Part shown: one piece after another, positions 1 through 64,000 of the stretch
Layout: every line of letters starts with the position of its first letter
Position numbering within the stretch: position 1 is the stretch's first letter
Made by a program: the position numbers and the translations under genes
The notes under the pieces: generated by a model
Told to the model about the DNA's origin: nothing
The model's database searches: none
What the model saw: only the letters and a program-made list of their open reading frames with translations
NCBI GenBank assembly: GCA_024742285.1
Contig: JANSYR010000006.1
Coordinates: 1-64,000 of the forward strand
Length of the DNA stretch: 64,000 nucleotides
Source of the DNA: a bacterium
Lineage (GTDB): Bacteria > Myxococcota_A > UBA9160 > UBA4427
Reading direction: 5' to 3'

Positions 1-889
1 CGCGCTCCATCATCGTCGCGAGGTCGCGGTTGGTCGCCGCGACGAAGCGCACGTCGACCGAGAGCGGGGCCGCGTTGCTCCCGAGCGGCTGCACCTCCCC
101 GTCCTCCACCGCGCGCAGCACCTTCGCCTGGAGCGGCACGGGGAGCTCGCCCAGCTCGTCGAGGAAGAGCGTGCCGCCGTCGGCCTTGGCGAACTCACCC
201 ACCTTGTCCGCCGTGGCGCCGGTGAACGCGCCCTTGACGTGCCCGAAGAGCACGCTCTCGAGCAAGGTCTCGGGGATGGCGGCGCAGTTCACGGTGACGA
301 AGGGCCCGGCGCTCCGCGGGCTGTTGAAGTGGATGGCGTGCGCCGTCAGCTCCTTTCCCGTCCCGCTCTCGCCGCGGACGAGCACGGTGATGTCCGTGTC
401 CGCGACCTGCTCGATGATCTCCTTGACCTCTCGCATCTTCGGGCTGTCGCCGCCCATCAGGAGGCCATCGACGTCGCTCCGGACACGACCGCGAAGGCTG
501 CGAACCTCTTCTTCGAGGGCGCGATTCTCGAGGGCTTTCGAGAAGGCGAGCTCGAGCTCTTCGACCTCGAAGGGCTTGCGCAGGAAGTCCGCCGCACCGA
601 GCCGCATCGCGTCCACGATCGTGCGCGCCTGCCCGTGGCCGGAGAGCATGACGACCGGGATCTCCGGCGCGCGCTGCTTCAGCCGTCGCAGCGTCTCGAG
701 TCCGTCGATCCCCGGAAGCACGGCGTCGAGCGTGATGATGTCCGGACGCACCTGGTCGAGCTCCGCGAGCGCAGTCTCGCCGTCCTCGGCGGAGTACACG
801 CCGTAGCCCTGGCGCGCTGCCAGCGTCTCCAGGTATTCGCGGATCCCCGGATCGTCATCGATCACGAGAACCGTGGTCCGTTCACTCAT
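1..889 (-). CDS. sigma-54-dependent response regulator (PrsR-like), C-terminus beyond window
   Basis: This is a cytoplasmic transcription activator of the NtrC class. The receiver domain starts with the acidic pocket VLVIDDDPG and has its likely phospho-acceptor at D55 ([10 protein letters not shown]). The AAA+ domain follows, with Walker A GESGTGKE, the sigma-54 contact loop GAFTGA and Walker B FLDELGEL. The frame is open to base 1, so the end of the AAA+ domain and the DNA-binding helix-turn-helix are missing. The ATG at 887-889 directly precedes the receiver fold. It is divergent from wecB across a 490 bp gap. Sigma-54 regulators of this type accompany exosortase loci in many Gram-negatives, so control of the adjacent polysaccharide genes is likely but inferred. 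Confidence 0.93.
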
Positions 890-1379
890 GTTCGGGCTGG
901 AACTCCCGGAGCGAGAACGACGGGTGAATCGTTTTCGCCACAATGCTTTCCCGCGGCCGGCGGTCGATCACCGACCAAACTCTGTTCGATTTCCGAGCTG
1001 GCGGGATTCCTCTCCGGGTAGTGGCCGAAGAGTAGCCATAGGTGGACATCCTTTTCCGTCACAATGTGGAAAAGAATTCCAGATATGGATACTCGGTGTC
1101 CCGGTGGGAAACCCCTTTCCCTCATCGGCGCGCGTGGGGGGAGCCTTTGGATCAATTCCGCGGGGAACCCCACGGATTTCGGGAGCTTGCCCCCCTTTTG
1201 CACCCAGCAATCCCCCGAGGGCGCAGCGCGGCGGCATCCGCCCCGCGACCGGGGACCGATGCTAAAGAAGGGGCTTCCGAATCCCGAAATCCCCGGAGGA
1301 GGACGGGTGGGTCGGGGCCTGCGCCCCGATCGAACCGCGTCGCCCTCCCCTCCCTCTCAAGGGAACCCAGGAAGGAAGC
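890..1379. other. divergent intergenic region between response regulator and wecB
   Basis: This 490 bp stretch has no convincing gene. It must carry the promoters of the divergent regulator and of wecB. A near-repeat, TTTTCGCCACAATG (932-945) and TTTTCCGTCACAATG (1052-1066), lies in it, the second copy being part of an inverted repeat. I found no clean GG-N10-GC sigma-54 promoter by eye. The wecB ribosome-binding site (AGGAAGG) is at its right end. Confidence 0.6.
1051..1074. promoter_or_regulatory. candidate operator: CTTTTCC-N10-GGAAAAG dyad
   Basis: Perfect 7 bp arms (1051-1057 and 1068-1074) flank a 10 bp spacer that contains CACAATG, a word also present at 939-945. The site lies about 160 bp from the regulator start and 300 bp upstream of wecB, a suitable place for an activator binding site. 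Function is inferred from symmetry and position only. Confidence 0.4.
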
Positions 1380-2531
1380 ATGACCGCCGCCCCCCCGTCG
1401 TCGAGCGAGAAGATCCGCGTCCTCTGTGTGGCCGGCGCCCGGCCGAACTTCATGAAGATCGCTCCGCTGATGCACGAGTTCGCCCGTCGGGCGGACCGCT
1501 TCGAGCCGATCCTCGTCCACACGGGGCAGCACTACGACAAGGCCATGTCCGACTCCTTCTTCAAGGATCTCGGAATCCCCGAGCCCGACGTGAACCTGGG
1601 GGTCGGGTCCGGAACCCACGGACACCAGACCGCGCAGGTCCTCATGAAGATCGAGGACCTGTTGGTCGAACGGCAGCCCCACGTCGTACTCGTGGTCGGC
1701 GACGTCAACTCCACGATCGCGGCGACCCTCGCCGCCGTGAAGCTGCACATCCCGGTGGCCCACGTCGAATCCGGTCTTCGTTCCTGGGACCGGGAGATGC
1801 CCGAGGAGATCAACCGCGTCCTGACCGACTCGGTCTCGCACTGGCTCTTCACGACCGAGCCGTCCGCAGAGGAGAACCTGCTCCGCGAGGGCATCCCCGC
1901 GGAGAAGATCCACTTCGTCGGCAACGTCATGATCGACACGTTGCTCGCGCACAAGGCGCGCGCCCAGGAGCTCGACACCCTCGAACGACTGGAGCTCACG
2001 CCGGGCGAGTACGCCGTCCTGACGCTCCACCGCCCGAGCAACGTCGACCACGCAGAGCAGCTGGCGAAACTCTTCGAAGTCCTCGGCCGCCTCAACCGGG
2101 AGATCCCGGTGGTCTTTCCGATCCATCCCCGGACGGCCAAGGCCGTCGCCGACAATCTCGGCGGTGTGACACCGGACCTGCATTTGACTGATCCGCTCGG
2201 CTACCTCGACTTCCTGAGGTTGCTGACGGATGCTCAGATGGTGCTCACGGATTCCGGTGGCATCCAGGAAGAAACCACCGCGCTAGGCGTTCCGTGCCTT
2301 ACACTTCGCGAGAGCACCGAGCGCCCGGTCACGGTCACCGAAGGAACCAACGAGATCGTCGGAACGGATCCGAAGGACATCGACGCAGCCATTCAACGGC
2401 TGCGCAGCGGCGCCCCGCGCGAAGGCAAGCGCCCCGCGTTGTGGGACGGAGAAGCCGCTGTCCGGATCGTCGACATTCTCGAGCGCGATGTCCTCGCGGC
2501 ACGCGCGAAACAAGAATCGGGATCTGCCTGA
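1380..2531 (+). CDS. wecB: UDP-N-acetylglucosamine 2-epimerase (non-hydrolysing)
   Basis: This cytoplasmic enzyme interconverts UDP-GlcNAc and UDP-ManNAc, supplying ManNAc-type sugars for surface polysaccharide. The 383-residue length is normal for the family. Family motifs are intact: the N-terminal GARPNFMKIAPL, HTGQHYDKAMSD, the substrate-site HVESGLRS, PEEINR, and the UDP-binding TDSGGIQEE followed by TERPVT. The ATG has a strong AGGAAGG Shine-Dalgarno. Its TGA ends two bases before the exosortase ATG, so the two are probably co-transcribed and translationally coupled. With the glycosyltransferase downstream it marks an exopolysaccharide locus. Confidence 0.95.
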   Translation: MTAAPPSSSEKIRVLCVAGARPNFMKIAPLMHEFARRADRFEPILVHTGQHYDKAMSDSFFKDLGIPEPDVNLGVGSGTHGHQTAQVLMKIEDLLVERQPHVVLVVGDVNSTIAATLAAVKLHIPVAHVESGLRSWDREMPEEINRVLTDSVSHWLFTTEPSAEENLLREGIPAEKIHFVGNVMIDTLLAHKARAQELDTLERLELTPGEYAVLTLHRPSNVDHAEQLAKLFEVLGRLNREIPVVFPIHPRTAKAVADNLGGVTPDLHLTDPLGYLDFLRLLTDAQMVLTDSGGIQEETTALGVPCLTLRESTERPVTVTEGTNEIVGTDPKDIDAAIQRLRSGAPREGKRPALWDGEAAVRIVDILERDVLAARAKQESGSA

Positions 2532-2533
2532 CG

Positions 2534-3454
2534 ATGGCTGATGCGACGAGAATGACGACCGACGTGGTCGCCGGCGAAGGCGACGACCGCAAGGCCGTCT
2601 ACATCACCTGCGGCACGATCGTCGCGCTCTTCGGGATCTACTTCCCGATCCTGCGCAACATGGTCCACCACTGGAGCGTGGTCGAGGACTACCAGCACGG
2701 GTTCATCATCGCCCCCCTCGACGTGTACTTCGCCTATCAGAAGCGATGGGAGCTCGAGGACGCCAAGATCGAGGGCTCCTGGCTCGGCCTGATCCCGCTG
2801 GTGATCGGCGTGACGAGCCTGATGATCGGCCGGCTCGGCACCGAGCTGATGACGATGCGCAGCGGCTTCCTGTTCACGCTGATCGGACTCGTGCTCCTGC
2901 TCCTCGGCAAGGAGATCTTCCGGATCCTCGCGTTCCCGCTCTTCTTCCTCTTCCTGATGGTGCCCCTTCCCCAGTCACTGGTGAACACCGTCGCCTTCCC
3001 GCTCCAGCTGATCGCCGCGAAGTCGGCGGTCCTGAGCCTGCAGGAGATCGGGATCCCGGCCCTCGTCGAGGGCAACATCATCCACCTCGCCCATACCGAG
3101 CTCTTCGTCCACGAGGCGTGCAGCGGCCTGCGCAGCCTGATGGCCCTCATCACCCTGGGCGTCGTCTTCGCCTATTTCTTCAAGCCGGGCGTTCTCTGGG
3201 TCCAGCTCGTCCTCGTCGCCTCGACGATCCCGATCGCGATCTTCGTGAACGCGTTCCGGGTCGCGCTCACGGGCTATCTGGCGCACCACGACGAGAGCCT
3301 CGCCTCGGGCACGATCCACGACCTCCAGGGCGTGTTCACCTTCGTGCTCGCATTCATCATCCTGCTGGGCGAAGGTCGGCTGATCGAATTCCTCACGGGT
3401 CTCCGCGATCGCAGCCGCGACGCGGGGGATGCCGCAGGAGATGCCCCGGCATGA
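2534..3454 (+). CDS. exosortase (PEP-CTERM sorting transpeptidase)
   Basis: This is an inner-membrane cysteine transpeptidase that recognises C-terminal PEP-CTERM signals on exported proteins. The 306-residue product has about eight hydrophobic segments. The family catalytic triad is visible: C196 in VHEACSGLRSL, R242 in NAFRVALTGYL and H262 in GTIHDLQGVF. I chose the ATG two bases after the wecB stop, since longer upstream versions only overlap wecB. Its stop overlaps the next start as ATGA. Candidate substrates in this window are the PEP-CTERM protein at 54.9-55.7 kb and the internal VPEP motif of the giant protein beside it. Confidence 0.95.
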   Translation: MADATRMTTDVVAGEGDDRKAVYITCGTIVALFGIYFPILRNMVHHWSVVEDYQHGFIIAPLDVYFAYQKRWELEDAKIEGSWLGLIPLVIGVTSLMIGRLGTELMTMRSGFLFTLIGLVLLLLGKEIFRILAFPLFFLFLMVPLPQSLVNTVAFPLQLIAAKSAVLSLQEIGIPALVEGNIIHLAHTELFVHEACSGLRSLMALITLGVVFAYFFKPGVLWVQLVLVASTIPIAIFVNAFRVALTGYLAHHDESLASGTIHDLQGVFTFVLAFIILLGEGRLIEFLTGLRDRSRDAGDAAGDAPA

Positions 3455-4122
3455 CCGCCAAGATCGCCGCCGCCCTCGTCTTCCTCGTGCTCAACGGATA
3501 CGTCTACTGGTATCTCGGAAGCGAGGAAGTCATCCCGCCGCGCGCCCAGTTCTCGCTCTTCCCCAACGAGATCGAGGATTGGCGATGCACGGGCCGCGAG
3601 GTCCTCGACGACAAGACCGTCAACAATCTGATGGTCACCGACTACATCGCGTGCAACTTCGTGAGCCCCGAGGCCGCCGCGCAGAGCCATCTCTACATCG
3701 GCTACCACGAGCGTCAGACCCGCGACCGCGAATCGGGGAAGGCGACGGTGATCCATCCGCCGGAGCACTGTCTGCCGGGCTCCGGCTGGGACGTGATCGA
3801 CTCGCAGGTCGTGCCGATCTCGCTCATGCGAAACGGCGTCGCGGACGGCGTCCAGGGCGAAGCGAAGCGCTTCGTGATCGCCAAGGGCAACCAGCGGGCC
3901 CTGGTGTACTTCTGGTACCACTCGCGCGGCCGCGTGATCGCCCAGAGCCATCACAAGATCCTCTACATGTTCCTCGATCGGGCCCGCGAGGGCCGGACCG
4001 ACGGCTCCCTCGTCCGGTTCACGACCCCGATCGTGCACGGCGACGAAGCGGCAGCGGAGGCCGTGTTCCAGGAGTTCGCGGGCCTCGTGACGCCGATGCT
4101 CGATGACTATGTTCCGAACTAG
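3451..4122 (+). CDS. epsI: EpsI-like exosortase-associated protein
   Basis: This protein accompanies exosortases, often as a fused domain, in exopolysaccharide loci. Its biochemical role is not established. It has 223 residues with an N-terminal membrane anchor (roughly residues 4-22) and a periplasmic domain. The signature HPPEHCLPGSGW (C107) matches the EpsI family HxPxxCLPGxGW motif, followed by the YFWYHSRG segment. The ATGA overlap with the exosortase stop indicates translational coupling and a joint function. Confidence 0.9.
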   Translation: MTAKIAAALVFLVLNGYVYWYLGSEEVIPPRAQFSLFPNEIEDWRCTGREVLDDKTVNNLMVTDYIACNFVSPEAAAQSHLYIGYHERQTRDRESGKATVIHPPEHCLPGSGWDVIDSQVVPISLMRNGVADGVQGEAKRFVIAKGNQRALVYFWYHSRGRVIAQSHHKILYMFLDRAREGRTDGSLVRFTTPIVHGDEAAAEAVFQEFAGLVTPMLDDYVPN

Positions 4123-4157
4123 TCCCGAGCCGGCTCCGAACTAGTGCCTGCTTTCCC

Positions 4158-5387
4158 ATGAAGATCCTCTTCATCACGCACTACTTCCCGCCGGAAGTGA
4201 ATGCCCCGGCGAACCGGACCCACGAGCACTGCCGAAGGTGGGTCCAGGACGGTCACGAGGTCACCGTCATCACGGGGGTCCCCAACCATCCTCGCGGCGT
4301 CATCTTCGACGGCTACGAGAATCGTCTCTTCCAGGAAGAGACGATCGACGGGATCCGCGTCCTTCGGACCTGGATGTACCTCACGCCGAACTCGGGCTTC
4401 GCGAAGCGCGTCGTCAACTACCTGGGCTTCATGGTCACCGCGATCCTCGCGTCGTTCCGGGCAGACCGCCCGGATCTCGTCGTCGCGACCAGCCCGCAGT
4501 TCTTCGTCGGGGTCGCCGGCGCGATCGTCTCGAAGCTGAAGCGCCGCCCCTTCGTCCTCGAGATCCGGGACCTGTGGCCGAAATCGGTCGTGGAGCTCGG
4601 CCAGCTCGGCTCGGGACCGATCCTCTCGGTGCTCGAAGCCCTCGAGAGGTGGCTCTACCGGAGTGCCGCCGGCGTCGTCGTCAACACGCGGACCTTCCGC
4701 GGACACATCCGCGAGCGCGGTGTTCCCGACGACCGGATCGAGCTGATCTACAACGGGATCGACCCCGCCCTCTTCCAACCGCGCCCCCCGAATCGCGAGC
4801 TCCTCGCGAAGCACGATCTCGACGGTCGCTTCACCGTCGCCTACGTGGGCACCCTCGGCATGGCCCACGGACTGACCCTGCTGATCGACGTCGCCGAACG
4901 GATGAAGGCGCGGTCCGAGCTGCGCTTCGTCCTGATCGGGGACGGTGCGGATCGGGCGAAGCTCGAGGAGGAGGTCCGCCGTCGCGGATTGGACAACGTG
5001 GTGATGCTCGGGCTCCAGCCGCGGGAGGCGATGCCCGAGTGGATCGCCTCGATCGATCTCCTGCTCGTGATGCTGCGGGACCTGCCGGTCTTCGAGACGG
5101 TGATCCCGTCGAAGATCTTCGAGTTCCTGGCCCAGGAGCGCCCCGTCGTCCTCGCCGCCAAGGGCGAGATCCGCCGGATGATGGAGGAGGCGGGGGGCGC
5201 GCTCGTCATCGATCCGGAAGCCCCGGACCAGATGGTCGCCGCGATCGAGCGCGTGATGGACGCGCCGGACGAAGCCCGCACCCGCGCGGAATCCGGCCGC
5301 CGGTGGGTCGACGAGGGCTTCCTCCGCGACGACCTGGCGCGGCGGATGGCGACGTTCCTGGAAGCGACCCTCGAACGCGACCGCTAG
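4158..5387 (+). CDS. GT4-family glycosyltransferase, WbuB-like
   Basis: This is a cytoplasmic or membrane-peripheral GT-B glycosyltransferase acting in polysaccharide synthesis. The N-terminus MKILFITHYFPPEVNAPANR is typical of the WbuB/WcaI-type branch. The N-terminal acceptor domain contains LEIRDLWPKS, and the C-terminal nucleotide-sugar domain contains IEFLAQERPV-like residues near 325. Length (409 aa) fits. It is the last plus-strand gene of the wecB-exosortase-epsI run and converges on the second regulator. Donor and acceptor cannot be told from sequence; UDP-ManNAc or UDP-GlcNAc derivatives are plausible given wecB. Confidence 0.9.
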   Translation: MKILFITHYFPPEVNAPANRTHEHCRRWVQDGHEVTVITGVPNHPRGVIFDGYENRLFQEETIDGIRVLRTWMYLTPNSGFAKRVVNYLGFMVTAILASFRADRPDLVVATSPQFFVGVAGAIVSKLKRRPFVLEIRDLWPKSVVELGQLGSGPILSVLEALERWLYRSAAGVVVNTRTFRGHIRERGVPDDRIELIYNGIDPALFQPRPPNRELLAKHDLDGRFTVAYVGTLGMAHGLTLLIDVAERMKARSELRFVLIGDGADRAKLEEEVRRRGLDNVVMLGLQPREAMPEWIASIDLLLVMLRDLPVFETVIPSKIFEFLAQERPVVLAAKGEIRRMMEEAGGALVIDPEAPDQMVAAIERVMDAPDEARTRAESGRRWVDEGFLRDDLARRMATFLEATLERDR

Positions 5388-5412
5388 GCGGACGCGGCTC
5401 GAGGCGACCGCG

Positions 5413-6846
5413 CTAGCCGCGGACGTCGACTTCGCAGTCGCGGATCTTCTGCAACAACGTCTTGTAGCTGATGCCGAGTCGCGATGCGGCGCGCTTCCGG
5501 TTCCAGCCGGTCTGCTGCAGCATTTGCTCGATGGCTTCGCGCTCCACTTCCTGCGCGAAACGACGCCCGACCTCCTTGAGCGGCAGCTCGCCGGCGGTCT
5601 CCTCGATCTCCTCGAGCATCGCGTCGAGCTCCGCCCGACGCCCACTGCGATCGGCGCGCGACCGTGACAGCTCCCGGAGGATGGACTCCTCGTTCTCGAG
5701 GACGACCACGCGCTTGATCATGTTCTCCAGCTCGCGGACGTTGCCCGGGAAGTCGTAGGCGTTGAACGCCTCGATCAGGCGTTGGGAGAGTCCGGCGCGC
5801 GGCCGCTCGTAGAGCGCCGCGTAGCGCGAGAGGAAGGTCTCGACGAGGAGCGGCACCTCGTCGCGACGTTCGCGCAGGGGCGGGATGTCGATCGCGACGA
5901 CGTTCAGGCGGAAATAGAGGTCTTCACGGAACTCCCCGCGAGCGACCATGTCGACGAGGGAGCGGTTCGTCGCACAGACGACGCGGACGTCGACGCGGAC
6001 CTCGCGATTGCCGCCGAGGCGCGTGAACTCCTGGTCCTGGAGGACCTGAAGGAGCTTCGCCTGGAGCGACGGACACATCTCGCCGATCTCGTCGAGGAAG
6101 ATCGTGCCGCCGCTCGCGAGCTCGAACTTGCCCTGCTTGCGGCCATTGGCGCCGGTGAAGGCCCCCTTCTCGTAGCCGAAGAGCTCGCTCTCGAGCAGAT
6201 CCGTCGGAAGCGCGGCGCAGTTCACCTTGACGAAGGGACCCGTCGCGCGGGTCGAGACCGCGTGGACCTCCCGCGCGACGACTTCCTTGCCGGCGCCACT
6301 CTCGCCCTGGATCAGGACCGTCACGTCGGTGTCGCCGATCTGTTCGATCACGGCGCGGATCTCGCGCATGGCGGGACTGACCCAGATCCGTTGCCCGACG
6401 TCGGCGCCCTCTCGAGTCGCGTCACGACGAGGCACGCTATGGAGGCCGAGCCGATCGAGCGCGGCATCGAGCTCGGCCTCTTCGAAGGGCTTGGTCAGGT
6501 AATCCGCGGCGCCGAGCTGCATCGCCTGCACGATCGTGCCCGCCTTCCCGACGACCGACACCATCAGGACCGGCACGTCGGGCCAGGTCTCCCGGATCCG
6601 CGCGAGCGCGGCGAGCCCGTCGGTCCCGGGCATCATCACGTCGAGGAGCACGAGATCCGGGTCCGCGCCGTTCTCGAGCAGCGCGAGCGCGCGCGCGCCG
6701 TCGTCGCACGTGTCCACGTCGAACCCGCGGGTCTCGAAGAGCGTCGCCAGATAGGCGCGCATGCCCTCCGCGTCGTCGACGATCAGCGCGCGCAGGCGGC
6801 GCGGTGCTTCCTCGTCCGTATTCCCGCGATCGGGTCGGGCGCTCAT
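5413..6846 (-). CDS. sigma-54-dependent response regulator (PrsR/NtrC class)
   Basis: This complete 477-residue activator has a receiver domain (DD at 24-25, phospho-acceptor D69 in LVLLDVMMPG), an AAA+ domain with Walker A GESGAGKE, GAFTGA and FLDEIGEM, and a C-terminal Fis-type helix-turn-helix (NRKRAASRLGISYKTLLQKI). The start is the ATG at 6844-6846, which overlaps the histidine kinase stop as ATGA, so kinase and regulator form one translationally coupled pair. A much longer open frame through this region is an artefact of high GC. It is convergent with the glycosyltransferase gene. Regulation of the exosortase/polysaccharide locus is inferred from position. Confidence 0.95.
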   Translation of the reverse strand: MSARPDRGNTDEEAPRRLRALIVDDAEGMRAYLATLFETRGFDVDTCDDGARALALLENGADPDLVLLDVMMPGTDGLAALARIRETWPDVPVLMVSVVGKAGTIVQAMQLGAADYLTKPFEEAELDAALDRLGLHSVPRRDATREGADVGQRIWVSPAMREIRAVIEQIGDTDVTVLIQGESGAGKEVVAREVHAVSTRATGPFVKVNCAALPTDLLESELFGYEKGAFTGANGRKQGKFELASGGTIFLDEIGEMCPSLQAKLLQVLQDQEFTRLGGNREVRVDVRVVCATNRSLVDMVARGEFREDLYFRLNVVAIDIPPLRERRDEVPLLVETFLSRYAALYERPRAGLSQRLIEAFNAYDFPGNVRELENMIKRVVVLENEESILRELSRSRADRSGRRAELDAMLEEIEETAGELPLKEVGRRFAQEVEREAIEQMLQQTGWNRKRAASRLGISYKTLLQKIRDCEVDVRG

Positions 6847-7709
6847 CGGGTCTCTCCTTCCGGTCGCGCCTCGGAGGCGTCGGAGGCATCGGAGGCATCG
6901 GAGGCATCGGAGGCGTAGCTCCGGGAATCGGGGGAAGCGGACGCGCAGGGCAGTCCGAAGACGAAGCGCGCTCCGCCGAGCGCGCCTTCCTCGACGTGGA
7001 TCTGGCCGCGGTGGGCCTCGATGATCCGGCGGCAGAGGGCGAGTCCGATGCCGAGGCCACGGACCTCGCCGGCGAGGGCGCCGCGGACGTAGGGCGCGAA
7101 GAGACGTCCGCGATCTTCGGGCGGGATCCCGGGCCCGTCGTCCTCGACCGACACCCAGGTGAGGCCGCTGCCGTCGGTGGGCGTCTCGGTCGCGACCCGG
7201 ATCACGCCGGCGGAGCGGCCGTAGCGGATCGCGTTGGTCAACAGATTCGTCATCACCTGCTCGATGCGCCGCGCATCGAGGGGGAGCACGGGATCCGGGG
7301 CATGCAGGCGCATCTCGACCTTGATGCCCCGCTCCTCGAGCATCGGCACCAGGGCCTCGAGGGGCGCCTCGATCACCTCGTGGAGATCCGTGGGCGCGAC
7401 CTCGATCGCGAAGGGCGTCGCCGGATCGGTTCGCGCTTCGAGCAGGTCGCCCACGAAGTCGTCGAGGCGTCGGCAGGCCTTCAGGCTCTCGGCGACGAAG
7501 CGGCGCTGCTCGTCGTTGAGTGCGCCATGCCCCTCGTTCTGCAGCAACCGACCGAACCCCGAGATCACCGTGATCGGCGTCCGGAACTCGTGGCTCACGA
7601 GATGGATCAACTCCGTTCGCGCTCGCGCCTGGTCGTCGAGCCGCGCCTCGAGCGCCGCGATCCTGTCGCGGGCCTCCTCGAGGGAGGTGATGTCCGAGGC
7701 ACGGGGCAT
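6843..7709 (-). CDS. sensor histidine kinase, soluble
   Basis: About 288 residues. A short coiled-coil-like leader precedes the dimerisation/phospho-acceptor helix with H40 in LVSHEFRTP, and the HATPase domain follows with an N-box (VMTNLLTNAIRYG), G1 (VEDDGPGIP) and G2 (GLGIGLALCRR). No membrane segment or PAS domain is evident, so it probably senses a cytoplasmic signal or a partner. The start is uncertain: I take the ATG at 7707-7709 because residues further upstream look non-coding. The C-terminus ends in a run of Ser-Asp/Glu-Ala units encoded by a 9 bp tandem repeat. Its stop overlaps the regulator start. Confidence 0.9.
   Translation of the reverse strand: MPRASDITSLEEARDRIAALEARLDDQARARTELIHLVSHEFRTPITVISGFGRLLQNEGHGALNDEQRRFVAESLKACRRLDDFVGDLLEARTDPATPFAIEVAPTDLHEVIEAPLEALVPMLEERGIKVEMRLHAPDPVLPLDARRIEQVMTNLLTNAIRYGRSAGVIRVATETPTDGSGLTWVSVEDDGPGIPPEDRGRLFAPYVRGALAGEVRGLGIGLALCRRIIEAHRGQIHVEEGALGGARFVFGLPCASASPDSRSYASDASDASDASDASEARPEGETR
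6871..6915. repeat. 9 bp tandem repeat (5 units) inside the kinase C-terminus
   Basis: Five head-to-tail copies of TCGGAGGCR (6871-6879, 6880-6888, 6889-6897, 6898-6906, 6907-6915), with A or G as the last base, encode repeated Ser-Asp-Ala units near the end of the histidine kinase. Because the unit is a multiple of three, copy-number change would lengthen or shorten the tail without shifting the frame. Confidence 0.9.
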
Positions 7710-7767
7710 CCGGGGGCGTCCATTCGGGCAGCGCCCCGCAGTCGGCGCGACCGGGGGGCAGTGGTAG

Positions 7768-10071
<2,304 letters not shown>

Positions 10072-10084
10072 GCGCGCTCGACCC

Positions 10085-11761
10085 TCATGCGAGGCGGAAC
10101 GTGATCCGGGTCGCGATCGGGGTCACGCCGCGCCCCACGAGTACGGTGCGATCGACCTCCCTGTGGAAGCCCGGGTAGAAGGGCGCGCGCTCGACGGTCC
10201 ACGCGAGCCCACCCTCGAACGCGATCTCGGCCTGCGTCCCGTCCGCGTGACGGAGGCGCGCGAAGTCGCCACCGGCGAGCTCGACGGTCCACTCCGGGGC
10301 GAGCGGCAGACGACTCTCGACGGAATGGCCCCCCGCGCGGACCGTGTCCTCGATCGTGACGGCCTCCCCCGCCAGGTCGAACCGACGGACGTGCCGCGGC
10401 GCACCTCGGGACCAGCCCCGGACCTCCCGAACCGAGAACGTCTCGCCCGACTCGAGACGGGCCGTCGTCGCGCGCCCCCCGACGCGGTGCGCCGACCAGA
10501 CCTCCGACTGCTCTCTGCCGTCGAAGGCGAGCGTCGCATGGCTGGACGTGGCCCGCGCCCGGTCGCGAAACGCACCCGGTCGGTATTCGTAGACGCCCGT
10601 GTCCGTCACGAGGCGGCGTCCATCGACGAAGAGCTCGAAGGCGAGCGCGTCGCAGTGGGCATGGCCCGGCTGGTGGGCGGGGGCGGGGCCGCCGGTCGAG
10701 GCGATCAGCACGAAGTCTCCGTTCGTGCGCCGCTCGTAGGCCGAGCCTTCGGCGGCGCCGTCTTCCGCGGTCGGCGGCGCGTCGATCACGCCGAGACGGC
10801 GGGCGTAGTCGAAGAGCGCTTCGGGCTCCGCTGCGACACCCCAGGCCGAGTCAGCGAAGAGCGTGATCCGCCCGTCGGGACCCGTCCAGCGCGCGAGCGC
10901 CGTGGTCATGCGCGCCAGGACCCCGGCGAGGGCCTCGGCGAAGCCCTCCGGTGTGCGCTCGCTCGCGCGCGCCAGATTCAGCAGGTCCAGCCCGTTCTCG
11001 AGGATCAACGCGTGATACATCGGGCTGCGCTCTTCGTGACCGCCGTCGGGGTGGACCTGCGCGTCGAACTCTGCGAGCAGGGCCTCGCTGCCGGCGCGCC
11101 ACCGGTCCGCGGCCTCGCCCCCGAAGAGGAGCCCCGCCCACACGACGCCGATCCGGTTCGACAGGAGATGGTTCGCCTGGAGCCGGATCTCGAGTCCGCG
11201 CGAGAGGGTCTCGGCCTGGTTCGCCATCGAACGGAGCATCCGCGTCGAGCGCTCTTCCTCGGCAGGGAGAGCGCCCTCGGTCAGCAGCAGCTTCCCCCAT
11301 GCGAGCAGTCGAAGCGAGATCGGGTGGGGATCCCAGCCGATGCCTTCGTCGTGTCGATCGATCCAGTCGTCGACGATCGCCCGTCGGATCCCCGGCGAGA
11401 GGCCCGCGTGTCGAAGCCACGCCTGCTCGTGCAGGTGATAGGCGAACAGCGGGCCGTGACGATCACTGGTCCACGGAACCGCATCGAACGGGATCTCGAG
11501 ATCGAGACCGAGGAGCTGGAGCGCGACCGCGTCTCCCGCCGCGGCCCGCACGTCGACATGCGGCGCCGGAGCGAGAAACGGCGTCGACGGGGTCGTGACC
11601 GCGAGCGAGAGATGCGGCGCGTCGAGACGAACCGGGGCGGGCACGCCGGTGAAGAGATGGGTGACCTGCGCGCGGACCTGGGCTGGACGCAGGTGCGCGA
11701 CGGTACGCAGGACCGTCGGCGCCCTGCCGACGAGGCCGAGGATCGCCTCGGGTCGACTCAT
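10085..11761 (-). CDS. heparinase II/III-family polysaccharide lyase
   Basis: 558 residues with the family layout: an N-terminal alpha-helical (alpha/alpha toroid) domain containing ANHLLSNRIGVVWAG, then the beta-sandwich heparinase II/III domain with PGHAHCDALAFELFV and GRRLVTDTGVYEY. Such enzymes cleave uronate-containing polysaccharides and occur in many exopolysaccharide loci, where they may trim or release polymer. No clear signal peptide is visible in the chosen frame, so its compartment is uncertain. The start ATG overlaps the rsmI stop by four bases. Confidence 0.88.
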   Translation of the reverse strand: MSRPEAILGLVGRAPTVLRTVAHLRPAQVRAQVTHLFTGVPAPVRLDAPHLSLAVTTPSTPFLAPAPHVDVRAAAGDAVALQLLGLDLEIPFDAVPWTSDRHGPLFAYHLHEQAWLRHAGLSPGIRRAIVDDWIDRHDEGIGWDPHPISLRLLAWGKLLLTEGALPAEEERSTRMLRSMANQAETLSRGLEIRLQANHLLSNRIGVVWAGLLFGGEAADRWRAGSEALLAEFDAQVHPDGGHEERSPMYHALILENGLDLLNLARASERTPEGFAEALAGVLARMTTALARWTGPDGRITLFADSAWGVAAEPEALFDYARRLGVIDAPPTAEDGAAEGSAYERRTNGDFVLIASTGGPAPAHQPGHAHCDALAFELFVDGRRLVTDTGVYEYRPGAFRDRARATSSHATLAFDGREQSEVWSAHRVGGRATTARLESGETFSVREVRGWSRGAPRHVRRFDLAGEAVTIEDTVRAGGHSVESRLPLAPEWTVELAGGDFARLRHADGTQAEIAFEGGLAWTVERAPFYPGFHREVDRTVLVGRGVTPIATRITFRLA

Positions 11762-12624
11762 GCGTCGCCCTGCCCTTCGCTTCGGAGATCGCGGAGCTCG
11801 ACGGTCCGCGCGTAGAGCGCCCGCCGCTTGCGTCCGGTGCGCTCCGCCATCTCGCTCGCGACGTCCTTGACCGAACGCCCCGACGCGAGCGCCGCCTCGA
11901 TCGCCTCGTCGACGGCTTCATCGGTCCAGGCCCCTCCCGCGGCCTCCTCGGCAGGGTCTCCGCCTTCGATCACGAGGGTGCACTCGCCCCGCGGCGGCGA
12001 CGCCTCGAGGCGCTCCGCGAGGGCGCCGGCCTCGTCGCGCAGCACCTCTTCGTGCTGCTTCGTGAGCTCGCGCGCCAGGCAGGCACGGCGGGCGCCGAGC
12101 GTCTCGGCGACTTCGCGAAGCGTCGTCGCGACCCGCTTCGGAGACTCGAAGAGGACGACGGTTTCGCCCCGGCCGCGCTGGGCTTCGAGGATCTTCCGCC
12201 GGGCCCCCACCTTGCGCGGCAGGAAGCCCAGAAAGAGCACGTGCTCGGTCGAGAAGCCGGCGACCGTGAGCGCCGTCAACAGCGCCGAGGGGCCAGGCAC
12301 GGCCTCGACGCGATGACCGGCTTCGACCGCTGCGGCCACGAGTCGCTCGCCGGGATCCGAGACCAGCGGTGTACCGGCGTCCGAGACCAACGCGACGTGC
12401 CTGCCTTCGGTCAGGGCGTCCAGGACCGACTCGATCCGCCCCGCCTCGTTGTGTGCGTGGAGGGAGGTCGGCTTCTGCGGGATCTCGAAGTGATCCAGGA
12501 GGACGCGCGTCCGTCGCGTGTCCTCGGCCAGGACCCAGTCCGCCTCGCGGAGCACCCGGAGTGCCCGCAAGGTCACGTCCTCGAGGTGACCGATCGGTGT
12601 CGCGACGATGTGGAGCGTTCCCAT
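11758..12624 (-). CDS. rsmI: 16S rRNA (cytidine-1402-2'-O)-methyltransferase
   Basis: RsmI methylates the ribose of C1402 in the decoding centre of 16S rRNA using SAM. The 288-residue protein starts MGTLHIVATPIGHLEDVTLRA, the typical RsmI opening, and carries LVSDAGTPLVSDPG and VPGPSALLTAL of the tetrapyrrole-methylase fold, plus the helical C-terminal domain (SVKDVASEMAERTGRKRRALY). The start is the ATG at 12622-12624; longer frames upstream lack similarity. It is divergent from yraN, an arrangement seen in many proteobacteria. Confidence 0.96.
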   Translation of the reverse strand: MGTLHIVATPIGHLEDVTLRALRVLREADWVLAEDTRRTRVLLDHFEIPQKPTSLHAHNEAGRIESVLDALTEGRHVALVSDAGTPLVSDPGERLVAAAVEAGHRVEAVPGPSALLTALTVAGFSTEHVLFLGFLPRKVGARRKILEAQRGRGETVVLFESPKRVATTLREVAETLGARRACLARELTKQHEEVLRDEAGALAERLEASPPRGECTLVIEGGDPAEEAAGGAWTDEAVDEAIEAALASGRSVKDVASEMAERTGRKRRALYARTVELRDLRSEGQGDA

Positions 12625-12736
12625 CCCTATCCTGCCCCGACCCCGAACAGGTCGGACGACGCTCGGACAGGCTTGGACCGCCCGGCCCCGTTCCTGGCCA
12701 ACCGACCCGGTCCCGAGCGAGGCCACAGGTCCGGTC

Positions 12737-13171
12737 ATGTCCCGAGCACGGAGATCCCTCGGGCGCGAGGGGGAGGAGCGCGCCGCGCGTCATCTCGAGG
12801 CGCGAGGGTATCAGATCGTCGCACGCAACGTCCGCGCGGCGCGGGTCGAGATCGACCTGATCGTCCGTGGCCGCGGCGCGATCGTCTTCGTCGAGGTGAA
12901 GACGCGGCGACGGGATTCACGCGGCGTGTTCGGCCGTCACGCATCGGCCGCGGAGGCCGTCGATGCCCGAAAGCAGGCGCGGCTGCGTCGCGGGGCGGCC
13001 GCCTGGCTCGCCGAACATCCCGAGGCGCGCCGCGGTCGCACGCGGGTGCGCTTCGACGTGATCACGTGCCTACGGGACGAGCGGTTCGGCGTACTCGCCC
13101 CCCGAAACGACGACACCGCGCACCCTCACGATGCGCGGTGGTCGATCGAACACTGGGAGGCCGCGTTTTGA
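12737..13171 (+). CDS. YraN-family endonuclease-like protein
   Basis: 144 residues with the YraN (UPF0102) signature: LGREGEERAARHLEARGY, then a nuclease-like core ARVEIDLIVRGRGAIVFVEVKTRR matching the E-D-ExK pattern of Holliday-junction-resolvase-like folds. The function is not established. The start ATG (12737) gives the usual family N-terminus. It is divergent from rsmI (112 bp apart), its common neighbour, and convergent with rplS. Confidence 0.92.
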   Translation: MSRARRSLGREGEERAARHLEARGYQIVARNVRAARVEIDLIVRGRGAIVFVEVKTRRRDSRGVFGRHASAAEAVDARKQARLRRGAAAWLAEHPEARRGRTRVRFDVITCLRDERFGVLAPRNDDTAHPHDARWSIEHWEAAF

Positions 13172-13232
13172 CGGCCACGAGCGAAGAATAGCCACGAGCG
13201 GGAAAGCGCCCGAGCGAAAGAAAGCGGAGGAC

Positions 13233-13901
13233 TCAGTCCTTGCTCTCTTCGGCCTCCTCGGCGGGAGCGTCGTCGCCCGCGTCCGCGGCGGCCTCTTCCG
13301 CTTCGTCAGCGGTCTCTTCGACTTCCTCGGCCTTCTTCGAGGCGCGCTCGGCCTCCTCGGCCTTGAGCTGCTCCATTCGCTTCGCCTTCTCGGCGGCCTT
13401 GGCCTTCTTGAGGGCCTTGCCCTTGAGCTTCTTGCCGCCCTTGGTCGTCGCCTCCTCGGTCGTCTCTTCGACCTCGACGACTTCCGGCGCCGCCGCCTCG
13501 ACGTCGCCGGCGCTCGCGAGCGCCTCGGCCTCTTCCTCGGAGATCAGACCGGACAGGTCGCGGACCTTGCTGTGCAGTCGGGCCTTCTTGCCCGACAGAT
13601 TGCGCAGGTAGTAGAGCCGGGAGCGACGGACGTAGCCTCGCGCCTTGATCTCGACCTTCGTCACCAGCGGCGACTGGACCGGGAAGACGCGCTCGACGCC
13701 CACACCGCTCGAGATCTTGCGAACGGTGAAGGTCTCGCCGGCGCCGGCACCGCGACGGCGGATGACCAGTCCCTGGAAGACCTGGATGCGTTCCTTGTCG
13801 CCCTCGCGAACCTTCACGTGGACGGCGATGGTGTCGCCGACCTTGAAGGGCGGGAGGTCCCGGCGGAGCATTTCGTTTTCGATGAAGTCCAGAGTACGCA
13901 T
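13233..13901 (-). CDS. rplS: 50S ribosomal protein L19 with long charged C-terminal extension
   Basis: Residues 1-110 are a standard L19 ([55 protein letters not shown]). The protein then continues for roughly 110 more residues, first helical and acidic, then a Lys/Ala/Glu-rich basic stretch ([21 protein letters not shown]), then a Glu/Ala/Asp-rich acidic tail. L19 is normally about 115 residues, so this one is almost doubled to 222. It is the last gene of the rimM-trmD-rplS run; 165 bp separate it from trmD. Confidence 0.96.
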
Positions 13902-14066
13902 CGGTCTCTTCCTTTGGGTCGCTTCGTCGCCACGCTTCGTACGCGGGACCCGTCCTGCACGGCGATCGTGTCGTGCGGAACGGGGAACCCGACGGATCCG
14001 GAGATCCGGCGGCTGGATACGAGGGGTGGTGGGTGGGTTCGCGCCGGCCGGTCGGCCCACGCGGGA

Positions 14067-14837
14067 TCATTCTTTCTGTCGGTCGTTCGGAGCGCCTGGG
14101 GCCCGGCGCGACGCCCCTCCGGATTCGTCGGATCGGATTTCCGGAGCGGAGTCGAGCAGTTCGGGTCTTCGAGCGCGAGTTCTGTCCAGGGCCTGCTCCC
14201 GCCGCCACCGCTCGATCGCGGCGTGGTCCCCCGAGCGGAGGACGGGCGGGACTTCGAGGCCCCGATAAATCGGCGGCCGAGTATACTGCGGTCCTTCGAG
14301 AACGCCCCCCCCGCGGAACGATTCTGTCTCGATCGAGTCCGGATTTCCGAGGACGCCAGGGAGGAGGCGGACCAGGCCCTCGAGGACGACCATCGTGGGG
14401 ACCTCCCCTCCCGACAGGACGTAGTCCCCGATCGAGAGCTCCTCGTCGACCGCCAGGTCGAGGACCCGCTGGTCGATGCCCTCGTAGCGGCCGCAGACGA
14501 AGAGCAGCGGCGGGCCCGCCGCCAGCTCCGCCAGGCGCGCCTGATCGAGGGGACGCCCCTGCGGCGACAGGCAGATCACGTGCACCGTCCGGCCGGGGCC
14601 CTTCGCGCCGGCGAGCGCCTCGATCGCCGGGATCAGGGGCTCCGGGGTCATCACCATCCCGGGCCCGCCGCCGTAGGGCGTGTCGTCGACGGACCGGTGG
14701 CGATCCGTCGCCCATTCCCGGAGGTCATGGGTCTCGATCCGGGCGGCCCCGTCGCGACGGGCCATCCCGACGAACGCGGTCTCCAGGAAGGGCCCGAAGA
14801 GCTCCGGGAAGATCGTGAGCACGTCGACCTCGAGCAT
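14067..14837 (-). CDS. trmD: tRNA (guanine-37-N1)-methyltransferase
   Basis: TrmD uses SAM to methylate G37 of tRNAs with G36G37, preventing +1 frameshifts. 256 residues starting MLEVDVLTIFPELF. Motifs of the trefoil-knot SPOUT fold are intact: YGGGPGMVMTPEPL, CLSPQGRPLDQA, VCGRYEGIDQR and DEELSIGDYVLSGGE. The start is the ATG at 14835-14837; longer upstream frames run through the intergenic structured region. It lies between rimM and rplS as in most bacteria. Confidence 0.97.
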   Translation of the reverse strand: MLEVDVLTIFPELFGPFLETAFVGMARRDGAARIETHDLREWATDRHRSVDDTPYGGGPGMVMTPEPLIPAIEALAGAKGPGRTVHVICLSPQGRPLDQARLAELAAGPPLLFVCGRYEGIDQRVLDLAVDEELSIGDYVLSGGEVPTMVVLEGLVRLLPGVLGNPDSIETESFRGGGVLEGPQYTRPPIYRGLEVPPVLRSGDHAAIERWRREQALDRTRARRPELLDSAPEIRSDESGGASRRAPGAPNDRQKE

Positions 14838-14888
14838 CAGCCCCCCCAGCAGCCCTTTGAACAGCCCTCGCGGAGCCAGGTGCGTGGA

Positions 14889-14966
14889 TTTTCCGACCAA
14901 TCGAGGCGCGGAAGCGCAGCCTGGGTGAACCCAGGCAAGCTTTCGCAACGAAGAGTGGTCGGAAAA
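14889..14966 (-). promoter_or_regulatory. nested inverted-repeat RNA structure between rimM and trmD
   Basis: A perfect 11 bp inverted repeat, TTTTCCGACCA (14889-14899) and TGGTCGGAAAA (14956-14966), encloses further hairpins. The clearest is GCCTGGG-TGAA-CCCAGGC (14919-14936). On the transcribed minus strand TTCGTTGCGAA and GCGCTTCCGCGC can form two more short stems. The result would be a multi-branched RNA closed by an 11 bp helix, about 50 nt upstream of the trmD start. There is no U-tract, so it is not a standard terminator. A cis-acting leader or processing site is my inference. Confidence 0.6.
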
Positions 14967-15006
14967 GGCGCGTGCATGGCGACTCCGAGGGTTGTTCAAC
15001 GGGCTG

Positions 15007-15564
15007 CTAAACGGGCTCGAGCAGGCCCGGGACGTCGGCGACGACGATCTTTCGAGCGGCGAGGTCGATCGATTCGAGCAGCGCCTCGGCGGTCGGCACG
15101 AGTCGCCGGACCCCGTCCTCGTCTTCGACCAGCAGCACGTCGTGTGCCCCGGTCTCCCAGATCTCGCGCACGGTCCCGATGTCCTCGCCCTGGGCCGACT
15201 CGACCCGGCAGCCGACGAGCTCGTACCAGTAGAACTCCCCTTCCGGCAGCGCGGGCAGCAGATCCGGCGAAGCCGTCACGAGCAGTCCGACGAGCGGCTG
15301 CACGTCCTCGCGACCGGTGACGCCCTCGAGTCGCAGCCGGACCTCGCCCCGCGGAGCCATCCCCGCGCCCGTCACGATCCGGCGCTTCGCCTCCGGGTCC
15401 TTCGCCCGCTTCCCGAGCCAGACGACCTCGGCGGAGAGCAGGTGCTCCGGTCCGTCCCCGGCGACCCGAACGCGAAGCTCGCCCGCAAGTCCGTGCGCCC
15501 CGACGACTTCGCCGAGCACGATCCGCTCCGCGGAAGGCAGCTTCTGTCCCGGAGAAAGAGGCAT
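15007..15564 (-). CDS. rimM: 16S rRNA processing protein RimM
   Basis: RimM assists maturation of the 30S head and binds S19. 185 residues: N-terminal RimM barrel (VVGAHGLAGELRVRV) and C-terminal PRC-like barrel (LPEGEFYWYELVGCRVES, GAHDVLLVEDEDG, LVPTAEALLESID). The start ATG (15562-15564) has a GA-rich upstream region. A strong terminator lies just upstream of it, between khpA and rimM, so rimM-trmD-rplS may also need its own promoter. Confidence 0.95.
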   Translation of the reverse strand: MPLSPGQKLPSAERIVLGEVVGAHGLAGELRVRVAGDGPEHLLSAEVVWLGKRAKDPEAKRRIVTGAGMAPRGEVRLRLEGVTGREDVQPLVGLLVTASPDLLPALPEGEFYWYELVGCRVESAQGEDIGTVREIWETGAHDVLLVEDEDGVRRLVPTAEALLESIDLAARKIVVADVPGLLEPV

Positions 15565-15586
15565 GGTCGTTCTTCCAGCACCCTCG

Positions 15587-15623
15587 AAAGAAAAAGGCCG
15601 CAGCGCCCATCAGCGCCGCGGCC
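15587..15623 (-). terminator. rho-independent terminator or attenuator between khpA and rimM
   Basis: On the minus strand, GGCCGC-x-GCGC, a 6 nt loop and GCGC-x-GCGGCC (15596-15623) form a near-perfect 11-position stem with one mismatch, followed by TTTTTCTTTC (down to 15587). This is a textbook intrinsic terminator. It lies after rpsP-khpA and 22 bp before the rimM start, splitting the translation operon or attenuating read-through. Confidence 0.85.
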
Positions 15624-15727
15624 ATCCACTTCGATTTCAGCTCGGACCTTCCGATCCGCCGAATCCGCTCAGACGTCCCGAAGCGATGCGTGACCACCGC
15701 CTGCCCAAAACGCCTGCAAGTCGCAAT

Positions 15728-15967
15728 TCAATCGACGATGTCGAGTCGTGCCCCGGCGCCGTCGGCGGTCGCGTTGAGGATCGCGCGCAACGCCTTGGCA
15801 ACCCGGCCCTGTCGACCGATCACGCGACCACGATCACCGTCGGCGGTCTCGAGCTCGATCAGCTCACCGTCGTCCTCGATGTCGACGTCGACGTCGTCGG
15901 GGTTGGAAACGATCGCCTTCGCGAGGAAGGAGACGAGCTCTGCGGAGTCTTTGCCCTTCTTCGACAT
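15728..15967 (-). CDS. khpA: KH-domain RNA-binding protein KhpA
   Basis: 79-residue single KH-domain protein (YlqC family). It has the KH loop GRVIGRQGRVAKALRAIL, with the expected GxxG as GRQG. Family members bind RNA, often with KhpB. It starts one base after the rpsP stop, the usual rpsP-khpA order, and is followed by a terminator before rimM. Confidence 0.94.
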   Translation of the reverse strand: MSKKGKDSAELVSFLAKAIVSNPDDVDVDIEDDGELIELETADGDRGRVIGRQGRVAKALRAILNATADGAGARLDIVD

Positions 15968-15968
15968 G

Positions 15969-16244
15969 CTAGGCGGCTCCTGCGTTCGCGGTGTTGGCAG
16001 TGTTGCCCTCGCGCTTCAGGCGGTTCACCAGGCTGCGGACCGTGTCCGAGAGCTGCGCGCCCTTGCCGACCCAGGCCTCGATGGCGTCGAGGTCGAGGTT
16101 CAGCGAGGCGGGATCGATCCGCGGGTCGTAGGTCCCCAGGAACTCGAGCGGGCGACCGTCGCGCTGCTTGCGCTCGTCGATCGCCATCACGCGGTAGAAC
16201 GGGCGCTTCTTCGAGCCCATTCGCGTCAGCCGGATCTTGACCAT
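15969..16244 (-). CDS. rpsP: 30S ribosomal protein S16
   Basis: 91 residues beginning MVKIRLTRMGSKKRPFYRVM, a textbook S16 N-terminus, followed by GRPLEFLGTYDPR. Its C-terminus ends in a short Asn-Thr-Ala-rich tail. It is the first gene of the rpsP-khpA-rimM-trmD-rplS locus. The usual upstream neighbour ffh is absent here; 300 bp of GC-rich non-coding DNA precedes it and must hold the promoter. Confidence 0.96.
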   Translation of the reverse strand: MVKIRLTRMGSKKRPFYRVMAIDERKQRDGRPLEFLGTYDPRIDPASLNLDLDAIEAWVGKGAQLSDTVRSLVNRLKREGNTANTANAGAA

Positions 16245-16459
16245 GTTCGTTCGGTCCTCGTGTCGCGGAGCCTCGCTCCGACGGTGTATCGAAAGTGTGG
16301 GCAGCTCGATTCCAGCGGTCGCGAGGCGCGCCGGTAGGGAGCATCGAGCTGGACGGGGAAAATGGCGGGCGGCGCGATCGTTCCAGGGCGAGCCCAGCGG
16401 CGCGCACCGGCCCTAAGCAGGCGCGCAAATTAGGGAAACCGCCCGCCCGGGTCAACTTT

Positions 16460-16503
16460 GTCGGGCGGAGGTCGGGCGGAGGTCGGGCCGAGGCCGGGCG
16501 GAG
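16460..16503. repeat. 11 bp tandem repeat (4 units) upstream of rpsP
   Basis: Four tandem copies of GTCGGGCGGAG (16460-16470, 16471-16481, 16482-16492 with one change, 16493-16503 with one change). It lies in the 300 bp gap between rpsP and the zinc-ribbon gene (16245-16544), where I see no gene. The repeat is about 215 bp upstream of rpsP, so it could lie in its promoter region or be neutral. Confidence 0.85.
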
Positions 16504-16544
16504 GAGGCGCGGCGGCCGCGAAGACGTCCTCGCGGGGACGCGAT

Positions 16545-16742
16545 TCAGCGCCGGGCCAGGCCCAGCCGCTCCTGCTCCTTCTTCTCGAAGCAGTCGGCAC
16601 AGGAGTACAGCTCCTTGTGCGCCTTCTGGAGCCGGTCGTATTCCTGGTCGAGGGCGACGCGGCGAACCGACGACACGACGTCGCCGCAGAAATCGCAGCT
16701 TCGCCCCGTCATCTCGGGATCAGGGGTGGGGGAACTCGCCAT
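16545..16742 (-). CDS. small CxxC zinc-ribbon protein
   Basis: 65 residues with two Cys pairs, CDFCGD near residue 17 and CADCFEK near residue 49, separated by a charged helical segment (VALDQEYDRLQKAHKELY). This looks like a short treble-clef or zinc-ribbon domain. No family recognised. It lies 69 bp downstream of the DUF721 gene on the same strand, so co-transcription is likely. Confidence 0.7.
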   Translation of the reverse strand: MASSPTPDPEMTGRSCDFCGDVVSSVRRVALDQEYDRLQKAHKELYSCADCFEKKEQERLGLARR

Positions 16743-16811
16743 CGGGGTCCGAACGTCTTGAGTGGGGGTCGAGCCGGGGGCAGCTCCACCGGCGGGAGGG
16801 AGCGCGGACGC

Positions 16812-17150
16812 TCAACGGCGCCGAGGATAGCCGACCTGAAATCGAACCTCCCGCGGCGCTTGCCTCGCGTAGCGCGCCTCGAGCTTCTCGAGCAATTCTG
16901 CCTTGCGCAGCTGCAGCTGTTGCGACCAGACCGGGCTGTCGACCTGGACCTCGAGCACGCCGGCTCGCAGGCCGAGCGGTCGGCAGTGCTCGGCGACCTT
17001 CTCGCCGACGATCTCCGGCCATTCGCTGCCGATCCGATGGGCGAGCGCGACCCCGTCGAGGCCGAGCTCGCCGAGGACCCGCCCCACCAGATCACCGACC
17101 GGCTGCATGCGCCCCTTGCGCCGTCCGCCCGGTCCCCGGTCCCGCGCCAC
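16812..17150 (-). CDS. DUF721 / DciA-like protein
   Basis: 112 residues. The DUF721 core is visible as VGDLVGRVLGELGLDG, WPEIVGEKVAEHCRPLGLRAGVL and VDSPVWSQQLQLRKAELLEKL. DUF721 proteins include DciA, which helps load the replicative helicase DnaB in many bacteria lacking DnaC. Whether this copy does so is inferred from family membership. It starts two bases after the DUF1015 stop. Confidence 0.85.
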   Translation of the reverse strand: MARDRGPGGRRKGRMQPVGDLVGRVLGELGLDGVALAHRIGSEWPEIVGEKVAEHCRPLGLRAGVLEVQVDSPVWSQQLQLRKAELLEKLEARYARQAPREVRFQVGYPRRR

Positions 17151-17152
17151 GC

Positions 17153-18448
17153 TCAGACCGCTCCGGCGGCGTCGGAGGAGGGATCGGCGCGATGGTCGCG
17201 GAAGACCATCCCGGTCGGGATCTTCGGATGGAAGAAGGTCGACTTCTGGGGCATGACCTCGCCAGCCTCCGTCACGCGGAACACGTCGTCCGGGGTCAGC
17301 GCGTTCAGGTAGAGGGCCACGGTCCCCTTCCCTTCCCGGATCTCCTGCCCCGCGCGGCGCGCGCTCTTCGGGAAGGCCACCGCCCCGCCGCGAATCGCCT
17401 CGGCGTCGAGCCCGAAGACGGTCCCGAGTACGTCCCGCTCGAGGAGCCGCACCATCAGCTCGTCGCCGAGCGGCTCATCGCGCGAGACGAGCAGCGCCGC
17501 GCCGCCGGCGCTCTCCGCGACGAACGCCGGCCGCCCCGCCAGCGGCGCGAGCTCCGCGGCGAGCCGGGCTTCGACGCCCTCGAGATCGACGGGCGCCAGC
17601 GCGCGGATCGTCCAGTCCGGGAGCTTCGCCCGCCACTCGGCCTCGGAGGGCGCCGCGACCTCGCGGACGACGCGGTGGATCGGCAGGAGCAGGCTGCCCT
17701 TGGCCCAGGCGTTCGCGAAGTAGGCGATCGTCGACTGCCAGGGGGCGTCGGGATCGTCTCCGTGCGCGAGGGTCTGCTGTCGGCGGTACTCGAGCGCCGT
17801 CTCGTAGCGATGGTGGCCGTCGGCGATCACGCTCGGCCGCGCGTCCATGAAGGCGCGGACCTGCGCGATCGCCGCAGGATCGTCCAGACGCGCGAGCCGG
17901 TACTCGACCTCCCCGAACGCCGCACGCGCGACGTCGCCCCGCTCGAGCGCTTCCGCGAGGAGCGACCCGAGGGTGTCCTCGCGATCCTCGTAGAGAAGGA
18001 AGACGGTGGAGAGATTCGCCTCCGCCGCCCGCAGGAGCTTCAACCGATCCGCCCGCGGCCCGGCGAGGGTCCGTTCGTGGGGACGCACGACCCGCTCGTC
18101 GTACTCCGCGAGCCCGAGCTCGGCGAAGAAACCGATCCGCTCGAGGCGCTGCCCGTCCGGGGCCTCGTAGCGCTGGCCCATCACGTAGTAGGCCGGCGTG
18201 TCGTCGCGGACCAGGACGCCTTCGGCGCGCCAGGCGTCGAGGGTCTCGCGGATCCATCCGTAGTCCGCGGCGGCTTCGTCGTTCGCGTCGCGGGTCAGCT
18301 CGAAGCGGATCGCGTTGTGCGGGTCCCGGTCGAAGAAGTCGCCGCGTTCGTCGTCGGCAATCACGTCGTAGGGCGGCACGATCACCCGGGACAAGTCGAC
18401 ACGATCGGTGTCGTAGCGAAGCGCGCGCAGCGGGCGGGCGACGGTCAT
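17153..18448 (-). CDS. DUF1015 family protein
   Basis: 431 residues matching the DUF1015 layout: N-terminal RALRYD ... VIVPPYDVIADDER and DPHNAIRFEL, a central ADGHHRYETALEYR motif, and the C-terminal region ending PQKSTFFHPKIPTGMVFR. The conserved histidines in ADGHHR suggest an enzyme, but no reaction is established. It heads a minus-strand run with DUF721 and the small zinc-ribbon gene. Confidence 0.88.
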   Translation of the reverse strand: MTVARPLRALRYDTDRVDLSRVIVPPYDVIADDERGDFFDRDPHNAIRFELTRDANDEAAADYGWIRETLDAWRAEGVLVRDDTPAYYVMGQRYEAPDGQRLERIGFFAELGLAEYDERVVRPHERTLAGPRADRLKLLRAAEANLSTVFLLYEDREDTLGSLLAEALERGDVARAAFGEVEYRLARLDDPAAIAQVRAFMDARPSVIADGHHRYETALEYRRQQTLAHGDDPDAPWQSTIAYFANAWAKGSLLLPIHRVVREVAAPSEAEWRAKLPDWTIRALAPVDLEGVEARLAAELAPLAGRPAFVAESAGGAALLVSRDEPLGDELMVRLLERDVLGTVFGLDAEAIRGGAVAFPKSARRAGQEIREGKGTVALYLNALTPDDVFRVTEAGEVMPQKSTFFHPKIPTGMVFRDHRADPSSDAAGAV

Positions 18449-18512
18449 CGAGAACGGACTCCTTCGACGGTTTCGGGCGTTCGAAAGGCGAGCGACGAAC
18501 GGGGGCGACGCC

Positions 18513-19796
18513 TCAGCGGCCGAGGGCGCGGTCGGCGATGTCGCGTCGGAAGTGCATGTCTTCGAAGGCGACGCCCTCGACCGCGGCGTAGGCGCGTTCG
18601 CGGGCCTCGGCGACCGAGCCGCCCCGAGCCGTGATCCCGAGGACCCGGCCGCCGGCGGTCACGAAGTCGTCGCCGTCGGCGGAGCCTGTCGTCCCCGCGT
18701 GGAAGACGACGAGGGTGTCGTCACCGTCGAGGGCGGCGAGGCCGGTGATTTCCTTGCCGGTCTCGTAGCCTCGCGGATATCCACCGGACGCGAGCACGAC
18801 GCAGACCGCGGCGTCGCCCCAGCCGAGGGCCGTCGACGGATCGAGCGTCCCGCGCGCCGCCGCATCCAGGATCGGCAGGAGGTCCCCCTCCATGCGCACC
18901 ATCAGCGGCTGGGTCTCGGGATCGCCGAAGCGGACGTTGAACTCGATCACGTAGGGATCGCCGGCCTCGTCGATCATCAGCCCGACGAAGAGCACGCCCT
19001 GGTACGGGTGGCCGTCGGCCTTCATACCGTTGATCGTCGGGTGGACGACGCGCTCGAGGATCTTCTTCTCGACCGCGTCGGAGACGACGGGCGCGGGCGA
19101 GTAGGCGCCCATGCCCCCGGTGTTCTCGCCCTGGTCGCCGTCGAGGGCGCGCTTGTGATCCTGGGCCGCGGCGAGGGTCACGATCCGCTCGCCGTCGCAG
19201 AGGGCGTAGTAGGACGCTTCTTCGCCCTGCAGCCACTCCTCGATCACGACGCGATCTCCCGCGTCGCCGAAGCGCTTGTCGGCCATCATCTCGTCGATCG
19301 CCGCATGGGCCGCCGCCGCCTCGGCGCACATCGCCACGCCCTTGCCCGCGGCGAGCCCGTCGGCCTTGACCACGCAGGGGCGACCGAGCGCGTCCACGTA
19401 GGCGTGGGCGGCGGTCGCGTCGTCGAAGACCTCGTACGCCGCCGTCGGAATCCCGTGCCGCGCCATGAAGTCCTTGGAGAAGGCCTTGCTGCCCTCGAGC
19501 TGCGCCGCTGCGGCCGACGGACCGAAGGTCGCGACGCCGACGTCACGCAGACGATCCGAGAGCCCGGCCGCGAGCGGGTCCTCGGGGCCTACGACGACGA
19601 GATCGATCGACTCGCGCTGGGCGAGCGCCACGATCGCGTCGAGATCGTTCGCCTTCACGTCGGCATGGCAGGTCGCGAGGCGACCGATCGCCTTGCTGCC
19701 GGGTGCCGCATGGAGCGCGGTCAAGCTGTTGCTCTGGGCGATCTTCCAGACCAGCGCGTGCTCGCGCCCGCCGCTGCCGACGACCAGGACCTTCAT
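18513..19796 (-). CDS. purD: phosphoribosylamine-glycine ligase
   Basis: GARS, the second step of de novo purine synthesis (PRA + glycine + ATP to GAR). 427 residues with [33 protein letters not shown], the ATP-grasp segments [10 protein letters not shown] and [11 protein letters not shown], and [14 protein letters not shown]. It lies 26 bp downstream of purH on the same strand, so the two purine genes are probably co-transcribed. Confidence 0.97.
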
Positions 19797-19822
19797 GGGG
19801 AACCCTTTCGCCTAGTGCCTGA

Positions 19823-21415
19823 CTAGTGCCTGAAATGTCGCTTGCCGGTCATGAGCATCGGCACGTTCAGCTTGTTCGCCGCCTCGATCACGAGCTCGTC
19901 GCGATTCGAGCCGCCGGGCTGGACGACGGCCGCCGCTCCGGCCTCGACCGCCGCTTCGAGCCCGTCCGGGAACGGGAAGAAGGCATCGCTGGCGAGCACG
20001 CAGCCGTCGAGGGAGAGCCCGACGCGGCCCGCCTTCGCCACCGCGTTCAAGACGGCGTCGACCCGCGACGTCGCCCCGCCACCGATCGCGAGGGTCCGGT
20101 CGTGGGTCGCGAAGACGATGGCGTTGCTCTTCACGTGCTTGACGACGCGCCAGGCGAACTCCATCGCCGTGCGCTGCTCGTCGGAGGGTTGCGCGTCCGT
20201 CGCCACCTCCGCGCTCATCACCTCTTCCGGCGCCGGATCGGATTCCTGGACCAGGAGCCCGCCGAAGACCCGGCGCACCTCGGTCTGGCTCGAATCGATC
20301 TTGTCGCGCTCGAAGGAGAGGAGTCGGCGGTTCCTCTTCTTCTTGAGGAACTCGAGGGCGTCGTCCGTGAAGGACGGCGCGATCAGGACCTCGGTGAAGA
20401 TCTCGTCGACGGCCTTCGCGAGGTCGAGGTCGAAGGGGCGGTTCGAGACGATGATCCCGCCGAAGGGCGAGTCGGGGTCCGTCGCGAAGGCGTTCTCATA
20501 GGCCTCGAGCGGCGTCGCCCCTGCCCCCACGCCGCAGGGCGTGTTGTGCTTGAGGATCGCGACGACCGCCCGCTCGCCGGCGTTCGACGCCGGATCCGTC
20601 GGCATGAAGTCCGCGATCAAGGCGAGGGCCGCCTGGGCGTCGACCAGGTTGTTGTAGGAGAGCGCCTTCCCGTGATGGAGCTCGCAGATCTCGAGGAAGT
20701 CGCCGTAGAGGACGGCGCGCTGGTGGGCGTTCTCGCCGTACCGGAGCTCGTCCGCCTTCTCGAGGGCGATCGTGAGCGTCTCGGGAAACACCTCCGGCTC
20801 CTCGACCGGATCGTTCGCCGCGAGCCAGGTCGCGATCGCCGAGTCATAGGCCGCCGTGTGCTGGAAAGCCTTGAGGGCCAGTCGGCGCCGCAACGCGGCG
20901 CTGAGCCCCGAACTCTCCCGAAGCTCCCCGACCACCCGGTAGTAGTCCGCGGGGTCGCAGAGGACGCCGACGAACGCGTGGTTCTTCGCGGCGGAGCGGA
21001 TCATCGACGGGCCGCCGATGTCGATCTTCTCGACCGCTTCCGGCCGGGTCACGTCGGGGTTCGCGACGGTCGCCTGGAACGGATAGAGATTGCAGACGAC
21101 GAGATCGATCGCCCCGATCCCGTTCGCCTCCATGTCGGCCTGGTCCTCTGCCAGGTCGCGGCGGGCGAGGATCCCGCCGTGGATCTTCGGATGGAGCGTC
21201 TTCACTCGGCCGCCGAGCATCTCGGGGCTCTTCGTCAGATCGGCGACATCGAGGACCGGCAGCCCCGCGTCGCGGATCGCGCCGGCCGTCCCACCGGAGG
21301 CGACGAGCTCCACGCCGACGTCGGCGAGGCCCTTGGCGAGCTCGACGAGCCCGGTCTTGTCGGAAACGGAGAGCAGCGCGCGCCGAACGGGCTGCACGTC
21401 ATCGCTGGGGGGCAT
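19823..21415 (-). CDS. purH: bifunctional AICAR formyltransferase / IMP cyclohydrolase
   Basis: Last two steps of purine synthesis to IMP. 530 residues: N-terminal cyclohydrolase domain (RRALLSVSDKTGLVELAK, GGTAGAI, GGRVKTLHPKIHGGIL), C-terminal transformylase domain (LRYGENAHQRAVLYG, ILKHNTPCGVG, ending SNRDELVIEAANKL ... MLMTGKRHFRH). The start is the ATG at 21413-21415, preceded by AAGGAG. The much longer open frame to 22,966 is a high-GC artefact opposite alr. Confidence 0.97.
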   Translation of the reverse strand: MPPSDDVQPVRRALLSVSDKTGLVELAKGLADVGVELVASGGTAGAIRDAGLPVLDVADLTKSPEMLGGRVKTLHPKIHGGILARRDLAEDQADMEANGIGAIDLVVCNLYPFQATVANPDVTRPEAVEKIDIGGPSMIRSAAKNHAFVGVLCDPADYYRVVGELRESSGLSAALRRRLALKAFQHTAAYDSAIATWLAANDPVEEPEVFPETLTIALEKADELRYGENAHQRAVLYGDFLEICELHHGKALSYNNLVDAQAALALIADFMPTDPASNAGERAVVAILKHNTPCGVGAGATPLEAYENAFATDPDSPFGGIIVSNRPFDLDLAKAVDEIFTEVLIAPSFTDDALEFLKKKRNRRLLSFERDKIDSSQTEVRRVFGGLLVQESDPAPEEVMSAEVATDAQPSDEQRTAMEFAWRVVKHVKSNAIVFATHDRTLAIGGGATSRVDAVLNAVAKAGRVGLSLDGCVLASDAFFPFPDGLEAAVEAGAAAVVQPGGSNRDELVIEAANKLNVPMLMTGKRHFRH

Positions 21416-21840
21416 GGCTGTCGGCTCCTTGAGAGAGGAAGTAGGGAAGAGTAAGCGAATGGCGAGCGACTTTCGGGTCACCCTCGAGCTGTGATCGATC
21501 CGTGCCGGGCGGCCGCGCATCGGGCGCGCGTGTCGTCGTCCAACGGCCCCCGAGCGGCATCTCGGTCGTGTCCGCCGGCACGAGGACCGGCCGAGAAGCC
21601 GGGGACCCCCATCGTCGCGGCTCCCACCGGAGTCGGTGGGCGGCGGCGCGGCGGGTCTTCCGAACGGCGTCCGAACGAGTCGGCGCACGCTTTCTGGCCG
21701 GGGATCCAGGGGGTTGGCGAGTGTGTACCCGCGTGACCCGGGCGCGTCAATCGGAGAGCGCGCAGGCCGGCCTGCCCCGCAGGTCGAGTGTCTTCCCGGG
21801 CGACGTGACGGATCGGGCGGGGCCTCCGGCGCGAGCCGGC
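21416..21840. other. non-coding gap between purH and alr
   Basis: 425 bp without a credible gene. It must hold the purH promoter; the purH Shine-Dalgarno is at its left end. A perfect GCAGGCC-GGCCTGC palindrome (about 21,766-21,779) follows the alr gene but lacks a T-tract, so I do not call it a terminator. Confidence 0.6.
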
Positions 21841-23019
21841 TCAGGCGCTCGGCGGGCCGTCCGCCGACAGCCGCGGCACCCGCGCGCCGACCCCGACCAG
21901 CAGCTCGTAGCCGATCGTCCCGGCGGCCCGGGCCAGCGCCTCGACCGGGACGCGCTCCCCTTCCGGCGTCCGTCCGAAGACCGTCGCGACGTCGCCGAGC
22001 GCGACAGCCTCGTCGCCCACGTCGACGCAGACGCTGTCCATCGAGACCCGCCCCACGATCGGCCGCATCGCCCCCGCGAGATGGACCTCCCCCCGCGCGA
22101 GCACCGCTCGCGGAATCCCATCCGCATAGCCCAGCGGGAGCGTCGCGATCGTCGTCTCCCGGTCCGCGGTCCACGCCCCGCCGTAGCCGACCGAGTCCCC
22201 GGCACCGATCCGCCGGGTCGCGACGACCCGGGCCGCCAGGGTCATCGCGGGCTCCAGGTCGAGATCCTCGGCGCTCCGGTCTTCGAAGGGCGAGACGCCG
22301 TAGAGCATGAGCCCGGGTCGGACCGCGGTCGACTCGATCAGCCCGCCTTCGATCGCCTCGCGCCGGAAGAGCCCGGCGGAGTTCGCGACGTGGAGCTCCG
22401 GCCGCCCTTCCCCCGCCCGAACCACCTCGTCGACGAGCGCCGTGAGGGCGCGGACCTGGACGCGACTCTTCTCGAGATCCGGCTCGTCGGCACAGGCGAG
22501 ATGGGTGAAGACCCCGCCCACCGCGAGCTGCGACGCGTCGAGGGCCCGGGCGAGGAGCGACGACGCGTGGATCGGCGCAGCGCCCATCCGTCGCATGCCC
22601 GTATCCACCTCGAGCTCGACCGCGAGCCGCGCCTCGGCGCTCCCGAAGCTCTGCGCGAGGGCGAGCCCGTGCTCGTCGTGGAGGACGGGAACCAGGCCCC
22701 ACTTGACGGCGCGTTCCGCCACCCGGGCATCGTCGATCCCGCCGAGGAGCAGGATCGGCGCGCCGATTCCGTCCCGTCGGAGCGCGGCGCCTTCGGCGAC
22801 GCTCACGACCGCGAGCCGCGCGACGCCCTCGGCGAGCAGGGCCCGGGCCACGTCGGTCGCGCCGTGGCCGTAGCCGTCGGCCTTCACGACGCCGATCACC
22901 GCGCGCCCTTCGGCCAGCTCGATCGCGCGCCGCGCATTGTGGCGCAGCGCCGCACGGTCGATCCACGCCCAGGCCGGGCGCTGCTCGGCGGACGCGCGTT
23001 GATCCGGATCGATCGACAA
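21841..23019 (-). CDS. alr: alanine racemase
   Basis: PLP enzyme making D-alanine for peptidoglycan. Motifs: [11 protein letters not shown] with the PLP lysine, [39 protein letters not shown] and [14 protein letters not shown]. No ATG sits close to the conserved start [13 protein letters not shown] propose the TTG at 23,017-23,019, preceded by GGGAG, giving 392 residues, a normal length; an upstream ATG would run antisense through thiS. It is divergent from thiS. Confidence 0.9.
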
Positions 23020-23139
23020 CAGTGGGGTCTCCCAGGGGCCCTCGGAGACTACCGAATCCGGCCGCGCGGAGCCGTTCTCCGCGGCGCGCGGACAGCGCCT
23101 CGGGTACGTTTCGCCTCGAGGAGACGGAGGGTTCCGAAC

Positions 23140-23376
23140 ATGAGCGCCGACACCGAGGCCCGCCCCGAGCACGCGATCGAAGTCGACGTGAACGGAGAGC
23201 CGACGACCCTCGCCGAACCGTGCACGGTCTCCGAGCTCCTCGTGTCCCTCGACCTCGGCGGCAAGCGCGTCGCAGTCGCGGTCAATCGCGACGTCGTGAT
23301 CCGCTCGCGCTACGCGGAGCACCGGGTCGCCGACGGCGACCGGATCGAGATCCTCGAAGCCGTGGGCGGCGGCTGA
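23140..23376 (+). CDS. thiS: thiamine sulfur-carrier protein
   Basis: 78-residue ubiquitin-like sulfur carrier whose C-terminal Gly-Gly becomes a thiocarboxylate that delivers sulfur for the thiazole ring. [18 protein letters not shown] and the terminal EAVGGG fit the family. The ATG at 23,140 has a purine-rich GGAGACGGAGGG upstream. It is first in a thiS-thiG-thiE run. I looked for a TPP riboswitch upstream and saw none. Confidence 0.94.
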
Positions 23377-23432
23377 GAACGACCGCCCTCTTTCGAGCCC
23401 CGCGCCCCCTTCCGTCCCAACCGGAGAACACG

Positions 23433-24233
23433 ATGAGCCACCCCCAGAACGAGACCTCCGAGCCGGCCTTCCGGATCGGCGACCACGCCTTCCACTCCCG
23501 CCTGATCATCGGTACGGGCAAGTACGAGAGCTTCGAGCAGAACCTCGAGTGCGCGCGCGCGTCCGGCGCCGAGATGATCACGGTCGCGCTCCGGCGCGTG
23601 AACTTCGACGCCGAGAAGGGACCGCGCCTGCTCGACGTGATCAAGCCCTCCGAGTTCACGATCCTGCCGAACACGGCCGGCTGCTACACCGCCGACGACG
23701 CGGTCACGACCGCGCAGATGGGCCGCGAGCTCCTCGACACCGACCTCGTGAAGCTCGAGGTGATCGGCGACGAGCGCACGCTCTTCCCGGACGTGCCGGC
23801 GACCCTCGAGGCCGCCGAGCGCCTGATCGCCGACGGCTTCACGGTCCTGCCCTACATCACCGACGACCCGGTCGCGTGCCAGCGCCTCGAGCAGCTCGGC
23901 TGTCCCGCGGTCATGCCGCTGGCCGCCCCGATCGGCTCGGGCATGGGGATCCGGAACCCCGCCAACCTGCGCATCATCATGGAGACGGTCGAGGTGCCCG
24001 TGATCGTCGACGCGGGCGTGGGGACGGCGAGCGATGCCGCGTACGCGATGGAGCTCGGCGCGACGGCGCTGCTCATGAATACGGCGATCGCCCACGCGAA
24101 GGATCCGGTCAAGATGGCGCGGGCGATGCGCCAGGGCGTCGAAGCGGGCCGCGCCGCCTACGAGGCGGGCCGGATGCCGAAGCGTCTCTACGCGTCGGCG
24201 TCGAGTCCGCTCGACGGCACCGCAAGCTTCTAG
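23433..24233 (+). CDS. thiG: thiazole synthase
   Basis: ThiG builds the thiazole phosphate from DXP, dehydroglycine and ThiS thiocarboxylate. 266 residues; the TIM barrel shows [27 protein letters not shown], the catalytic-lysine segment [23 protein letters not shown] and [19 protein letters not shown]. The ATG at 23,433 follows GGAGAACACG. It lies 56 bp after thiS and is followed by thiE. Confidence 0.97.
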
Positions 24234-24252
24234 GCGCGGACGAGGCCCCGCG

Positions 24253-24924
24253 CTGTTCCCGCAGCTCGAAGGCGGCGCTCCGCTCCTCTGCGTCGTCCTC
24301 GACGCGGCCGGGTTCGGAACGGAGCCGACGAAGCGCGCGCACGCCCTCTTCGCGGCGGGCGCGGACTGGGTCCAGCTGCGCGACCGGACGGTCGCGGACG
24401 CCGCCCTCTTCGCCACCGCTCGGGCGCTGGTCGAAGCACGGGAGCGCGCGCGCGCCGAGGCCGGAGAACGCCGGGAACGCCTGCGCGTCCTCGTGAACAA
24501 GCGGGTCGACGTGGCGCTCGCCGCGGGCGCGGACGGCGTCCACCTCGGCTTCGACGCGGTCGGCGCCGCCGACGGGCGGGCGCTGCTCGGCGAGGGCGCG
24601 ATCGTCGGACGGTCGCTGCACACGGTCGAGGAGATCCGCGCCGAGGCGGCGCGGGCGACCCCGGCGGACTACGTCCATCTCGCCCCGATCTGGAATCCCA
24701 ACTCCAAGCCGGCGGAGCGCCCGGCCCTCGGCGTCGATGCGCTCGCCGAGGCGGCCCGCGGCGGGCTGCCCGTCTTCGCGCAGGGCGGACTCGATGCCGA
24801 TCGGGCGGCGGAAGCCGTGGCCTCGGGGGCGGCAGGCGTCGCCGTGACCGGAGCGCTCTCGCGGGGCGCGGATCCGGAGTCGTTCCTTTCCCCCCTCAGA
24901 CGACGACTCGACGCGCACGGCTAA
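24253..24924 (+). CDS. thiE: thiamine-phosphate synthase, start codon unusual
   Basis: ThiE couples thiazole phosphate and HMP-PP to thiamine phosphate. Recognisable parts: LLCVVLDA (first strand), WVQLRDR, VLVNKRVDVALAAGADGVHLG, YVHLAPIWNPNSKP, VFAQGGLDADRAAE and GVAVTGAL. The frame contains no ATG, GTG or TTG between the thiG stop and the conserved first strand. I propose the CTG at 24,253 with GACGAGG upstream, giving 223 residues. An ATG at 24,493 further in would delete half the barrel. The true start is unknown. Confidence 0.85.
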   Translation: MFPQLEGGAPLLCVVLDAAGFGTEPTKRAHALFAAGADWVQLRDRTVADAALFATARALVEARERARAEAGERRERLRVLVNKRVDVALAAGADGVHLGFDAVGAADGRALLGEGAIVGRSLHTVEEIRAEAARATPADYVHLAPIWNPNSKPAERPALGVDALAEAARGGLPVFAQGGLDADRAAEAVASGAAGVAVTGALSRGADPESFLSPLRRRLDAHG

Positions 24925-25094
24925 ACTCCGGTTTCTGCTCGTGATTTGCGCGAGCCCGACCGGGGGGAAGCGGAATGGAGCGCGAACCGATCCGCCTTCG
25001 GCGGCGACAGACGAGCGTGGCCCGGTTTCGTCCCCCGCGTAGCGGGACGGACGCTCACGCCATCGCCGGCGAGCCGGGCTCCGAGTCGAACCCC

Positions 25095-26519
25095 ATGAAC
25101 CGAGACCTCCGACGACCGATTCAGAACGCGCGGCTCCTGGCGCTCGGGCTCCGCGCGGCCTGCGCGACCCTGCTCGCCGCGCTCGCCCTCGCCGCCGTCG
25201 GGCTCAGCGCCGCGCTCCCCGCGCGGGCGGCGGATCCCTTCCTCCGGCGAACCGCGACCGTGGACGTCGTCGAGCGCGTCGGTCCCTCGGTCGTGAACAT
25301 CCTCGCGGAGGACGCGGTCCGGCAGGAGAGCCCCTTCCGTTTCAGCCGCCCGAATTCCGACACCGAGTCCGGAGAATTCTTCGGCGCCTTCTACGATCCG
25401 CGCGCGCGCGTGGGCAAGACCCTCGGCTCGGGCGTGATCTTCGACCGCGAGGGCCACGTGCTGACGAACGCGCACGTGATCGAGGGCGTGCGCGGGATCC
25501 GGGTGGCGCTCTCGGACGGGCGGGTCTTCGCGGCGGACGTCGTGGGCGCCGACGAGAGCAACGACCTCGCGGTTCTGCGGATCCAGATGGAGCCACGCGA
25601 GACCCTGCCCTTCACCCGCCCGGGCGAGTCCCAGGACCTGATGGTCGGTGAGCCGGTGATCGCGATCGGGAATCCCTTCGGCTTCTCGAACACGGTCACG
25701 ACGGGGGTGATCTCCGCCGTCGACCGGACCCTCAACAAGGGCAGCGGCCTTCCGCTCCACGGGCTCCTGCAGACCGACGCCTCGATCAACCCGGGCAACT
25801 CCGGCGGCCCCCTGCTGAACGCCGAGGGGCGCCTGATCGGCATCAACTCGGCGATCTGGGGCGGCGCCCAGGGCATCGGCTTCGCGATCCCGATCGATAC
25901 CGCCCGCCGGATCATCAACGAGCTGCTCCTCTACGACGAGGTCCGTCCCGTCTGGCTCGGCCTCGAGTTCCAGCGGATCGACCCGGCCCTCCAGCAGATC
26001 CTCGACCTCCCGAATGGAGCCCGCGGCGTGCTGGTCCAGCGCGTCCAACCCGGCAGTCCCGCCGCCGAGGCCGGCCTCGAACGCGGGGACATCATCGTCG
26101 GGGTCGATGGCCGCCGGGTGGCCAGCGCGGCGGCGCTGAACGAGGGCTTCAATCGCCTGACCGACGGACAATCGATCGACTTCGAGCTCTTCCGCGAGGG
26201 AGAGATCCTCGAAGCCAAGGCCGTCGCCGCGGAGATGCCCATCGCCGTCGTGTCGCGGATCGCGCACAGCCGCCTCGGTCTCGAGCTCGAGCACACCGAG
26301 CGCGAGCAGGCCTACGCGATCCGCAGCGTCCGCGAAGGCTCGGGGGCGGAGGCGCTCGGCATCCGCGCGGGCGACTTCCTGCTGCAGCTGAACGGAGAGG
26401 TCCTCCGCGACTACGAATCCCTTCGACGCGGCATCGCCAAGGTCCGCGGCAAGACACGCGCCCTCGTCCTGGTCCAGCGTGGACCCGGCCGATACCATCT
26501 CACGATCCCGCTCCAATAG
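25095..26519 (+). CDS. HtrA/DegP-family serine protease (first of two)
   Basis: Periplasmic trypsin-like protease with PDZ domains, used in envelope protein quality control. 474 residues: signal peptide with hydrophobic core LLALGLRAACATLLAALALA ending near ARAAD; protease domain with triad His (LTNAHVIEG), Asp (ESNDLAVLRI) and Ser (NPGNSGGPLL); then a PDZ domain (GVLVQRVQPGSPAAEAGL) and a second PDZ-like segment (SVREGSGAEALGIRAGD). An alternative start at 24,975 would add 40 residues before the signal peptide, so I prefer ATG 25,095. Followed by a paralogue 92 bp downstream. Confidence 0.93.
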   Translation: MNRDLRRPIQNARLLALGLRAACATLLAALALAAVGLSAALPARAADPFLRRTATVDVVERVGPSVVNILAEDAVRQESPFRFSRPNSDTESGEFFGAFYDPRARVGKTLGSGVIFDREGHVLTNAHVIEGVRGIRVALSDGRVFAADVVGADESNDLAVLRIQMEPRETLPFTRPGESQDLMVGEPVIAIGNPFGFSNTVTTGVISAVDRTLNKGSGLPLHGLLQTDASINPGNSGGPLLNAEGRLIGINSAIWGGAQGIGFAIPIDTARRIINELLLYDEVRPVWLGLEFQRIDPALQQILDLPNGARGVLVQRVQPGSPAAEAGLERGDIIVGVDGRRVASAAALNEGFNRLTDGQSIDFELFREGEILEAKAVAAEMPIAVVSRIAHSRLGLELEHTEREQAYAIRSVREGSGAEALGIRAGDFLLQLNGEVLRDYESLRRGIAKVRGKTRALVLVQRGPGRYHLTIPLQ

Positions 26520-26611
26520 TCTTCGCGCAGGCGAAGACCTGCTCTTCGTCGCGCCCGACTGTCGTGGATCCCTTCCGGGAGGACGCCCTCCCACCCAGGA
26601 GCCGACTTCAC

Positions 26612-28135
26612 ATGCGACGCAATCTCGTTTCGGGCGCACTGCTGGCGCTCGCCGTCTCCGCCCTCGGCCCCTTCGTCCCGTCGTCCGAGCGCGCCGATCT
26701 CGGGTTCGGTCCCGCGACCGCGCGGGCGATCGACTTCTTCGGAAGCGGCGACGAAGAAGACGAAGAGAAGGAAGCCTGGCCCGGCGCGTTCTGGCGCTCG
26801 AAGAGCGGAATCGAGAAGGCCCGCCCGGCCGGCATCCCGACCAGCTTCGCGGATCTCGCGGAACGGGTGGCGCCGGCGGTCGTCAGCATCCAGACCCGCG
26901 AGACGGTCCGCCTCGACGGGCTCATGATCCCCGGGCATCCGCGCGGCTTCGGCCTCCCGCCCTTCGGCGGCGGCGAGCCCTTCGAGCAGGAGGGGATGGG
27001 CAGCGGCTTCGTGATCTCGACCGACGGCTACATCGTGACGAACAACCACGTGGTCGAAGGCGCCGAGGAGATCACCGTCCGTTTCCTGGGCGGCCGCGAG
27101 CTCCCCGCCGCGATCGTCGGCCTCGACCCGAAGACGGACATCGCGCTGCTGAAGATCGACCCGGAAGGCGAGCGGCTCACGACGATCGCCCTCGGCGACT
27201 CGGAGGCGATCCGCCCCGGCGACTGGGTCGTCGCGATCGGCAACCCCTTCGGCCTCGACCACACGGTCACCGCGGGGATCGTCTCCGGCGTCCACCGCCG
27301 CGATCTCTCCGAGTTCGTCCCCCAGTCCTACGCGGATTACATCCAGACCGACGCGGCGATCAACCCCGGCAACTCCGGCGGGCCGCTCATCGATCTGGAA
27401 GGACGCGTCGTCGGGATCAACACGCGGATCCGCGCCGAGGCGAACACCCTCGGCTTCGCCGTCCCGATCAACATGGCCAAGCAGATCCTGCCTTCGCTGC
27501 GCGCGGAAGGCCGGGCGACGCGCGGCTGGCTGGGGGTGGCGCTCCAGCCCCTGACCCAGGACCTGGCGGAAGCCTTCGGCCTCGACCAGGCGCGCGGCGC
27601 GCTCATCGGATCGGTCCTGGCGGACTCGCCTGCGGAGAAGGCCGGGCTCGAGAGCGGCGACGTGATCCTCGAGTTCGACGAGAAACCGATCGACGACGTG
27701 CAGTCCCTGCGCCTGATCGTCGCGGGAACGCCCGTCGACAAGACGACGAGCCTCGTCGTCGTCCGAAACGCAGAGAAGAGGACACTCGCCGTCGAGGTCG
27801 GCCGGCTCGAGGACGGGCCGGCGCTCTCCTCGGTTCGCGGCAAGGATCCGGAGAACGAGGGCTTCGGGATGCGCGTGCGCGACGTCACGCCGGAGGATGC
27901 AGCCCGGCTCGGTCTCGAAGGGGAGGTCGCGGGGGTGCTCGTCGTCGGCGTCGATCCGGGGGGACCGGCGGCCGAGAGCGACGTGCGTCCCGGGGACATC
28001 ATCGTCGAGCTCGACCGGAAATCCGTCGAAGACGTCGACGACCTCGTTGCAAAGCTCGCGACAGCCGACCGCCCCCTGCTCCTCGTGCGCCGCGGCAACT
28101 CGACGCTCTGGGTCCGACTCTCGCGCGCGGGCTAG
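26612..28135 (+). CDS. HtrA/DegP-family serine protease (second of two)
   Basis: 507-residue exported protease/chaperone paralogous to the preceding gene. A signal peptide begins MRRNLVSGALLALAVSALG. Triad: His in VTNNHVVEGA, Asp in PKTDIALLKI, Ser in NPGNSGGPLI. Two PDZ domains follow (GALIGSVLADSPAEKAGL and GVLVVGVDPGGPAAESDV), the full DegP/DegQ architecture. The ATG at 26,612 follows AGGAG. Its stop overlaps the convergent elp3 stop within CTAG (28,132-28,135). Confidence 0.95.
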   Translation: MRRNLVSGALLALAVSALGPFVPSSERADLGFGPATARAIDFFGSGDEEDEEKEAWPGAFWRSKSGIEKARPAGIPTSFADLAERVAPAVVSIQTRETVRLDGLMIPGHPRGFGLPPFGGGEPFEQEGMGSGFVISTDGYIVTNNHVVEGAEEITVRFLGGRELPAAIVGLDPKTDIALLKIDPEGERLTTIALGDSEAIRPGDWVVAIGNPFGLDHTVTAGIVSGVHRRDLSEFVPQSYADYIQTDAAINPGNSGGPLIDLEGRVVGINTRIRAEANTLGFAVPINMAKQILPSLRAEGRATRGWLGVALQPLTQDLAEAFGLDQARGALIGSVLADSPAEKAGLESGDVILEFDEKPIDDVQSLRLIVAGTPVDKTTSLVVVRNAEKRTLAVEVGRLEDGPALSSVRGKDPENEGFGMRVRDVTPEDAARLGLEGEVAGVLVVGVDPGGPAAESDVRPGDIIVELDRKSVEDVDDLVAKLATADRPLLLVRRGNSTLWVRLSRAG

Positions 28136-30012
28136 GGCGTCTTCGTGGCGGAGGCGTCGTCGAGGGCGCGGTGCTGGTAGAGCGTACCGTCGACGAAGCC
28201 CTGCTTGCGGTAGTAGTCGCGGGTCCCGATCGCCGAGATGACCGAGAGCGTGTCGTAGCCCGCCGCGCGGGCGCGGTCCGCGGCGCGGTCGAGGAGGCGC
28301 GTGCCGAGGCCGCGATGCTGGGCGGCGCCGTCCGGGGCGTGGCCGAGGCGGACGCTGCCGCCGTAGACATGGAGCTCGCGGACGAGGGCGCTCGGACCGA
28401 GCTCGTCCACGAAGGACGCTTCGTTCGGGAGCGACAGGCGGAGGAAGCCGACGATCCGGTCTTCCGGCGTGACGAACTCGAGGAAGATCTCTCGCCCTGT
28501 GTCGGTCACGTACTCCGTGTCCTTCGCTTCGAGGGTCGCATCGTCGAAGGACGCGCCGCGGATCTCGCGCGCACGGATCTCGACGAGTCGCTGACCGCGC
28601 CGTGCGATCTCGTCCTCGGCGATCTGGCGGAAGTTGGTGCGCTTGTTGCCGACCACGATGTCGTCGCTCGAGATGTCGCGGATCACGCGGGTGACCCGGC
28701 AATAGCGCGGCACCCGCGGTAGCGCGTCGGCCACGACCTCGAGCAGCTCCACATCCTCGTAGGGGCGCCACTCGCCGCGCTTCCATGGCCCCATCAGCTC
28801 CGCCGTCTCGATCAGGCTGCACGGATAGAGCTTGAGCTCGTCGGGCCGGTAGGCCGCGTCCTCGAAGAGCTTCGGGAAGTCCGCGCGGTCGCTCGACGGC
28901 GTCGCGCCCAGCAGGTTCGCCATCCAGTGGACGTGGAGCTTGAACCCGGCCCGACGCAATCGGTCGAAGGCGCGCCGGGTCTCGGCGAGACCGTGGCCCC
29001 GACGGTTCGCCTCGAGGACCGATTCGTCGAGGCTCTGCACCCCGAGCTGGACCTTCGTCGCTCCGAGGCGACGCAAGCGCACGACCTCCGCGTCGTCGAC
29101 GTGGTCCGGGCGGGTCTCCAGCACGAGCCCGACGCAGCGGGCGCCGGCGGTTTCGTTCGTGCGCTGAGCGGCTTCGAGGGCCGCCCAGTCGGCCCCTTCG
29201 TGTTCGAGGAGGAGCTCGCCGTCCTGGCGTTCCTTGAGAAAGGCCGTCACCCGCGCGTTGTACGGATTGCGATCGAAGGCGTCGCCACGGACGTCGGCGT
29301 CGATCTCCTCGAAGTCCGGGGTCCCCGGATCGAACGCCTCGCGCTCGTCCCGGCCCTGCCCGAAGTCGCTCATCGCTTCGAGGCAGCGCTTCACGAACCA
29401 GACCTGATACGCCTCGGGATAGAAGGACCAGGTCCCGCCGAGGACGATCAGCTCGACCTTGTCGACGGGATGCCCGGTCGCGTCGAAGGCCGCCAGCCGG
29501 TTCCAGGTCTGCAGGTAGGGATCGAAGCGATTGTTCGCGGCCCGCTGGGCGCCGGGCTCGTCGGACAGGTAGCTCTTGGGCATCCGCACGTCATTGGGAC
29601 AGAAGATGCACTTGCCCGGACAAGGGAAGGGCTTCGTCAGGACCGTGAGCGGTGTGACCCCGCTCCGCGTCCGGACCGGGCGCCGCTGTACGCGCCGGCG
29701 GAAACGGGCCTCGTCGAAGCGGAAGCCCGCCTCCGAAGCGAAGGCGCGGAAGCCCGCGATCAGCTGACTGCGCGAGAAGAAGCCGCCGCCGGGTCGGGGA
29801 TGTCGCCGGAGCAGCGGCTCGATCACCTCCGTCTCGAGCGGCTCGACCACGTCGTCCGGGACCGCTTCGATCTCCCGGAGGAGCGGGAGCAGCGCCTCGC
29901 GGGCCGCCGCCGGATCGAAGTCGCGATCCGGCGCACGACCACGGAAGCGGCCGGGCACGCGCGATGCGCCCCCCTCGCCTCCCCGCTCCTGTTCGGCCGC
30001 TGCCTTCGACAC
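28132..30012 (-). CDS. Elp3-like tRNA U34 modification enzyme (radical SAM + GNAT)
   Basis: 626 residues resembling Elp3, which forms cm5U at the tRNA wobble uridine from acetyl-CoA. An N-terminal region precedes the radical-SAM domain with the iron-sulfur motif CPGKCIFC, GGTWSFYP, ETRPDHV and LGVQS; the C-terminal GNAT acetyltransferase domain shows RELHVYGGSVRLG and HRGLGTRLLDRAA. Translation starts at a GTG (30,010-30,012) with AGGAG upstream. It is divergent, 120 bp apart, from a Trm9-like methyltransferase, its expected pathway partner. Stand-alone Elp3 is known in some bacteria. Confidence 0.92.
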   Translation of the reverse strand: MSKAAAEQERGGEGGASRVPGRFRGRAPDRDFDPAAAREALLPLLREIEAVPDDVVEPLETEVIEPLLRRHPRPGGGFFSRSQLIAGFRAFASEAGFRFDEARFRRRVQRRPVRTRSGVTPLTVLTKPFPCPGKCIFCPNDVRMPKSYLSDEPGAQRAANNRFDPYLQTWNRLAAFDATGHPVDKVELIVLGGTWSFYPEAYQVWFVKRCLEAMSDFGQGRDEREAFDPGTPDFEEIDADVRGDAFDRNPYNARVTAFLKERQDGELLLEHEGADWAALEAAQRTNETAGARCVGLVLETRPDHVDDAEVVRLRRLGATKVQLGVQSLDESVLEANRRGHGLAETRRAFDRLRRAGFKLHVHWMANLLGATPSSDRADFPKLFEDAAYRPDELKLYPCSLIETAELMGPWKRGEWRPYEDVELLEVVADALPRVPRYCRVTRVIRDISSDDIVVGNKRTNFRQIAEDEIARRGQRLVEIRAREIRGASFDDATLEAKDTEYVTDTGREIFLEFVTPEDRIVGFLRLSLPNEASFVDELGPSALVRELHVYGGSVRLGHAPDGAAQHRGLGTRLLDRAADRARAAGYDTLSVISAIGTRDYYRKQGFVDGTLYQHRALDDASATKTP

Positions 30013-30132
30013 GCGTCGGTCTCCTCTCCTGGCCGCCCAGGAACGTCGACGGTCGAGTGTAGTCGAACGCGGGCGGCGCCCCTGCAGGCGCCCGGTTTCG
30101 CGGCCGGGGTCGAAGCCTAGACTCCCCGCTCC

Positions 30133-30903
30133 ATGGACACGTTCACCCGGCGACAACTCCACGCGCTCTCGCGCGCGTTCTACGACGAGCGGGCCGCCGC
30201 CTTCGATGCGAGCCGGATCGATCTGCCGTGGCCCGGATGGGAACGGCTCGCGGCGCTGCTTCCGGAGGGGCGGCCCTCGGTCCTCGACGTCGGCTGCGGG
30301 AACGGACGCTTCGCCGCCTGGCTCGCGGAGTCGGGGATCGCCTTCGACTATGTGGGGACCGACGCGAGCGAGGCGCTCCTCGCCGCCGCCCGCGAACGCG
30401 TCGCGCCCGCGCTGGCGGAGGCGGGATCGACGGCCGAGCTCCTCGAACAGGACTTCCTCGACGAAGACGACGCGCCCGGCGCGGCGCTGCCTCGCGGTCC
30501 CTTCTCCCTCGTGGTGCTGATGGGCGTGCTCCATCACGTGCCCGGCCGGGAGACGCGTGCGGCGCTCGTCGAGGCCGCCGCCGACCGGCTCGCCCCGGGG
30601 GGCCTGCTCGCGCTCACCCTCTGGCGCTTCGCCGGACGGCCCCGCTTCGAGAAGCGCCGCGTCGACTGGGCTGGGGTCGGGCCCGTGCTCGGAGCGCCGA
30701 TCGCGCTCGAGTTCCTCGAAGAGGGCGACGCGCTCCTACGCTTCGGCGAGGACCCCGCCGCCGCGCCGCGCTACTGCCACGAGACCGACGAGGCCGAGAT
30801 CGCGGCCTGGCGCGACCGGACCGGCCTCGAGACCGTGGCCCTCTTCTCCGCCGACGGTGCCCAGGGCGACCTCAACCGCCACTGGATCGCGCGCAAACCG
30901 TAG
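30133..30903 (+). CDS. class I SAM methyltransferase, Trm9/ALKBH8-like
   Basis: 256 residues. The N-terminal FYDERAAAFDASRIDLPWPGW resembles the F..tR..PWP element of Trm9-type tRNA methyltransferases. The SAM site is VLDVGCGNGRFAAWL with acidic VGTDASEALL, followed by VLMGVLHHVPGRE and the carboxy strand LTLWRFAGRPRFEKRRVDW. Trm9 methyl-esterifies cm5U to mcm5U. The divergent elp3 neighbour supports this role, which I infer from motif and context rather than a search. Confidence 0.85.
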   Translation: MDTFTRRQLHALSRAFYDERAAAFDASRIDLPWPGWERLAALLPEGRPSVLDVGCGNGRFAAWLAESGIAFDYVGTDASEALLAAARERVAPALAEAGSTAELLEQDFLDEDDAPGAALPRGPFSLVVLMGVLHHVPGRETRAALVEAAADRLAPGGLLALTLWRFAGRPRFEKRRVDWAGVGPVLGAPIALEFLEEGDALLRFGEDPAAAPRYCHETDEAEIAAWRDRTGLETVALFSADGAQGDLNRHWIARKP

Positions 30904-30941
30904 CTTTTCGGCCTCATCTTCATTCCATGTGCAACTTCGCC

Positions 30942-30966
30942 GATGTGCATACCGGGTATGCGCATC
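30942..30966. promoter_or_regulatory. 25 bp imperfect palindrome over the kinase start
   Basis: GATGTGCATACC-G-GGTATGCGCATC: two 12 bp arms with one mismatch, the inner 7 bp perfect (30,947-30,961). It overlaps both possible kinase start codons (ATG 30,943 and ATG 30,958). It could be an operator for a dimeric repressor or an mRNA hairpin that hides the start. Function is inferred. Confidence 0.5.
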
Positions 30967-33429
30967 CTCGAACGAGCAATCCGTGCCTTCGCCATCGGCG
31001 CGACCGGTCTCCTCCCGGCGGCGCCCGCTTCCGCGGGCGCCTCCACGGAGGGGCTCGGCCGCTCGCTGGCGACGCTGGCCGACGGCGCTCGATTCGAGGC
31101 GCTCATCGGCCCGCTCGAAGCCGCCTACCACGCGTGGGTCGCCTCCTCGAACGGGGCGCGCGAGATCGACGCGTTCCTCGCGAGCGATGCCGGCGCCCTC
31201 ACCGCCCTCGGCGCGGTGGTCGTCCTCGCGCTCGTGCTCGGCCAGATCCAGCGACGCCGCCGGCGCGACGTCGGGGACCTCACGCTCCATCTCCTCTTTC
31301 CGGACGGCGTCGACGGTGACTTCGAGATCCGCCTCGTCCGAAGAAACCGGCGCCGCGACGACCGACGGCCGATCCGACGCGTCGGCGTCCGCCGCGAGAC
31401 CCAGTTCGACGCCGTCCCGCCCGGCGCGTGGCGCGTCGAGATCGAAGGCCGGCTCCACGCGGCGCAGAGTCGCGCCGAGCTCGCCCGGATCGAGGAGTCC
31501 GTCGACGTCGAGATCGCCATCGGCGCCTGCACCGAGCTCGAGCACGCGCTCCCCCCCGTCGAAGCCCCGATCGAGTTCCGCGTCCACTGGGACCGCCAGC
31601 CGGCCCACGGCGTCGGACTCGGCCTCGCTTCGCGCCCCGCGACGGTCCGTTATGCGACACAGGTCGGTGTCGTCCGCTCGACCCTGCCCCTCGGTGCACA
31701 CGCGATCGTGGTCGGAGCCGGCGACCGGATCGTCGAGCGCCCCTGCCAGGTCACGAGCTACGAGCCGAGCGTCGTCTCGATCGACCTCGCCGATGCCGAC
31801 GGGCTCGTCTTCAAGGGCTGCCCTCCGGCGGTCGGCGCGTTCCTGCAAGGGGACCTCGCCCAGGCCGCGCAGGCCCTGGAACGCGACGGCCAGTCGGGCA
31901 CGGCGTCTCTCCTCCTCGCGCGCCTGCACCAGGCCCAGGGTCGGACCGAAGCCGCGGCCGAGCAGCTCGAGAACGCCGGCCGCGATCGCGAGGCGGCCCA
32001 GCTCCGCAAGGAGATCTCGGACTTCGACCGCGCCGCGGCGCTCTTCGAGAACGCCGGCGAGCTGCGCAGCGCCGCGGAGATGTACGACGCCGCCGGGGCC
32101 TTCGACCAGGCCGCCCGGGCGTATGCGACGCTCGAGGACTGGACGGCGGCGGCTCGCTGCTACGAGTCGGCCGGCGATTCCGCCGGGCTGATCGGTGCCC
32201 TCGAAGGTCAGGGCGAGATCCTGCGCGCCGCGGCGCTCGCGACCGAGTCCGGCGATCGCGCTCGCGCGATCCGGCTCCTCCAACAGGTCGGCCAGGGCGA
32301 CGAGGCCTTCGGACGCGCCGGAGAGCTCCTGGCCCTCGCCTACGAACAGGAAGGTCACCTCGACCTCGCCGCGAACCAGATCGAACGCTGCCTCCAGGCC
32401 CTCGCGCCGGGCGAGTTCGCCCCGGCCCTCGAGGTCCACCTCGCCGAGCTCCTCGAGGACTCCGGCGAAGTCCCCCGCGCCCTCGAAGTCTTGGGCGCCC
32501 TGCGCGACCGCGACCCGACCTATCCCCGCGTCGCCGGGAAGATCGAGGCCCTACGCAAGAAGATGAACGCGGCGAGCCGCCGCGATTCCGGCGCCACGTT
32601 CACCCCGCCGGCAGGCGCCACCGCCTTCGTCGCCGAAGAGCGCTACGAGATCCTCGAAGAGGTCGGCCGCGGCGGCATGGGACTCGTCTACAAGGCCCGC
32701 GATCGACGGCTCGGCCGCACGGTCGCGCTCAAGCGCATGCCCGAGAACCTGCGCGACCACCCGACCGCCGTGCAGCTCTTCCTGACCGAAGCGCAGGCGG
32801 CGGCGCGCATGAACCATCCGAACATCGTGACGCTCTACGATGCGGACCAGGAGAACGGCAGCTTCTTCATCACGATGGAGCTCCTCGAAGGCCTGCCGCT
32901 CAACAGCATCCTCAAGGAGCGCGGGCGATTCGGGCCGCGCGACACGGCGCGCCTCGGGCTCCAGGTCTGCGCCGGCCTCCAGTACGCCCACGACGCCGGC
33001 ATCGTCCACCGCGACATCAAGACCTCGAACCTCTTCATCACGCGCGACCGCGTGCTGAAGATCATGGACTTCGGCCTCGCGAAGATCCTCGAAGCGGTCC
33101 GCATGGACGGCTCGACCGTGATCGCCGGCACGCCCTTCTACATGGCGCCCGAACAGGCGAGCGGCAACGTCGCCGACGGCCGCACGGACCTCTACGCCCT
33201 CGGCGTGACCCTCTTCGAGCTCTCGACCGGGCGGCTTCCGTTCAGGGAAGGCGACGTCCAGGCGAAACATCGCGAAGCGCCTCGTCCGGACCCGACGCAA
33301 GGCATCCCGGACTACCCGGCGAAGCTCGCGATCCTGATCCAGCGCCTCATGTCGGTCGAGCCGGACGGACGACCGGCAAACGCGGCGGAGGTCGCGGCCG
33401 CCCTCACGGAGATCGTGGAGGAGCGCTAG
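30943..33429 (+). CDS. membrane-anchored Ser/Thr protein kinase with TPR-like repeats
   Basis: 828 residues. The N-terminus has a signal-like stretch (AFAIGATGLLPAAPASAGA) and a transmembrane helix near residues 82-102 (LTALGAVVVLALVLGQ), followed by a beta-rich region. About 250 residues of TPR-like helical repeats (roughly 310-540) follow. A complete Hanks-type kinase domain occupies about 567-825: VGRGGMGLVYKA, catalytic Lys in TVALKRM, HRDIKTSNL, DFGLAK and GTPFYMAPEQ. The kinase is C-terminal, so the topology places it in the cytoplasm after the TM helix. Start at ATG 30,943 or 30,958. Confidence 0.92.
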   Translation: MCIPGMRILERAIRAFAIGATGLLPAAPASAGASTEGLGRSLATLADGARFEALIGPLEAAYHAWVASSNGAREIDAFLASDAGALTALGAVVVLALVLGQIQRRRRRDVGDLTLHLLFPDGVDGDFEIRLVRRNRRRDDRRPIRRVGVRRETQFDAVPPGAWRVEIEGRLHAAQSRAELARIEESVDVEIAIGACTELEHALPPVEAPIEFRVHWDRQPAHGVGLGLASRPATVRYATQVGVVRSTLPLGAHAIVVGAGDRIVERPCQVTSYEPSVVSIDLADADGLVFKGCPPAVGAFLQGDLAQAAQALERDGQSGTASLLLARLHQAQGRTEAAAEQLENAGRDREAAQLRKEISDFDRAAALFENAGELRSAAEMYDAAGAFDQAARAYATLEDWTAAARCYESAGDSAGLIGALEGQGEILRAAALATESGDRARAIRLLQQVGQGDEAFGRAGELLALAYEQEGHLDLAANQIERCLQALAPGEFAPALEVHLAELLEDSGEVPRALEVLGALRDRDPTYPRVAGKIEALRKKMNAASRRDSGATFTPPAGATAFVAEERYEILEEVGRGGMGLVYKARDRRLGRTVALKRMPENLRDHPTAVQLFLTEAQAAARMNHPNIVTLYDADQENGSFFITMELLEGLPLNSILKERGRFGPRDTARLGLQVCAGLQYAHDAGIVHRDIKTSNLFITRDRVLKIMDFGLAKILEAVRMDGSTVIAGTPFYMAPEQASGNVADGRTDLYALGVTLFELSTGRLPFREGDVQAKHREAPRPDPTQGIPDYPAKLAILIQRLMSVEPDGRPANAAEVAAALTEIVEER

Positions 33430-33472
33430 TCGGCCTGGTCACCGCGTTCGGGCAGCGACGAGATCGGAACGC

Positions 33473-34741
33473 CTAGAGCGTGACCGTGTCCGGCGCCGCC
33501 GGGACCGGCCCGTCATCCTCGGTCGCGCCGTCGCCCGCCACGGCCGTCTCCGCGGCGATCGCCGCCTGGAGCTCCGCGAGCTCCTTGCCGGCGCTGCGGT
33601 GGCCCTGCTCCGCGGCGCGACCGAGCCAGTCGAGGGCTTCGTCGCGGGTGAGCGTGTCGGAGAGCTTGCGGGAGAACATGCCGCCCAGGTTGTACTGCGC
33701 CGAGGCGTAGCCCTGGTCGGCGGCCATGCGCCACCAGTGCTCGGCTTCGCTCGGGTCGATGTCGACGCCCTGACCGGTCAGGTAGATCGTGCCGAGCATG
33801 TTCTGCGCGCCCGGATGATTGTGCTGGGCCGCGAGCCGGTACCAGCGAAGCGCCTCGTCGAAGCTCTGCTCGACGCCGAGTCCCTTCAGATGCAGGACGG
33901 CGAGATTGTTGCAGCCGTCGGCGTCGCCCTGCTCCGCCGCCATCCGGCTCCAGCGCACCGCCTCGTCGTAGCGCTGGACGACGCCGTCGCCCCGCGCGTA
34001 GAGATAACCGAGCTGCGCCTGCGAAGGCGCGTGTCCCTGCTCCGCGGCCATCCGGTAGTACTTGACGGCCTCGAGGGCATCGCGCCCGATCAGCACGCCC
34101 TCGTCGAAGATCACGGCGAGCCGGTACTGCGAGTTGACGTAGCCCGTCGACGCCGCTTCCCGGTAGCGGGCGATCGCCGCGTCGATGTCGGCGTCGGCGC
34201 CGAGGCCCTGCTCGTGGGCCTCGCCGAGCCGATGCACGGCGCCGACGTGGCCCAGGTCCGCGGCCTGCTTCCAGAATTCGACGGCCATGACGGGATTCGG
34301 CGGGGCGCCTTCCCCGGTCTTCGAGAGCTCGCCCAGCATGAAGTAGGCGGGCGCCTGTCCGGCCTGGCCTGCGCGACCGAGCCAGCGACGCGCCGCGGCG
34401 ACGTTCCGGTTCTGGCCCTCGGCGGTCGCGAGGACGATCCCGAGATCGCTCGCGGCCTCGGCGTTCTCCGCCTCGGCGGCCAGCGTGAGCCAGCGGAGCG
34501 CCTCGGACTCGCGGCGCGCGCGCTCGGCGCCCTCCGCAGCCGGCGCATTGTCCTTGTAGAAGCGTCCGGCCGCGAGCTGGGCCGCGACGTCCCCGCCCTC
34601 GGCGCGCTCGAGGAGCGACGGCGCGGGATCCGCGCCAGCGGCGTCGCCGTCCCGCTCGGCCGAAATCTGGTTGCACCCCACGAGCGCCAGCAGCGCCGCG
34701 AGCACGAGCCCCCGTCCGAGTCCGATCCAACCGATCCGCAT
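33473..34741 (-). CDS. Sel1-like repeat lipoprotein
   Basis: 422 residues with a lipoprotein signal (LVLAALLALVGC, lipobox Cys about residue 23), then about eight Sel1-type repeats of roughly 36 residues (A..G...A...LG..Y..G.GV pattern), for example MAAEQGHAPSQAQLGYLYARG, and a short acidic C-terminal tail. Sel1 proteins are protein-protein scaffolds; here probably envelope-anchored. Start ATG at 34,739-34,741 with GGGGAGAG upstream; longer frames upstream lack a signal peptide. It converges on the kinase, whose TPR region suggests a possible partnership. Confidence 0.9.
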   Translation of the reverse strand: MRIGWIGLGRGLVLAALLALVGCNQISAERDGDAAGADPAPSLLERAEGGDVAAQLAAGRFYKDNAPAAEGAERARRESEALRWLTLAAEAENAEAASDLGIVLATAEGQNRNVAAARRWLGRAGQAGQAPAYFMLGELSKTGEGAPPNPVMAVEFWKQAADLGHVGAVHRLGEAHEQGLGADADIDAAIARYREAASTGYVNSQYRLAVIFDEGVLIGRDALEAVKYYRMAAEQGHAPSQAQLGYLYARGDGVVQRYDEAVRWSRMAAEQGDADGCNNLAVLHLKGLGVEQSFDEALRWYRLAAQHNHPGAQNMLGTIYLTGQGVDIDPSEAEHWWRMAADQGYASAQYNLGGMFSRKLSDTLTRDEALDWLGRAAEQGHRSAGKELAELQAAIAAETAVAGDGATEDDGPVPAAPDTVTL

Positions 34742-34979
34742 ACCGCTCTCCCCGCGCAGCCGTGGATGGCCGCCTCCTCTTGCCCCATCGGTGCTTCGGA
34801 GTTGCGGGTTGAGATCGGATTGCACCCACGCCGAGGGCGATCCCCAACGACGGGAGGGCGTCCAGAGTGCGCCGATTTCGGACGCCTCGGACCGAAGCCG
34901 ACCGCAGGCGGACTCCCGTCCGTCGAGGACCGGTGAAGGGAGAAGCGTTCGAAGGCGGCGTGCTATGGGCGGCCGGTCG

Positions 34980-36008
34980 CTACCGAGGCGGAACGCCCAG
35001 CCCGGCCGCGCGGCGGCACTCTTCGAGGATCGGCATCGCGAGCGCGCGGGCGCGCTCCACGCCCGCACGGAGGATCGCCTCGACCTCGTCGGGCTTCTCC
35101 GCGTACTGATCGCGCCGGGCGCGCATCGGCTCGAAGTAGTCCATCAGGCGCTCGAGCAGGTCCTTCTTGACGTCGCCGTAGCCGAGCCCGCCGGCCGCTG
35201 CGCGGGCGAACATCTCTTCCTGCTCGGGCTCGCTGGCGAAGAGGCTCCAGATCTCGAACACGTTCTGGTTCGTGTCCTTCGGATCCTCGACCGGCGTCGA
35301 GTCGGTGACGATCCCCATCACGGCCTTCTTGATCTGCTTCTTCGAGCCGAACATCGAGATCGTGTTGCCGTAGCTCTTCGACATCTTGCGGCCGTCGGTC
35401 CCGGGGACCGTCGCGGTGTCCTCGAGGATGTAGGGCTCGGGCAGGACGAGGACGTCGGTGTCGTAGTAGTTGTTGAAGCGGGTGGCCATGTCGCGGGCCA
35501 TCTCGATGTGCTGCTTCTGGTCCTTGCCGACGGGGACGAGGTGGGAGCCGTAGAGCAGGATGTCTGCCGCCATCAGCACGGGATAGGTGAAGGTCCCGTG
35601 GTCGATCTCCTCGCCCTTGTCCTGGGCCGCCTTGTAGGCGTGGGCCCGTTCGAGGAGGCCCATGCCCGTGACCGAGGAGAGCATCCAGGTCAGCTCGGTC
35701 ACCTCCGGCAGATCGCTCTGGCGGAAGAGGATCGCGCGGTCGGGATCGAGGCCGGCGCCGAGATAGTCGAGGGCGACGGCCAGGCTGTTCTTTCGCCGTT
35801 CCTCACCCTTCCGCACGCTCGTCATCGAGTGGTAGTCGGCGATGAAGTAGAGCGCCGTGTCGTGCTCGTCCTGGAGGGAGACGAACTGGCGAAGCGCGCC
35901 GAAGTAGTTGCCGAGATGGAGATTCTCGCCGGTCGGCTTCGTGCCGGAGAGGACGATCTGCTGCCGCTTCGGGGGCCCGGCTGCTTCTTCTTTCTTCTTC
36001 TTGGACAT
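34980..36008 (-). CDS. trpS: tryptophanyl-tRNA synthetase
   Basis: Class I aminoacyl-tRNA synthetase charging tRNA-Trp. 342 residues with a Lys-rich N-terminus (MSKKKKEEA), the HIGH-equivalent GENLHLGNYFGAL, VLMAADILLY, VGKDQKQHIEM and the KMSKS loop GRKMSKSYGN. It follows a class IV aminotransferase on the same strand (61 bp gap). Confidence 0.97.
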   Translation of the reverse strand: MSKKKKEEAAGPPKRQQIVLSGTKPTGENLHLGNYFGALRQFVSLQDEHDTALYFIADYHSMTSVRKGEERRKNSLAVALDYLGAGLDPDRAILFRQSDLPEVTELTWMLSSVTGMGLLERAHAYKAAQDKGEEIDHGTFTYPVLMAADILLYGSHLVPVGKDQKQHIEMARDMATRFNNYYDTDVLVLPEPYILEDTATVPGTDGRKMSKSYGNTISMFGSKKQIKKAVMGIVTDSTPVEDPKDTNQNVFEIWSLFASEPEQEEMFARAAAGGLGYGDVKKDLLERLMDYFEPMRARRDQYAEKPDEVEAILRAGVERARALAMPILEECRRAAGLGVPPR

Positions 36009-36069
36009 CGTGATGGATTCGTTTCTCGGGATGCGTCGGAGTCGGGCTCCGGGTGTAGCGAATCGTCCC

Positions 36070-37071
36070 TCAGCCTGCGGCGGGGGTCAGCCAGTGGGCG
36101 AACTCGGGATCCTCGCCCGCGGACGCCCGCTTGAAGCGATCGCGCAGGGCCTGGGAAATCGGTCCCGGACAGGCGCCCAGGGCCTTGCCGTCGACGGACT
36201 CGATCGGCCAGACGCCGGCGGTCGTGCCGGTCAAGAAGGCTTCGCTCGCGTCGAGCAGCGCCGCGGGCCCGAGCGCCCGCTCGTGGACGTCGATCCCTTC
36301 GGCCTTCGCGAGCTCGAGGACGGAGCTCCGGGTCACGCCGTGGAGGACCTTCTTCGCCGGCGGCGTCACGAGCGAACCTTCGTGGACGAAGAAGAGGTTC
36401 GAGGTCGGGGCCTCGGCGAGATGGCCGTCTTCGTCGACGAGCACGATCTCGTCGTAGCCGTCGGCCCGCGCGCGGGCCTTCGCGGTCATCGGCGACGCGT
36501 AGTTGGCGCTCACCTTGGCCTGGGGCGGGACGATGTCCTCGCGGCGATTCGCCCGCTCCTTCTCGATCCAGAGCTTGATCGTCCGGGGCTTCGGCGCGGG
36601 CTCGACCGGCAGGCGCGCCTGGATGTCGGCGGCCGGGTCGTAGGCCGCGACGGCGACGGTCACGTGGCTGTCCACGGGGATCACGTCGATCTCGACCGAC
36701 GCGAAGTAGGCGCTGATCTTGACTGCCTTGGCGCCGGGGTTCGCGACGACGGTCTCGCGGATCGCGGCGGAGATCGCCTCGGCGTCCTGCTCGACCGGGA
36801 GCCCCATCAGCGCGCAGGATTGGAAGAAGCGCTCCACGTGCGCCGCCAGGCGGAAGATTGCGAGCCCCGCGGGATGACCCGCGGCGTTCCCGGCGGCCAG
36901 GTCATGAACGGACATGTAGTCGAAGACCAGGGAGCCACGCTGAACCGCGTGGGAGAGGACGTGGATCGTCGCATCGCCCCAGGGCCGCAGCTCCCCGTCC
37001 AGCCAGATGAGGCGGTCGGGCGCGCTGTTCGTACTGTCAGAACCCGAATAGACGGAACCCGTTGAACTCAA
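36070..37071 (-). CDS. class IV PLP aminotransferase (branched-chain or related)
   Basis: 333 residues of the fold-type IV family (IlvE, Dat, PabC). PLP lysine K186 in QAKVSANYASP; also GYDEIVLVDEDGHLAEAPTSNLFFV and VTRSSVLELA, and the cofactor-phosphate segment LTGTTAGVWPIESVDG. Branched-chain aminotransferase is the best guess, but sequence inspection cannot separate the subfamilies. Transcribed ahead of trpS. Confidence 0.82.
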   Translation of the reverse strand: MSSTGSVYSGSDSTNSAPDRLIWLDGELRPWGDATIHVLSHAVQRGSLVFDYMSVHDLAAGNAAGHPAGLAIFRLAAHVERFFQSCALMGLPVEQDAEAISAAIRETVVANPGAKAVKISAYFASVEIDVIPVDSHVTVAVAAYDPAADIQARLPVEPAPKPRTIKLWIEKERANRREDIVPPQAKVSANYASPMTAKARARADGYDEIVLVDEDGHLAEAPTSNLFFVHEGSLVTPPAKKVLHGVTRSSVLELAKAEGIDVHERALGPAALLDASEAFLTGTTAGVWPIESVDGKALGACPGPISQALRDRFKRASAGEDPEFAHWLTPAAG

Positions 37072-37253
37072 AGGGTTTTCTCCTCACATGGGGCACGCGC
37101 GGGGCGTCGGCGCGGCCGTGAAGGTATCAGATGGGAAGCCCTCGCCCGCCTCCCTGGGCGGGTCCCCGCGACGCCCGGCCCGGGCGAACGCGCCGTGGGG
37201 GGAATTTTCAGTGCCACGCGAGCCCCACTCGCGTCTACATCCCTTTACGAAGC

Positions 37254-37320
37254 TCGCGATCTCCCCGCGCCGAAACGGGGCCGGGTCGCGATTGAGGCGC
37301 TTCTTTTCTCCTCATCTCTT
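37254..37320 (+). promoter_or_regulatory. structured leader upstream of the 36-codon ORF
   Basis: A hairpin of TCGCGA (37,254-37,259), CCCCG (37,263-37,267), an 8 nt loop, CGGGG (37,276-37,280) and TCGCGA (37,286-37,291), followed by a pyrimidine/T-rich run CTTCTTTTCTCCTCATCTCTTTT. It lies about 60 bp before the small ORF and 180 bp from the divergent aminotransferase. It could be a leaky terminator or a leader element. Confidence 0.4.
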
Positions 37321-37354
37321 TTAGTAAGAGCCCGAACTCACGGAGGACCACACG

Positions 37355-37465
37355 ATGAGCCGAGCCATTCGAAAGGCCAGCAACGTCGTCGTCGTCGCTG
37401 CCCATCTCTACCGAGAGCTGGCAGTGTCCGCGAGCGATCTGTTCCGCGCGGAGACCTACCGCTAG
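37355..37465 (+). CDS. 36-residue small ORF with strong ribosome-binding site
   Basis: Encodes a 36-residue basic peptide beginning MSRAIRKASNVVVVAAHLYR with a single hydrophobic patch. It has CGGAGG seven bases before the ATG, a structured leader upstream and a terminator-like hairpin with TTTT 76 bp after its stop. These three signals together suggest an expressed short gene. No family is recognised; a small RNA with an incidental ORF is the alternative. Confidence 0.5.
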   Translation: MSRAIRKASNVVVVAAHLYRELAVSASDLFRAETYR

Positions 37466-37540
37466 CGCGAGGTCCCCGAGGCACGTCACATCTGGATGTG
37501 AATGCGCCCGAGCACTGGATACGGTGCTGGAACACACGAG

Positions 37541-37582
37541 ACCCGGTCCGGTTCCTCTCGAGGAAGCCGAGACCGGGTTTTC
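37541..37582 (+). terminator. intrinsic terminator after the small ORF
   Basis: ACCCGGT (37,541-37,547) pairs with ACCGGGT (37,572-37,578), with an inner imperfect stem (GGTTCCTC / GAGGAAGCC) and a TTTT run at 37,578-37,581. It can end the small-ORF transcript and lies 58 bp before the end of the convergent membrane-protein gene. Confidence 0.65.
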
Positions 37583-37639
37583 GCGTTTCGGGGCCGGCTG
37601 GACCGGGCCGGACCGGCGAGGTCCCGGCCGGGACGCGCC

Positions 37640-38014
37640 TCAGCCCGTACGCCGGGCGGGGTCGGCGACGGGTGCTTCCTGCGCCGTCGGCGGCGCCGCG
37701 TAGCCGTCTCCCGCCACGCCCACTTCGGCACCGGCGTCCTGGCTGTGGAGCGCCGCGTAGGCATCGAGGGTCTGCTGCTTCCGCCGTTGGGCAGAGACGG
37801 CCGGCTGCTGCTCCGCGACCCAGGTCCGGGCGGCGAGCGCGATCGCGAAGAGGAAGGAAGCGACCGCGATGAAGAGGAAGTCGATCGGCGAGAGCGTGAG
37901 GATGGTCGGCTGCCAGCGGGTCAGCGCCGCGATCGCCTTCAGGACGAAGCCGATGGCGAGCGACGACCATCCAGCCAGGATCAGCATGTCCATCAGAGGA
38001 AGCACAGGCAGCAT
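37640..38014 (-). CDS. small membrane protein, unknown
   Basis: 124 residues. Two hydrophobic helices are clear (LILAGWSSLAIGFVLKAIAAL, about 10-30, and IDFLFIAVASFLFAIALAAR, about 44-63), followed by a cytoplasm-like hydrophilic tail rich in Ala, Gln and Pro. No family recognised. It is isolated between the terminator and a long non-coding stretch. Confidence 0.65.
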   Translation of the reverse strand: MLPVLPLMDMLILAGWSSLAIGFVLKAIAALTRWQPTILTLSPIDFLFIAVASFLFAIALAARTWVAEQQPAVSAQRRKQQTLDAYAALHSQDAGAEVGVAGDGYAAPPTAQEAPVADPARRTG

Positions 38015-38476
38015 CGGTCTCTCCGCGTTTCCGGTTTTCCCGGCTCTTCGAACGCCTTGGGGTTCTGGGCCGCGGCGTGGTCTCCGCCTGTCAGCCGCCC
38101 CTCAAGCTCGTCCCCTCCCCTGCCGACCACTCTAATCCGCGCGAGGTGTCGGGGTCAAACGGACTGTCGCACCTGCCTGTGAGTCGCACACGACTCGCCG
38201 GTTCGTGAGCCGAATCGCCCCACCCGGATGGCGGGCCGGAAGCCTCGCGCTACATTCTGCGCCCCGATGGCCCCCGAGGTCATCAAAGCCCCACCGGATC
38301 CACCGGCCGAACCGACGAAGACCGTCGCAAAAAGCCAACGCGCGTCCGGGACGCGGGCAAAGCCCTAGAGGACACACGGAAACGAGATCTCGCGATTCCC
38401 TCCCTCCCAGCGAGGAATCAGAATCGTTCGCGGGCGACGGCCGGCGAGGCAACGAGAGAACGGGACCGTACCCGGG
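38015..38476. other. non-coding gap before tRNA-Thr
   Basis: 462 bp with no convincing gene. A small perfect hairpin, GAGTCG-CACA-CGACTC, sits at 38,181-38,196. An open frame across the right part reads antisense through the tRNA and is rejected. The tRNA promoter should lie at the right end. Confidence 0.55.
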
Positions 38477-38552
38477 GCCGACGTAGCTCAGCTGGTAGAG
38501 CAGCTCACTCGTAATGAGCAGGTCGTCCGTTCGAGTCGGATCGTCGGCTCCA
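38477..38552 (+). tRNA. tRNA-Thr (anticodon CGU)
   Basis: Full cloverleaf: acceptor GCCGACG / CGTCGGC, D-arm GCTCAGCTGGTAGAGC, anticodon stem GCTCA / TGAGC with loop CTCGTAA (anticodon CGT in DNA, reads ACG), T-loop TTCGAGT. The discriminator T is followed by encoded CCA (38,550-38,552) and a T5 run. A tyrosine recombinase begins 126 bp downstream, making the 3' end a likely attachment site. Confidence 0.97.
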
Positions 38553-38678
38553 TTTTTCCTCTTCAAAGTCAGGTAGATGGAGATTCCTCCCGCCCGGCAC
38601 GGCTCGTCTATGTGTGACGAACTGTGACGCGAGCGGCCTTAGGCCCGGACTCCGGGCACCTAGGGAAGGAATCTGCAC

Positions 38679-39761
38679 ATGGCTGAGGTCACACCGCGTC
38701 ACAAGCGAGGCACGGTTCGTCGGCGCGGCAACCGGTGGCAGGTCGACGTTGTGGTGGATGGCCGTCGTGTTCGGCGGAGCGCGCCAACGCGCGACGCTGC
38801 GAATGAGTTGCTCGACCAATTGCTCACGCGGATCAACGCCCAGGACCACGGCGCGTCACCGATCGACCACGGAGAGCAGGCCGCCGACCACACTGAACCG
38901 ACGGTTTCTCTGGTCCTCGAGCGATACCTCGCCAGCACTCGGCTCCATTGCCGACCCCGTACGATCAGGACGACCGAAGCCGCGATCCAGCGGCTCGACC
39001 AGTTCTTCGCGCAAGCGCTTGCGTCCAGTCTCTCTAGGACTGAGATCGATCGGTATGCCGCCGCCCGGCTGCGCGACGGCGTGGGGCCGCATACTCCGAA
39101 TCGCGAGCTCGCCTGCCTGCGGGCTGCCTTGGTTCAGGCGCGAGACGATGGACTCATTGAGCGAGCACCGCGGATTCGGATGCTTCGAACGGTCCGGGCG
39201 GTGCCTAGAGTCCTCTCGAAGCCGCAGATCAAGCAGCTAGTCACCGATACCGGCGAGTTCTCGGTCGTCTTCGCACTCGCGGCCGGAGCGGGACTTCGCG
39301 CAGCGGAGATGCGCTGGCTCACCTGGGCCGACGTCGATGCACCACGAAGCTCCATCATCATTCGAGCGAAGGGGACCTGGCGGCCCAAGACACATGCCGA
39401 GCGCGAGGTGCCTATGTCGCCGCGACTCGCTGAGCGACTCCAAGCGCACCGCGCGGCTCGAAGTTCGTCAGAGGACTGGGTACTGGCCGTTCCTCGGCAC
39501 CACGGACAGTGGAGCGAATCGGGCCTCAGTCACGCCGCAAGACGGCACGCCCAGGAAGCGAAAGTCTGGGCACCGGGCTGTAAACCGCTCCACGACCTCC
39601 GTCGATCCTGGGCGTCCCACCTCCTTGCTGCGGGCACGCCGATCGACACTGTTCGTCGCCTTGGCGGATGGGCCAGCAACTCGACCCTCGAACAGTTCTA
39701 TCTAGCTCCAACTACCGAGTCTCTCGACAAGGCGACGCGCGCCAGCAGAGACCTTCTTTAA
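38679..39761 (+). CDS. tyrosine recombinase/integrase next to tRNA-Thr
   Basis: 360 residues: N-terminal Arg-rich arm-binding region, core-binding domain (about 75-170), catalytic domain with Arg in GAGLRAAEMRWLTW, HDLRRSWASHLLAAG (HxxR), GGWASNSTLEQFY with Trp at the second-His position and nucleophile Tyr. All catalytic positions seem present. Position and orientation directly after tRNA-Thr are typical of the integrase of a genomic island. I could not find a second copy of the tRNA 3' end in the window, so the far attachment site is probably beyond base 64,000. Confidence 0.92.
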   Translation: MAEVTPRHKRGTVRRRGNRWQVDVVVDGRRVRRSAPTRDAANELLDQLLTRINAQDHGASPIDHGEQAADHTEPTVSLVLERYLASTRLHCRPRTIRTTEAAIQRLDQFFAQALASSLSRTEIDRYAAARLRDGVGPHTPNRELACLRAALVQARDDGLIERAPRIRMLRTVRAVPRVLSKPQIKQLVTDTGEFSVVFALAAGAGLRAAEMRWLTWADVDAPRSSIIIRAKGTWRPKTHAEREVPMSPRLAERLQAHRAARSSSEDWVLAVPRHHGQWSESGLSHAARRHAQEAKVWAPGCKPLHDLRRSWASHLLAAGTPIDTVRRLGGWASNSTLEQFYLAPTTESLDKATRASRDLL

Positions 39762-39847
39762 CAGCGACTGAATATCACGGGGAATAGATCCGAGAAACAT
39801 CCCGAACCCACCGACCGGATCGCTGGCATTGAACTGCTCCTCCGGGA

Positions 39848-41088
39848 ATGCACGGCGAGATGGCCTTGGAGTCAGCCTGTGGACTCGACCTCTCGCGAGC
39901 GACGCTCGCGCACTGGATGGTCAAGATGGGCGACCTGGTCGAACCGCTGGTTGATCGGATCACAAGCATGAGATCCGCGCCTACGACTTCGTTTAGTGCG
40001 ATGAGACGCCCTTCCAGGTCTTGAAGGAGCCCGGGAAGACGGCCCAGAACCAGTCCTATCTCTCGGCGCTTCGCGGCGGTCCTCAGGAGCACCCGCTCAT
40101 CTACTGTGAGTACGACCCTTCGCGGAGCGGTGAAGTGCCGAAGCGGCTGCTTCGCGGGTTCGAAGGGTTCCTGCAGACGGACCGCTACGAAGGCTATGCC
40201 GCGATCGGACGCGAACCCAAAGTCGTGCACGTGGGCTGTTGGGCGCACGCGCGACGGAAGTTCGACGAGGCGCTTCGCGGACAGAGGTCGAAGAGCAGGA
40301 AGAGTTCGAAGAAGACGGCGAAGGAGAGCGTGGCGCGAAAGGCGATGGGCCAGATCCAGGCGCTGTATCGGATCGAGAGGAAGCTCAACGACGCGTCTGC
40401 TGAGGAACGTCACCGCGTGCGGCAGGCCGAGTCTGTGCCGTTGGTCGAGGCGCTTCGCGCCTGGCTGGACGACTCGATCGACCGAGTCCCGCCGCAAAGC
40501 CTGACCGGGAAGGCGATGGCCTACCTCGACCGTCAGTGGCCGAAGCTCGTTCGCGTGTTCGCGGATGGCCGGATCCCGCTCGACACGAAACGCGTTGAGA
40601 ACGCAATCCGACCGTTCGTGGTCGGACGGAAGAACTGGCTGTTCGCCGACGCGACGGCGGGATCTCGAGCCAGCGCCAACCTTTACGGGCTGGTCGAGAC
40701 GGCCAAAGCGAACGGGATCGAGCCTTGGGCGTATCTGCGGCACGTGTTCGATGCCCTGCCCAGGGCGACCTTGCCCGATCAGGTCGAGGCGCTGCTGCCC
40801 CAAAGCATCGATCCGGCGCTCATCCGGCACCCGGCCGCAGGACGTAGTTCGTCGAGCGCTTACCCTACTACCTCCATTCTGGAAGCCCAAAGTGGTGCAG
40901 GAAAACGCAGCACGTCACTCCGATCGTTGACAAAGGGGATAGGCCTTCGAAACGGCCCAGCTCACCTAGTCTACTTTCTGGGGGACGGGAGGGCAGAGCA
41001 CCCGAAATCGTCGTTTCTCCATCGATGCGCAAAAACTAGTAGGTGGCTGTTGAGTAGCTCAGACCCATCAGCATCGAGATTCGTCTAG
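39848..41088 (+). pseudogene. IS66-family transposase remnant (TnpC C-terminal part)
   Basis: From 39,848 one frame reads LDLSRATLAHWMVKMGDLVEPLVDR, the IS66 motif before the first catalytic Asp. The chain then continues in another frame, hits an in-frame TAG (39,994-39,996) just before CDETPFQVLKEPGKTA, and runs on with TDRYEGYAAIGR, the Glu motif TKRVENAIRPFVVGRKNWLF and a normal IS66 C-terminus near 40,850; the remaining codons to 41,088 look unrelated. The N-terminal half and the accessory ORFs are missing. The DDE residues survive but the gene is dead. Confidence 0.88.
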
Positions 41089-41106
41089 GCCACGACTCTC
41101 TTGCCA

Positions 41107-41162
41107 CCGCGACGAGCTCCTCTACCGCCTAGTTGATCAGCCTCAGGCGACGGAGCTCGCGG
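41107..41162. other. long inverted repeat between IS66 remnant and surface operon
   Basis: CCGC plus CGAGCTCC (41,107-41,120) pairs with GGAGCTCG plus CGG (41,152-41,162) with a small bulge, and an inner GCCT / AGGC can pair. It lies downstream of the last minus-strand operon gene and could be its terminator (no T-run) or an IS end. The surrounding 41,089-41,319 holds no gene. Confidence 0.45.
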
Positions 41163-41319
41163 CAGCAATTACTCGGCGACGTGACCTCAGGCGGAGGCAG
41201 CATCAGCCTCGGTCAGCAGATAAACGCCGGTAGCAGGGTCACGAGCGCCCGCATCGGTCACGTGCGTACGATCGGCTGCAGGACGACGACGCCTGGGCCC
41301 TAGTCTCCATCCGATCGGC

Positions 41320-41670
41320 CTAATCGCCCCCGAAATGGCCGTTTCCAGTCGAAGCGTACAGCGGAAGACCGCAAGTCATGCAGTTGCGGGTCCACGGATT
41401 CGAGGCGCCGATGCCGGGAACGCTACTAGCTGTGTGGTAGCGCTCTCCACATCGTGGGCACTCGCTAAGCACGATCCTAATTCCACAGACGAGAACCCAT
41501 AGGGCTCCACCCACACCAAGAACCATAGTCGCCAGATCCGAACCTGATATCGCAAGCACCAACCCTGTCAAAGGCAACCAAAGCGCCGCCGACCACCAGA
41601 ATCGTCGGCGAGCAGTGCGAATCAGCTCCAAACCAGCCCGAAAACTCGTAGCCAGATCGCTCACGGACAC
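41320..41670 (-). CDS. zinc-ribbon membrane protein downstream of RHS gene
   Basis: 116 residues: two hydrophobic helices (SAALWLPLTGLVLAISG and MVLGVGGALWVLVCGIRIVL), then a C-terminal four-Cys ribbon with CPRCG and NCMTCGLPLY. Its start overlaps the RHS stop region by 10 bp, so it is translationally coupled to the RHS protein. That position is where immunity genes follow polymorphic RHS toxins, but the RHS protein here shows no recognisable toxin tip, so I leave function open. Confidence 0.72.
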   Translation of the reverse strand: MSVSDLATSFRAGLELIRTARRRFWWSAALWLPLTGLVLAISGSDLATMVLGVGGALWVLVCGIRIVLSECPRCGERYHTASSVPGIGASNPWTRNCMTCGLPLYASTGNGHFGGD

Positions 41671-44600
41671 TGCCCCGCCAACGAATCGTCGTCATTGTCA
41701 CCAAAGAGATCCTCTATCGCGCGCTTCCAGTTAAAGAGGGGCTCGACGATCGTAGTCGATGGAATGACATGTGCTTCGACAGGGGTGCCGGCCCCCAACC
41801 CGAATTGAACCTCGACACCGAACTCGTCGGAGCCACTGCGGGAGTTGAAATCGACGACGTCGACTCCAGCTACCGCTCCCTCGCCTGCAGACGCTCCCGT
41901 TACGGTCGAATCGCCTTCTAGATCGAAAATCGTGTCCGCGCTTGAAAGACCGCCCACAATGCCAGTGGATGCGCCGGCACCGATTTCTGCCCCTACGCCG
42001 TAGGTAAGTGCTATTCCGACGTTTCCGTCGTCGTCAGCAACGAGCGCAAGCTGCGCCTGTCCGCCCGCGCCTGCGCCGCCCGCCGTAAACTGCCCCACGC
42101 TAAATGTAAAGAGCCCCATCGGGTCAAGCGCCTGACTAGGACTGTTCCTTGCATACTGATAAAGGTGCAGACCTCCACGTTGACCAATCGGATCCGCACT
42201 AACGTACCGAGCTGAACTGGGGTCGTAGTATCGATGACGGTTGTAGTGAAGTCCGCTCTCGGAGTCGAAGTACTGACCTGGGAATCGGAGGTTCATCGAG
42301 ACATTAACTGAGTCCCCGTCAGGGTTCTCATCGACAATGGCACTACCGAACGAGCGATAGTCACTGGACCAGACAGGTTCTTCCTGCGAATCGACAAGAA
42401 TGGCCGGAGTTCCAAGATGATCCGGATGAACGGCATAGAGTTCCGCATTGGCCGCAACGCCATCCTCGACAAACAGAGGTGCCAGCGCTGCAGAATCATA
42501 GACGTAGCGCTTGACCGAAGCGCCAGTGCCGTCAAGCTCTTCGATCATCTGCTCCCCGAGCCAAAGGAACCAAGTGGTGTCTCCGCCGGCAACGCTCTTC
42601 TGGTATCGGCGCCCGAACGGGTCATGTCGATACGTCGCGATTGACGGACCGGCCTGCGTAGATCTGATCTCGGTTAGGGAACTCTCTGCGTCCCACTCGA
42701 AGTCGAGAACGCCGTTGTCGTCGAGGTTTCCATTGTCGTCATAGCTGACAGTCGCAGCAGAACCCGGAACGGTCGTGTACTGATCTAGAGAGTTGGCTAC
42801 GAATGCGCCGCCCCGATTCCCCGCAGCATCGTACTGGAAGCTCTCCGGCGATCCGGTCGCGGCATGCGCAGAAGGGAAGGAGGCCGCTGTGAGCTGCCGA
42901 GCCCCATCGTGGCCGTACGTCAGAATATCCGAGGCCGGTGACGGGCTCGCGTCGAACGCGATGCTCTCGACGACTCCACGCGCGTCCAACTCATAGTCCC
43001 GATAGAGCAGGATCGTCTCGCCAGGCAGCCCGTGCTGCGCGTAGACCGCGATCAAGTCTACGCGACCCGCGGCGTCAAAAACCCAGTCGTGGCGTACTCC
43101 AGAGCTGAAGTCGCGATAATCGCGGCGCCCACGTCCATCGAACACTTGCGTCATGAGCGCCGCGCTCGCGGACTCCGCTCGGACCTGCGAGAGCCTCTCC
43201 ATCGCATCATGTGCAAGGAAGAAGTCCTCGAGATTGCTGAATATGAGCTCGGAGCGATTGCCAGCACCGTCGATGACCTGCTCGACGGTACGCGAGCCCG
43301 TCGGTGCGCCCGAGCCGAGGAAGGTCACCGTCTCGCTGGTCCGCTCATCCCGTTCGTTGTAGCCGAATACGATCGAGATGCCCGAATCCCCTGCGGTCTG
43401 CATGCGACCTGCACCATCGTAAGTGAAACTGTGAGTCTCGCCTCCAGCGATCGTACGGAAGGTGTTCCGTCGCCGATTGTCGAATACGTAATCGACTTCG
43501 ACGCCACTCCGGGTCGTGACTAGATCGAGGTCGCCATTCATGTCCCACTCGAAGGACTCTTCTTTGTCGTCCGTAGACGAGTTGGGATCTCCGTCATGCA
43601 GGACCGAGCTCAACCGATCGAAGGGATCGTACCCGTATCCGGTCCTGTTTCCGCGGCCGTCTACGACATCGTCAAGCGTGCCGTTCGCGTGATAGCCGAA
43701 AGTCGTCGGCCCGAGAGTGGTTCCCGCCGGAGGAGTAGAGGTGTACAGAAGGTCGCGCTCGTCGAATAGGAACGTCCAGCGATAATCAGAAGCATCCTCC
43801 ACCCCGGTTCGATTGCCGTTGCCGTCGTAGAAGTACTGAATCTCATTGTTGGCCAGCCCGTTGCGTTCGAACTCAACTCGGTCCCTTTCGTCGTACTCCC
43901 ATGTCAATGACTCGAGAATCACGGCGGAGTCGAGCATTGCGCGTTGTCTCAAGTTCCCGTTCGCATCGTAGTACCGCTCTTCAGTCTGAGAGGCGAAGGG
44001 CGCGGGTCTCGTAATGGTCGCCAAGCGGTCAAGCTCGTCGTATAGGAGCTGCGTGCGGTGCCCGTTGTCTGTGGTGATTGCGGTCGGACGCCCGAGCTCG
44101 TCAGGATCGTAAGACGTTGTCGCCTCGTCGGTGGCCGACCCGTACGCGCGAATCACTCGCGCCAGATATCGAGTATCCGGCGGCAAGGAAGGGTTTCCCG
44201 GATCCGGCGTGTACTCGTACCGCGTCGTGTTCCCGTTCGAGTCCTCGAAGGACTCGAGCTGGCCTCGAGAATTGATGACGATGGTCGCGGCGTCGTTGTT
44301 GCCGCTAATGAGCGGATACTGGATCGATGTCAAATTGTAGGTCGTCGGGTCATATACGAACGTCGTTGTCTGGGTCTCGGGCGTGATGATCGTCTCTATT
44401 TGCTGGTAGGGCGTCGTGTACTGGAATGAAGTGCGCAAAGGCGGGTCTGTACTCCCAGGTTTGGGCCGCTCCTCGACGTAGACCAGGTTGCCACGCTCTT
44501 CCACGGGCCCAGAGACGAGAGGCCACTCCCAGTGCGTCGAGTTACTCTCGGGGTACGTAACATCAGTTAGACGACCTAGCGAATCGTAGAGATACGCTGT

Positions 44601-45935
44601 CTCGTACTTCGTACCAACCTGTTCACCCGTGCGAACTCCACGCGTAACAACTCGCTCGAACAGAACTCTGAAGTTGCTTGGATCGTATTCGAACTCCCAG
44701 TCCGTAGCGTTTCCGTCTGTGAGCACGGTGGTATTCGGAATCGACGTGTAGTCGAGCGAAACTCCTGCCCCGTCACCATAGGTCTGAGACGTGACACGCC
44801 CCTCTTCGTCGTAGACCTGCGACAAGAAAAGAGTGCTAGAGCCCTGCAAAGCAGGGCTTGTAACTTCGGTCACGTTGTGGAGATCATGCGGATCGGTATA
44901 CGCGAAGCTTGCGACGGCGGGCTCGACAACGACCTGCGTCGCCCCGCCAGGTAACGTCTCGAACGTCCGGACCGGGGGGCTGGACACCGTCGTCAAATTG
45001 CCCAACGAGTCGTGTCCGTACGACCAGATACGGCCCGTCCAGTCCTCAATCTCGTCCAGTCGTCCAGTGACGGGATCGTATCGAAGATCTACGGCACGAT
45101 CGTTCGCTGCAGCCTGGTCCGGGAACTTCACGCGAATCAACCGATAGTCGCGACCAATGAGCGTCTTGAAATCCTCCAGGTTGGCCCCTGGCGGGGCTGT
45201 CTCCTCGATTGCGGACAGCATTCGATCCGTGATTGAAAACTTCGGACGGCCGTAGAGCGGGAACTTCGCAGGCACACCCGGCGCCCCGTCCCACTCATAC
45301 AGGACCTCGTTGCCGTGACGGTCTGCTTTCCGAGTAAGCAATCCATGCGAATCGAAGTCGTAGGTTCGACCATCTGGCTTCGTCATCGTGTAGCTGCCGT
45401 CACCGTTCTGAACGATGCGCTCGTCTCCGCGAGTGGGCGAGTACCACTCGTTCGCGAAGCGGAAATACTCACGCGTCGTGCAGTTTCCGAAGGAAACGAT
45501 CAGCTTCCCCTCTGTTGTCGGCGAAACCGGCTCTCGAGCCTGCCGCAAGCGAACATTGGCCGCAAAATCCCACCCGTAGCCCAGCGGAGAGTCGTACGGC
45601 GAACCCGATCGGTAGCTGTGCCGAAGATCGATCGAGATCTCTGGTCGCGCGCCCGGAATAAAAAGTCCGGGTACATGCTGGTCTTCCGGCGTCAGAATGA
45701 ACTCACCTGTGACGACGTCAACCGGATCCGTCTTTCCTGGGCAGTCGTTCTGGTTGTCCGGATCGATCTCACCCTCTTCGTCTTCCTCTTCCTCAGCCGT
45801 CTCTCCACCTGTAAAGTTGTAGTTGTCTGAAAAGGCAGGCGGCACCAAGAAGCAACCGAAAACCACGAGCATGGCAAGAAACGATCCTACGAGCTTCAGG
45901 CGATCGAGCGTGGATTCCCTCGGGCTACGAGTCAT
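41661..45935 (-). CDS. exported RHS/YD-repeat protein
   Basis: 1,424 residues. Signal peptide (LVGSFLAMLVVFGCFLVPPAFS), an acidic Glu-rich patch, an RHS N-terminal domain (DPVDVVTGEFILTPEDQHVPG, YRSGSPYDSPLGYGWDF), a long array of YD repeats (YDxxGRL and YDANGNL-like units), and the RHS-associated core (FPGQYFDSESGLHYNRHRYYDPSSARYVSADPIG ending LDPMGL, split here only for description). About 140 residues follow, glycine-rich and without a known toxin motif, ending GQCP. A strong GGAGGTGA precedes the ATG. Such shells enclose or display C-terminal domains. Confidence 0.93.
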   Translation of the reverse strand: MTRSPRESTLDRLKLVGSFLAMLVVFGCFLVPPAFSDNYNFTGGETAEEEEDEEGEIDPDNQNDCPGKTDPVDVVTGEFILTPEDQHVPGLFIPGARPEISIDLRHSYRSGSPYDSPLGYGWDFAANVRLRQAREPVSPTTEGKLIVSFGNCTTREYFRFANEWYSPTRGDERIVQNGDGSYTMTKPDGRTYDFDSHGLLTRKADRHGNEVLYEWDGAPGVPAKFPLYGRPKFSITDRMLSAIEETAPPGANLEDFKTLIGRDYRLIRVKFPDQAAANDRAVDLRYDPVTGRLDEIEDWTGRIWSYGHDSLGNLTTVSSPPVRTFETLPGGATQVVVEPAVASFAYTDPHDLHNVTEVTSPALQGSSTLFLSQVYDEEGRVTSQTYGDGAGVSLDYTSIPNTTVLTDGNATDWEFEYDPSNFRVLFERVVTRGVRTGEQVGTKYETAYLYDSLGRLTDVTYPESNSTHWEWPLVSGPVEERGNLVYVEERPKPGSTDPPLRTSFQYTTPYQQIETIITPETQTTTFVYDPTTYNLTSIQYPLISGNNDAATIVINSRGQLESFEDSNGNTTRYEYTPDPGNPSLPPDTRYLARVIRAYGSATDEATTSYDPDELGRPTAITTDNGHRTQLLYDELDRLATITRPAPFASQTEERYYDANGNLRQRAMLDSAVILESLTWEYDERDRVEFERNGLANNEIQYFYDGNGNRTGVEDASDYRWTFLFDERDLLYTSTPPAGTTLGPTTFGYHANGTLDDVVDGRGNRTGYGYDPFDRLSSVLHDGDPNSSTDDKEESFEWDMNGDLDLVTTRSGVEVDYVFDNRRRNTFRTIAGGETHSFTYDGAGRMQTAGDSGISIVFGYNERDERTSETVTFLGSGAPTGSRTVEQVIDGAGNRSELIFSNLEDFFLAHDAMERLSQVRAESASAALMTQVFDGRGRRDYRDFSSGVRHDWVFDAAGRVDLIAVYAQHGLPGETILLYRDYELDARGVVESIAFDASPSPASDILTYGHDGARQLTAASFPSAHAATGSPESFQYDAAGNRGGAFVANSLDQYTTVPGSAATVSYDDNGNLDDNGVLDFEWDAESSLTEIRSTQAGPSIATYRHDPFGRRYQKSVAGGDTTWFLWLGEQMIEELDGTGASVKRYVYDSAALAPLFVEDGVAANAELYAVHPDHLGTPAILVDSQEEPVWSSDYRSFGSAIVDENPDGDSVNVSMNLRFPGQYFDSESGLHYNRHRYYDPSSARYVSADPIGQRGGLHLYQYARNSPSQALDPMGLFTFSVGQFTAGGAGAGGQAQLALVADDDGNVGIALTYGVGAEIGAGASTGIVGGLSSADTIFDLEGDSTVTGASAGEGAVAGVDVVDFNSRSGSDEFGVEVQFGLGAGTPVEAHVIPSTTIVEPLFNWKRAIEDLFGDNDDDSLAGQCP

Positions 45936-46752
45936 CGCGGTTCACCTCCGACCGAACCCGCAACCGCCCCTTCATCACCTGCAGGTCTGTCCCATCCCAT
46001 TCGCAGCTGCCGAACCTGAAGTCGCCTGATATGTCCGCAATGAAAGAGACCGTTCTCGTCTCCCCTTCCGGAAGCTCAACTCCGACTTCATAGTCCGGCT
46101 GGACGAAGTAGTGATTGCCCTTCGTCGAGGTCAGCTCGATCTCCAAACGATCCCCCGGCTCCACACTCAGATCGTTCGGCTCGAAGTACCACTCACTCGC
46201 CGTCATCGTAATCCGGTGGGTCACTCCGGTCGGCTCAGCTCGCTGCCGGAAGTTCTCCCCGAGCAGCACCTCGGCATCCGCCTCCCCGATCTGTGCCGAG
46301 GCGTCAATGTCGGTCAGCCCGGTCTCAGGGCCAGCAACCGGAAGGCCCGACGCGCGCCATCCGTTGATTCCGCGCTCCTGCATTAGTGCGACATCGGATA
46401 TCCCGAGGCCTCGAAGCGCTTTCACGGCCATGAAACCTCGAAAGTCCATGTTGCAGTACGGGATTACGAGCGCTGACCGATCGATCTCATCGACTCTCGC
46501 CGCGAACTCGCGCTCCGGAATGTTCACCGCACCAGGAATATGTCCTTCGGCGTACTCTTGAGGCTCTCGCACATCAACGAACTGGATCTTCTCCCCCGCC
46601 TGAATCCGCTCGACGATCGCTTGGGGCGAGAGCAGCGGAGTTCGACTCACGCCGCCCACATCGGAGGCGTGCGCCACCGCGGAGAGGAGAAGCAATGCGG
46701 AGGAGATCGCTGCGATCGCCGCACGATGCTTGGATTGGCCGATTCGGATCAT
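45925..46752 (-). CDS. exported rhodanese-cupredoxin fusion protein
   Basis: 275 residues. Signal peptide (AAIAAISSALLLLSAVAHA). Rhodanese domain about 36-138 with the VDVREPQEYAEGHIPGAVNIP signature and active-site Cys100 in YCNMDFRG. Then a cupredoxin-like beta-domain about 175-268 with SEWYFEPNDLSVEPGDRLEIEL and candidate metal ligands H214, C250 (FGSCEWDG) and M260; the usual second His is not evident. A periplasmic sulfur-transfer or redox role is suggested. It overlaps its upstream neighbour (stop/ATG) and the RHS start, so it is embedded in the operon. Confidence 0.88.
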   Translation of the reverse strand: MIRIGQSKHRAAIAAISSALLLLSAVAHASDVGGVSRTPLLSPQAIVERIQAGEKIQFVDVREPQEYAEGHIPGAVNIPEREFAARVDEIDRSALVIPYCNMDFRGFMAVKALRGLGISDVALMQERGINGWRASGLPVAGPETGLTDIDASAQIGEADAEVLLGENFRQRAEPTGVTHRITMTASEWYFEPNDLSVEPGDRLEIELTSTKGNHYFVQPDYEVGVELPEGETRTVSFIADISGDFRFGSCEWDGTDLQVMKGRLRVRSEVNRDDS

Positions 46753-47924
46753 GAAGAACTCCCCGACGACTCGAGAATGAAGGGCACCGTGACGGCGCCC
46801 CCGTGATCGTCGTAAGTGAGAACGTTGACGGTCAAGAAGTGCAGACCAGGCGACAAGTCATCCACCGCCAGGGTGAAATTGAATGGGCTTGACCCCTCCT
46901 CCTCTTCGAAGAGGAAAACCGAGTCAAGAAAAAACATCACCTCGAATCCTCCCGATACCAGGTTGGGAAGATCCTCAGGATCGAGCGTGACCCGCACTGT
47001 CGCCGGCCCCGAAATCTTCGCGACGCCGCCAGACGAGAGGCCATCCGGGTCAACAAGCTCCACCGCGAATCTAGGGTCGTGACAGTCGCGCGGCGCGTGC
47101 AGCGCATGCCTAAATCCGCTTCGAAAAGCCGATGTCTCGCCCTGCCGCGGCGAACGCTCGTCGTGTGCCGCAGGAACGACAATCGCGTTGCGGCCCAAGG
47201 CATATGCATGCATGGAGAAGCGAACGCGCGAGTCGCCGGACATGTCCAACACACCCGAGCTGTCGGTTCCGTCCCAGACCACCTCATACTCACCTGCGGC
47301 CTGCGGCTGCCAATCGTGAATCGTCCGCAGCAGCGGCAGTCCCTGCAGCATGGCGCGCAAGCGCACACGTGCCGGCTCCGGCAGCGCATAGGAGACGCGA
47401 CCGGACGCATCGTCGAAGGTAAACCGCATCGGCAGAACCTCTTCGCCCCCATCGACTGGATCGGCCCCATAGGCCGCAACGAGCTGTCCATTCTGAGCCA
47501 GCACACCGATCGCGTAGAAGTAGACGCCGGGACCGACCATCGCGCCGCCTTGGTCGGCGCCATCCCACTCGGCGAGCTGGCGCCCCTTCTCCCTTACATC
47601 GAGCTCCATCAGCCTTATCGCGGTCCCGCTCTCGTCATAGATGACGATGACGGGCTTGCCCTTTGCACGCAGGGTGAACGAAAGCTCATACGTGGCGCCA
47701 TCACCCGGCACAAAGAGAAATGGGCGCCCCGAGACGCGTCCGATCCGCTGACCACCAACCTGATTCCAGGAAGCGTCGAATCTGGAGAGTGCTTCCGAAG
47801 CTTCGGGTAACTCCTTCACGGCGCGAGACGCACACCCTGCGACAATGGTCGCGAGCAGTAGGGCGACGATGGCCACCAACATCCGCTCTTCGCCTCGCTC
47901 GCCGCGCGCGTTTTTCCTTGTCAC
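46749..47924 (-). CDS. lipoprotein with FlgD-like Ig repeats
   Basis: About 391 residues from a GTG at 47,922-47,924 whose GTGA overlaps the upstream stop; ATG 47,882 is the alternative. The lipobox is LLATIVAGC. The mature part holds beta-rich modules with the FlgD-Ig pattern (WDGADQGGAMVGPGVYFYAI and WDGTDSSGVLDMSGDSRVRF) also found in the giant protein of this operon. It has a C-terminal Ig-like domain (LSPGLHFLTVNVLTYDDHGG). Probably outer-membrane anchored and part of the same surface assembly. Confidence 0.82.
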   Translation of the reverse strand: MTRKNARGERGEERMLVAIVALLLATIVAGCASRAVKELPEASEALSRFDASWNQVGGQRIGRVSGRPFLFVPGDGATYELSFTLRAKGKPVIVIYDESGTAIRLMELDVREKGRQLAEWDGADQGGAMVGPGVYFYAIGVLAQNGQLVAAYGADPVDGGEEVLPMRFTFDDASGRVSYALPEPARVRLRAMLQGLPLLRTIHDWQPQAAGEYEVVWDGTDSSGVLDMSGDSRVRFSMHAYALGRNAIVVPAAHDERSPRQGETSAFRSGFRHALHAPRDCHDPRFAVELVDPDGLSSGGVAKISGPATVRVTLDPEDLPNLVSGGFEVMFFLDSVFLFEEEEGSSPFNFTLAVDDLSPGLHFLTVNVLTYDDHGGAVTVPFILESSGSSS

Positions 47925-48817
47925 GGCTGAACCTCGAGAATCGTCCATTCGGGATCCAACGCGACGATGTCACCCCCCCAGAAAGGCTGCTGGTGCTCGC
48001 CGGCCCTGGACATCTTCCACACATGGGGCTGACCGTCTTGCACCCGGACATACGCGATCTGCTCGCCAGTAGGAGACCAGGACGGCGACATCTCCGCGTC
48101 CGTCGAATCCGTAAGGCGACGAACGAATCCGAACCTCGTTCTGCGCCAGATATCGAAGTTCCCTGCGGCCGACGACGAGAAGAGCAGACCGGTCCCACTA
48201 GGTGCCGCTGCCGGCTCCAGAGCCCGAGAGTGCTCTTCCATGATTGCTTCGGGCTTCGGGTCGCTTCCCAAGGAAACTCGAAAAAGCTCGGCGCGACTGC
48301 CCGCGCTCGCGCTGGAGTACACGAGCTCCCGACCGCTCGGAGCCCACGAGTAGTGACGAATAAAGCCAGAAGAGGGCGTAACCAGGCGAGGCGACGCGTC
48401 GTCCGAGTCGAGAATGACGATCGCACTTCGATCATCGACATCCGTCCGAATCCGAGCGAGCGCAAGTCGACGTCCCGTCGGCGACGGCCTCGGCGTCAGT
48501 GCGGGCCAGAGGTCGGGCCGAAACGGCGCTTCGCCTCCGCTTTGGAGGTCGAGAACAAACAGCCGGTCGTTCCCGTCGCGGAAGAACACCCGTCGCCCAT
48601 CAGACGCCGGACGCCTCTTGTCGAAGCCGGACGTCGTTAGCCTCCGATGGGTGCGGTCTCGGACGTCGAATACCCAGACCTGCCAATACTGCATATCAAG
48701 CCGGCTGTAGATGATCGCCTCACGACCACTCTCCGCCGGACGATTTGCATGGCCACCCGCGCAACCGAATGCGAGGATGCCGATAACCAGGGCAACGCTC
48801 GACGTTCCGCGCATCAC
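47921..48817 (-). CDS. TolB/WD40-like beta-propeller lipoprotein
   Basis: 298 residues; lipoprotein signal (VALVIGILAFGC). Repeated propeller blades: SRLDMQYWQVWVFDVRDRTHRRL, RRPASDGRRVFFRDG, PRPSPTGRRLALARI, YSWAPSGRELVYSS and SPSWSPTGEQIAYVRV, each with the S-P-x-G-x-x-hydrophobic pattern of TolB-type propellers. Likely an anchored periplasmic scaffold. It is followed by the FlgD-like lipoprotein with overlapping stop/start and preceded, three bases away, by the giant protein gene. Confidence 0.85.
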   Translation of the reverse strand: MMRGTSSVALVIGILAFGCAGGHANRPAESGREAIIYSRLDMQYWQVWVFDVRDRTHRRLTTSGFDKRRPASDGRRVFFRDGNDRLFVLDLQSGGEAPFRPDLWPALTPRPSPTGRRLALARIRTDVDDRSAIVILDSDDASPRLVTPSSGFIRHYSWAPSGRELVYSSASAGSRAELFRVSLGSDPKPEAIMEEHSRALEPAAAPSGTGLLFSSSAAGNFDIWRRTRFGFVRRLTDSTDAEMSPSWSPTGEQIAYVRVQDGQPHVWKMSRAGEHQQPFWGGDIVALDPEWTILEVQP

Positions 48818-48820
48818 GGG

Positions 48821-51800
48821 TCAGGGGCAGTTGCAAGCGGCGGAGCCGCCAAGCGGTTCAGCCGGGATACGTGTGTCTACGCGAAATACGAGGTCCTCGG
48901 CAACGAATTCGCCCGTCACCTGATCCTCGATCTCGACCCGAACGCGGTACTTGCCGATCAGTGTTGTCACGGCCCCGCTCTCGTCCAACCCGTCCCACTC
49001 GAGAAAATGCGACCCGGCCGCAAAGGATGTATTCGACTCGAGCGTCCGAATGAGCTGATTGTTGGGGCTATAGACATCGACGTCGACGGTCGCCGGCCGC
49101 AACAGCTCGAAGAAGATCCGCGTCGACTGGCCAAAGACGGGCCGAAAAAGGTAGGGATTGAGGGCGAGCCGACGGATCTCCGCCGGGGGAGTCCTCACGA
49201 TTACGCTGTCCCTTTCGAGAGGCTCCGGGACTTCGAGGTATACGGTGTATGCGAGACCCGACTCCGAGAATTGACGATTCTCGTCGCGCGCGTTCCACAC
49301 CAAGGAGACAGGGCCGCTCGGGACGACCTCGTTTCCAAGGAGGGTCACGACACGATCGGGCGTCGGCGACGCCGTCGCACAGTCGCTACTCACCTGCACC
49401 TGAGGAGGATCGGGGTTCTGGGGGTCATCACCCGGTTCAAAGAGGCAGACCTTGACCGTGTGCCTGCCGGGATAATTCATCGTGTAGTCGATCTCGAGCC
49501 ACTCGTTCATGAACGTCGAGATCGGTTCCGGCATACCGCTCAGCGAGCTCCCACCATTCTCGAATCCGTTGAATTGGGCCGGGAATTGCCACAACGGCGG
49601 ATCGCCAATCGCGCGATCGTTGCCATCGTTGAGCACGACACTTCGACCGCTGGCGTCTGTTGCGGAGATCTCGACAAAGTACGCACCATTCGGCGCCACG
49701 GAGACCGGCACTTCGTCGGTGGTCCCGTCCCAAACTACCGAGTGGGGAGTGCCTCCAGTCCTTGACTCGTTGTCGACAAGCAGCTTTGTCGTCGCGCCGA
49801 GACCGGACGGTTTTAGCTCGACGGTGACGTCCGCATCGGCGGACAACTCGTAGGTGATCTGCACCTGCTCGCCAGCAAGCGGATCGATCACTTCTCGATC
49901 GAACTCCAACGAAACCACTTCAAGACGATCGACCGTCACGTCGACTCCAGTCTCGCTGGTGTTGCCGACCGCATCCGAGACCTGGAGTACGATCCGGATC
50001 GTGTCCTCTTCGGAGTATCTGGCTTCCGTCCCGTTGTCGCTTGGCAGAAATCCAAGAAGCCCGCTCTGCACATTCCCCGTATCGTTCGCGAACTCGTCGA
50101 AGTCCACTGGATCAAGGCCCGCTCCCCAGAGCAGCCGATAGTCTCCTGGATGATCGTCGTCGATGGTTCCGCGCACTTCCACGGGGCCGTAGTTCACGAT
50201 CGGCGTGAGACTGTTCGGCGTCTCGATGGCCGCCACCGGCGGCGTCAGATCAACGACGACCGAACCACCTGAGGCTACGTACTGCGCGCCATCAAGACTC
50301 GCCGTGAGTCGAAAGTCATAGATTCCGTCGGAAATGGTCCCCGAGGACACCTGTCCGGACCATTCTCCAACCGCAGAACGTCCACTCCCGGTGAACTGAT
50401 TGACCACGGAGCCACCCGACAAGACGTCGAGAGTCCAGCTTGCATCGTCCAGACTCAAACCTGCTTCGATCGACACCTTGTCGAACGCGCCGTCGTTGTT
50501 AGGAGAGAAAACCGCCAAGGACGCGGCCGGAGCCGACGCGTGCAGAACGCGCACCGTCCTGTCGGTAACGGCGGTTCCACCTGGCGAGTCCACTTCGAGT
50601 CTCACCGTGTAGATCCCATTGATCTCAGCCGACGCGTCCCACGAAACGAGCTGGCCGTTTGCCGGGACCGAAGCGATATCGCATGCGGGCGGATCGCCGG
50701 GTTGGCCACCCGCGGGCGATTCGCAAATCGTCGAAAACGCGGACTCCGCGGGGCTGTAGCCGTAAGCCTGTTTGATGCGATAGGCGGTCGCGCCAGCCCC
50801 TGCGGCTTCGCCCACGATCGCGATCGGACCCGCGGCCGCAACGCCGAGTTCAGCTGGCGCCGTGAGGCGGGCCACAGGCAGCGCGGAGTTGATCTCGACA
50901 GTTCCGACAACATCCGGCGCCGCAGCTACTGCGGCTCCAGCGCGATCTGCACTCAGAGTTACTTCGTACACACCGTCGGCGAGTGCGTTTTCCGGCGAGC
51001 CACCATCACCGCCCGACCACGGCTGCGAGACTGATGAAGCAGTCTCAGAGAAGGTCCGGACCACTTGCCCGCCCGTGTTCCGAACGTCGATCGTCCAGTC
51101 TACGGACTCGCTGAACTCGGCGGAGAAAACCGTCTCCGAACTCAGCCCGACAGACGGAAACTCGAGCGGTCCAAATGCCGCTGAGTCGACGAAGGGCTCC
51201 GTGCTCCCGATATTCACCGGGCTAGCCAGCCACGGATTCGAGAGGGTACCCGGAGCCTGAGGCGGACCAGGGTCTACTTCGATGTCGCCTGGAGCGGGAC
51301 CACCCGCAGCTCCCCACCAGTTGGCTCGCGAGTCGATGAGGACCGGGGATTCGGTAAAGAGGGCCGCGTCGAAGTTCCCCGAGAGGTTGTTCCCACGAAG
51401 TAGCGCCGGTTCGCCGTTTCCTCGAACCGCAATCGCATACTGGAAATTCGAGATCTCGTTGCCGACGATCAGGGGGTTGCAGTCGAAGGTGATCCCTCTC
51501 GGGCTTGCGCTCCCGCCCGACGCTCCGGGACCAACTATGGTATTGGCGCGAATCAGCGGGCGCGCTTCCGGCTCGTCGCACACGATGCCGTCGTCAGCGT
51601 CGCCGGTAAGCGTGATCGTGTTTCGCTCAATCGTGGGAGACGCGTGGTCCACCCTGACACCGTCTGCGCCGGCGAGCGACAGTACGATCTCGCTGTCCAG
51701 TAGGTAGAGATCGCTCGTCGACGTCGCCGCTGAGAAATCGTAGTGGACAGCACGCGCGACACTGCCTCCCCCGATTCCTTCGACTCGGATCCATTGGAGC

Positions 51801-54800
51801 ATGGAGCCAGATATCGCTCCATCTTGGTATCGAATCCCGCGCCAGGCTGACGTAATCGGACCGAAGACGATCTCGTTCCCGCTCGCGCCTACCGCGGTGA
51901 TCGTGCCCTTGAACGAAGCCGCCTCACTTCCTGCGCCACCAATGTCGATAAACTCGCCGCCACCTACGCGGATCTCAGAGCCCGCCTCAATCCCGAACAA
52001 GACAGGGCTCGACGCTCCGACCAGAAGGCCGTCTGGAAGGTGATAGCGGAACTGTTTCCACAATCCGCTTCTCGACAGGTTCGGTGGATCGACACCCTGG
52101 GAATCACTCGCTTCTACGTAGCTCGACGAGTTCGCACCGTTGATCAAGGAACCCTCCATCAAGCGGGCCACAAGATTCGGATGAACTGAGATCTGGCGAG
52201 CAGACGAGTACCCGTCGAAAATGACGTTCTCAAAGACCGCGGCGGCATTATCATCCGGATAGTAGACACCGCTTTCCAGCGTCGAATTCAGGATCGACGC
52301 CACTCCGCCATCTTCGCCTTCAACCGCGAATTGCGACGAACCCGGCGAGATCGTCCATCCGTCGAGCCGCGGCTGCCCGCCGACGACCTCAATGCCTGCG
52401 TAGGCTCCGCTCTGAATCGTCCCGTTCCGTAGTGATATCGATGACGAGACATCGACGAGACGAAGGCTCGAAGTAACAAACTCCTGCGTCTGACCAACTC
52501 CCACATCCTTGATCACAACATGGTCGAGCTCGGTAGCGGGTAGCGCGGACTCGAGAATACGAATTCCCCGCCAACCCGGTTCGCCGTCGTCCAAGAACTC
52601 CTCGAATACGATCGGCTCTGCGGCTGTTCCCCTGGCGACAAGGCCACCGGGCTTCTGCAGGTTCGAACTGCCGACTTCGAGCTCGCGGTTGTGATCGAAC
52701 TGAAGCACGGTCCCCGGAGCGAGCGTCAACACCGGCTCATCGTCGCCCGTGATGTAGAGCTCCACGTCAATTCGGTAGTTGAATTTGGGCCAGGCGCCGC
52801 TTCGACGGACGTAGCTGCTCCTCACCTCAACGTGACTATCCACCGCCTCGCCGGTAATCGTCGAAGTGTTCATGATGTCGGCAACAAGCGAGGCATCGAT
52901 CCGAAGAGGCGAATGGCTTCCGTAGTTCTCAAACGTCAGATCGCGATAGAGGGCGCCGTCCGCGTCGTGCTCCACGCGGATCCCGCCGGACGCGACAAGG
53001 TCGGTCAGGGTGATATTCGGCAGCCCAACCGTTCGAATGCTGTGATAACGGGGAGAGCCACCAGACCAGGTCGGTACAACAATCGACCAGTGATCAATCT
53101 CTGGCGCGCCGCCTTCAACCAGAATACCGTCGTCGAGGGTGTTGGATATCGAGCCATGGCGCAGGGGTACTTCGGCGCCGAGGTCGCGGAGTTCCACTGC
53201 CGCGAGCCCTCCAGCGCCGGCGTCGGAGATCGACACGTAGTCGAAGCGCCCCCCGGAGAGCACGTTCTCGTCAAAGAGAAGACCATCCCAGGCGCCGGGC
53301 GCCGAGGACGCGCCACGCATCTGGATCTCTGCAGCCTCGACTCCAAGGGCGTTGATTCCGCCGGACTCGTGGGGCGTCGAGATCGAGAGAGAGGCGCCAC
53401 CTGTGAAGACGACTTCGACGCCCGGCTCGATTGCTAGAACTGCGCCCGCCCGCACCGAACGGTCTCCTGAAACGGTGTAGGGGCTATTGAGAAGAGTCCA
53501 GGTGGTCGACGCGACGACGTCCGTATTTATGCTCACAGGCCCGGTGCTCGGCGCCGGTACGCCAGATCTTTCGACCGAGTCTGCAGTCTCGCTTCCTTCG
53601 ATCGCGCGAACCACGTAGTAGTACGGCTGGCCGTTTACGACTGCCGCGTCGTCGAAGCTCGTCCATGTCGTGGGTGACGGAGTGATGAGCGAATAGGGCC
53701 CGCCCGGAACATCAGCGCGATAGACGTTATACCCCGTGACAAGCGAGGAAGGGACCGGCTCCCAATCCAACACGAGCCTCGAGTCACCAACGTATACGTC
53801 CAGATCGCTGGGCGGACCGGCCGAACCCAAGAAATTTGAAACCGCCGGGCGACAAACGGGCTCTGGCCACGGCGACACCCTTTCCGCAAGCGCATCCGCC
53901 AGGAGGTCGAGATCGTCCTGCAAACAATCATCTGGGGTCCCAACCAGACTGCACTTGCTCGGCGAGGGCAGGCTGGCGAGCTGCCCTCCGACGAAGCGCC
54001 TCAGAAGCGCAAGATCACGAACATCGACGTCGCCATCGTTGTCGACGTCTCCGCATTGGCAAGCATCGCCGATGCCATCCGGTTCGCGGATCCCAGCGCC
54101 GCTGGAGTCCTCCTGCATCGGATTTGCCACATAGGGACAGTTATCCCGGTAGTTTCGGATGCCGTCGTCGTCCCAGTCGAGGTCGTCCGCCGCGGTCGCT
54201 CGGCTCCCCGGAATCATCACCAAAAGAAACGCGAACAGAACGGACTTCCGAGCCACTCGCGACCGACCCACCAAGAGGACCATCGCGAGAAACGCAGTCG
54301 CGATCCCGACCGTGAGCTTCGGCTCTGGGACTCGTGCGATCGCAGCGGGGGCAACGTCTCGAATCTCGAGCGCAGCGTCCACGATCTCGGCTCGCTCGAT
54401 TCGGACCGTCCCGCCCTCCGAGATTGCCCCCGACGTAACGGTCACCTCTCCGGCGCGAACAGGTGGAAGACTGCCTGATACTGCGGACAGACCGTTTACT
54501 CGCAGGCGCCGCGACGTGAAGTCGTACTCTGTCTCAGATCCGAGCGTCTCGTCGAAATCAATAAACTCAACGCCGTCGCTGGTCACTAGGATGAGATCGA
54601 ACGCGCAAGTTTCAGCGCCATCGCCGTCAACGCACGGCGTACCGATCGCACTCGCCTGACTGGGTAGCTGCCACCCTGGGTACGTCTCCGAGGCGGCGTA
54701 GATGAACAGAGGTGACGACGCGTCCGGATCAACAGCGACTGGCCCGTCGTTGCCCTCCTCTCCGTTGTCCGTAGGGCTGGCAAACACTCTCGGCTGCGTC

Positions 54801-54904
54801 TGTGCCGTCGCGTCTCCGGGGACGAAAAGACGCGCAACGCTCAGCAGAGATACGACGGCGAAAACCGCCATTGCCAACTGGCACCGCCGAAGACCGCTAG
54901 TCAT
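48821..54904 (-). CDS. giant exported beta-helix/FlgD-Ig protein with internal PEP-CTERM motif
   Basis: About 2,027 residues. A signal peptide (MAVFAVVSLLSVARL) leads a first domain of about 190 residues that ends in VPEP (192-195), a hydrophobic helix (197-213) and RSR: a complete PEP-CTERM sorting tag. The chain does not stop but continues through a second hydrophobic segment (LFAFLLVMIPG, 223-233) into a thrombospondin type-3/dockerin-like Asp-rich region (DWDDDGIRNYRDNCPYV, GDVDNDGDVDVRDLALL). Next come an FnIII domain, a long right-handed parallel beta-helix, several FlgD-like Ig domains and a terminal CNCP. Start at ATG 54,904 (GGGAGGGG upstream), overlapping the preceding gene. Confidence 0.9.
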   Translation of the reverse strand: MTSGLRRCQLAMAVFAVVSLLSVARLFVPGDATAQTQPRVFASPTDNGEEGNDGPVAVDPDASSPLFIYAASETYPGWQLPSQASAIGTPCVDGDGAETCAFDLILVTSDGVEFIDFDETLGSETEYDFTSRRLRVNGLSAVSGSLPPVRAGEVTVTSGAISEGGTVRIERAEIVDAALEIRDVAPAAIARVPEPKLTVGIATAFLAMVLLVGRSRVARKSVLFAFLLVMIPGSRATAADDLDWDDDGIRNYRDNCPYVANPMQEDSSGAGIREPDGIGDACQCGDVDNDGDVDVRDLALLRRFVGGQLASLPSPSKCSLVGTPDDCLQDDLDLLADALAERVSPWPEPVCRPAVSNFLGSAGPPSDLDVYVGDSRLVLDWEPVPSSLVTGYNVYRADVPGGPYSLITPSPTTWTSFDDAAVVNGQPYYYVVRAIEGSETADSVERSGVPAPSTGPVSINTDVVASTTWTLLNSPYTVSGDRSVRAGAVLAIEPGVEVVFTGGASLSISTPHESGGINALGVEAAEIQMRGASSAPGAWDGLLFDENVLSGGRFDYVSISDAGAGGLAAVELRDLGAEVPLRHGSISNTLDDGILVEGGAPEIDHWSIVVPTWSGGSPRYHSIRTVGLPNITLTDLVASGGIRVEHDADGALYRDLTFENYGSHSPLRIDASLVADIMNTSTITGEAVDSHVEVRSSYVRRSGAWPKFNYRIDVELYITGDDEPVLTLAPGTVLQFDHNRELEVGSSNLQKPGGLVARGTAAEPIVFEEFLDDGEPGWRGIRILESALPATELDHVVIKDVGVGQTQEFVTSSLRLVDVSSSISLRNGTIQSGAYAGIEVVGGQPRLDGWTISPGSSQFAVEGEDGGVASILNSTLESGVYYPDDNAAAVFENVIFDGYSSARQISVHPNLVARLMEGSLINGANSSSYVEASDSQGVDPPNLSRSGLWKQFRYHLPDGLLVGASSPVLFGIEAGSEIRVGGGEFIDIGGAGSEAASFKGTITAVGASGNEIVFGPITSAWRGIRYQDGAISGSMLQWIRVEGIGGGSVARAVHYDFSAATSTSDLYLLDSEIVLSLAGADGVRVDHASPTIERNTITLTGDADDGIVCDEPEARPLIRANTIVGPGASGGSASPRGITFDCNPLIVGNEISNFQYAIAVRGNGEPALLRGNNLSGNFDAALFTESPVLIDSRANWWGAAGGPAPGDIEVDPGPPQAPGTLSNPWLASPVNIGSTEPFVDSAAFGPLEFPSVGLSSETVFSAEFSESVDWTIDVRNTGGQVVRTFSETASSVSQPWSGGDGGSPENALADGVYEVTLSADRAGAAVAAAPDVVGTVEINSALPVARLTAPAELGVAAAGPIAIVGEAAGAGATAYRIKQAYGYSPAESAFSTICESPAGGQPGDPPACDIASVPANGQLVSWDASAEINGIYTVRLEVDSPGGTAVTDRTVRVLHASAPAASLAVFSPNNDGAFDKVSIEAGLSLDDASWTLDVLSGGSVVNQFTGSGRSAVGEWSGQVSSGTISDGIYDFRLTASLDGAQYVASGGSVVVDLTPPVAAIETPNSLTPIVNYGPVEVRGTIDDDHPGDYRLLWGAGLDPVDFDEFANDTGNVQSGLLGFLPSDNGTEARYSEEDTIRIVLQVSDAVGNTSETGVDVTVDRLEVVSLEFDREVIDPLAGEQVQITYELSADADVTVELKPSGLGATTKLLVDNESRTGGTPHSVVWDGTTDEVPVSVAPNGAYFVEISATDASGRSVVLNDGNDRAIGDPPLWQFPAQFNGFENGGSSLSGMPEPISTFMNEWLEIDYTMNYPGRHTVKVCLFEPGDDPQNPDPPQVQVSSDCATASPTPDRVVTLLGNEVVPSGPVSLVWNARDENRQFSESGLAYTVYLEVPEPLERDSVIVRTPPAEIRRLALNPYLFRPVFGQSTRIFFELLRPATVDVDVYSPNNQLIRTLESNTSFAAGSHFLEWDGLDESGAVTTLIGKYRVRVEIEDQVTGEFVAEDLVFRVDTRIPAEPLGGSAACNCP

Positions 54905-55727
54905 TACCCCTCCCATTCTCACCCGGAGCTTGCTGGAAGTTCTTGAGTTCGAGACCGGTCGTGTTGGTCCGGAAACGGCCGGACGGAGCGCTTGGCTCCG
55001 AGGTCGCCGCGCGCACCCCTGAGAGAAGGGCTAGCCCAACGAGCATAAGTGCGGCCGGAGAAGGCTCGGGAACCCAGGTCACGTCAAGCCGGTCGAACGC
55101 GATACCGGCTGAACCGGGAGCGGGATGTTCAAAACCGAACTGGACCCAGGAAATAGAGTCCCAGAGGCGCGTGTCTCCGACGTCGACGACCGAGTTGAAG
55201 TCGATCGAGCCAATCGTCGTGATCGATAGATCGCCGCCACGATCAGAGCGAATGTAGACCTCACCGACGGAACCAGTCTCGAGAAGCTCGATATCCACCG
55301 AATTCGCGTTGAAGGGGCCTTCATCCCGACGGCCAATCCGCAACCACGAAAACGTTCGACTGGCAGCGGGTGACGTCGTTCGCAAGTAGTACTCAACGTC
55401 GCCATCGCCGTCGGGATCTCGACGACTCACACTTGAACCAGAGCCCTGGGCCCTCAGATTCGAGAATCGGTCGTCTTCCGTATACGGCCTGCCTCCCGGG
55501 TCGTTGTCGCCGAACTCGAACACGGCAGACTCTCCGCTGTTCGCGGACAGGAGGAACGCAGCGAGTACCCCCGCAAGAACACTGGTTCGACTACCGCTCG
55601 ACAGACTCGGGCCGACTGCGCAACAGGCACTGGAGACAGGTCTGCCGAGAGCACGAAGCAAAGTCTCAATGAGAATGAGACGCGGATTCAATTCGATTGC
55701 CCTCAATCTCAAGTCTCGGCTCGTCAC
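54897..55727 (-). CDS. PEP-CTERM protein
   Basis: About 276 residues if the GTG at 55,725-55,727 is used; the true start is uncertain and may be nearer the signal peptide (SVLAGVLAAFLLSANSGESA). The secreted domain is Asp/Ser-rich and beta-type (FNSVVDVGDTRLWDSISWVQF). The C-terminal tag is VPEPSPAALMLVGLALLSGVRAA, the PEP-CTERM motif for exosortase, but about 35 residues follow it instead of the usual few basic ones. Its stop lies inside the start of the giant gene (ATGACTAG). First gene of the surface operon. Confidence 0.78.
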   Translation of the reverse strand: MTSRDLRLRAIELNPRLILIETLLRALGRPVSSACCAVGPSLSSGSRTSVLAGVLAAFLLSANSGESAVFEFGDNDPGGRPYTEDDRFSNLRAQGSGSSVSRRDPDGDGDVEYYLRTTSPAASRTFSWLRIGRRDEGPFNANSVDIELLETGSVGEVYIRSDRGGDLSITTIGSIDFNSVVDVGDTRLWDSISWVQFGFEHPAPGSAGIAFDRLDVTWVPEPSPAALMLVGLALLSGVRAATSEPSAPSGRFRTNTTGLELKNFQQAPGENGRGND

Positions 55728-56821
55728 CAGTGATCGCCGCTATTACTCAGAGATCTTTGACAGTTGCTCAACCGTGACTTCTACGCGAGTTCCCGGCTTG
55801 GCGGCCCCGCTAGTTGAATGCGAAATCTTCCCGGCGCTCAACGCCTCTCAACCTAACACCGATGCCGTCCGGATCAACGACGCTTAACCGATCGATTCGG
55901 TCTGCCTTCCGCACATCGTACCAACGAACTGACAATCAGAAACGACTCGCACGGGCTCACGTGCGGACGCAATCCTCGGAGAAGCGACCGTTCTGTAGCC
56001 CGAATTACACTTCATCGAAGTGTCATGAAGCCGCCACGGCCGAATGCAAACTAGGTATGGCTATCGCTTGGGGATCGGGGATTCCCACGGACCGGGGTGT
56101 GGCGAAACGTCTCGTCGTTCACTCGAATCCGCATCAGCTGCCCGCACGAGTACCGTCCTTGCTTCACGATTAACACCCAGCTTCGAGAACGAACCCGATC
56201 GACAGAGTCCGTGCCCCACGTGGCGGGCAAATCGCGCCATGGGTCTGTACCGGTTGGATCATGCTTAGCGGCCGTGGTTGGCCAGTAACTCACGTCAAGC
56301 ACGAGGCTTCGAACACCTACGCTTGGTTAAGTCACTTCAGAGGTTTATCTCGCGAAGAAGCTCCGCGCGTAGTCGAGTTCCCATGTGGGCATCTTCTCGC
56401 GCCGCGAGTCGCCTTCGTCACACCAAGAAGACGCGAACCACCCGACTGCTTAGAGACCCGCCTGCCGCACTCGCCGCAAGTGGACGAGCTCCAGGACCTA
56501 GGGACAAGCAACCGAGCGATCGCTTTGAGAGTTCCAGCCCCAGGAGATCGGAAGATTCCGACGCGATCTCGGCTTGTCGCCATCGGCCACCGGCTCCGAT
56601 AGGCATCAGCGCTCGCGCAGCACCTCTTGCCGACCCTTGGACTGCGACGTTTACGCGTTGGGTAGGAAGGTGTGCGGGCAGTCGGAAATCACCAGGAGAG
56701 CCCTCCGGGTGCCAGCTCATCAGCAATAGGCTGCTCTGGTGAGCATCGTGGCGGCACTCGTCAAAAGTCTCGCGCCGGGCCATCCGGCCCAACGCTCTGA
56801 AAGCCTCGGCTGACCGCAGCG
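55728..56821. other. 1.1 kb non-coding stretch between operon and second integrase
   Basis: Only short, incoherent open frames in all six frames. It should hold the promoter of the minus-strand surface operon. A perfect hairpin/palindrome, ACACTTC-ATC-GAAGTGT, lies at 56,007-56,023. No IS, tRNA or phage gene is recognised; base composition is lower in GC than the core. Confidence 0.55.
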
Positions 56822-57652
56822 TCATCTCGCGCATCTAAGCCGACCTTCCGCGTTCGCGGAGCAACGCCTAGATCTGGGTGGGCCGCAGGCTTCGAACCTG
56901 AGGGTCGGGGGTTCGAATCCCTCCCGGCGTGCCATTGAAATCAATGGGTTAGGCGACTCCCCCACCCCATCGATTTCCGGCCGCGCCGTATATCGCCGTC
57001 TTGCGCCGCCAAGATCTGCGAAATTCATATCGGACTCATCGCCCTTGACCACGTGGGCGTACACGCGAAGCGTGAGCGCTGGGTCGGAGTGGCCCAGGAC
57101 CTGCGCCACCCACTTAACGCTCTTGCCGGCATCGAGCGCCATCGTTGCAAAGGTATGGCGGGTACAGTGGAGCTTGAGTGGGCGAACTCCGTGCTCATCC
57201 TGGGCTCGGATACGGACGCGATCCCACACGCGCTGATGGTTTCGCGGCGAGAGCTGCGTGCCCGCGCGAGACGAGAAGATCCACTCAGGAATCTCCGCCC
57301 AACCGTTGTCGATTCGCTGCTGGCGACGAAAAGCGAGCAGCGAGAAGAACTCGTCCGCCACCACGGGCGACATCGCAACGTGCCGAGACTTGCCGCTCTT
57401 GGGAGTGCTCACATGGCCCTTGTCCAAGAGCGACCTTCGAATCGAGATTCTCATCGATTCGAAGTCGACATCGTCCCATTTGAGGCCCAAAAGCTCGCCG
57501 CGGCGAAGCCCGGTGTTGAAGAGGATGACAAGCTGGGGCGCAAACTGCGGCTCGTGCTCGCGTGCCGTTGAGATCAGATGCTCCACGTCCGACCGCGACC
57601 ACACGTCAACCGTGGAAACTTCGGTCGCTGCCACCGTCGCTATCCGACGCAT
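56822..57652 (-). pseudogene. truncated tyrosine recombinase reading into a tRNA remnant
   Basis: 276 codons. Only the catalytic domain remains: Arg in FNTGLRRGELLGLKW, HCTRHTFATMALDAG, LGHSDPALTLRVYAHV with the Tyr. The core-binding domain is missing. Upstream, NPARDIGEL is in frame but cut off by a TGA, while LRALGFAGLM lies one frame away, so removing one A from an AAA run near 57,682 would rejoin them. The last about 30 codons (from ARREGFEPPTLRF) are antisense to a tRNA 3' half. Confidence 0.8.
56864..56934 (+). pseudogene. tRNA remnant overlapping second integrase
   Basis: From about 56,886 the sequence is the 3' half of a tRNA: anticodon arm GCAGG-CTTCGAA-CCTG (candidate anticodon TCG), T-arm GGGGG-TTCGAAT-CCCTC, acceptor strand CCGGCGT, discriminator G and CCA. 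Upstream, ACGCC (56,864-56,868) could pair with the 3' GGCGT, but the next two acceptor pairs fail and no normal D-arm is visible. I read it as a decayed or attachment-site tRNA. The integrase frame on the other strand reads through it. Confidence 0.6.
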
Positions 57653-58077
57653 CAGCTCGCCGATGTCGCGGGCCGGGTTTCATAAGCCCGGCAAAGCCGA
57701 GCGCGCGAAGCTGCTCAGCTACTTGCGGCTAGATTCAGCGCTGGCCGCAGATCCTCGCGCTCTCGAGATGACCTCGACCTTTCGCATTTTCCTGCGCGTG
57801 CGTCGGCCGTCGTACCCTATCCTTCGCATTCGAAGGCGCGTTCGAATGGCGCGTCGCGGGTTGAGAACGAAGACGTACAGCTCGGCGAGCCACCGCAGAA
57901 TCGCGTGGGCCTCTCGCGCGCGCCGCTCGGCGAGCTCGGTCTGTTTTAGGTCGAGATGAGAGAAGGGATTTCGCATGAGGAGAATCTGCACTCGATTCTC
58001 CTCAGAGGCTGCTCAAAGGGCCGCGTCCAACGGTGCGATCCGCCCATCTCGCCACGACTGAATCAGGGAGTAAATCC
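57653..58077. other. decayed region upstream of second integrase
   Basis: 425 bp. The left part holds the frameshifted integrase N-terminal fragment on the minus strand. A 90-codon Arg-rich minus-strand frame (57,719-57,991) is possible but has no recognisable domain, so I do not call it. The right end carries the ribosome-binding site (CAGGGAG) of the next gene. Confidence 0.5.
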
Positions 58078-58290
58078 ATGGCTGCACGAGAGAGATGGAC
58101 CAGCCAAGAGCGATGTCCGCGCTGTGGTGCAGAGAGCGAGGTGCGGTGGTCCGAGGAAGACCATCCTTGGGTAACGTGGGACTGGGGACGGCGTGTCGAC
58201 GCGATCTCCGAGCCCCTCTACGCGGTTCAGGCCGGCTCAAACTCGAACAAGCTAACCATCTACTGCCGGTGTACGGACGAACCGGTCTGA
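58078..58290 (+). CDS. small zinc-ribbon protein
   Basis: 70 residues: MAARERWTSQERCPRCGAE, an acidic Trp-rich middle (EEDHPWVTWDWGRR) and a C-terminal CRC motif, giving a four-Cys metal site (CPRC ... CRC). GGGAG precedes the ATG at 58,078. No family recognised. It lies 108 bp before a larger zinc-ribbon gene on the same strand. Confidence 0.65.
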   Translation: MAARERWTSQERCPRCGAESEVRWSEEDHPWVTWDWGRRVDAISEPLYAVQAGSNSNKLTIYCRCTDEPV

Positions 58291-58398
58291 GCGACACCCT
58301 GCGGGGTGCGACGGACCCGATAGTTGGCCCCGCGATCGGGTGGGCTCCACACTTGCAGCACGCGCACAGAATCCCCGCAGCTTGGCCTTGGAGAAGCG

Positions 58399-59622
58399 AT
58401 GGAAGAAGGTCGGAGCCCCACGTTCGAACTCTCGCTTCTGCCAGAGAGCGGGGAGCATCACGCACTCTGCAGAGAGTATTGGCGGACTGACGAGTCCGGT
58501 GCGTTCGTCCACAAGGTTGCCGACCTTGCGAGCCAGTTCGGCGTTCCGTCTGCGCGAGTGCTCAAGACAGTCACAGCGGCGTCGATTGCGCGCTCGACCG
58601 AGTTTGGCTGCGCCGATTGCGGAATCGGTCGAGTCGTGAACAGCCGCGCCAACCTGACCGAGATCCGGCGGGACGGTAGGCATCGCGAGTGGGTATGTGC
58701 TGATTGCGCGAACGACCGGCGCAGTGCAGCAGCGGAAAGGGCCGAGCGGGAGGCGGATCGTCGGTACGAGATTCTTGACGCCGCTGCGTACCGGCGCGAA
58801 CCCAGGCATCTCGATCGGGACGGAGTCACGTTTCGCGAAGCGGTGTTCCTCGTTAGCGCGCTTCGGTCGCTGGCATCGGAGGACTTCTCCTTTCTGTTCC
58901 CGTACGACGGACATGGAGGAACCCTCGCGCCAACGGGGCGCCTCGCGCGTGTGATTCTTGACGAGCTCTTTGAGGGACGCATTCTGAGCGTTCATCCAGG
59001 CTCATCCGCAGATTCCGTCACGATTGAAGATGAGGCATTCAAGAGCTTCATCCCATTTCGCGTGCATTGGCTACTGCTCCGAGACGAAGACGGTCCATCG
59101 GTAGCGAAAGTACTTGAGCAGCTCGAGTCCGCTATCGCCGACCCAGATTGGCAAGACCTTCACTCTTTCGAAGTCGCGGAACTTCAGCGTCTGGTCGCAC
59201 TGCATGAGTGCCTCCAGTACCTCGAAGTCGTACTCGATGACCACGGTTTCACGTTTAGTCCGGGCGACAGGACCGTGCACGTGATTCAGACCGCGCTGCG
59301 AAGCTTCTCTGTCGGGCAGGTCTACAGCTTCATCTGGAGGGCCGCCAAGGATGCGGCGGCGTTCTATCTGCGAGAAGCGAAGTCGCGTAAACATGCGGCG
59401 AACGTTGTGCCTGGCGCGATTCAACGCATGGTCGAGCGAGCCCTCGCGCAGGGATGGGAGGTAAACGCCTTCCGCCGAGACTTCCGCGCACCTGAGAGCG
59501 TTCTTGGCCAGGTGCTATTCAGCCACGCACTGAAGATTCCCGACATGGGTTTCACGACGATCCCGCCAGGCGAGCCTGAGGCTGATCAGGCGGGAGAGCA
59601 CGAGACAGGGCCCGACTTCTAG
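58399..59622 (+). CDS. zinc-ribbon protein of unknown function
   Basis: 407 residues. Cys pairs C71-C74 (FGCADCG) and C100-C103 (WVCADCAN) form a zinc ribbon about residues 68-107. A charged helix (AAAERAEREADRRYEI) and a mixed alpha/beta region follow, then a helical C-terminal part with SVGQVYSFIWRAAKDAAAFYLREAK. The start ATG (58,399) has GGAGAA upstream; a longer frame from 58,324 has no support. No enzyme motif recognised. Its position beside the HD/ImmA/NDT genes suggests an accessory-island or defence context. Confidence 0.78.
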   Translation: MEEGRSPTFELSLLPESGEHHALCREYWRTDESGAFVHKVADLASQFGVPSARVLKTVTAASIARSTEFGCADCGIGRVVNSRANLTEIRRDGRHREWVCADCANDRRSAAAERAEREADRRYEILDAAAYRREPRHLDRDGVTFREAVFLVSALRSLASEDFSFLFPYDGHGGTLAPTGRLARVILDELFEGRILSVHPGSSADSVTIEDEAFKSFIPFRVHWLLLRDEDGPSVAKVLEQLESAIADPDWQDLHSFEVAELQRLVALHECLQYLEVVLDDHGFTFSPGDRTVHVIQTALRSFSVGQVYSFIWRAAKDAAAFYLREAKSRKHAANVVPGAIQRMVERALAQGWEVNAFRRDFRAPESVLGQVLFSHALKIPDMGFTTIPPGEPEADQAGEHETGPDF

Positions 59623-59763
59623 AGCCGCGATTCCTTGGGTTCGTCGCCCAATCTGCGGACTTCCCGATTGCGGCCACGACGCGCTCGAAGTAGTCGCCGT
59701 CGTCGCAACAACGATAGACGGACGTCGAGGTCCGCGTGCGGTGCGCCACTGCTCGAGGACTAC

Positions 59764-59904
59764 ATGGCGAGCCCCTACCACTGGTGGTATCTGGACGGGT
59801 GGTACGACGTCGAGATGCCCCAATGCATCATGGATCCGGACCCGGCGCATCTCTACTGCCAGGCGTCGGAGAACGTGCTCTCGTGGACCGAAACGTCGAC
59901 TTGA
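59764..59904 (+). CDS. possible 46-residue Trp/Tyr-rich protein
   Basis: Begins MASPYHWWYLDGWYDVEMPQ, unusually aromatic and unlike a random high-GC frame, with GAGGA six bases before the ATG. No family is recognised. The remaining gap between the zinc-ribbon and HD genes (59,623-60,066) shows nothing else, apart from the HD gene leader. Confidence 0.35.
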   Translation: MASPYHWWYLDGWYDVEMPQCIMDPDPAHLYCQASENVLSWTETST

Positions 59905-60066
59905 GCAACGGGTCGAGCGCACTCACGCCCCCGGCCATGGATATTGCCGCTTCGCCGCCAATGTCGTCGGCTACTCCTGCCACGCCCCCCACGGGGCCGA
60001 CCAGCGATTGTCCTATACTCCACTCGCGCTGCTACACCGAAGAACCCTCTAAGGGTGAGAGCTAGA

Positions 60067-61815
60067 ATGCAGGCATGGAAACTCATCAATCCTGACCTTC
60101 CGGGCGTGCCCGGCCCTCCTATCCCGCCCGCGTGGGATATCCCGCCGCAACTGCTCCAACCGGCGCGGACGAACACAGACGCCATCCACGGCGACATCGC
60201 GACCACGGGCCTCGAACAGCTGATCATCGACAGCCCTGGATTCCAACGGCTCCGCGGTCTTCGTCAATTGGGCACCGCGCATCTCGTCTACCCCGGTGCG
60301 ACCCACACCCGGTTTCAGCACTCCTTGGGCGCGCTCCACGTGGTCCAGGAACTCTACGAAGAGGCGCTCGATAGTCGCGGGTCCAGGGAGGCTCGAGACG
60401 ATCTGTTTTTCGAGTGGGCACAGGCGGGCCCCACCTACGCCGCGAATCACATCGCGCGCTCGCTCGTGCTGGCGAGGCTCGGCGCACTGCTGCACGACTA
60501 CTGCCACGTGCCTTACGGCCACACGATCGAAGACGACGCTGAACTCGCTGTCAGGCACGACGCGAACGGACCGCGTTTCGAGGATCTCTGGGAGCGCCTG
60601 GGCCCCAAAGTGCACGCGGCTATCAAGCCGCCGCTATTGAGAGAGCTCCGCCACCTCGTGCTCTCCAAAGAACAGACGGCGGAGGGCGCGGAACCCTTTG
60701 GGTCCGAGTACCCATTCGTCGCTGATCTGGTCGGCAACACGATCTCCGCCGACCTAATCGACTACCTGTGGCGCGACTACTACTACACCGGCTTGCCGGC
60801 CGGATTCGGTCGCCGGCTCTTTTCGTCGTTCATGGTCACACAGAGCGACAACCCCGACTACCCGAAGCGAGTTGCGCTCCGCATCTACAAGGATGACCGC
60901 TACAGGGCCGACGTCACGACTGAGGTGCTCAAGTACCTGCGCTACCGCTACGAGCTCGGCGAGCGTGTGCTCAACCACCACGCCAAGGTCGCTGCCGACT
61001 GCATGCTCGAACGCGCGATTTCAATCTGGATCCACGAGACCAGCCCCGAAGCAGTCGAGCAGCAGCTTCGAAAACTCGGTGACGACGCCCTTCTCGACAA
61101 TCTCTCGGCATCGAAGTTTCCCGCGGTCGCCGAGCTCGCAAGCGGCGTTCGCGAACGGAAGCTCTACAAGTCGAAGTATCGGACCTCTGGCGTCGAGGAG
61201 CTGATTCGAGCGGACCAGATCTTCGCCCGGTACCGCACATCGGCGGCGCGGGCCGAGGTCGAGCGCACCGCCGCACGCTACGCCCAAATCCCGGCGCACT
61301 ACGTTCTCCTCTCGGTTCCCGATCCGGCGATGCGCCTCAAAGCAGCCGGGGTACTCGTACAGGCGAAGGGCAGTGTGGTCCCGCTCAAGAACTGGGACGC
61401 GCACCATGGCGCCCACGCGGCCGAGATCCTGCGCTCACATCGCGAGTTGTGGTCAATCCAGCTCTACACCCATCCCGACCTGACCGACCATCAGCGCGAA
61501 ATCGTCGCGGCGAGTGTGGCCGATATCATGCACATTGAGTGGTTCGGGCCGACCGCCGCCGAGATCGGCTCGCACCGTATCCATCTGGCGGCGCGCGACG
61601 CCGCTCTTGAGAACGACCTTACGCTCGAAGACCATCAGCGAATGATCGACACACAGCATCGCGAAGACCTCAACGTAGCGACGCACGAAGATCTCAAGAG
61701 ATCGATGGTCGACGCGTTGTCGGAACACGCGCCGATGTCCGAGCAAGACGATGATCTACCGGACTCCGACGACGGGGATGATGAGGACGACCCGGGACAG
61801 GGTTCGATGTTCTAG
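60067..61815 (+). CDS. HD-domain phosphohydrolase, SAMHD1/dGTPase-like
   Basis: 582 residues. The N-terminal half matches dNTP triphosphohydrolases: DAIHGDIATTGLEQLIIDSPGFQRLRGLRQLG, here noted in two parts as DAIHGDI and FQRLRGLRQLG; metal ligands H85 (TRFQHSLG), H143-D144 (LGALLHDYCHVPYGH) and D232 (ISADLIDYLWRDYYYTG), all intact. The C-terminal half is helical and ends in an acidic Asp-rich tail. It probably hydrolyses dNTPs or related nucleotides. Its stop overlaps the next start as TAGTG, so it is coupled to the ImmA/IrrE peptidase. Such enzymes can starve phage of dNTPs. Confidence 0.9.
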   Translation: MQAWKLINPDLPGVPGPPIPPAWDIPPQLLQPARTNTDAIHGDIATTGLEQLIIDSPGFQRLRGLRQLGTAHLVYPGATHTRFQHSLGALHVVQELYEEALDSRGSREARDDLFFEWAQAGPTYAANHIARSLVLARLGALLHDYCHVPYGHTIEDDAELAVRHDANGPRFEDLWERLGPKVHAAIKPPLLRELRHLVLSKEQTAEGAEPFGSEYPFVADLVGNTISADLIDYLWRDYYYTGLPAGFGRRLFSSFMVTQSDNPDYPKRVALRIYKDDRYRADVTTEVLKYLRYRYELGERVLNHHAKVAADCMLERAISIWIHETSPEAVEQQLRKLGDDALLDNLSASKFPAVAELASGVRERKLYKSKYRTSGVEELIRADQIFARYRTSAARAEVERTAARYAQIPAHYVLLSVPDPAMRLKAAGVLVQAKGSVVPLKNWDAHHGAHAAEILRSHRELWSIQLYTHPDLTDHQREIVAASVADIMHIEWFGPTAAEIGSHRIHLAARDAALENDLTLEDHQRMIDTQHREDLNVATHEDLKRSMVDALSEHAPMSEQDDDLPDSDDGDDEDDPGQGSMF

Positions 61816-62642
61816 TGGACACCACCGCCTGGTACCACGATTTCGTCGCGCCCGAGCCCGACCCGGCAATTGCAAGACGCCTCGCCCAAGCTGTGCGCGG
61901 GAGCGCGCCCGAGACGGAGCGGATCCGGATCTCGGAAGTCGCCGAGCACCTTGGCTGCCGGCTCGTGCCGCTCCGGGGCGAATTCCGCGAGGAGGCGACG
62001 CTTCTCGTCACTAGCCAAAGCGAAGGCGCGCAGCTCCAAGTCCGCTACGGCCAGATTCTCGGCAAGGGCGGAATGCACCGCCTCCGCTTCTCGATCGCAC
62101 ACGAGCTCGGTCACACGTTCTTCTTCAAGCGAACGCCGCACGGTGCGAAGCGCGTCCGCGCCCGAAGTCGAGCTGAGGAGCGATTCTGTGATGAGTTCGC
62201 CGGAGAACTTCTCTGCCCCAAGAGCGCGATCCCGCCGCAATTCGGCCCCAATGACTGCTGGAGACTCTCGGACCATTTCGGTGTCACCCCGAGCGCCGTC
62301 GCGAACCAAGCGATTCGGGCGGGGCGATTCCCGTGGCACGGCATTGTGGGCGTCGCGTATCGGGGCAAGCCCCAAAGCGAAGACAAGATCGCGCCCCGCG
62401 TCGTCTGGGCGATGGCCCCGCGCGGTACCTACCTTCCACGCCACTACCGATTCCGTGACGGCCCTGTGGTTGAAGCCCTAGAGACCGCAAATCCAGTCGA
62501 GGGCAAGTACGCGCTCAAACGAAGCTTCGGCAGCTTCGAGACGGGCGAGTACCTCGTCGCCGCATCCCCGGGGCCGGGCCGGACCGTGATCGCGGCCTTC
62601 CGTGCCCTTGCGGAACCACAAGAGCGTGCAGCCCCTCGATAG
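61815..62642 (+). CDS. ImmA/IrrE-family metallopeptidase
   Basis: 275 residues starting at a GTG that overlaps the HD-gene stop. Zinc-peptidase motif HELGH at 96-100 and the downstream Glu-rich EERFCDEFAGELLCP helix typical of ImmA/IrrE (DUF955) proteins, which cleave repressors in phage-like or stress switches. The C-terminal about 110 residues are beta-rich and unassigned. No separate XRE regulator is seen adjacent, so its substrate is unknown; the HD protein is one candidate. Confidence 0.9.
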   Translation: MDTTAWYHDFVAPEPDPAIARRLAQAVRGSAPETERIRISEVAEHLGCRLVPLRGEFREEATLLVTSQSEGAQLQVRYGQILGKGGMHRLRFSIAHELGHTFFFKRTPHGAKRVRARSRAEERFCDEFAGELLCPKSAIPPQFGPNDCWRLSDHFGVTPSAVANQAIRAGRFPWHGIVGVAYRGKPQSEDKIAPRVVWAMAPRGTYLPRHYRFRDGPVVEALETANPVEGKYALKRSFGSFETGEYLVAASPGPGRTVIAAFRALAEPQERAAPR

Positions 62643-62764
62643 TCCATCATCGGCTCCGTGCATCGACGTGCCGCCTCACGGCGCCAGTCATCCGTGGCGA
62701 GACGGCTAATTTTCGCTACACTTTCGCCTTTCGCGCTATCCATCGAAACCCAGGGGAACGAGCT

Positions 62765-63343
62765 ATGGCACACCCGCAGGTCTATCTAGCCGGACCTGAT
62801 GTCTTTGAACGCGATCCCCAAGCCGCCGCGGAGCGATTGAAGCGGCTCTGCGCGGATCAGGGCCTCGAGGGCCTCTTCCCTCTCGATGCAGGCGTTGAGC
62901 CGGATCCCGATCTCTCGCTCTTCGCTGCGAGGATTAGCGAGGCGAACGAGAACCTTATCCGCCGTTGCGATGGCGTGCTCGCCAATCTCTCGCCCTTCCG
63001 GGGGCCAAGTGCGGATCCGGGCACCGTGTACGAAGTCGGTTTCGCTCGCGCGCTCGGCAAGCCAGTCGTTGGCTATACGGAAGCGACCGCCCTCTATGCG
63101 GAGCGCTCTCTTCGCTGGATCGAGCGCATCGACGGCAAGATCCGCCGGCGGCCGTCGGGCAGTGTCGAGGACGCCCAAGGCTACGAAGTCGAGAACTTCG
63201 GGTGCGTCGAGAACCTAATGATTGATTGCGGAATCGCTGCCAGCGGCGGGATGATAATCCGGCCGAAGGACGGCGCAGAGCCCGGCGCGATTCCGGTCGA
63301 GCTTGCCATCGAGACCCTCGCCCGAATTCTGAGGCGTGCCTAG
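62765..63343 (+). CDS. nucleoside 2-deoxyribosyltransferase
   Basis: 192 residues of the NDT family: N-terminal VYLAGPDVF, ANLSPFRGPSADPGT and catalytic Glu90 in TVYEVGFARALGKPVVGY. Family members transfer deoxyribose between bases or hydrolyse nucleosides; related domains act as NAD- or nucleotide-cleaving effectors in some retron systems. It lies 122 bp after ImmA/IrrE; a TACACT at 62,717-62,722 could be a weak -10 box. Same strand as the HD and ImmA genes. Confidence 0.9.
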   Translation: MAHPQVYLAGPDVFERDPQAAAERLKRLCADQGLEGLFPLDAGVEPDPDLSLFAARISEANENLIRRCDGVLANLSPFRGPSADPGTVYEVGFARALGKPVVGYTEATALYAERSLRWIERIDGKIRRRPSGSVEDAQGYEVENFGCVENLMIDCGIAASGGMIIRPKDGAEPGAIPVELAIETLARILRRA

Positions 63344-63358
63344 TTAGGCTCGTCCCAC

Positions 63359-64000
63359 TCAGGCGATTCCGAAGAACCGCCGCCAGCGCCCGGTGCTGCG
63401 TTCGATCGCGATCGCAAGCGCTTTGTCGATAGCCTCATCGTCCGCATCGGCCCAGGTTTCTCCAGCCGCAATGCCGGTTTCCGCCTCTCCGTGAATGGCG
63501 TCCATGTGCAGGTGGAACGTGTCGTCCTTCTCCCAGTACTTCGTACGGGAGAGCATCTCCCACACGTCCTGGTAGGAAACGGTCTTACCGTCACCGACGT
63601 CGTGCGCGACACCAGCGAAATAGTCGCGGCGCCGCTGGCAGAGCCAGAGCCGGTAAGGCTCATCCTTGAGGACCCCTTGCTGCCAGAGAAACATCTCGGC
63701 CCAATGGAGATCGAGCAACCCACGAAAGTGCGACTCCATCTGCGCCTTGCGCATTGCGGGATCCGCGGCCGCATTCTCAGCCGCCACCCGGTCCTTGAAG
63801 ACCGCAAGATAGGAATCAAGGCACTTTAGCGTCGTATCGCGAGCGCTCTGCATCCAATGGAGACGCAGCACGCCGCCGGCGACGAGGGTGCCGATGGCCA
63901 CAAGAGCTAGATCTAGAAGTCGGACCGTCGAAAAGAGCGAATCCTCGGTCGGCTCCTTCGGCTGTTGATGTCCATGCGCCCGCTGTTGAGCCTTGAGCGC
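63359..64000 (-). CDS. membrane-anchored protein of unknown function, N-terminus beyond window
   Basis: At least 213 residues, open through base 64,000. A Gln/His-rich hydrophilic leader precedes one transmembrane helix (LLDLALVAIGTLVAGGVL) and a soluble C-terminal domain of about 170 residues rich in Trp, His and acidic residues (HFRGLLDLHWAEMFLWQQG, DTFHLHMDAIHGEAETG). No family recognised. It converges on the NDT gene, 15 bp apart. A GTG at 63,899-63,901 is inside the helix, so the real start lies further right, outside the window. Confidence 0.7.
   Translation of the reverse strand, partial: ALKAQQRAHGHQQPKEPTEDSLFSTVRLLDLALVAIGTLVAGGVLRLHWMQSARDTTLKCLDSYLAVFKDRVAAENAAADPAMRKAQMESHFRGLLDLHWAEMFLWQQGVLKDEPYRLWLCQRRRDYFAGVAHDVGDGKTVSYQDVWEMLSRTKYWEKDDTFHLHMDAIHGEAETGIAAGETWADADDEAIDKALAIAIERSTGRWRRFFGIA

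Follow-up and report, generated by a model that had tools for sequence, protein, structure and literature searches.

A recurrent four-gene core within a seven-gene operon on a tRNA-Thr genomic island and its possible role in RHS protein display at the cell surface

Within the analyzed stretch of DNA (the window, which covers bases 1-64000 of contig C6; the genome measures 6.5 Mb), four genes of a seven-gene operon, encoding a giant protein, a propeller protein, a FlgD-Ig protein and an RHS protein, represent a core that recurs in other genomes. The recurrent gene block, its island location and a conserved RHS shell with unrelated tips were observed. With moderate confidence, this core is interpreted as a mobile accessory cassette that serves the surface display or delivery of an RHS polymorphic toxin. 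How RHS proteins with a signal peptide arrive at the Gram-negative surface, and remain there, without a type VI secretion system is poorly understood.

Organization of the Operon

All seven open reading frames described in an earlier, sequence-only reading of this DNA were located on the minus strand between window positions 41320 and 55727 (Table 1). The tight packing noted there was confirmed by coordinates, the six gene junctions measuring -26, +3, -28, -4, -11 and -10 bp (overlaps of 4-28 bp and a single 3-bp gap). Scans of the operon for promoters and terminators gave signals no higher than in shuffled sequence. Export signals of the products were read by eye, and domains were called with Pfam and NCBIfam profiles using curated cut-offs. 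Most of the domain assignments made previously were reproduced by these profiles, among them FlgD-like Ig modules in two products (PF13860 in the giant and in the FlgD-Ig lipoprotein); the PEP-CTERM assignment of gene 1 and the cupredoxin-like domain stayed below cut-off. Gene 1 reached 19-20 bits against PEP-CTERM families, under their cut-offs, and 10.5 bits against TIGR02595 (cut-off 16); its PEP-CTERM motif is visible by eye despite these scores. The giant's internal PEP-CTERM with a second signal, its TSP3/dockerin module and the genomic island had not been recognized in that reading.

Table 1. Features of the operon and of the adjacent island end (window positions; aa, amino acids).
Feature	Position	Strand	Evidence or remark
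attL, last 47 bp of tRNA-Thr(CGT)	38506..38552	+	perfect repeat (47/47 bp) at C6:85770-85816
Tyrosine integrase of the island	38679..39761	+	PF00589
Zinc-ribbon-motif membrane protein, two helices, 116 aa	41320..41670	-	ORF call
RHS protein, 1424 aa, DUF6531, YD repeats and core	41661..45935	-	Pfam/NCBIfam; cassette core
Variable C-terminal tip of RHS protein, no family	41664..42110	-	no Pfam/NCBIfam match
RHS-associated core	42111..42359	-	TIGR03696
Exported rhodanese (aa 48-134) with cupredoxin-like domain (aa 178-247)	45925..46752	-	Pfam/NCBIfam
FlgD-Ig lipoprotein, 399 aa, three Ig-like sandwiches	46749..47948	-	PF13860; cassette core, best marker
Propeller, TolB/PD40-like lipoprotein, 298 aa	47921..48817	-	PF07676; cassette core
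Giant, 2033 aa	48821..54922	-	ORF and Pfam/NCBIfam
C-terminal FlgD Ig-like domain of giant	48929..49129	-	PF13860
Right-handed beta-helix region of giant (part)	51356..51661	-	PF13229, 24.5 bits (cut-off 25.9)
Dockerin-like module of giant (aa 291-345)	53888..54052	-	PF00404, 20.5 bits (cut-off 22.9)
Thrombospondin type 3 (TSP3) repeat of giant (aa 247-270)	54113..54184	-	PF02412, above cut-off
Internal VPEP, hydrophobic and basic stretch, then second hydrophobic stretch ending AxA (aa 198-244)	54191..54331	-	conserved at 10 loci
N-domain of giant (aa 41-196)	54335..54802	-	homologues in class; cohesin-like fold suspected
Gene 1, PEP-CTERM-like exported protein, 276 aa	54897..55727	-	ORF call

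Genomic Island

The G+C content drops from 0.70 to 0.60 near 38.5 kb of the window, the end of the tRNA gene is perfectly repeated over 47 bp, and integrases lie near both ends, the second being a tyrosine integrase just inside the far end (C6:84450-85529); the operon is therefore placed inside a genomic island of about 47 kb at tRNA-Thr. Direct repeats derived from the tRNA and an integrase are the features by which tRNA-integrated islands are recognized, and both are present here.

Within the island, a third integrase fragment was observed (window 56822-57652), as was the remnant of an IS66 transposase immediately past the operon's downstream end (window 40021-41088); the Thiodictyon cassette described below is also interrupted by IS66. 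The island also contains a defence-like cluster (G000:C6:72587-78888; L014:8587-14888) encoding a CHAT protein, an unknown protein, an MBL-fold protein matching LmuA, RTasMBL and Avs1a models, and a subtilase that also matches a defence-protein model. Furthermore, genes for an HD-associated-region protein, an IrrE-like peptidase (PADLOC capP, 43 bits) and a nucleoside deoxyribosyltransferase stand in a row at window 59944-63343, possibly forming another conflict module.

Recurrence of the Core Genes

The FlgD-Ig marker was found at full length in 6 of the 91 class genomes searched; across 379 genomes of the phylum, no further full-length relatives were obtained, the remaining matches being partial and confined to the FlgD_ig domain. 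A contig profile scan with the FlgD-Ig alignment returned three loci, all already among the genome-search matches, and the protein had no match in phage records. RHS cores occur in 74 of 96 class genomes. Since the marker is rare while RHS cores are common, the linkage of giant, propeller, FlgD-Ig and RHS genes is specific and informative. These four genes follow the same order on one strand in four other class genomes (G016, G032, G025 and G047), so that their grouping goes beyond chance, and such genomes are diverged (25-35% identity). The propeller gene adjoins the FlgD-Ig gene in five other class genomes. In G088, propeller and FlgD-Ig genes are followed by a multihaem cytochrome gene, and a beta-helix giant diverges from them; no RHS gene stands beside this pair, which counts against the toxin-display reading. 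The giants of G016, G032 and G047 can be aligned with each other for the greater part of their length, and dockerin-like, beta-helix and FlgD-like regions occur together in them (the N-terminus of the G032 protein is cut off by the contig end); the window giant has mainly the FlgD tail and a beta-helix stretch in common with them.

Moreover, two gammaproteobacterial replicons were seen to carry rearranged cassettes. One of them, plasmid pTs485 of Ca. Thiodictyon syntrophicum, encodes, in this order, a PKD/FlgD protein, a small helical protein, an RHS protein, small genes and IS66, followed by a 352-aa protein, FlgD-Ig and the PD40 propeller, the last two lying about 9 kb from the giant and RHS genes. 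The block of Photobacterium sp. GJ3 starts with a rhodanese, a ferric-reductase-like membrane protein, a propeller-like protein and FlgD-Ig, and continues with a CBM/PKD/FlgD giant, a small helical protein, RHS, a 150-aa protein and an orphan RHS piece. Its propeller-like protein was assigned by position and appearance and has no significant BLAST match to that of the window.

Neighbourhood of homologues in other genomes, set beforehand as the test of the operon, was thus conserved for the core, i.e., four of the seven genes. The proposal of one seven-protein machine was not borne out, as gene 1 and the zinc-ribbon gene occur in none of the other cassette copies seen and the rhodanese recurs only in the Photobacterium copy. 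Among neighbouring genes, multihaem cytochromes 49% identical to each other flank the G025 and G088 cassettes (L020:10122-11351, L024:1735-3084), and ChrB_C proteins are encoded near the G047 and Thiodictyon cassettes (L022:9003-10253, L111:20317-20775).

RHS Protein and Following Gene

RHS/YD repeats and the RHS-associated core were detected above cut-offs in the window protein (PF05593, TIGR03696). The RHS shells of five cassettes align (E-values down to 1e-91), and their tips are unrelated to each other. In Photobacterium, the core of the orphan RHS piece is 98% identical to the one in the intact gene, and the two tips differ. Taken as sequence features, a conserved shell, unrelated tips and an orphan tip are hallmarks of polymorphic toxins, and the RHS tip is predicted to be toxic. 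No cassette RHS tip matched a named toxin family in Pfam or NCBIfam, which counts against a toxin. In G033, a single genome of the class, 31 RHS-core matches were counted, many in short frames, which suggests arrays of orphan tips.

Known RHS architectures were also compared. No PAAR domain, as in PAAR-RHS effectors of type VI secretion systems, was found in the window RHS protein, in which Pfam detects DUF6531 and which has an N-terminal signal-like segment. Regarding the teneurin superfold of FN-plug, NHL and YD-shell, NHL was absent and the TEN_YD-shell match was weak (21 bits, cut-off 50). Likewise, the Pfam scan of the RHS protein returned no TcB/TcC domains of Tc toxins (SpvB, integrin-like propeller).

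Teneurin-like surface RHS toxins with downstream immunity genes have been demonstrated (PMC13018210). In the window, the zinc-ribbon gene overlaps the RHS gene by 10 bp, and its membrane protein may be regarded as a candidate immunity protein for the RHS tip; this role is a guess because none of its homologues elsewhere lies within 1.5 kb of an RHS gene. At the Thiodictyon locus, a small gene is annotated as MafI family immunity protein.

Giant Protein and Its N-Terminal Fusion

Residues 41-345 of the giant comprise, in this order, the N-domain, VPEP, a hydrophobic and a basic stretch, a second hydrophobic stretch ending ATA, TSP3 and the dockerin-like module. The same in-frame order was seen again in eight other genomes and, within this genome, in a paralogue encoded on contig C31. 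Fused proteins of the C31 type are compact, at about 650 aa. The passenger of these fusions is a GDSL-like hydrolase, as judged by its motifs (L041-L048, G000:C31), outside an RHS cassette; the N-terminal module with its internal PEP-CTERM is accordingly common to a non-cassette protein family. In all 10 fusion loci, [AS]-x-A immediately precedes the start of TSP3. Three genomes (G062, G012 and G035) encode the first half as a PEP-CTERM gene of its own, whose TGA overlaps the start of the second gene by 4 bp; the product of this second gene is exported and comprises a lamin-tail-like module, TSP3 and a dockerin-like module. By sequence comparison, the start of the giant is a fusion of two exported proteins, a PEP-CTERM half followed by a signal-bearing half. 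Because the halves are overlapping genes in some genomes and fused in others, they look like functional partners. Separate initiation of the second half was considered and rejected: the fusion loci have no conserved internal start, and at L045 no ATG, GTG or TTG lies between the PEP motif and the mature second half.

For the suspected cohesin fold of the N-domain, hhalign gave no significant match, an AlphaFold2 model from a single sequence was uninformative (pLDDT 33), and PF00963 (cohesin) had no match in this genome. Cohesin-dockerin pairing between the N-domain and the dockerin-like module is an attractive guess. Pfam cohesin matches read in the class (L103-L110) belong mostly to proteins with PEP-CTERM tails.

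Four exosortases are encoded in this genome, one at window 2621-3382. The earlier proposal of a surface apparatus linked to exosortase held in part: surface adhesion or competition is the most economical reading, while the exosortase link failed for the cassette, the giants of other copies that are readable from the N-terminus showing no PEP-CTERM feature. In this genome, the link consists of gene 1, weakly, and the internal PEP-CTERM of the giant's N-terminal module.

Proposed Working and Alternative Readings

For a toxin-displaying cassette, all core products would leave the cytoplasm by Sec. The propeller and triple-Ig lipoproteins would sit in the outer membrane, lipid-anchored, and the giant, which has a long beta-helix and ends in a FlgD-Ig tail, may serve as stalk or scaffold. 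The RHS shell would enclose the tip until contact, and the gene after RHS may protect the producer. The giant's first approximately 245 residues, an in-frame fused PEP-CTERM protein, would likely be cut by exosortase and signal peptidase, yielding an anchor and a released giant. The rhodanese-cupredoxin is probably an optional redox or thiol partner, because the redox neighbours of other copies are different ones (a multihaem cytochrome, a ferric-reductase-like protein or ChrB_C proteins). The cassette encodes no outer-membrane export pore, which counts against toxin display. A more far-reaching version is offered tentatively: propeller, triple-Ig protein and giant may form a dedicated, type VI-independent apparatus for RHS toxin export and display, common to Myxococcota-type and gammaproteobacterial lineages, the giant here being made as a polyprotein that exosortase and signal peptidase split into anchor and partner.

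Alternatively, the cassette might build a scaffold for surface adhesion or matrix, with RHS as a structural, non-toxic part and tip variation reflecting ligand choice, a somewhat doubtful reading. It is favoured by the beta-helix, dockerin-like, PKD and CBM5/12 modules of the giants, by the absence of RHS in G088 and of any tip representing a known toxin, and by the resemblance of the FlgD-Ig protein to adhesin Ig arrays. An AlphaFold2 model of that protein from four sequences showed three Ig-like sandwiches (pLDDT 66), and Foldseek matched it best, at low TM-scores, to PDB structures of Ig arrays from giant adhesins, so that only the fold class was taken from this comparison. The orphan RHS tip and the MafI-type immunity gene at the gammaproteobacterial loci speak against a mere scaffold.

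A surface redox or metal-handling complex, in which rhodanese, cupredoxin, multihaem cytochrome and ferric-reductase-like partners do the work and the large proteins only display them, is considered unlikely. The window encodes a rhodanese-cupredoxin, Photobacterium a rhodanese together with a ferric-reductase-like protein, homologous multihaem cytochromes lie beside the G025 and G088 cassettes and ChrB_C near those of G047 and Thiodictyon. However, the partner varies from copy to copy, only the large proteins being constant, and the cupredoxin-like match is below cut-off and contains one Cys only, not followed by the usual His. The Photobacterium rhodanese is 51% identical to that of the window over 85 residues; in a comparison with plasmids it was the best match (2e-23), the best other one listed reaching 4e-12. 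A contig profile scan with the rhodanese-cupredoxin gave no matches. Selenoprotein status of rhodanese paralogues (in-frame TGA) was rejected, the TGAs in the one copy inspected lying past the domain end as ordinary stops. 

Chance packing of island genes without joint function is very improbable: the mobile island with its IS66 and integrase remnants and the three of seven genes mostly unlinked elsewhere would fit, but a core order kept at 25-35% identity and, rearranged, in another phylum contradicts it for the four core genes.

Significance and Comparison with Known Systems

In the open-access literature searched, no papers were found on PEP-CTERM with dockerin or on rhodanese with RHS and FlgD, and a search for RHS repeat, FlgD and operon yielded only an unrelated transcriptome paper. 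FlgD and rhodanese are mentioned neither in PMC3482391 nor in PMC13018210, and PEP-CTERM is not mentioned in the former. The open-access papers searched thus yielded no account of this gene combination, which lends weak support to its novelty. For RHS surface display, the small block of recurrent partner genes provides named deletion candidates. Moreover, the ten loci with an internal PEP-CTERM followed by a second signal provide a natural test case for exosortase cleavage within proteins.

With secreted RHS/YD polymorphic toxins (WapA-like, teneurin-like; PMC3482391, PMC13018210), the window RHS protein has in common the Sec signal, the YD/RHS shell, the conserved core, the variable tip and a small gene immediately downstream. 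It differs in that its gene belongs to a conserved block together with those for giant, propeller and FlgD-Ig, and the NHL/FN-plug architecture is unmatched. The FlgD-Ig protein resembles the hook-cap protein FlgD in its Ig-like fold; in contrast to FlgD, it has three Ig domains, a lipobox or signal peptide and no flagellar context, the FlgD N-terminal domain gave no match and the FlgD equivalog scored 35.7 bits (cut-off 230). PD40 propeller repeats are common to the cassette propeller and TolB of the Tol-Pal system, whereas the cassette protein reaches 76 bits against the equivalog cut-off of 343, is shorter and in some copies is a lipoprotein. For an internal sorting tag, the internal MYXO-CTERM of Myxococcus MXAN_5598 is a published precedent (PMC11980579), which likewise has its tag inside the protein and a proposed two-gene fusion; in the giant, however, the tag is of the PEP-CTERM type, the half after it possesses a signal-like segment and an AxA site of its own, and this layout is kept at 10 loci.

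Follow-up and report, generated by a model that had tools for sequence, protein, structure and literature searches.

Internal Sorting Tags and Polyproteins in Known Systems

PEP-CTERM sorting tags are by definition treated as C-terminal. In the study of Haft (2006), they lie at the extreme C-terminus, and the long-tailed ones are considered as possibly non-functional (PMC1569441). Processing at an internal tag is nevertheless known in archaea, where the archaeosortase ArtA cuts HVO_0405 of Haloferax volcanii, a gene-fusion product, at its central tag (PMC7157517). It has also been proposed for MXAN_5598 of Myxococcus xanthus, which carries an internal MYXO-CTERM tag (Guo 2025, PMC11980579).

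The locus described here lies in a stretch of 64,000 nucleotides (hereafter the window; positions 1 to 64,000 of contig JANSYR010000006.1, assembly GCA_024742285.1) from a bacterium of the Myxococcota_A lineage. Its fused gene belongs to a family which resembles HVO_0405 in that two once-independent genes have been fused around a central tripartite sorting signal (PMC7157517, PMC9263693). At that signal, a member of the exosortase/archaeosortase superfamily cleaves HVO_0405, as we infer for the products of the present family. HVO_0405 is archaeal, carries a PGF motif and has been described as strain-specific, whereas the present family is bacterial, carries a PEP motif, includes 28 open reading frames (ORFs) spread over two families and 15 genomes (window genome included), and combines a second signal peptide with cohesin and dockerin-cargo halves. 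MXAN_5598 is likewise a fusion of two genes with a central sorting tag and proposed processing, but it involves another tag and another enzyme (a myxosortase of the CPBP family), is a single example, and comes with no mention of cohesin or dockerin. The PEP motif, helix and basic cluster of the window tag, as well as the presence of an exosortase in the genome, are those of the PEP-CTERM/exosortase system, in contrast to the tag position, which is 1,836 residues away from the stop codon and not at the C-terminal end (PMC1569441).

The cohesin and dockerin folds are shared with the cellulosome and with non-cellulosomal cohesin–dockerin pairs. The differences lie in the PEP-CTERM-type tag, in the presence of receptor and ligand in one reading frame, and in a cargo which is no evident cellulase. 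In Bradyrhizobium, signal peptidase divides the cytochrome b/c1 polyprotein FbcH at an internal signal sequence. This bacterial protein shares the internal-signal polyprotein design proposed here, but belongs to a respiratory complex and has no sorting tag. Literature searches for PEP-CTERM with cohesin and dockerin, or for exosortase and PEP-CTERM with dockerin, found nothing; exosortase with cohesin returned only an archaeal review, in which each is treated separately. The recurrent bacterial variant with an internal tag is therefore new, whereas internal-tag processing as such is known for archaeosortase and proposed for myxosortase.

The Fused Gene and Its Internal Tag

The fused ORF extends over positions 48821–54922 of the minus strand, with 2,033 codons counted from the GTG at 54922. 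The probable start is the ATG at 54904, from which residues are numbered here. A first signal peptide (MTSGLRRCQLAMAVFAVVSLLSVARLFVPGDATA, 54803–54904, minus strand) is recognized in the sequence, and residues 5–26 are helical in the AlphaFold2 (AF2) model. The V192-P193-E194-P195 motif starts at 54331 and opens an internal PEP-CTERM-like tag (54245–54331, minus strand), composed of VPEP, a hydrophobic helix and RSRVARK, which is assigned from the sequence and from relatives, its matrix score being weak. After VPEP, the chain runs through KLTVGIATAFLAMVLLVGRSRVARK, then SVLFAFLLVMIPGSRATA, then ADDLDWDDDG, in an open frame without a stop. Residues 192–220 (VPEPKLTVGIATAFLAMVLLVGRSRVARK) are indeed directly followed by SVLFAFLLVMIPGSRATA|ADDLDWDDDG, an in-frame second signal-peptide-like segment whose h-region ends with an AxA site (SVLFAFLLVMIPGSRATA|A, 54191–54244, minus strand); both A236 and A238 are kept in fused relatives. 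The initial annotation had described a VPEP–helix–RSR motif inside a giant protein, which is present with matching residue numbers and coordinates, and a chain continuing past it through a second signal-like segment, which is borne out by the open frame. Its mention of a complete PEP-CTERM tag fits the presence of a PEP motif, hydrophobic helix and basic cluster, but overstates the window copy, since searches of the window protein with the Pfam and NCBIfam tag models (PF07589 and TIGR02595) both left the tag unreported.

The tag was also scored with a position-specific matrix derived from 64 tags in the window genome. The window tag scores −1.9, compared with a canonical range of 18.1–61.9 for those 64 tags. 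It is the top-scoring segment of its own protein (the next one scores −13.4), and it is unremarkable in a six-frame scan of the window, where the eighth-best segment scores −1.3. Because it is among the two weakest of the 28 internal tags, processing can be assumed with less confidence for the window copy than for the family as a whole. Taken alone, the window tag looks borderline, and the case for a real tag comes from sequence comparison with its relatives.

A candidate processing enzyme, an exosortase of the EpsH family, is encoded in the window itself (2294–3454, plus strand; PF09721, E 2.4e-65; TIGR02602, 181.6 bits, above cut-off), and shows the expected cysteine motif, EACSGLRSL. The window genome has four exosortase-family genes, this one included, and some 70 PEP-CTERM matches. 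An exosortase is found in every genome with a fusion, and exosortases are frequent in fusion-free genomes too.

The Modules Flanking the Tag

The part before the tag (54335–54802, minus strand) is predicted to fold as a cohesin module. Its AF2 model, built from 15 aligned sequences, has a pLDDT of 84.6. The best match to known structures by Foldseek is 2jh2 (E 4e-6), and rows 1–31 in VIA-align are all cohesins, with Z-scores from 12.1 (2vo8) to 9.5 over model residues 34–196, which corresponds to the cohesin beta-sandwich fold. A PF00963 search of the window protein gave no match, and a sister fusion gave a weak one (20.9 bits, cut-off 24.1). Comparison of the cohesin profile with the PDB by sequence gave no meaningful match either, and the cohesin assignment therefore rests on the fold.

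Beyond the second signal peptide, a thrombospondin type 3 (TSP3) repeat (54113–54184, minus strand; PF02412, 28.4 bits, cut-off 25) is followed by a dockerin module (53885–54055, minus strand). The PF00404 scores of the latter, 20.1–22.2 bits, fall just below the cut-off of 22.9, which is exceeded in two sister fusions encoded by this genome, C12 and C31. The dockerin profile (A3) matches the solved dockerins 1ohz_B (E 2e-6) and 2ccl_B across both repeats. In addition, all 31 Foldseek matches of the dockerin model, whose pLDDT is only 68, come from dockerin or cohesin–dockerin entries. The module thus has the two calcium-binding F-hand repeats of a type I dockerin. Further on, the cargo includes a right-handed beta-helix stretch (51356–51661, minus strand; PF13229, 24.5 bits, cut-off 25.9), a part which looks FN3-like by eye, and a C-terminal FlgD-like Ig domain (48929–49129, minus strand; PF13860, 52 bits). 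For the cargo (about residues 366–1237), the search for close homologues returned nothing beyond a short FN3-like stretch. With cohesin before the tag and TSP3/dockerin after it, the order of the chain is therefore cohesin–PEP-CTERM tag–signal peptide–dockerin/cargo. The identity of these flanks and the recurrence of the architecture are additions to the initial annotation.

A Recurrent Architecture

Fused and separate homologues were both returned by one protein search of related genomes. The cargos of the 28 internal-tag ORFs are diverse. Twelve are of the FG-GAP type (tested on L120 and L152, the others by eye), nine are GDSL-type lipases (PF00657 tested on L065, the others by alignment), and three share an uncharacterised cargo starting with FEYF. 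Single cases assigned by eye carry a HELGH metalloprotease-like motif, a HEIMH motif, or a caspase/C25-like cargo, the remaining type being the window's own. The dockerin lies on the same ORF in 22 of the 28, with weak evidence in one more (L152), and on the next ORF in five. These five (L119, L124, L126, L129 and L130) are FG-GAP fusions with the dockerin on its own downstream ORF, so that their chain is split at a second point. The TSP3–dockerin module may also be repeated, as in L080 (G042:C41), where it ends each of three consecutive stretches on one short contig.

The window genome alone carries four fusions (window, C31, C27 and C12), on which three of its four PF00404 matches and its only PF00963 match fall. 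Among the 70 PF07589 matches examined in this genome, 69 are C-terminal, the distance between the start of the tag and the stop never exceeding 48 residues. The sole internal one belongs to the C12 cohesin–dockerin fusion, at 18.8 bits for a cut-off of 20.7. The named relatives are mainly metagenome assemblies of Myxococcota and 'Deltaproteobacteria'. A search with the cohesin profile (E 1e-10) in 377 genomes across the phylum gave no match outside the class, within the limits of the profile's sensitivity.

Conservation of the Junction

The PEP motif is intact in 28/28 internal-tag ORFs. In an alignment of ten fused sequences, which share 29–33% identity with the window chain, P193, E194, P195 and A238 do not vary, in contrast to the drifting helices. 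This conservation goes against an ordinary interdomain helix lacking a conserved VPEP, which the initial annotation had considered as a refutation of its reading. Across the 28 ORFs, the segment between the two helices contains 2–8 Lys/Arg and 0–1 Asp/Glu, and a second hydrophobic segment lies past this basic cluster, with an AxA-type site in most cases. The internal tag scores above 5 in 26 of the 28 and ranks first among the tag-like segments of its protein in all of them. The dN/dS ratio at the junction ranges from 0.11 to 0.65 in seven of eight close pairs, which indicates that the junction is translated; it is 1.02 in the remaining pair (L065/L069).

Separate Genes and the Sister Group

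The same cohesin family includes 15 separate genes, each with an ordinary C-terminal tag. A dockerin module is found within 4 kb of such a cohesin-tag gene in 10 of the 15, always on the same strand. In L074, the dockerin partner bears a CotH kinase domain, and the L075 partner is similar. The parts are thus independent genes in relatives, with the tag between them in the fusion, as in HVO_0405. The fusion of two genes across tag and signal, one of the two options initially proposed, is supported by these separate neighbouring genes. On the cohesin tree, whose deep resolution is weak and where the window row sits on a long branch, the fused/separate label switches at least five times, at least two of them on well-supported branches; the fusion has therefore been gained or lost repeatedly. 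A separate-gene version is also seen within the window genome itself. In L262 (G000:C9, 1771–7094), an exosortase lies near two pairs, one per strand, each consisting of a dockerin-like gene followed by a PEP-CTERM gene which is cohesin-like by eye.

A sister group, in another family of the same class and outside the order, has cohesin, TSP3 and dockerin together in a single mature chain, with neither a tag nor a second signal. A covalent cohesin–dockerin link is therefore tolerated. As this group shows, the two modules go together in the lineage, yet their separation is not required. Loss of exosortase was considered as a cause of these tagless chains and rejected, since 7 of the 11 genomes concerned have one. 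The sister-group proteins L263–L269 are secreted cohesin–TSP3–dockerin chains of about 300–430 codons without a tag, which could self-polymerise.

A Polyprotein Model and Its Alternatives

The recurrence of the architecture in many related genomes suggests that a single chain is synthesised and then divided in two in the course of export. A cohesin-tag gene has been fused to a secreted dockerin-cargo gene, with retention of the tag. The probable product, in our view, is a polyprotein with two processing sites, PEP for exosortase and AxA for signal peptidase I. The cohesin would be exported through the first signal peptide, until transfer is halted by the tag helix, leaving the basic cluster in the cytoplasm. 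This cluster would double as the n-region of the second signal, re-initiating export of the dockerin cargo. Exosortase would then cut at PEP and the cohesin would be anchored at the surface, while signal peptidase I would cut after AxA and free the dockerin cargo, which could bind its sibling cohesin. Directly observed are the fusion itself, the cohesin and dockerin modules recognized by fold, the conservation of PEP and the basic cluster in all ORFs and of AxA in the majority, and the presence of exosortase genes in the genome. Internal cleavage by exosortase at the tag, the other option of the initial annotation, is the best reading of these sequences, and the two options, which are not exclusive, are probably both true. 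By analogy, the cutting of HVO_0405 by ArtA at a central site counts in favour of a polyprotein. Counting against it are the weak window tag, the tagless chains of the sister group (most with exosortases), the frequency of exosortases in fusion-free genomes, the L065/L069 ratio, and the view of long-tailed tags in Haft (2006). A broader proposal can be put forward tentatively, with slightly less than even confidence: a recurrent class of bacterial polyproteins, with cohesin receptor and dockerin ligand in equal amounts, split by exosortase and signal peptidase at a shared tag–signal hinge, whose surface-anchored cohesin captures the sibling cargo.

The two hydrophobic segments could instead form a two-helix anchor, an uncut membrane hairpin with cohesin and dockerin cargo outside and tethered together. 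Adjacent helices and a basic loop suit such a hairpin well, covalent cohesin–dockerin chains are known in the sister group, and the window tag is weak. A hairpin requires neither PEP nor AxA, however, whereas PEP never varies and AxA is retained in most cases despite the drift of the helices, and the same cohesin bears ordinary C-terminal tags in its separate-gene relatives; we regard this anchor as unlikely. A fossil fusion, in which the tag is a relic of the old C-terminus and signal peptidase I, acting at the second signal site, makes the only remaining cut, would fit the low score of the window tag and the opinion of Haft (2006) on atypically placed tags. It looks quite improbable in view of the scores of the other internal tags (26/28 above 5, 28/28 best in their own protein) and of a PEP motif kept in every one of them despite deep divergence.

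Two further explanations bear on the reading frame itself. Internal initiation at the second signal peptide would give two products from one ORF, the read-through form being incidental. An ATG or GTG does occur near the second signal in some loci, but no start codon in the junction is shared across the 28 loci, six of which have none, Shine-Dalgarno-like motifs are sporadic, and no stop codon ends the first gene, which makes this mode of expression very improbable. The sequencing frameshift initially envisaged, or an assembly error joining two genes, could be suspected because the relatives that bear a name come from metagenome assemblies. Besides the window ORF, 27 others carry such a fusion in an uninterrupted frame (28 from 15 assemblies, the window's included), with purifying selection across the in-frame junction in most close pairs. 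An artefact is thus refuted at the family level, and its probability for the window is very low.

Implications and Neighbouring Genes

Internal tags, earlier set aside as probably non-functional, appear here as conserved and repeatedly formed in bacteria. Such a chain would also provide a built-in reporter, since cleavage would give two pieces of very unequal size, as HVO_0405 does for archaeosortase. The partners of non-cellulosomal cohesins and dockerins are usually unknown. In this family, they gain an obvious partner candidate in the same reading frame, and the tag suggests a way of holding the cohesin at the cell surface.

Just upstream, a gene at 54897–55727 (minus strand) overlaps the start of the fused gene. 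Of all tag-like segments in the window, the strongest (VPEPSPAALMLVGLALLSGVRA, matrix score 31.5) lies in this gene and is followed by a hydrophilic tail of ~34 residues; a frameshift or another non-terminal tag is possible. After the fused gene, tightly packed genes on the same strand (41661–48817, minus strand) encode a TolB-like propeller, a FlgD-type Ig protein, a rhodanese and cupredoxin-like protein, and an RHS protein, and probably form one operon. Elsewhere in the window, a long ORF (30943–33429, plus strand) has a C-terminal Ser/Thr kinase domain preceded by an N-terminal region of about 560 codons.

Follow-up and report, generated by a model that had tools for sequence, protein, structure and literature searches.

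A recurrent pair of an HD-domain protein and an ImmA/IrrE peptidase as a candidate nucleotide-starving defence module

An HD-domain protein and an ImmA/IrrE (M78) zinc peptidase are encoded by adjoining genes in the window, i.e. the 64,000 nucleotides of DNA analysed here, and this HD–ImmA pair was found in eight places, namely seven cellular genomes and one viral contig. Because the two genes recur jointly, in most cases within mobile DNA or next to genes for phage defence, the pair looks like a new nucleotide-starving defence unit. From the protein sequences we lean, with some reserve, towards a mobile two-gene defence or toxin–antitoxin (TA)-like module in which an HD dNTPase effector is under the control of the coupled ImmA protein. 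The HD enzyme probably destroys DNA building blocks and the ImmA peptidase probably controls it. No description of the pair was found in the literature searched.

Results

The gene pair and its active sites

The genes concerned are located in the window as follows.

60067-61815, + strand: HD-domain protein, candidate SAMHD1/CloA-like deoxynucleotide triphosphohydrolase (ATG to stop, 582 aa)
61815-62642, + strand: ImmA/IrrE (M78) zinc peptidase (GTG to stop, 275 aa)
62765-63343, + strand: nucleoside 2-deoxyribosyltransferase (NDT), optional third gene (ATG to stop, 192 aa)

The HD stop codon and the GTG start codon of ImmA share one base, the last of the former and the first of the latter, and the NDT gene starts 122 nt 3' of the end of the ImmA gene. 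The HD metal ligands H85, H143-D144 and D232 were verified, the HELGH motif of ImmA begins at residue 96 and the catalytic glutamate E90 of the NDT is present. The three genes, the HD/ImmA overlap and the residues named in the first-pass annotation were all confirmed by these coordinates and the residue check. A sigma-70 promoter signal was not found (0 versus 0.6 expected). AlphaFold2 models of HD and ImmA based on two-row alignments were too poor for use (mean pLDDT 41 and 49, respectively).

The window HD protein matches Pfam HD_assoc_2 over residues 300-488 (1.6e-12) and Pfam HD below its cut-off (0.0072; 17 bits, cut-off 22), whereas its PADLOC dGTPase match is just 9.3e-4 and its TIGR01353 score 19.8 bits versus a cut-off of 152.35, which sets it apart from the anti-phage dGTPases. 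A profile of four HDs matched PDB 9mr6 (8e-38) and SAMHD1 (1e-29; several chains, about 340 residues). The likeness to SAMHD1 and to the bacterial HD structures (2o6i, 2hek, 9mr6) covers the HD core and, for SAMHD1, extends to the region after it; unlike these proteins, the present HDs have a constant ImmA neighbour. The window HD combines the H...HD...D ligands with the H/E pair (+9/+12) of SAMHD1-like HD triphosphohydrolases. H152 and E155 lie at +9 and +12 from the HD motif, which is the spacing of H117-D118/H126/E129 in CloA as given in the part of the source available.

Residues H85, H143, D144, H147, H152 and E155 are kept in all eight HDs and D232 in seven. The HD of genome G616 has an alanine at the D232 metal-ligand position, so this member may be inactive or changed. 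The window ImmA matches Peptidase_M78 (9.1e-7); three ImmA partners score below or at the M78 cut-off of 22 bits (19.2, 19.4 and 22.3 bits). HExxH is kept in all eight, and the conservation of this motif together with E121/E122 across the six aligned partners suggests that ImmA catalysis is retained.

Recurrence of the pair

The HD and ImmA ORFs overlap in seven of the eight pairs, and with such an overlap the dose of the two proteins is probably similar. Gene order varies, ImmA being first in G635. An ImmA neighbour was present for all eight of these HDs and for none of the 65 other HD homologues checked (Fisher 7e-11, a rough guide only, because the rows are related). The eight form one clade apart from the 65 others (SH-aLRT 99 in a 73-row quick tree), on which ImmA-linkage takes one label change versus a mean of 7.7 after shuffling, with none of 500 shuffles as low. 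The identities of HD and ImmA co-vary among the first six members (r = 0.94 over 15 non-independent pairs).

For the profile searches, two groups of cellular genomes and the viral contigs were used; the genome contigs were covered by one close-relative scan. The 65 HDs without ImmA come from fetched loci with the HD motif pattern and a length of at least 300 aa, after removal of identical sequences; 12 of the first 58 such loci have less than 300 nt on one side, and the viral locus L109 begins at a contig end. Loci lacking the HD pattern (e.g. L035, L039-L043, L067, L084, L086, L090, L113, L116 and L117) were left uncounted, and the ImmA profile was also run on earlier loci (ORFs of at least 80 aa) and later loci (at least 60 aa), including the pattern-less ones. 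Viral contigs scanned with the window protein and two-row alignments gave no relative. With a six-row profile they gave 12 loci, with ImmA beside HD in L106 alone, and a further profile gave five loci with the pair again only on the contig of L106. Plasmid and phage searches returned distant HDs only, none covering 80% of the query; no ImmA gene is annotated in the ten annotated plasmid/phage HD regions inspected, and the window ImmA had no match in plasmid records. L081 was not accepted as a ninth pair because the composition of its HExxH ORF is that of a membrane protein and the ImmA profile does not match it; G624, where HD is only a 230-aa C-terminal piece, was rejected too. Matches of the ImmA profile to viral loci that stayed below threshold, namely a 75-aa frame in L110/L111 (E 0.12) and a match in L116 (E 0.44), were left out of the count.

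An ordinary role of the HD in house-cleaning, as a dNTPase or other enzyme of the nucleotide pool, with the pair serving as an operon for metabolism or stress and not for defence, is improbable in our estimate. HDs matching profile A3 (E <= 1e-20) are indeed common in the phylum of the window (218 of 329 genomes), and among the loci checked, taken from the best 29 of these 218 genomes besides that of the window, none had an ImmA neighbour. The ImmA-linked clade, however, is separate and sporadic: it was absent from the other eight genomes of the genus searched and, at E <= 1e-25, a single genome out of 377 from the phylum had it.

Genomic neighbourhoods

Mobile DNA or known or candidate defence genes adjoin seven of the eight pairs, which also argues against the house-cleaning role. 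PADLOC-recognised defence genes adjoin four, those of the window being candidates (PDC) only, and recombinase or phage genes are near five (window, G635, G616, G980 and L106). In G377 the genes HmaA, HmaB and HmaC (all E = 0) and PDC-S19 are immediately upstream of the pair on the same strand. A type IIG restriction-modification (R-M) system is near the pair in G984; a C5-methylase, an REase, Vsr and a serine recombinase in G616; and an integrase and an ArdC domain in G980. In G635 an ORF resembling the window's integrase (73.5 bits) lies about 0.5 kb upstream. In the viral locus L106 the pair lies between a gpA terminase gene and an NrS-1-polymerase-like gene, each of them opposite in strand to the pair. 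The neighbourhood in G1117 ends at the contig end, and its visible part shows nothing telling. The recurrence in other genomes beside defence genes, which the first-pass annotation had proposed as a check, was thus observed. The surroundings of the window pair (integrase, 24-bp repeat and PDC-M30A/B) include the following features.

56822-57652, - strand: tyrosine recombinase, 276 aa (Phage_integrase 4.1e-25)
56866-56923, + strand: tRNA relic covering model positions 10-63 of 71 (24.9 bits with Rfam tRNA, whose gathering score is 29)
56889-56912, + strand: exact repeat of 24 bp and likely attachment site, occurring again beyond the window at contig 68205-68228
58324-59622, + strand: ORF of 432 aa with CxxC pairs, without Pfam or PADLOC match
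63359-64000, continuing to contig 64312, - strand: ORF of 317 aa, weak PG_binding_3

The tRNA relic, at which no tRNA was called by ARAGORN, sits within the 3' end of the recombinase gene. The 24-bp repeat is the sole exact direct repeat of at least 20 bases in contig 50-90 kb, and its copies bound an island of about 11.3 kb that holds HD, ImmA, NDT and a candidate defence pair; this last, PDC-M30A (TcmP-like) and then PDC-M30B (DUF5131), follows the 317-aa ORF beyond the window. Two Phage_integrase ORFs of the window, 38679-39761 (+) and 56822-57652 (-), and a further one outside it at contig 84450-85529 (+) agree with the earlier description of the region as lying between integrases. The island borders are an addition to that description.

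These surroundings would also be expected if the pair were an addiction module only, retaining its mobile element, with phage resistance absent or a by-product. The recombinase or phage genes near five pairs and the two overlapping genes, a toxin-like effector and a TA-like partner, are in line with this. The Hma, R-M and PDC neighbours and the location on a viral contig, however, suit defence as well, and an optional NDT is unexpected in a pure addiction pair. Addiction alone is regarded as unlikely.

Known systems and the direction of control

The nearest parallel to the favoured module, an HD effector with a coupled ImmA regulator, is the Rosmer TA family (RmrA/RmrT; RipAB). As far as the cited texts were available, it comprises ImmA-domain antitoxins, frequently with an HTH, that occur with varied toxins in variable gene order (PMC10440598), and in Streptococcus pneumoniae RipB, which has an HTH, antagonises RipA (PMC12795458). 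Likewise, an ImmA-domain protein is next to a toxin candidate in all eight present pairs, gene order varies and there is a link to phage defence; RmrA profiles match the window ImmA in the peptidase core only (1.8e-6). The pair differs in that its toxin candidate is an HD triphosphohydrolase, that Pfam searches of all eight ImmA partners gave no HTH match (L106 and G1117 at a limit of 1e-4) and that the top PADLOC match of the window ImmA is capP (1.1e-11), not RmrA. CapP of CapH-CapP (CBASS) was also the top match of the G984 and G980 ImmA, these and the window's being the three that were scanned. Unlike in CBASS, no CapH-like HTH gene or CD-NTase was present among the window neighbours scanned, and membership of CBASS-CapHP was rejected since its partner genes were not found at the window locus. 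Clover (CloA dNTPase and CloB nucleotidyltransferase), in the part of its description available, shares a dNTPase-type HD effector with a dedicated control gene and the H/HD/H/E spacing. In the present pair the partner is an M78 peptidase and the neighbouring window ORFs had no NTase match; Clover membership was rejected because a CloB partner was not found. The Hma/DUF499-centred BREX-related systems (PMC12839542) adjoin one of the eight pairs only, where HmaA-HmaB-HmaC is complete; in the available main text of that paper HD domain, ImmA, IrrE, dGTPase, phosphohydrolase and metallopeptidase do not occur and 'peptidase' occurs twice.

By analogy, restraint of HD by ImmA is more likely than activation. 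The SAMHD1/CloA-type HD would hydrolyse dNTPs to deoxynucleoside and triphosphate and halt DNA synthesis. ImmA/M78 would be its dedicated, antitoxin-like control partner as in Rosmer, until a change in the ImmA protein, caused by phage replication or by ssDNA, relieves the restraint. Alternatively, ImmA could be an activating sensor protease that, upon infection or exposure to ssDNA, switches HD on by cutting an unseen inhibitor or HD itself, for instance in the acidic tail. PprI/IrrE is indeed activated by ssDNA and cleaves DdrO (PMC10904395, in the part available), HExxH and E121/E122 are kept in the six aligned partners, and the ImmA-linked HDs have long, variable C-terminal tails, that of the window being acidic and ending in GQGSMF. 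However, these tails show no conserved cleavage site, the ImmA/IrrE targets named in the literature portions available are HTH-type repressors whereas neither partner gene carries an HTH match, and in the Rosmer precedent the ImmA protein does the opposite and restrains the toxin. This makes activation a rather unlikely, though serious, alternative.

The NDT as an optional third gene

The first-pass annotation had proposed HD, ImmA and NDT as one module. The trio does occur beyond this strain, since an NDT also adjoins the pair in G980, but there it lies 96 nt upstream of HD in an orientation unlike that in the window, and no other locus has one. Being adjacent in only two of eight loci with differing orientation, the NDT counts as accessory rather than core, and the trio was rejected as an obligatory unit. 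The window NDT matches Nuc_deoxyrib_tr (PF05014) with 4.1e-33 and 114.4 bits (cut-off 28.8). PF05014 was above cut-off in two of the six genomes searched, with one copy each, both adjoining the pair; in G984 a match below cut-off (20.1 bits) is on a different contig. A retron with an NDT-like effector was also considered and dropped, as the partner genes were not found: no RT family was present among the island proteins scanned. At gathering scores Rfam gave nothing but a tRNA in the window.

It is a substantial possibility, falling somewhat short of an even chance, that the NDT simply travels in the island, unrelated to the pair, and that its proximity in two genomes reflects chance or a common island preference. 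The differing positions (122 nt after ImmA versus 96 nt upstream of HD) fit this, and so does the low similarity of the two pair-linked NDTs (BLASTP 4e-11). As 111 plasmid records contain NDT homologues and none matches the window ImmA, NDT clearly occurs without the pair. Conversely, both NDTs are the only above-cut-off PF05014 gene of their genomes, random placement within 5 kb in the 3.1-Mb G980 genome has a probability of about 0.003 (before allowing for island clustering), and the NDT reaction fits the product of HD. Where present, the NDT might thus perform a second step, taking the free deoxynucleoside from HD and removing or swapping its base, which would leave salvage kinases unable to rebuild the dNTP. 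No description of HD and NDT acting in series was found in the literature searched.

Clamp-like motifs at the C-termini

A clamp-like motif of the Qxx[LM][FL] type was noticed post hoc in five of the eight pairs, within 14 residues of the C-terminus.

HD tails: window, QGSMF; G377, QDTLL
ImmA tails: G984, QIQLF; G1117, QMPLF; G980, QHLTLF

It is not in the tails of G635, G616 and L106 and never in both partners of one pair. G980, G984 and G1117 are close kin, so the motif represents three lineages. Its frequency (5/16 tails) exceeds that in 189 ORFs (6/189, p 0.0005), a background of mechanically picked long, mostly non-overlapping frames rather than annotated genes, and that in other HD tails (5/64, p 0.02); for a stricter form the values are 4/16 versus 4/189 (p 0.0015) and 2/64 (p 0.013). 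Conceivably, HD and ImmA form a single complex that docks on the replication sliding clamp (DnaN) via the tail of either partner and starves forks of dNTPs once ImmA control is released by phage replication, with NDT, where present, breaking the resulting deoxynucleosides and so blocking salvage. A precedent for docking is the Rosmer toxin RipA, which acts on the DnaN pocket (PMC12795458, as far as available). We consider this extension doubtful.

Discussion

If the HD–ImmA pair is indeed a defence or TA-like module, it would compactly unite two themes, the depletion of dNTPs known from Clover, dGTPase and SAMHD1, and the ImmA-controlled toxins of Rosmer. HD followed by NDT in series would render the loss of dNTPs irreversible.

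The HD-ImmA-NDT genes and their catalytic residues

The first-pass annotation had placed three genes on one strand as a candidate nucleotide-targeting defence module, and the positions and the shared plus strand were confirmed from the ORF coordinates:

60067-61815, +, SAMHD1/CloA-like HD-domain protein (HD); Pfam HD_assoc_2, with Pfam HD below its cut-off
61815-62642, +, M78 zinc peptidase (ImmA); Pfam Peptidase_M78, GTG start
62765-63343, +, nucleoside 2-deoxyribosyltransferase (NDT); Pfam Nuc_deoxyrib_tr

The GTG start of ImmA overlaps the HD stop codon by a single base. All the catalytic residues that had been cited (H85, H143-D144 and D232 of HD, HELGH of ImmA and E90 of NDT) were found in the sequences. 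A profile built from four HD proteins matched the solved structures of the HD protein 9mr6 (8e-38) and of SAMHD1 (1e-29). Counted from H143, the window HD has H152 at +9 and E155 at +12. This is the spacing of H126 and E129 from the H117-D118 motif in CloA of the Clover system (PMC12265719).

The HD-ImmA pair recurs in other genomes

The closest relative is a pair with overlapping ORFs in the Thermoleophilia MAG CAIYOD010000076.1 (G377; stretches L002/L029), with 47-49% identity for HD and 37% for ImmA. Profile searches yielded further pairs in the cellular genomes G635, G616, G980, G984 and G1117 and on the viral contig L106; neighbour checks found an M78-type ORF beside HD at each additional locus. 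Recurrence beyond this strain was found for HD and ImmA, at seven further loci, but NDT lay beside them in G980 only. HD and ImmA share a single nucleotide in the window pair, in G980 and in G984, 4 nt in G1117 and 8 nt in G377; the G616 overlap is also 8 nt if its likely start is used. ImmA precedes HD in G635, with an overlap of 32 nt; in L106 the overlap is 32 nt at the mechanical start and absent with a later ATG. The G616 HD (L024) carries Ala in place of the metal ligand D232. No ImmA neighbour was seen for any of 65 other HD homologues, which were non-identical proteins of at least 300 aa with the HD motif pattern; 12 of the first 58 had less than 300 nt on one side, and the viral L109 starts at a contig end. 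A lone C-terminal piece of a pair-type HD, with neither HD motif nor ImmA, lies in genome G624 (L099 9386-10078) next to a large ORF judged by eye to be relaxase-like, and is probably a decayed copy.

In a 73-row HD tree the eight ImmA-linked HDs fell on one side of a branch (SH-aLRT 99), and ImmA linkage required one change versus 7.7 in shuffles. An earlier 64-row tree with six pairs gave the same grouping; both are quick trees with several long branches, two of them pair members, rows about which the tree tool warns. HD and ImmA identities co-vary (r = 0.94; 15 non-independent pairwise comparisons). The frequency of the HD was counted in overlapping genome sets: in the window's phylum a pair-type HD occurred in 1/377 genomes (E <= 1e-25), and matches were found in 9/396 genomes of the phylum of G377 (E <= 1e-18; three pair-type), 16/299 of the class of G616 (E <= 1e-20; four pair-type), 4/66 of the class of G635 (one pair-type) and 3/201 of the order of G980 (E <= 1e-50; all three pair-type). 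G377 and the genome of the window seem to fall in different phyla, because the listed genome samples of the two share no member. In the trees the window HD nests among those of G377's group, and this nesting and the patchy spread fit horizontal transfer of the pair.

A Qxx[LM][FL]-type C-terminal peptide was present in one partner, never both, of five of the eight pairs (window, G377, G980, G984 and G1117). The peptide resembles the form found in clamp-binding proteins. It was spotted post hoc and represents three lineages, and is for these reasons treated as a speculative lead apart from the main reading. It stands at 5/16 pair tails versus 6/189 ORFs and 5/64 other HD tails; none of 20,000 shuffles of the tails reached 5/8 pairs.

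Genomic neighbourhood and the probable island

In G377 a single strand carries HmaA, HmaB and HmaC (E = 0 each), the PADLOC candidate PDC-S19 (DUF3644), HD and ImmA. A system named Hma is counted among the DUF499-centred BREX-related systems in PMC12839542. The G984 pair adjoins a type IIG R-M system. In G616 a C5-methylase, a restriction enzyme and Vsr lie at about 1 kb and beyond, and a serine recombinase about 6 kb away, the 18-kb stretch having 44.6% G+C. An integrase and an ArdC domain occur within about 7 kb in G980. About 0.5 kb upstream of the G635 pair is an integrase-like ORF (L023 11638-12264, -; 73.5 bits to the window's integrase), with a tRNA-Leu also near; the window pair likewise has an integrase nearby. 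On L106 (IMGVR_UViG_3300037184_000560) HD-ImmA is flanked by a gpA-type terminase and an NrS-1-polymerase-like gene and runs against the strand of both, an arrangement expected of a cargo gene. The G1117 contig ends near ImmA, and the remaining stretch held nothing telling. Raw counts put recombinase or phage genes near 5/8 pairs and defence genes recognised by PADLOC near 4/8; 7/8 had at least one of the two kinds.

The following features accompany the three genes in the window's contig:

56822-57652, integrase; a tRNA relic scoring 24.9 bits, under the gathering score, lies within the 3' end of the gene
58324-59622, 432-aa ORF upstream of the pair with CxxC pairs, without family
contig 64792-66854 (L030 14793-16855), candidate defence pair PDC-M30A/PDC-M30B (PADLOC 3.3e-21/3e-104; TcmP-like/DUF5131)

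A 24-bp exact repeat occurs at 56889-56912, in the tRNA relic, and at contig 68205-68228 (L030 18206-18229); it is the sole exact direct repeat of at least 20 bases across contig 50-90 kb. The two copies are probable attachment sites, which would bound an island about 11.3 kb long. Its cargo comprises the three genes, the 432-aa ORF, which gave no Pfam or PADLOC match, a weakly matching peptidoglycan-binding-like ORF and PDC-M30A and PDC-M30B. Neither HD nor NDT was found in eight other searched genomes of the genus. Elsewhere in the window, at 38477-41088, a tRNA-Thr precedes a tyrosine integrase (PF00589, 5e-20) plus an IS66 transposase; this stretch is perhaps a second integration site.

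NDT and the proposed mechanism

G980 has an NDT too, found with the window NDT as query: it lies 96 nt from HD in divergent orientation (PF05014, 74 bits). PF05014 exceeded its cut-off in two of six pair genomes searched, the window's and G980, with one copy each, both beside the pair; none was present in the fetched stretches of G1117 and L106. This suggests that NDT adjoins the pair more than by chance, yet is not a core part. On a Methylocystis plasmid (L037 1046-2242), a gene annotated as a PfkB kinase matches the window NDT (2e-5) near another HD gene that lacks ImmA.

Among the literature matches listed, the HD-ImmA pair was not described; it may be described elsewhere. The most economical reading is that HD is the effector and ImmA its control partner. 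ImmA-domain proteins serve as antitoxins of the Rosmer TA systems, with variable gene order (PMC10440598). In RipAB, the RipB protein counteracts RipA, a toxin that targets the clamp DnaN (PMC12795458). An ImmA-type partner is common to Rosmer systems and the present pairs, but none of the eight ImmA partners gave an HTH match, which argues against plain Rosmer membership. By this analogy we favour that ImmA would restrain HD rather than activate it. Single-stranded DNA switches on IrrE/PprI (PMC10904395) and is therefore a possible trigger for the ImmA partner.

Free deoxynucleoside is the product of SAMHD1-type enzymes and belongs to the substrate class of NDT. For this reason HD and NDT are proposed to work in series where both are present: NDT would act on the deoxynucleoside freed by HD.
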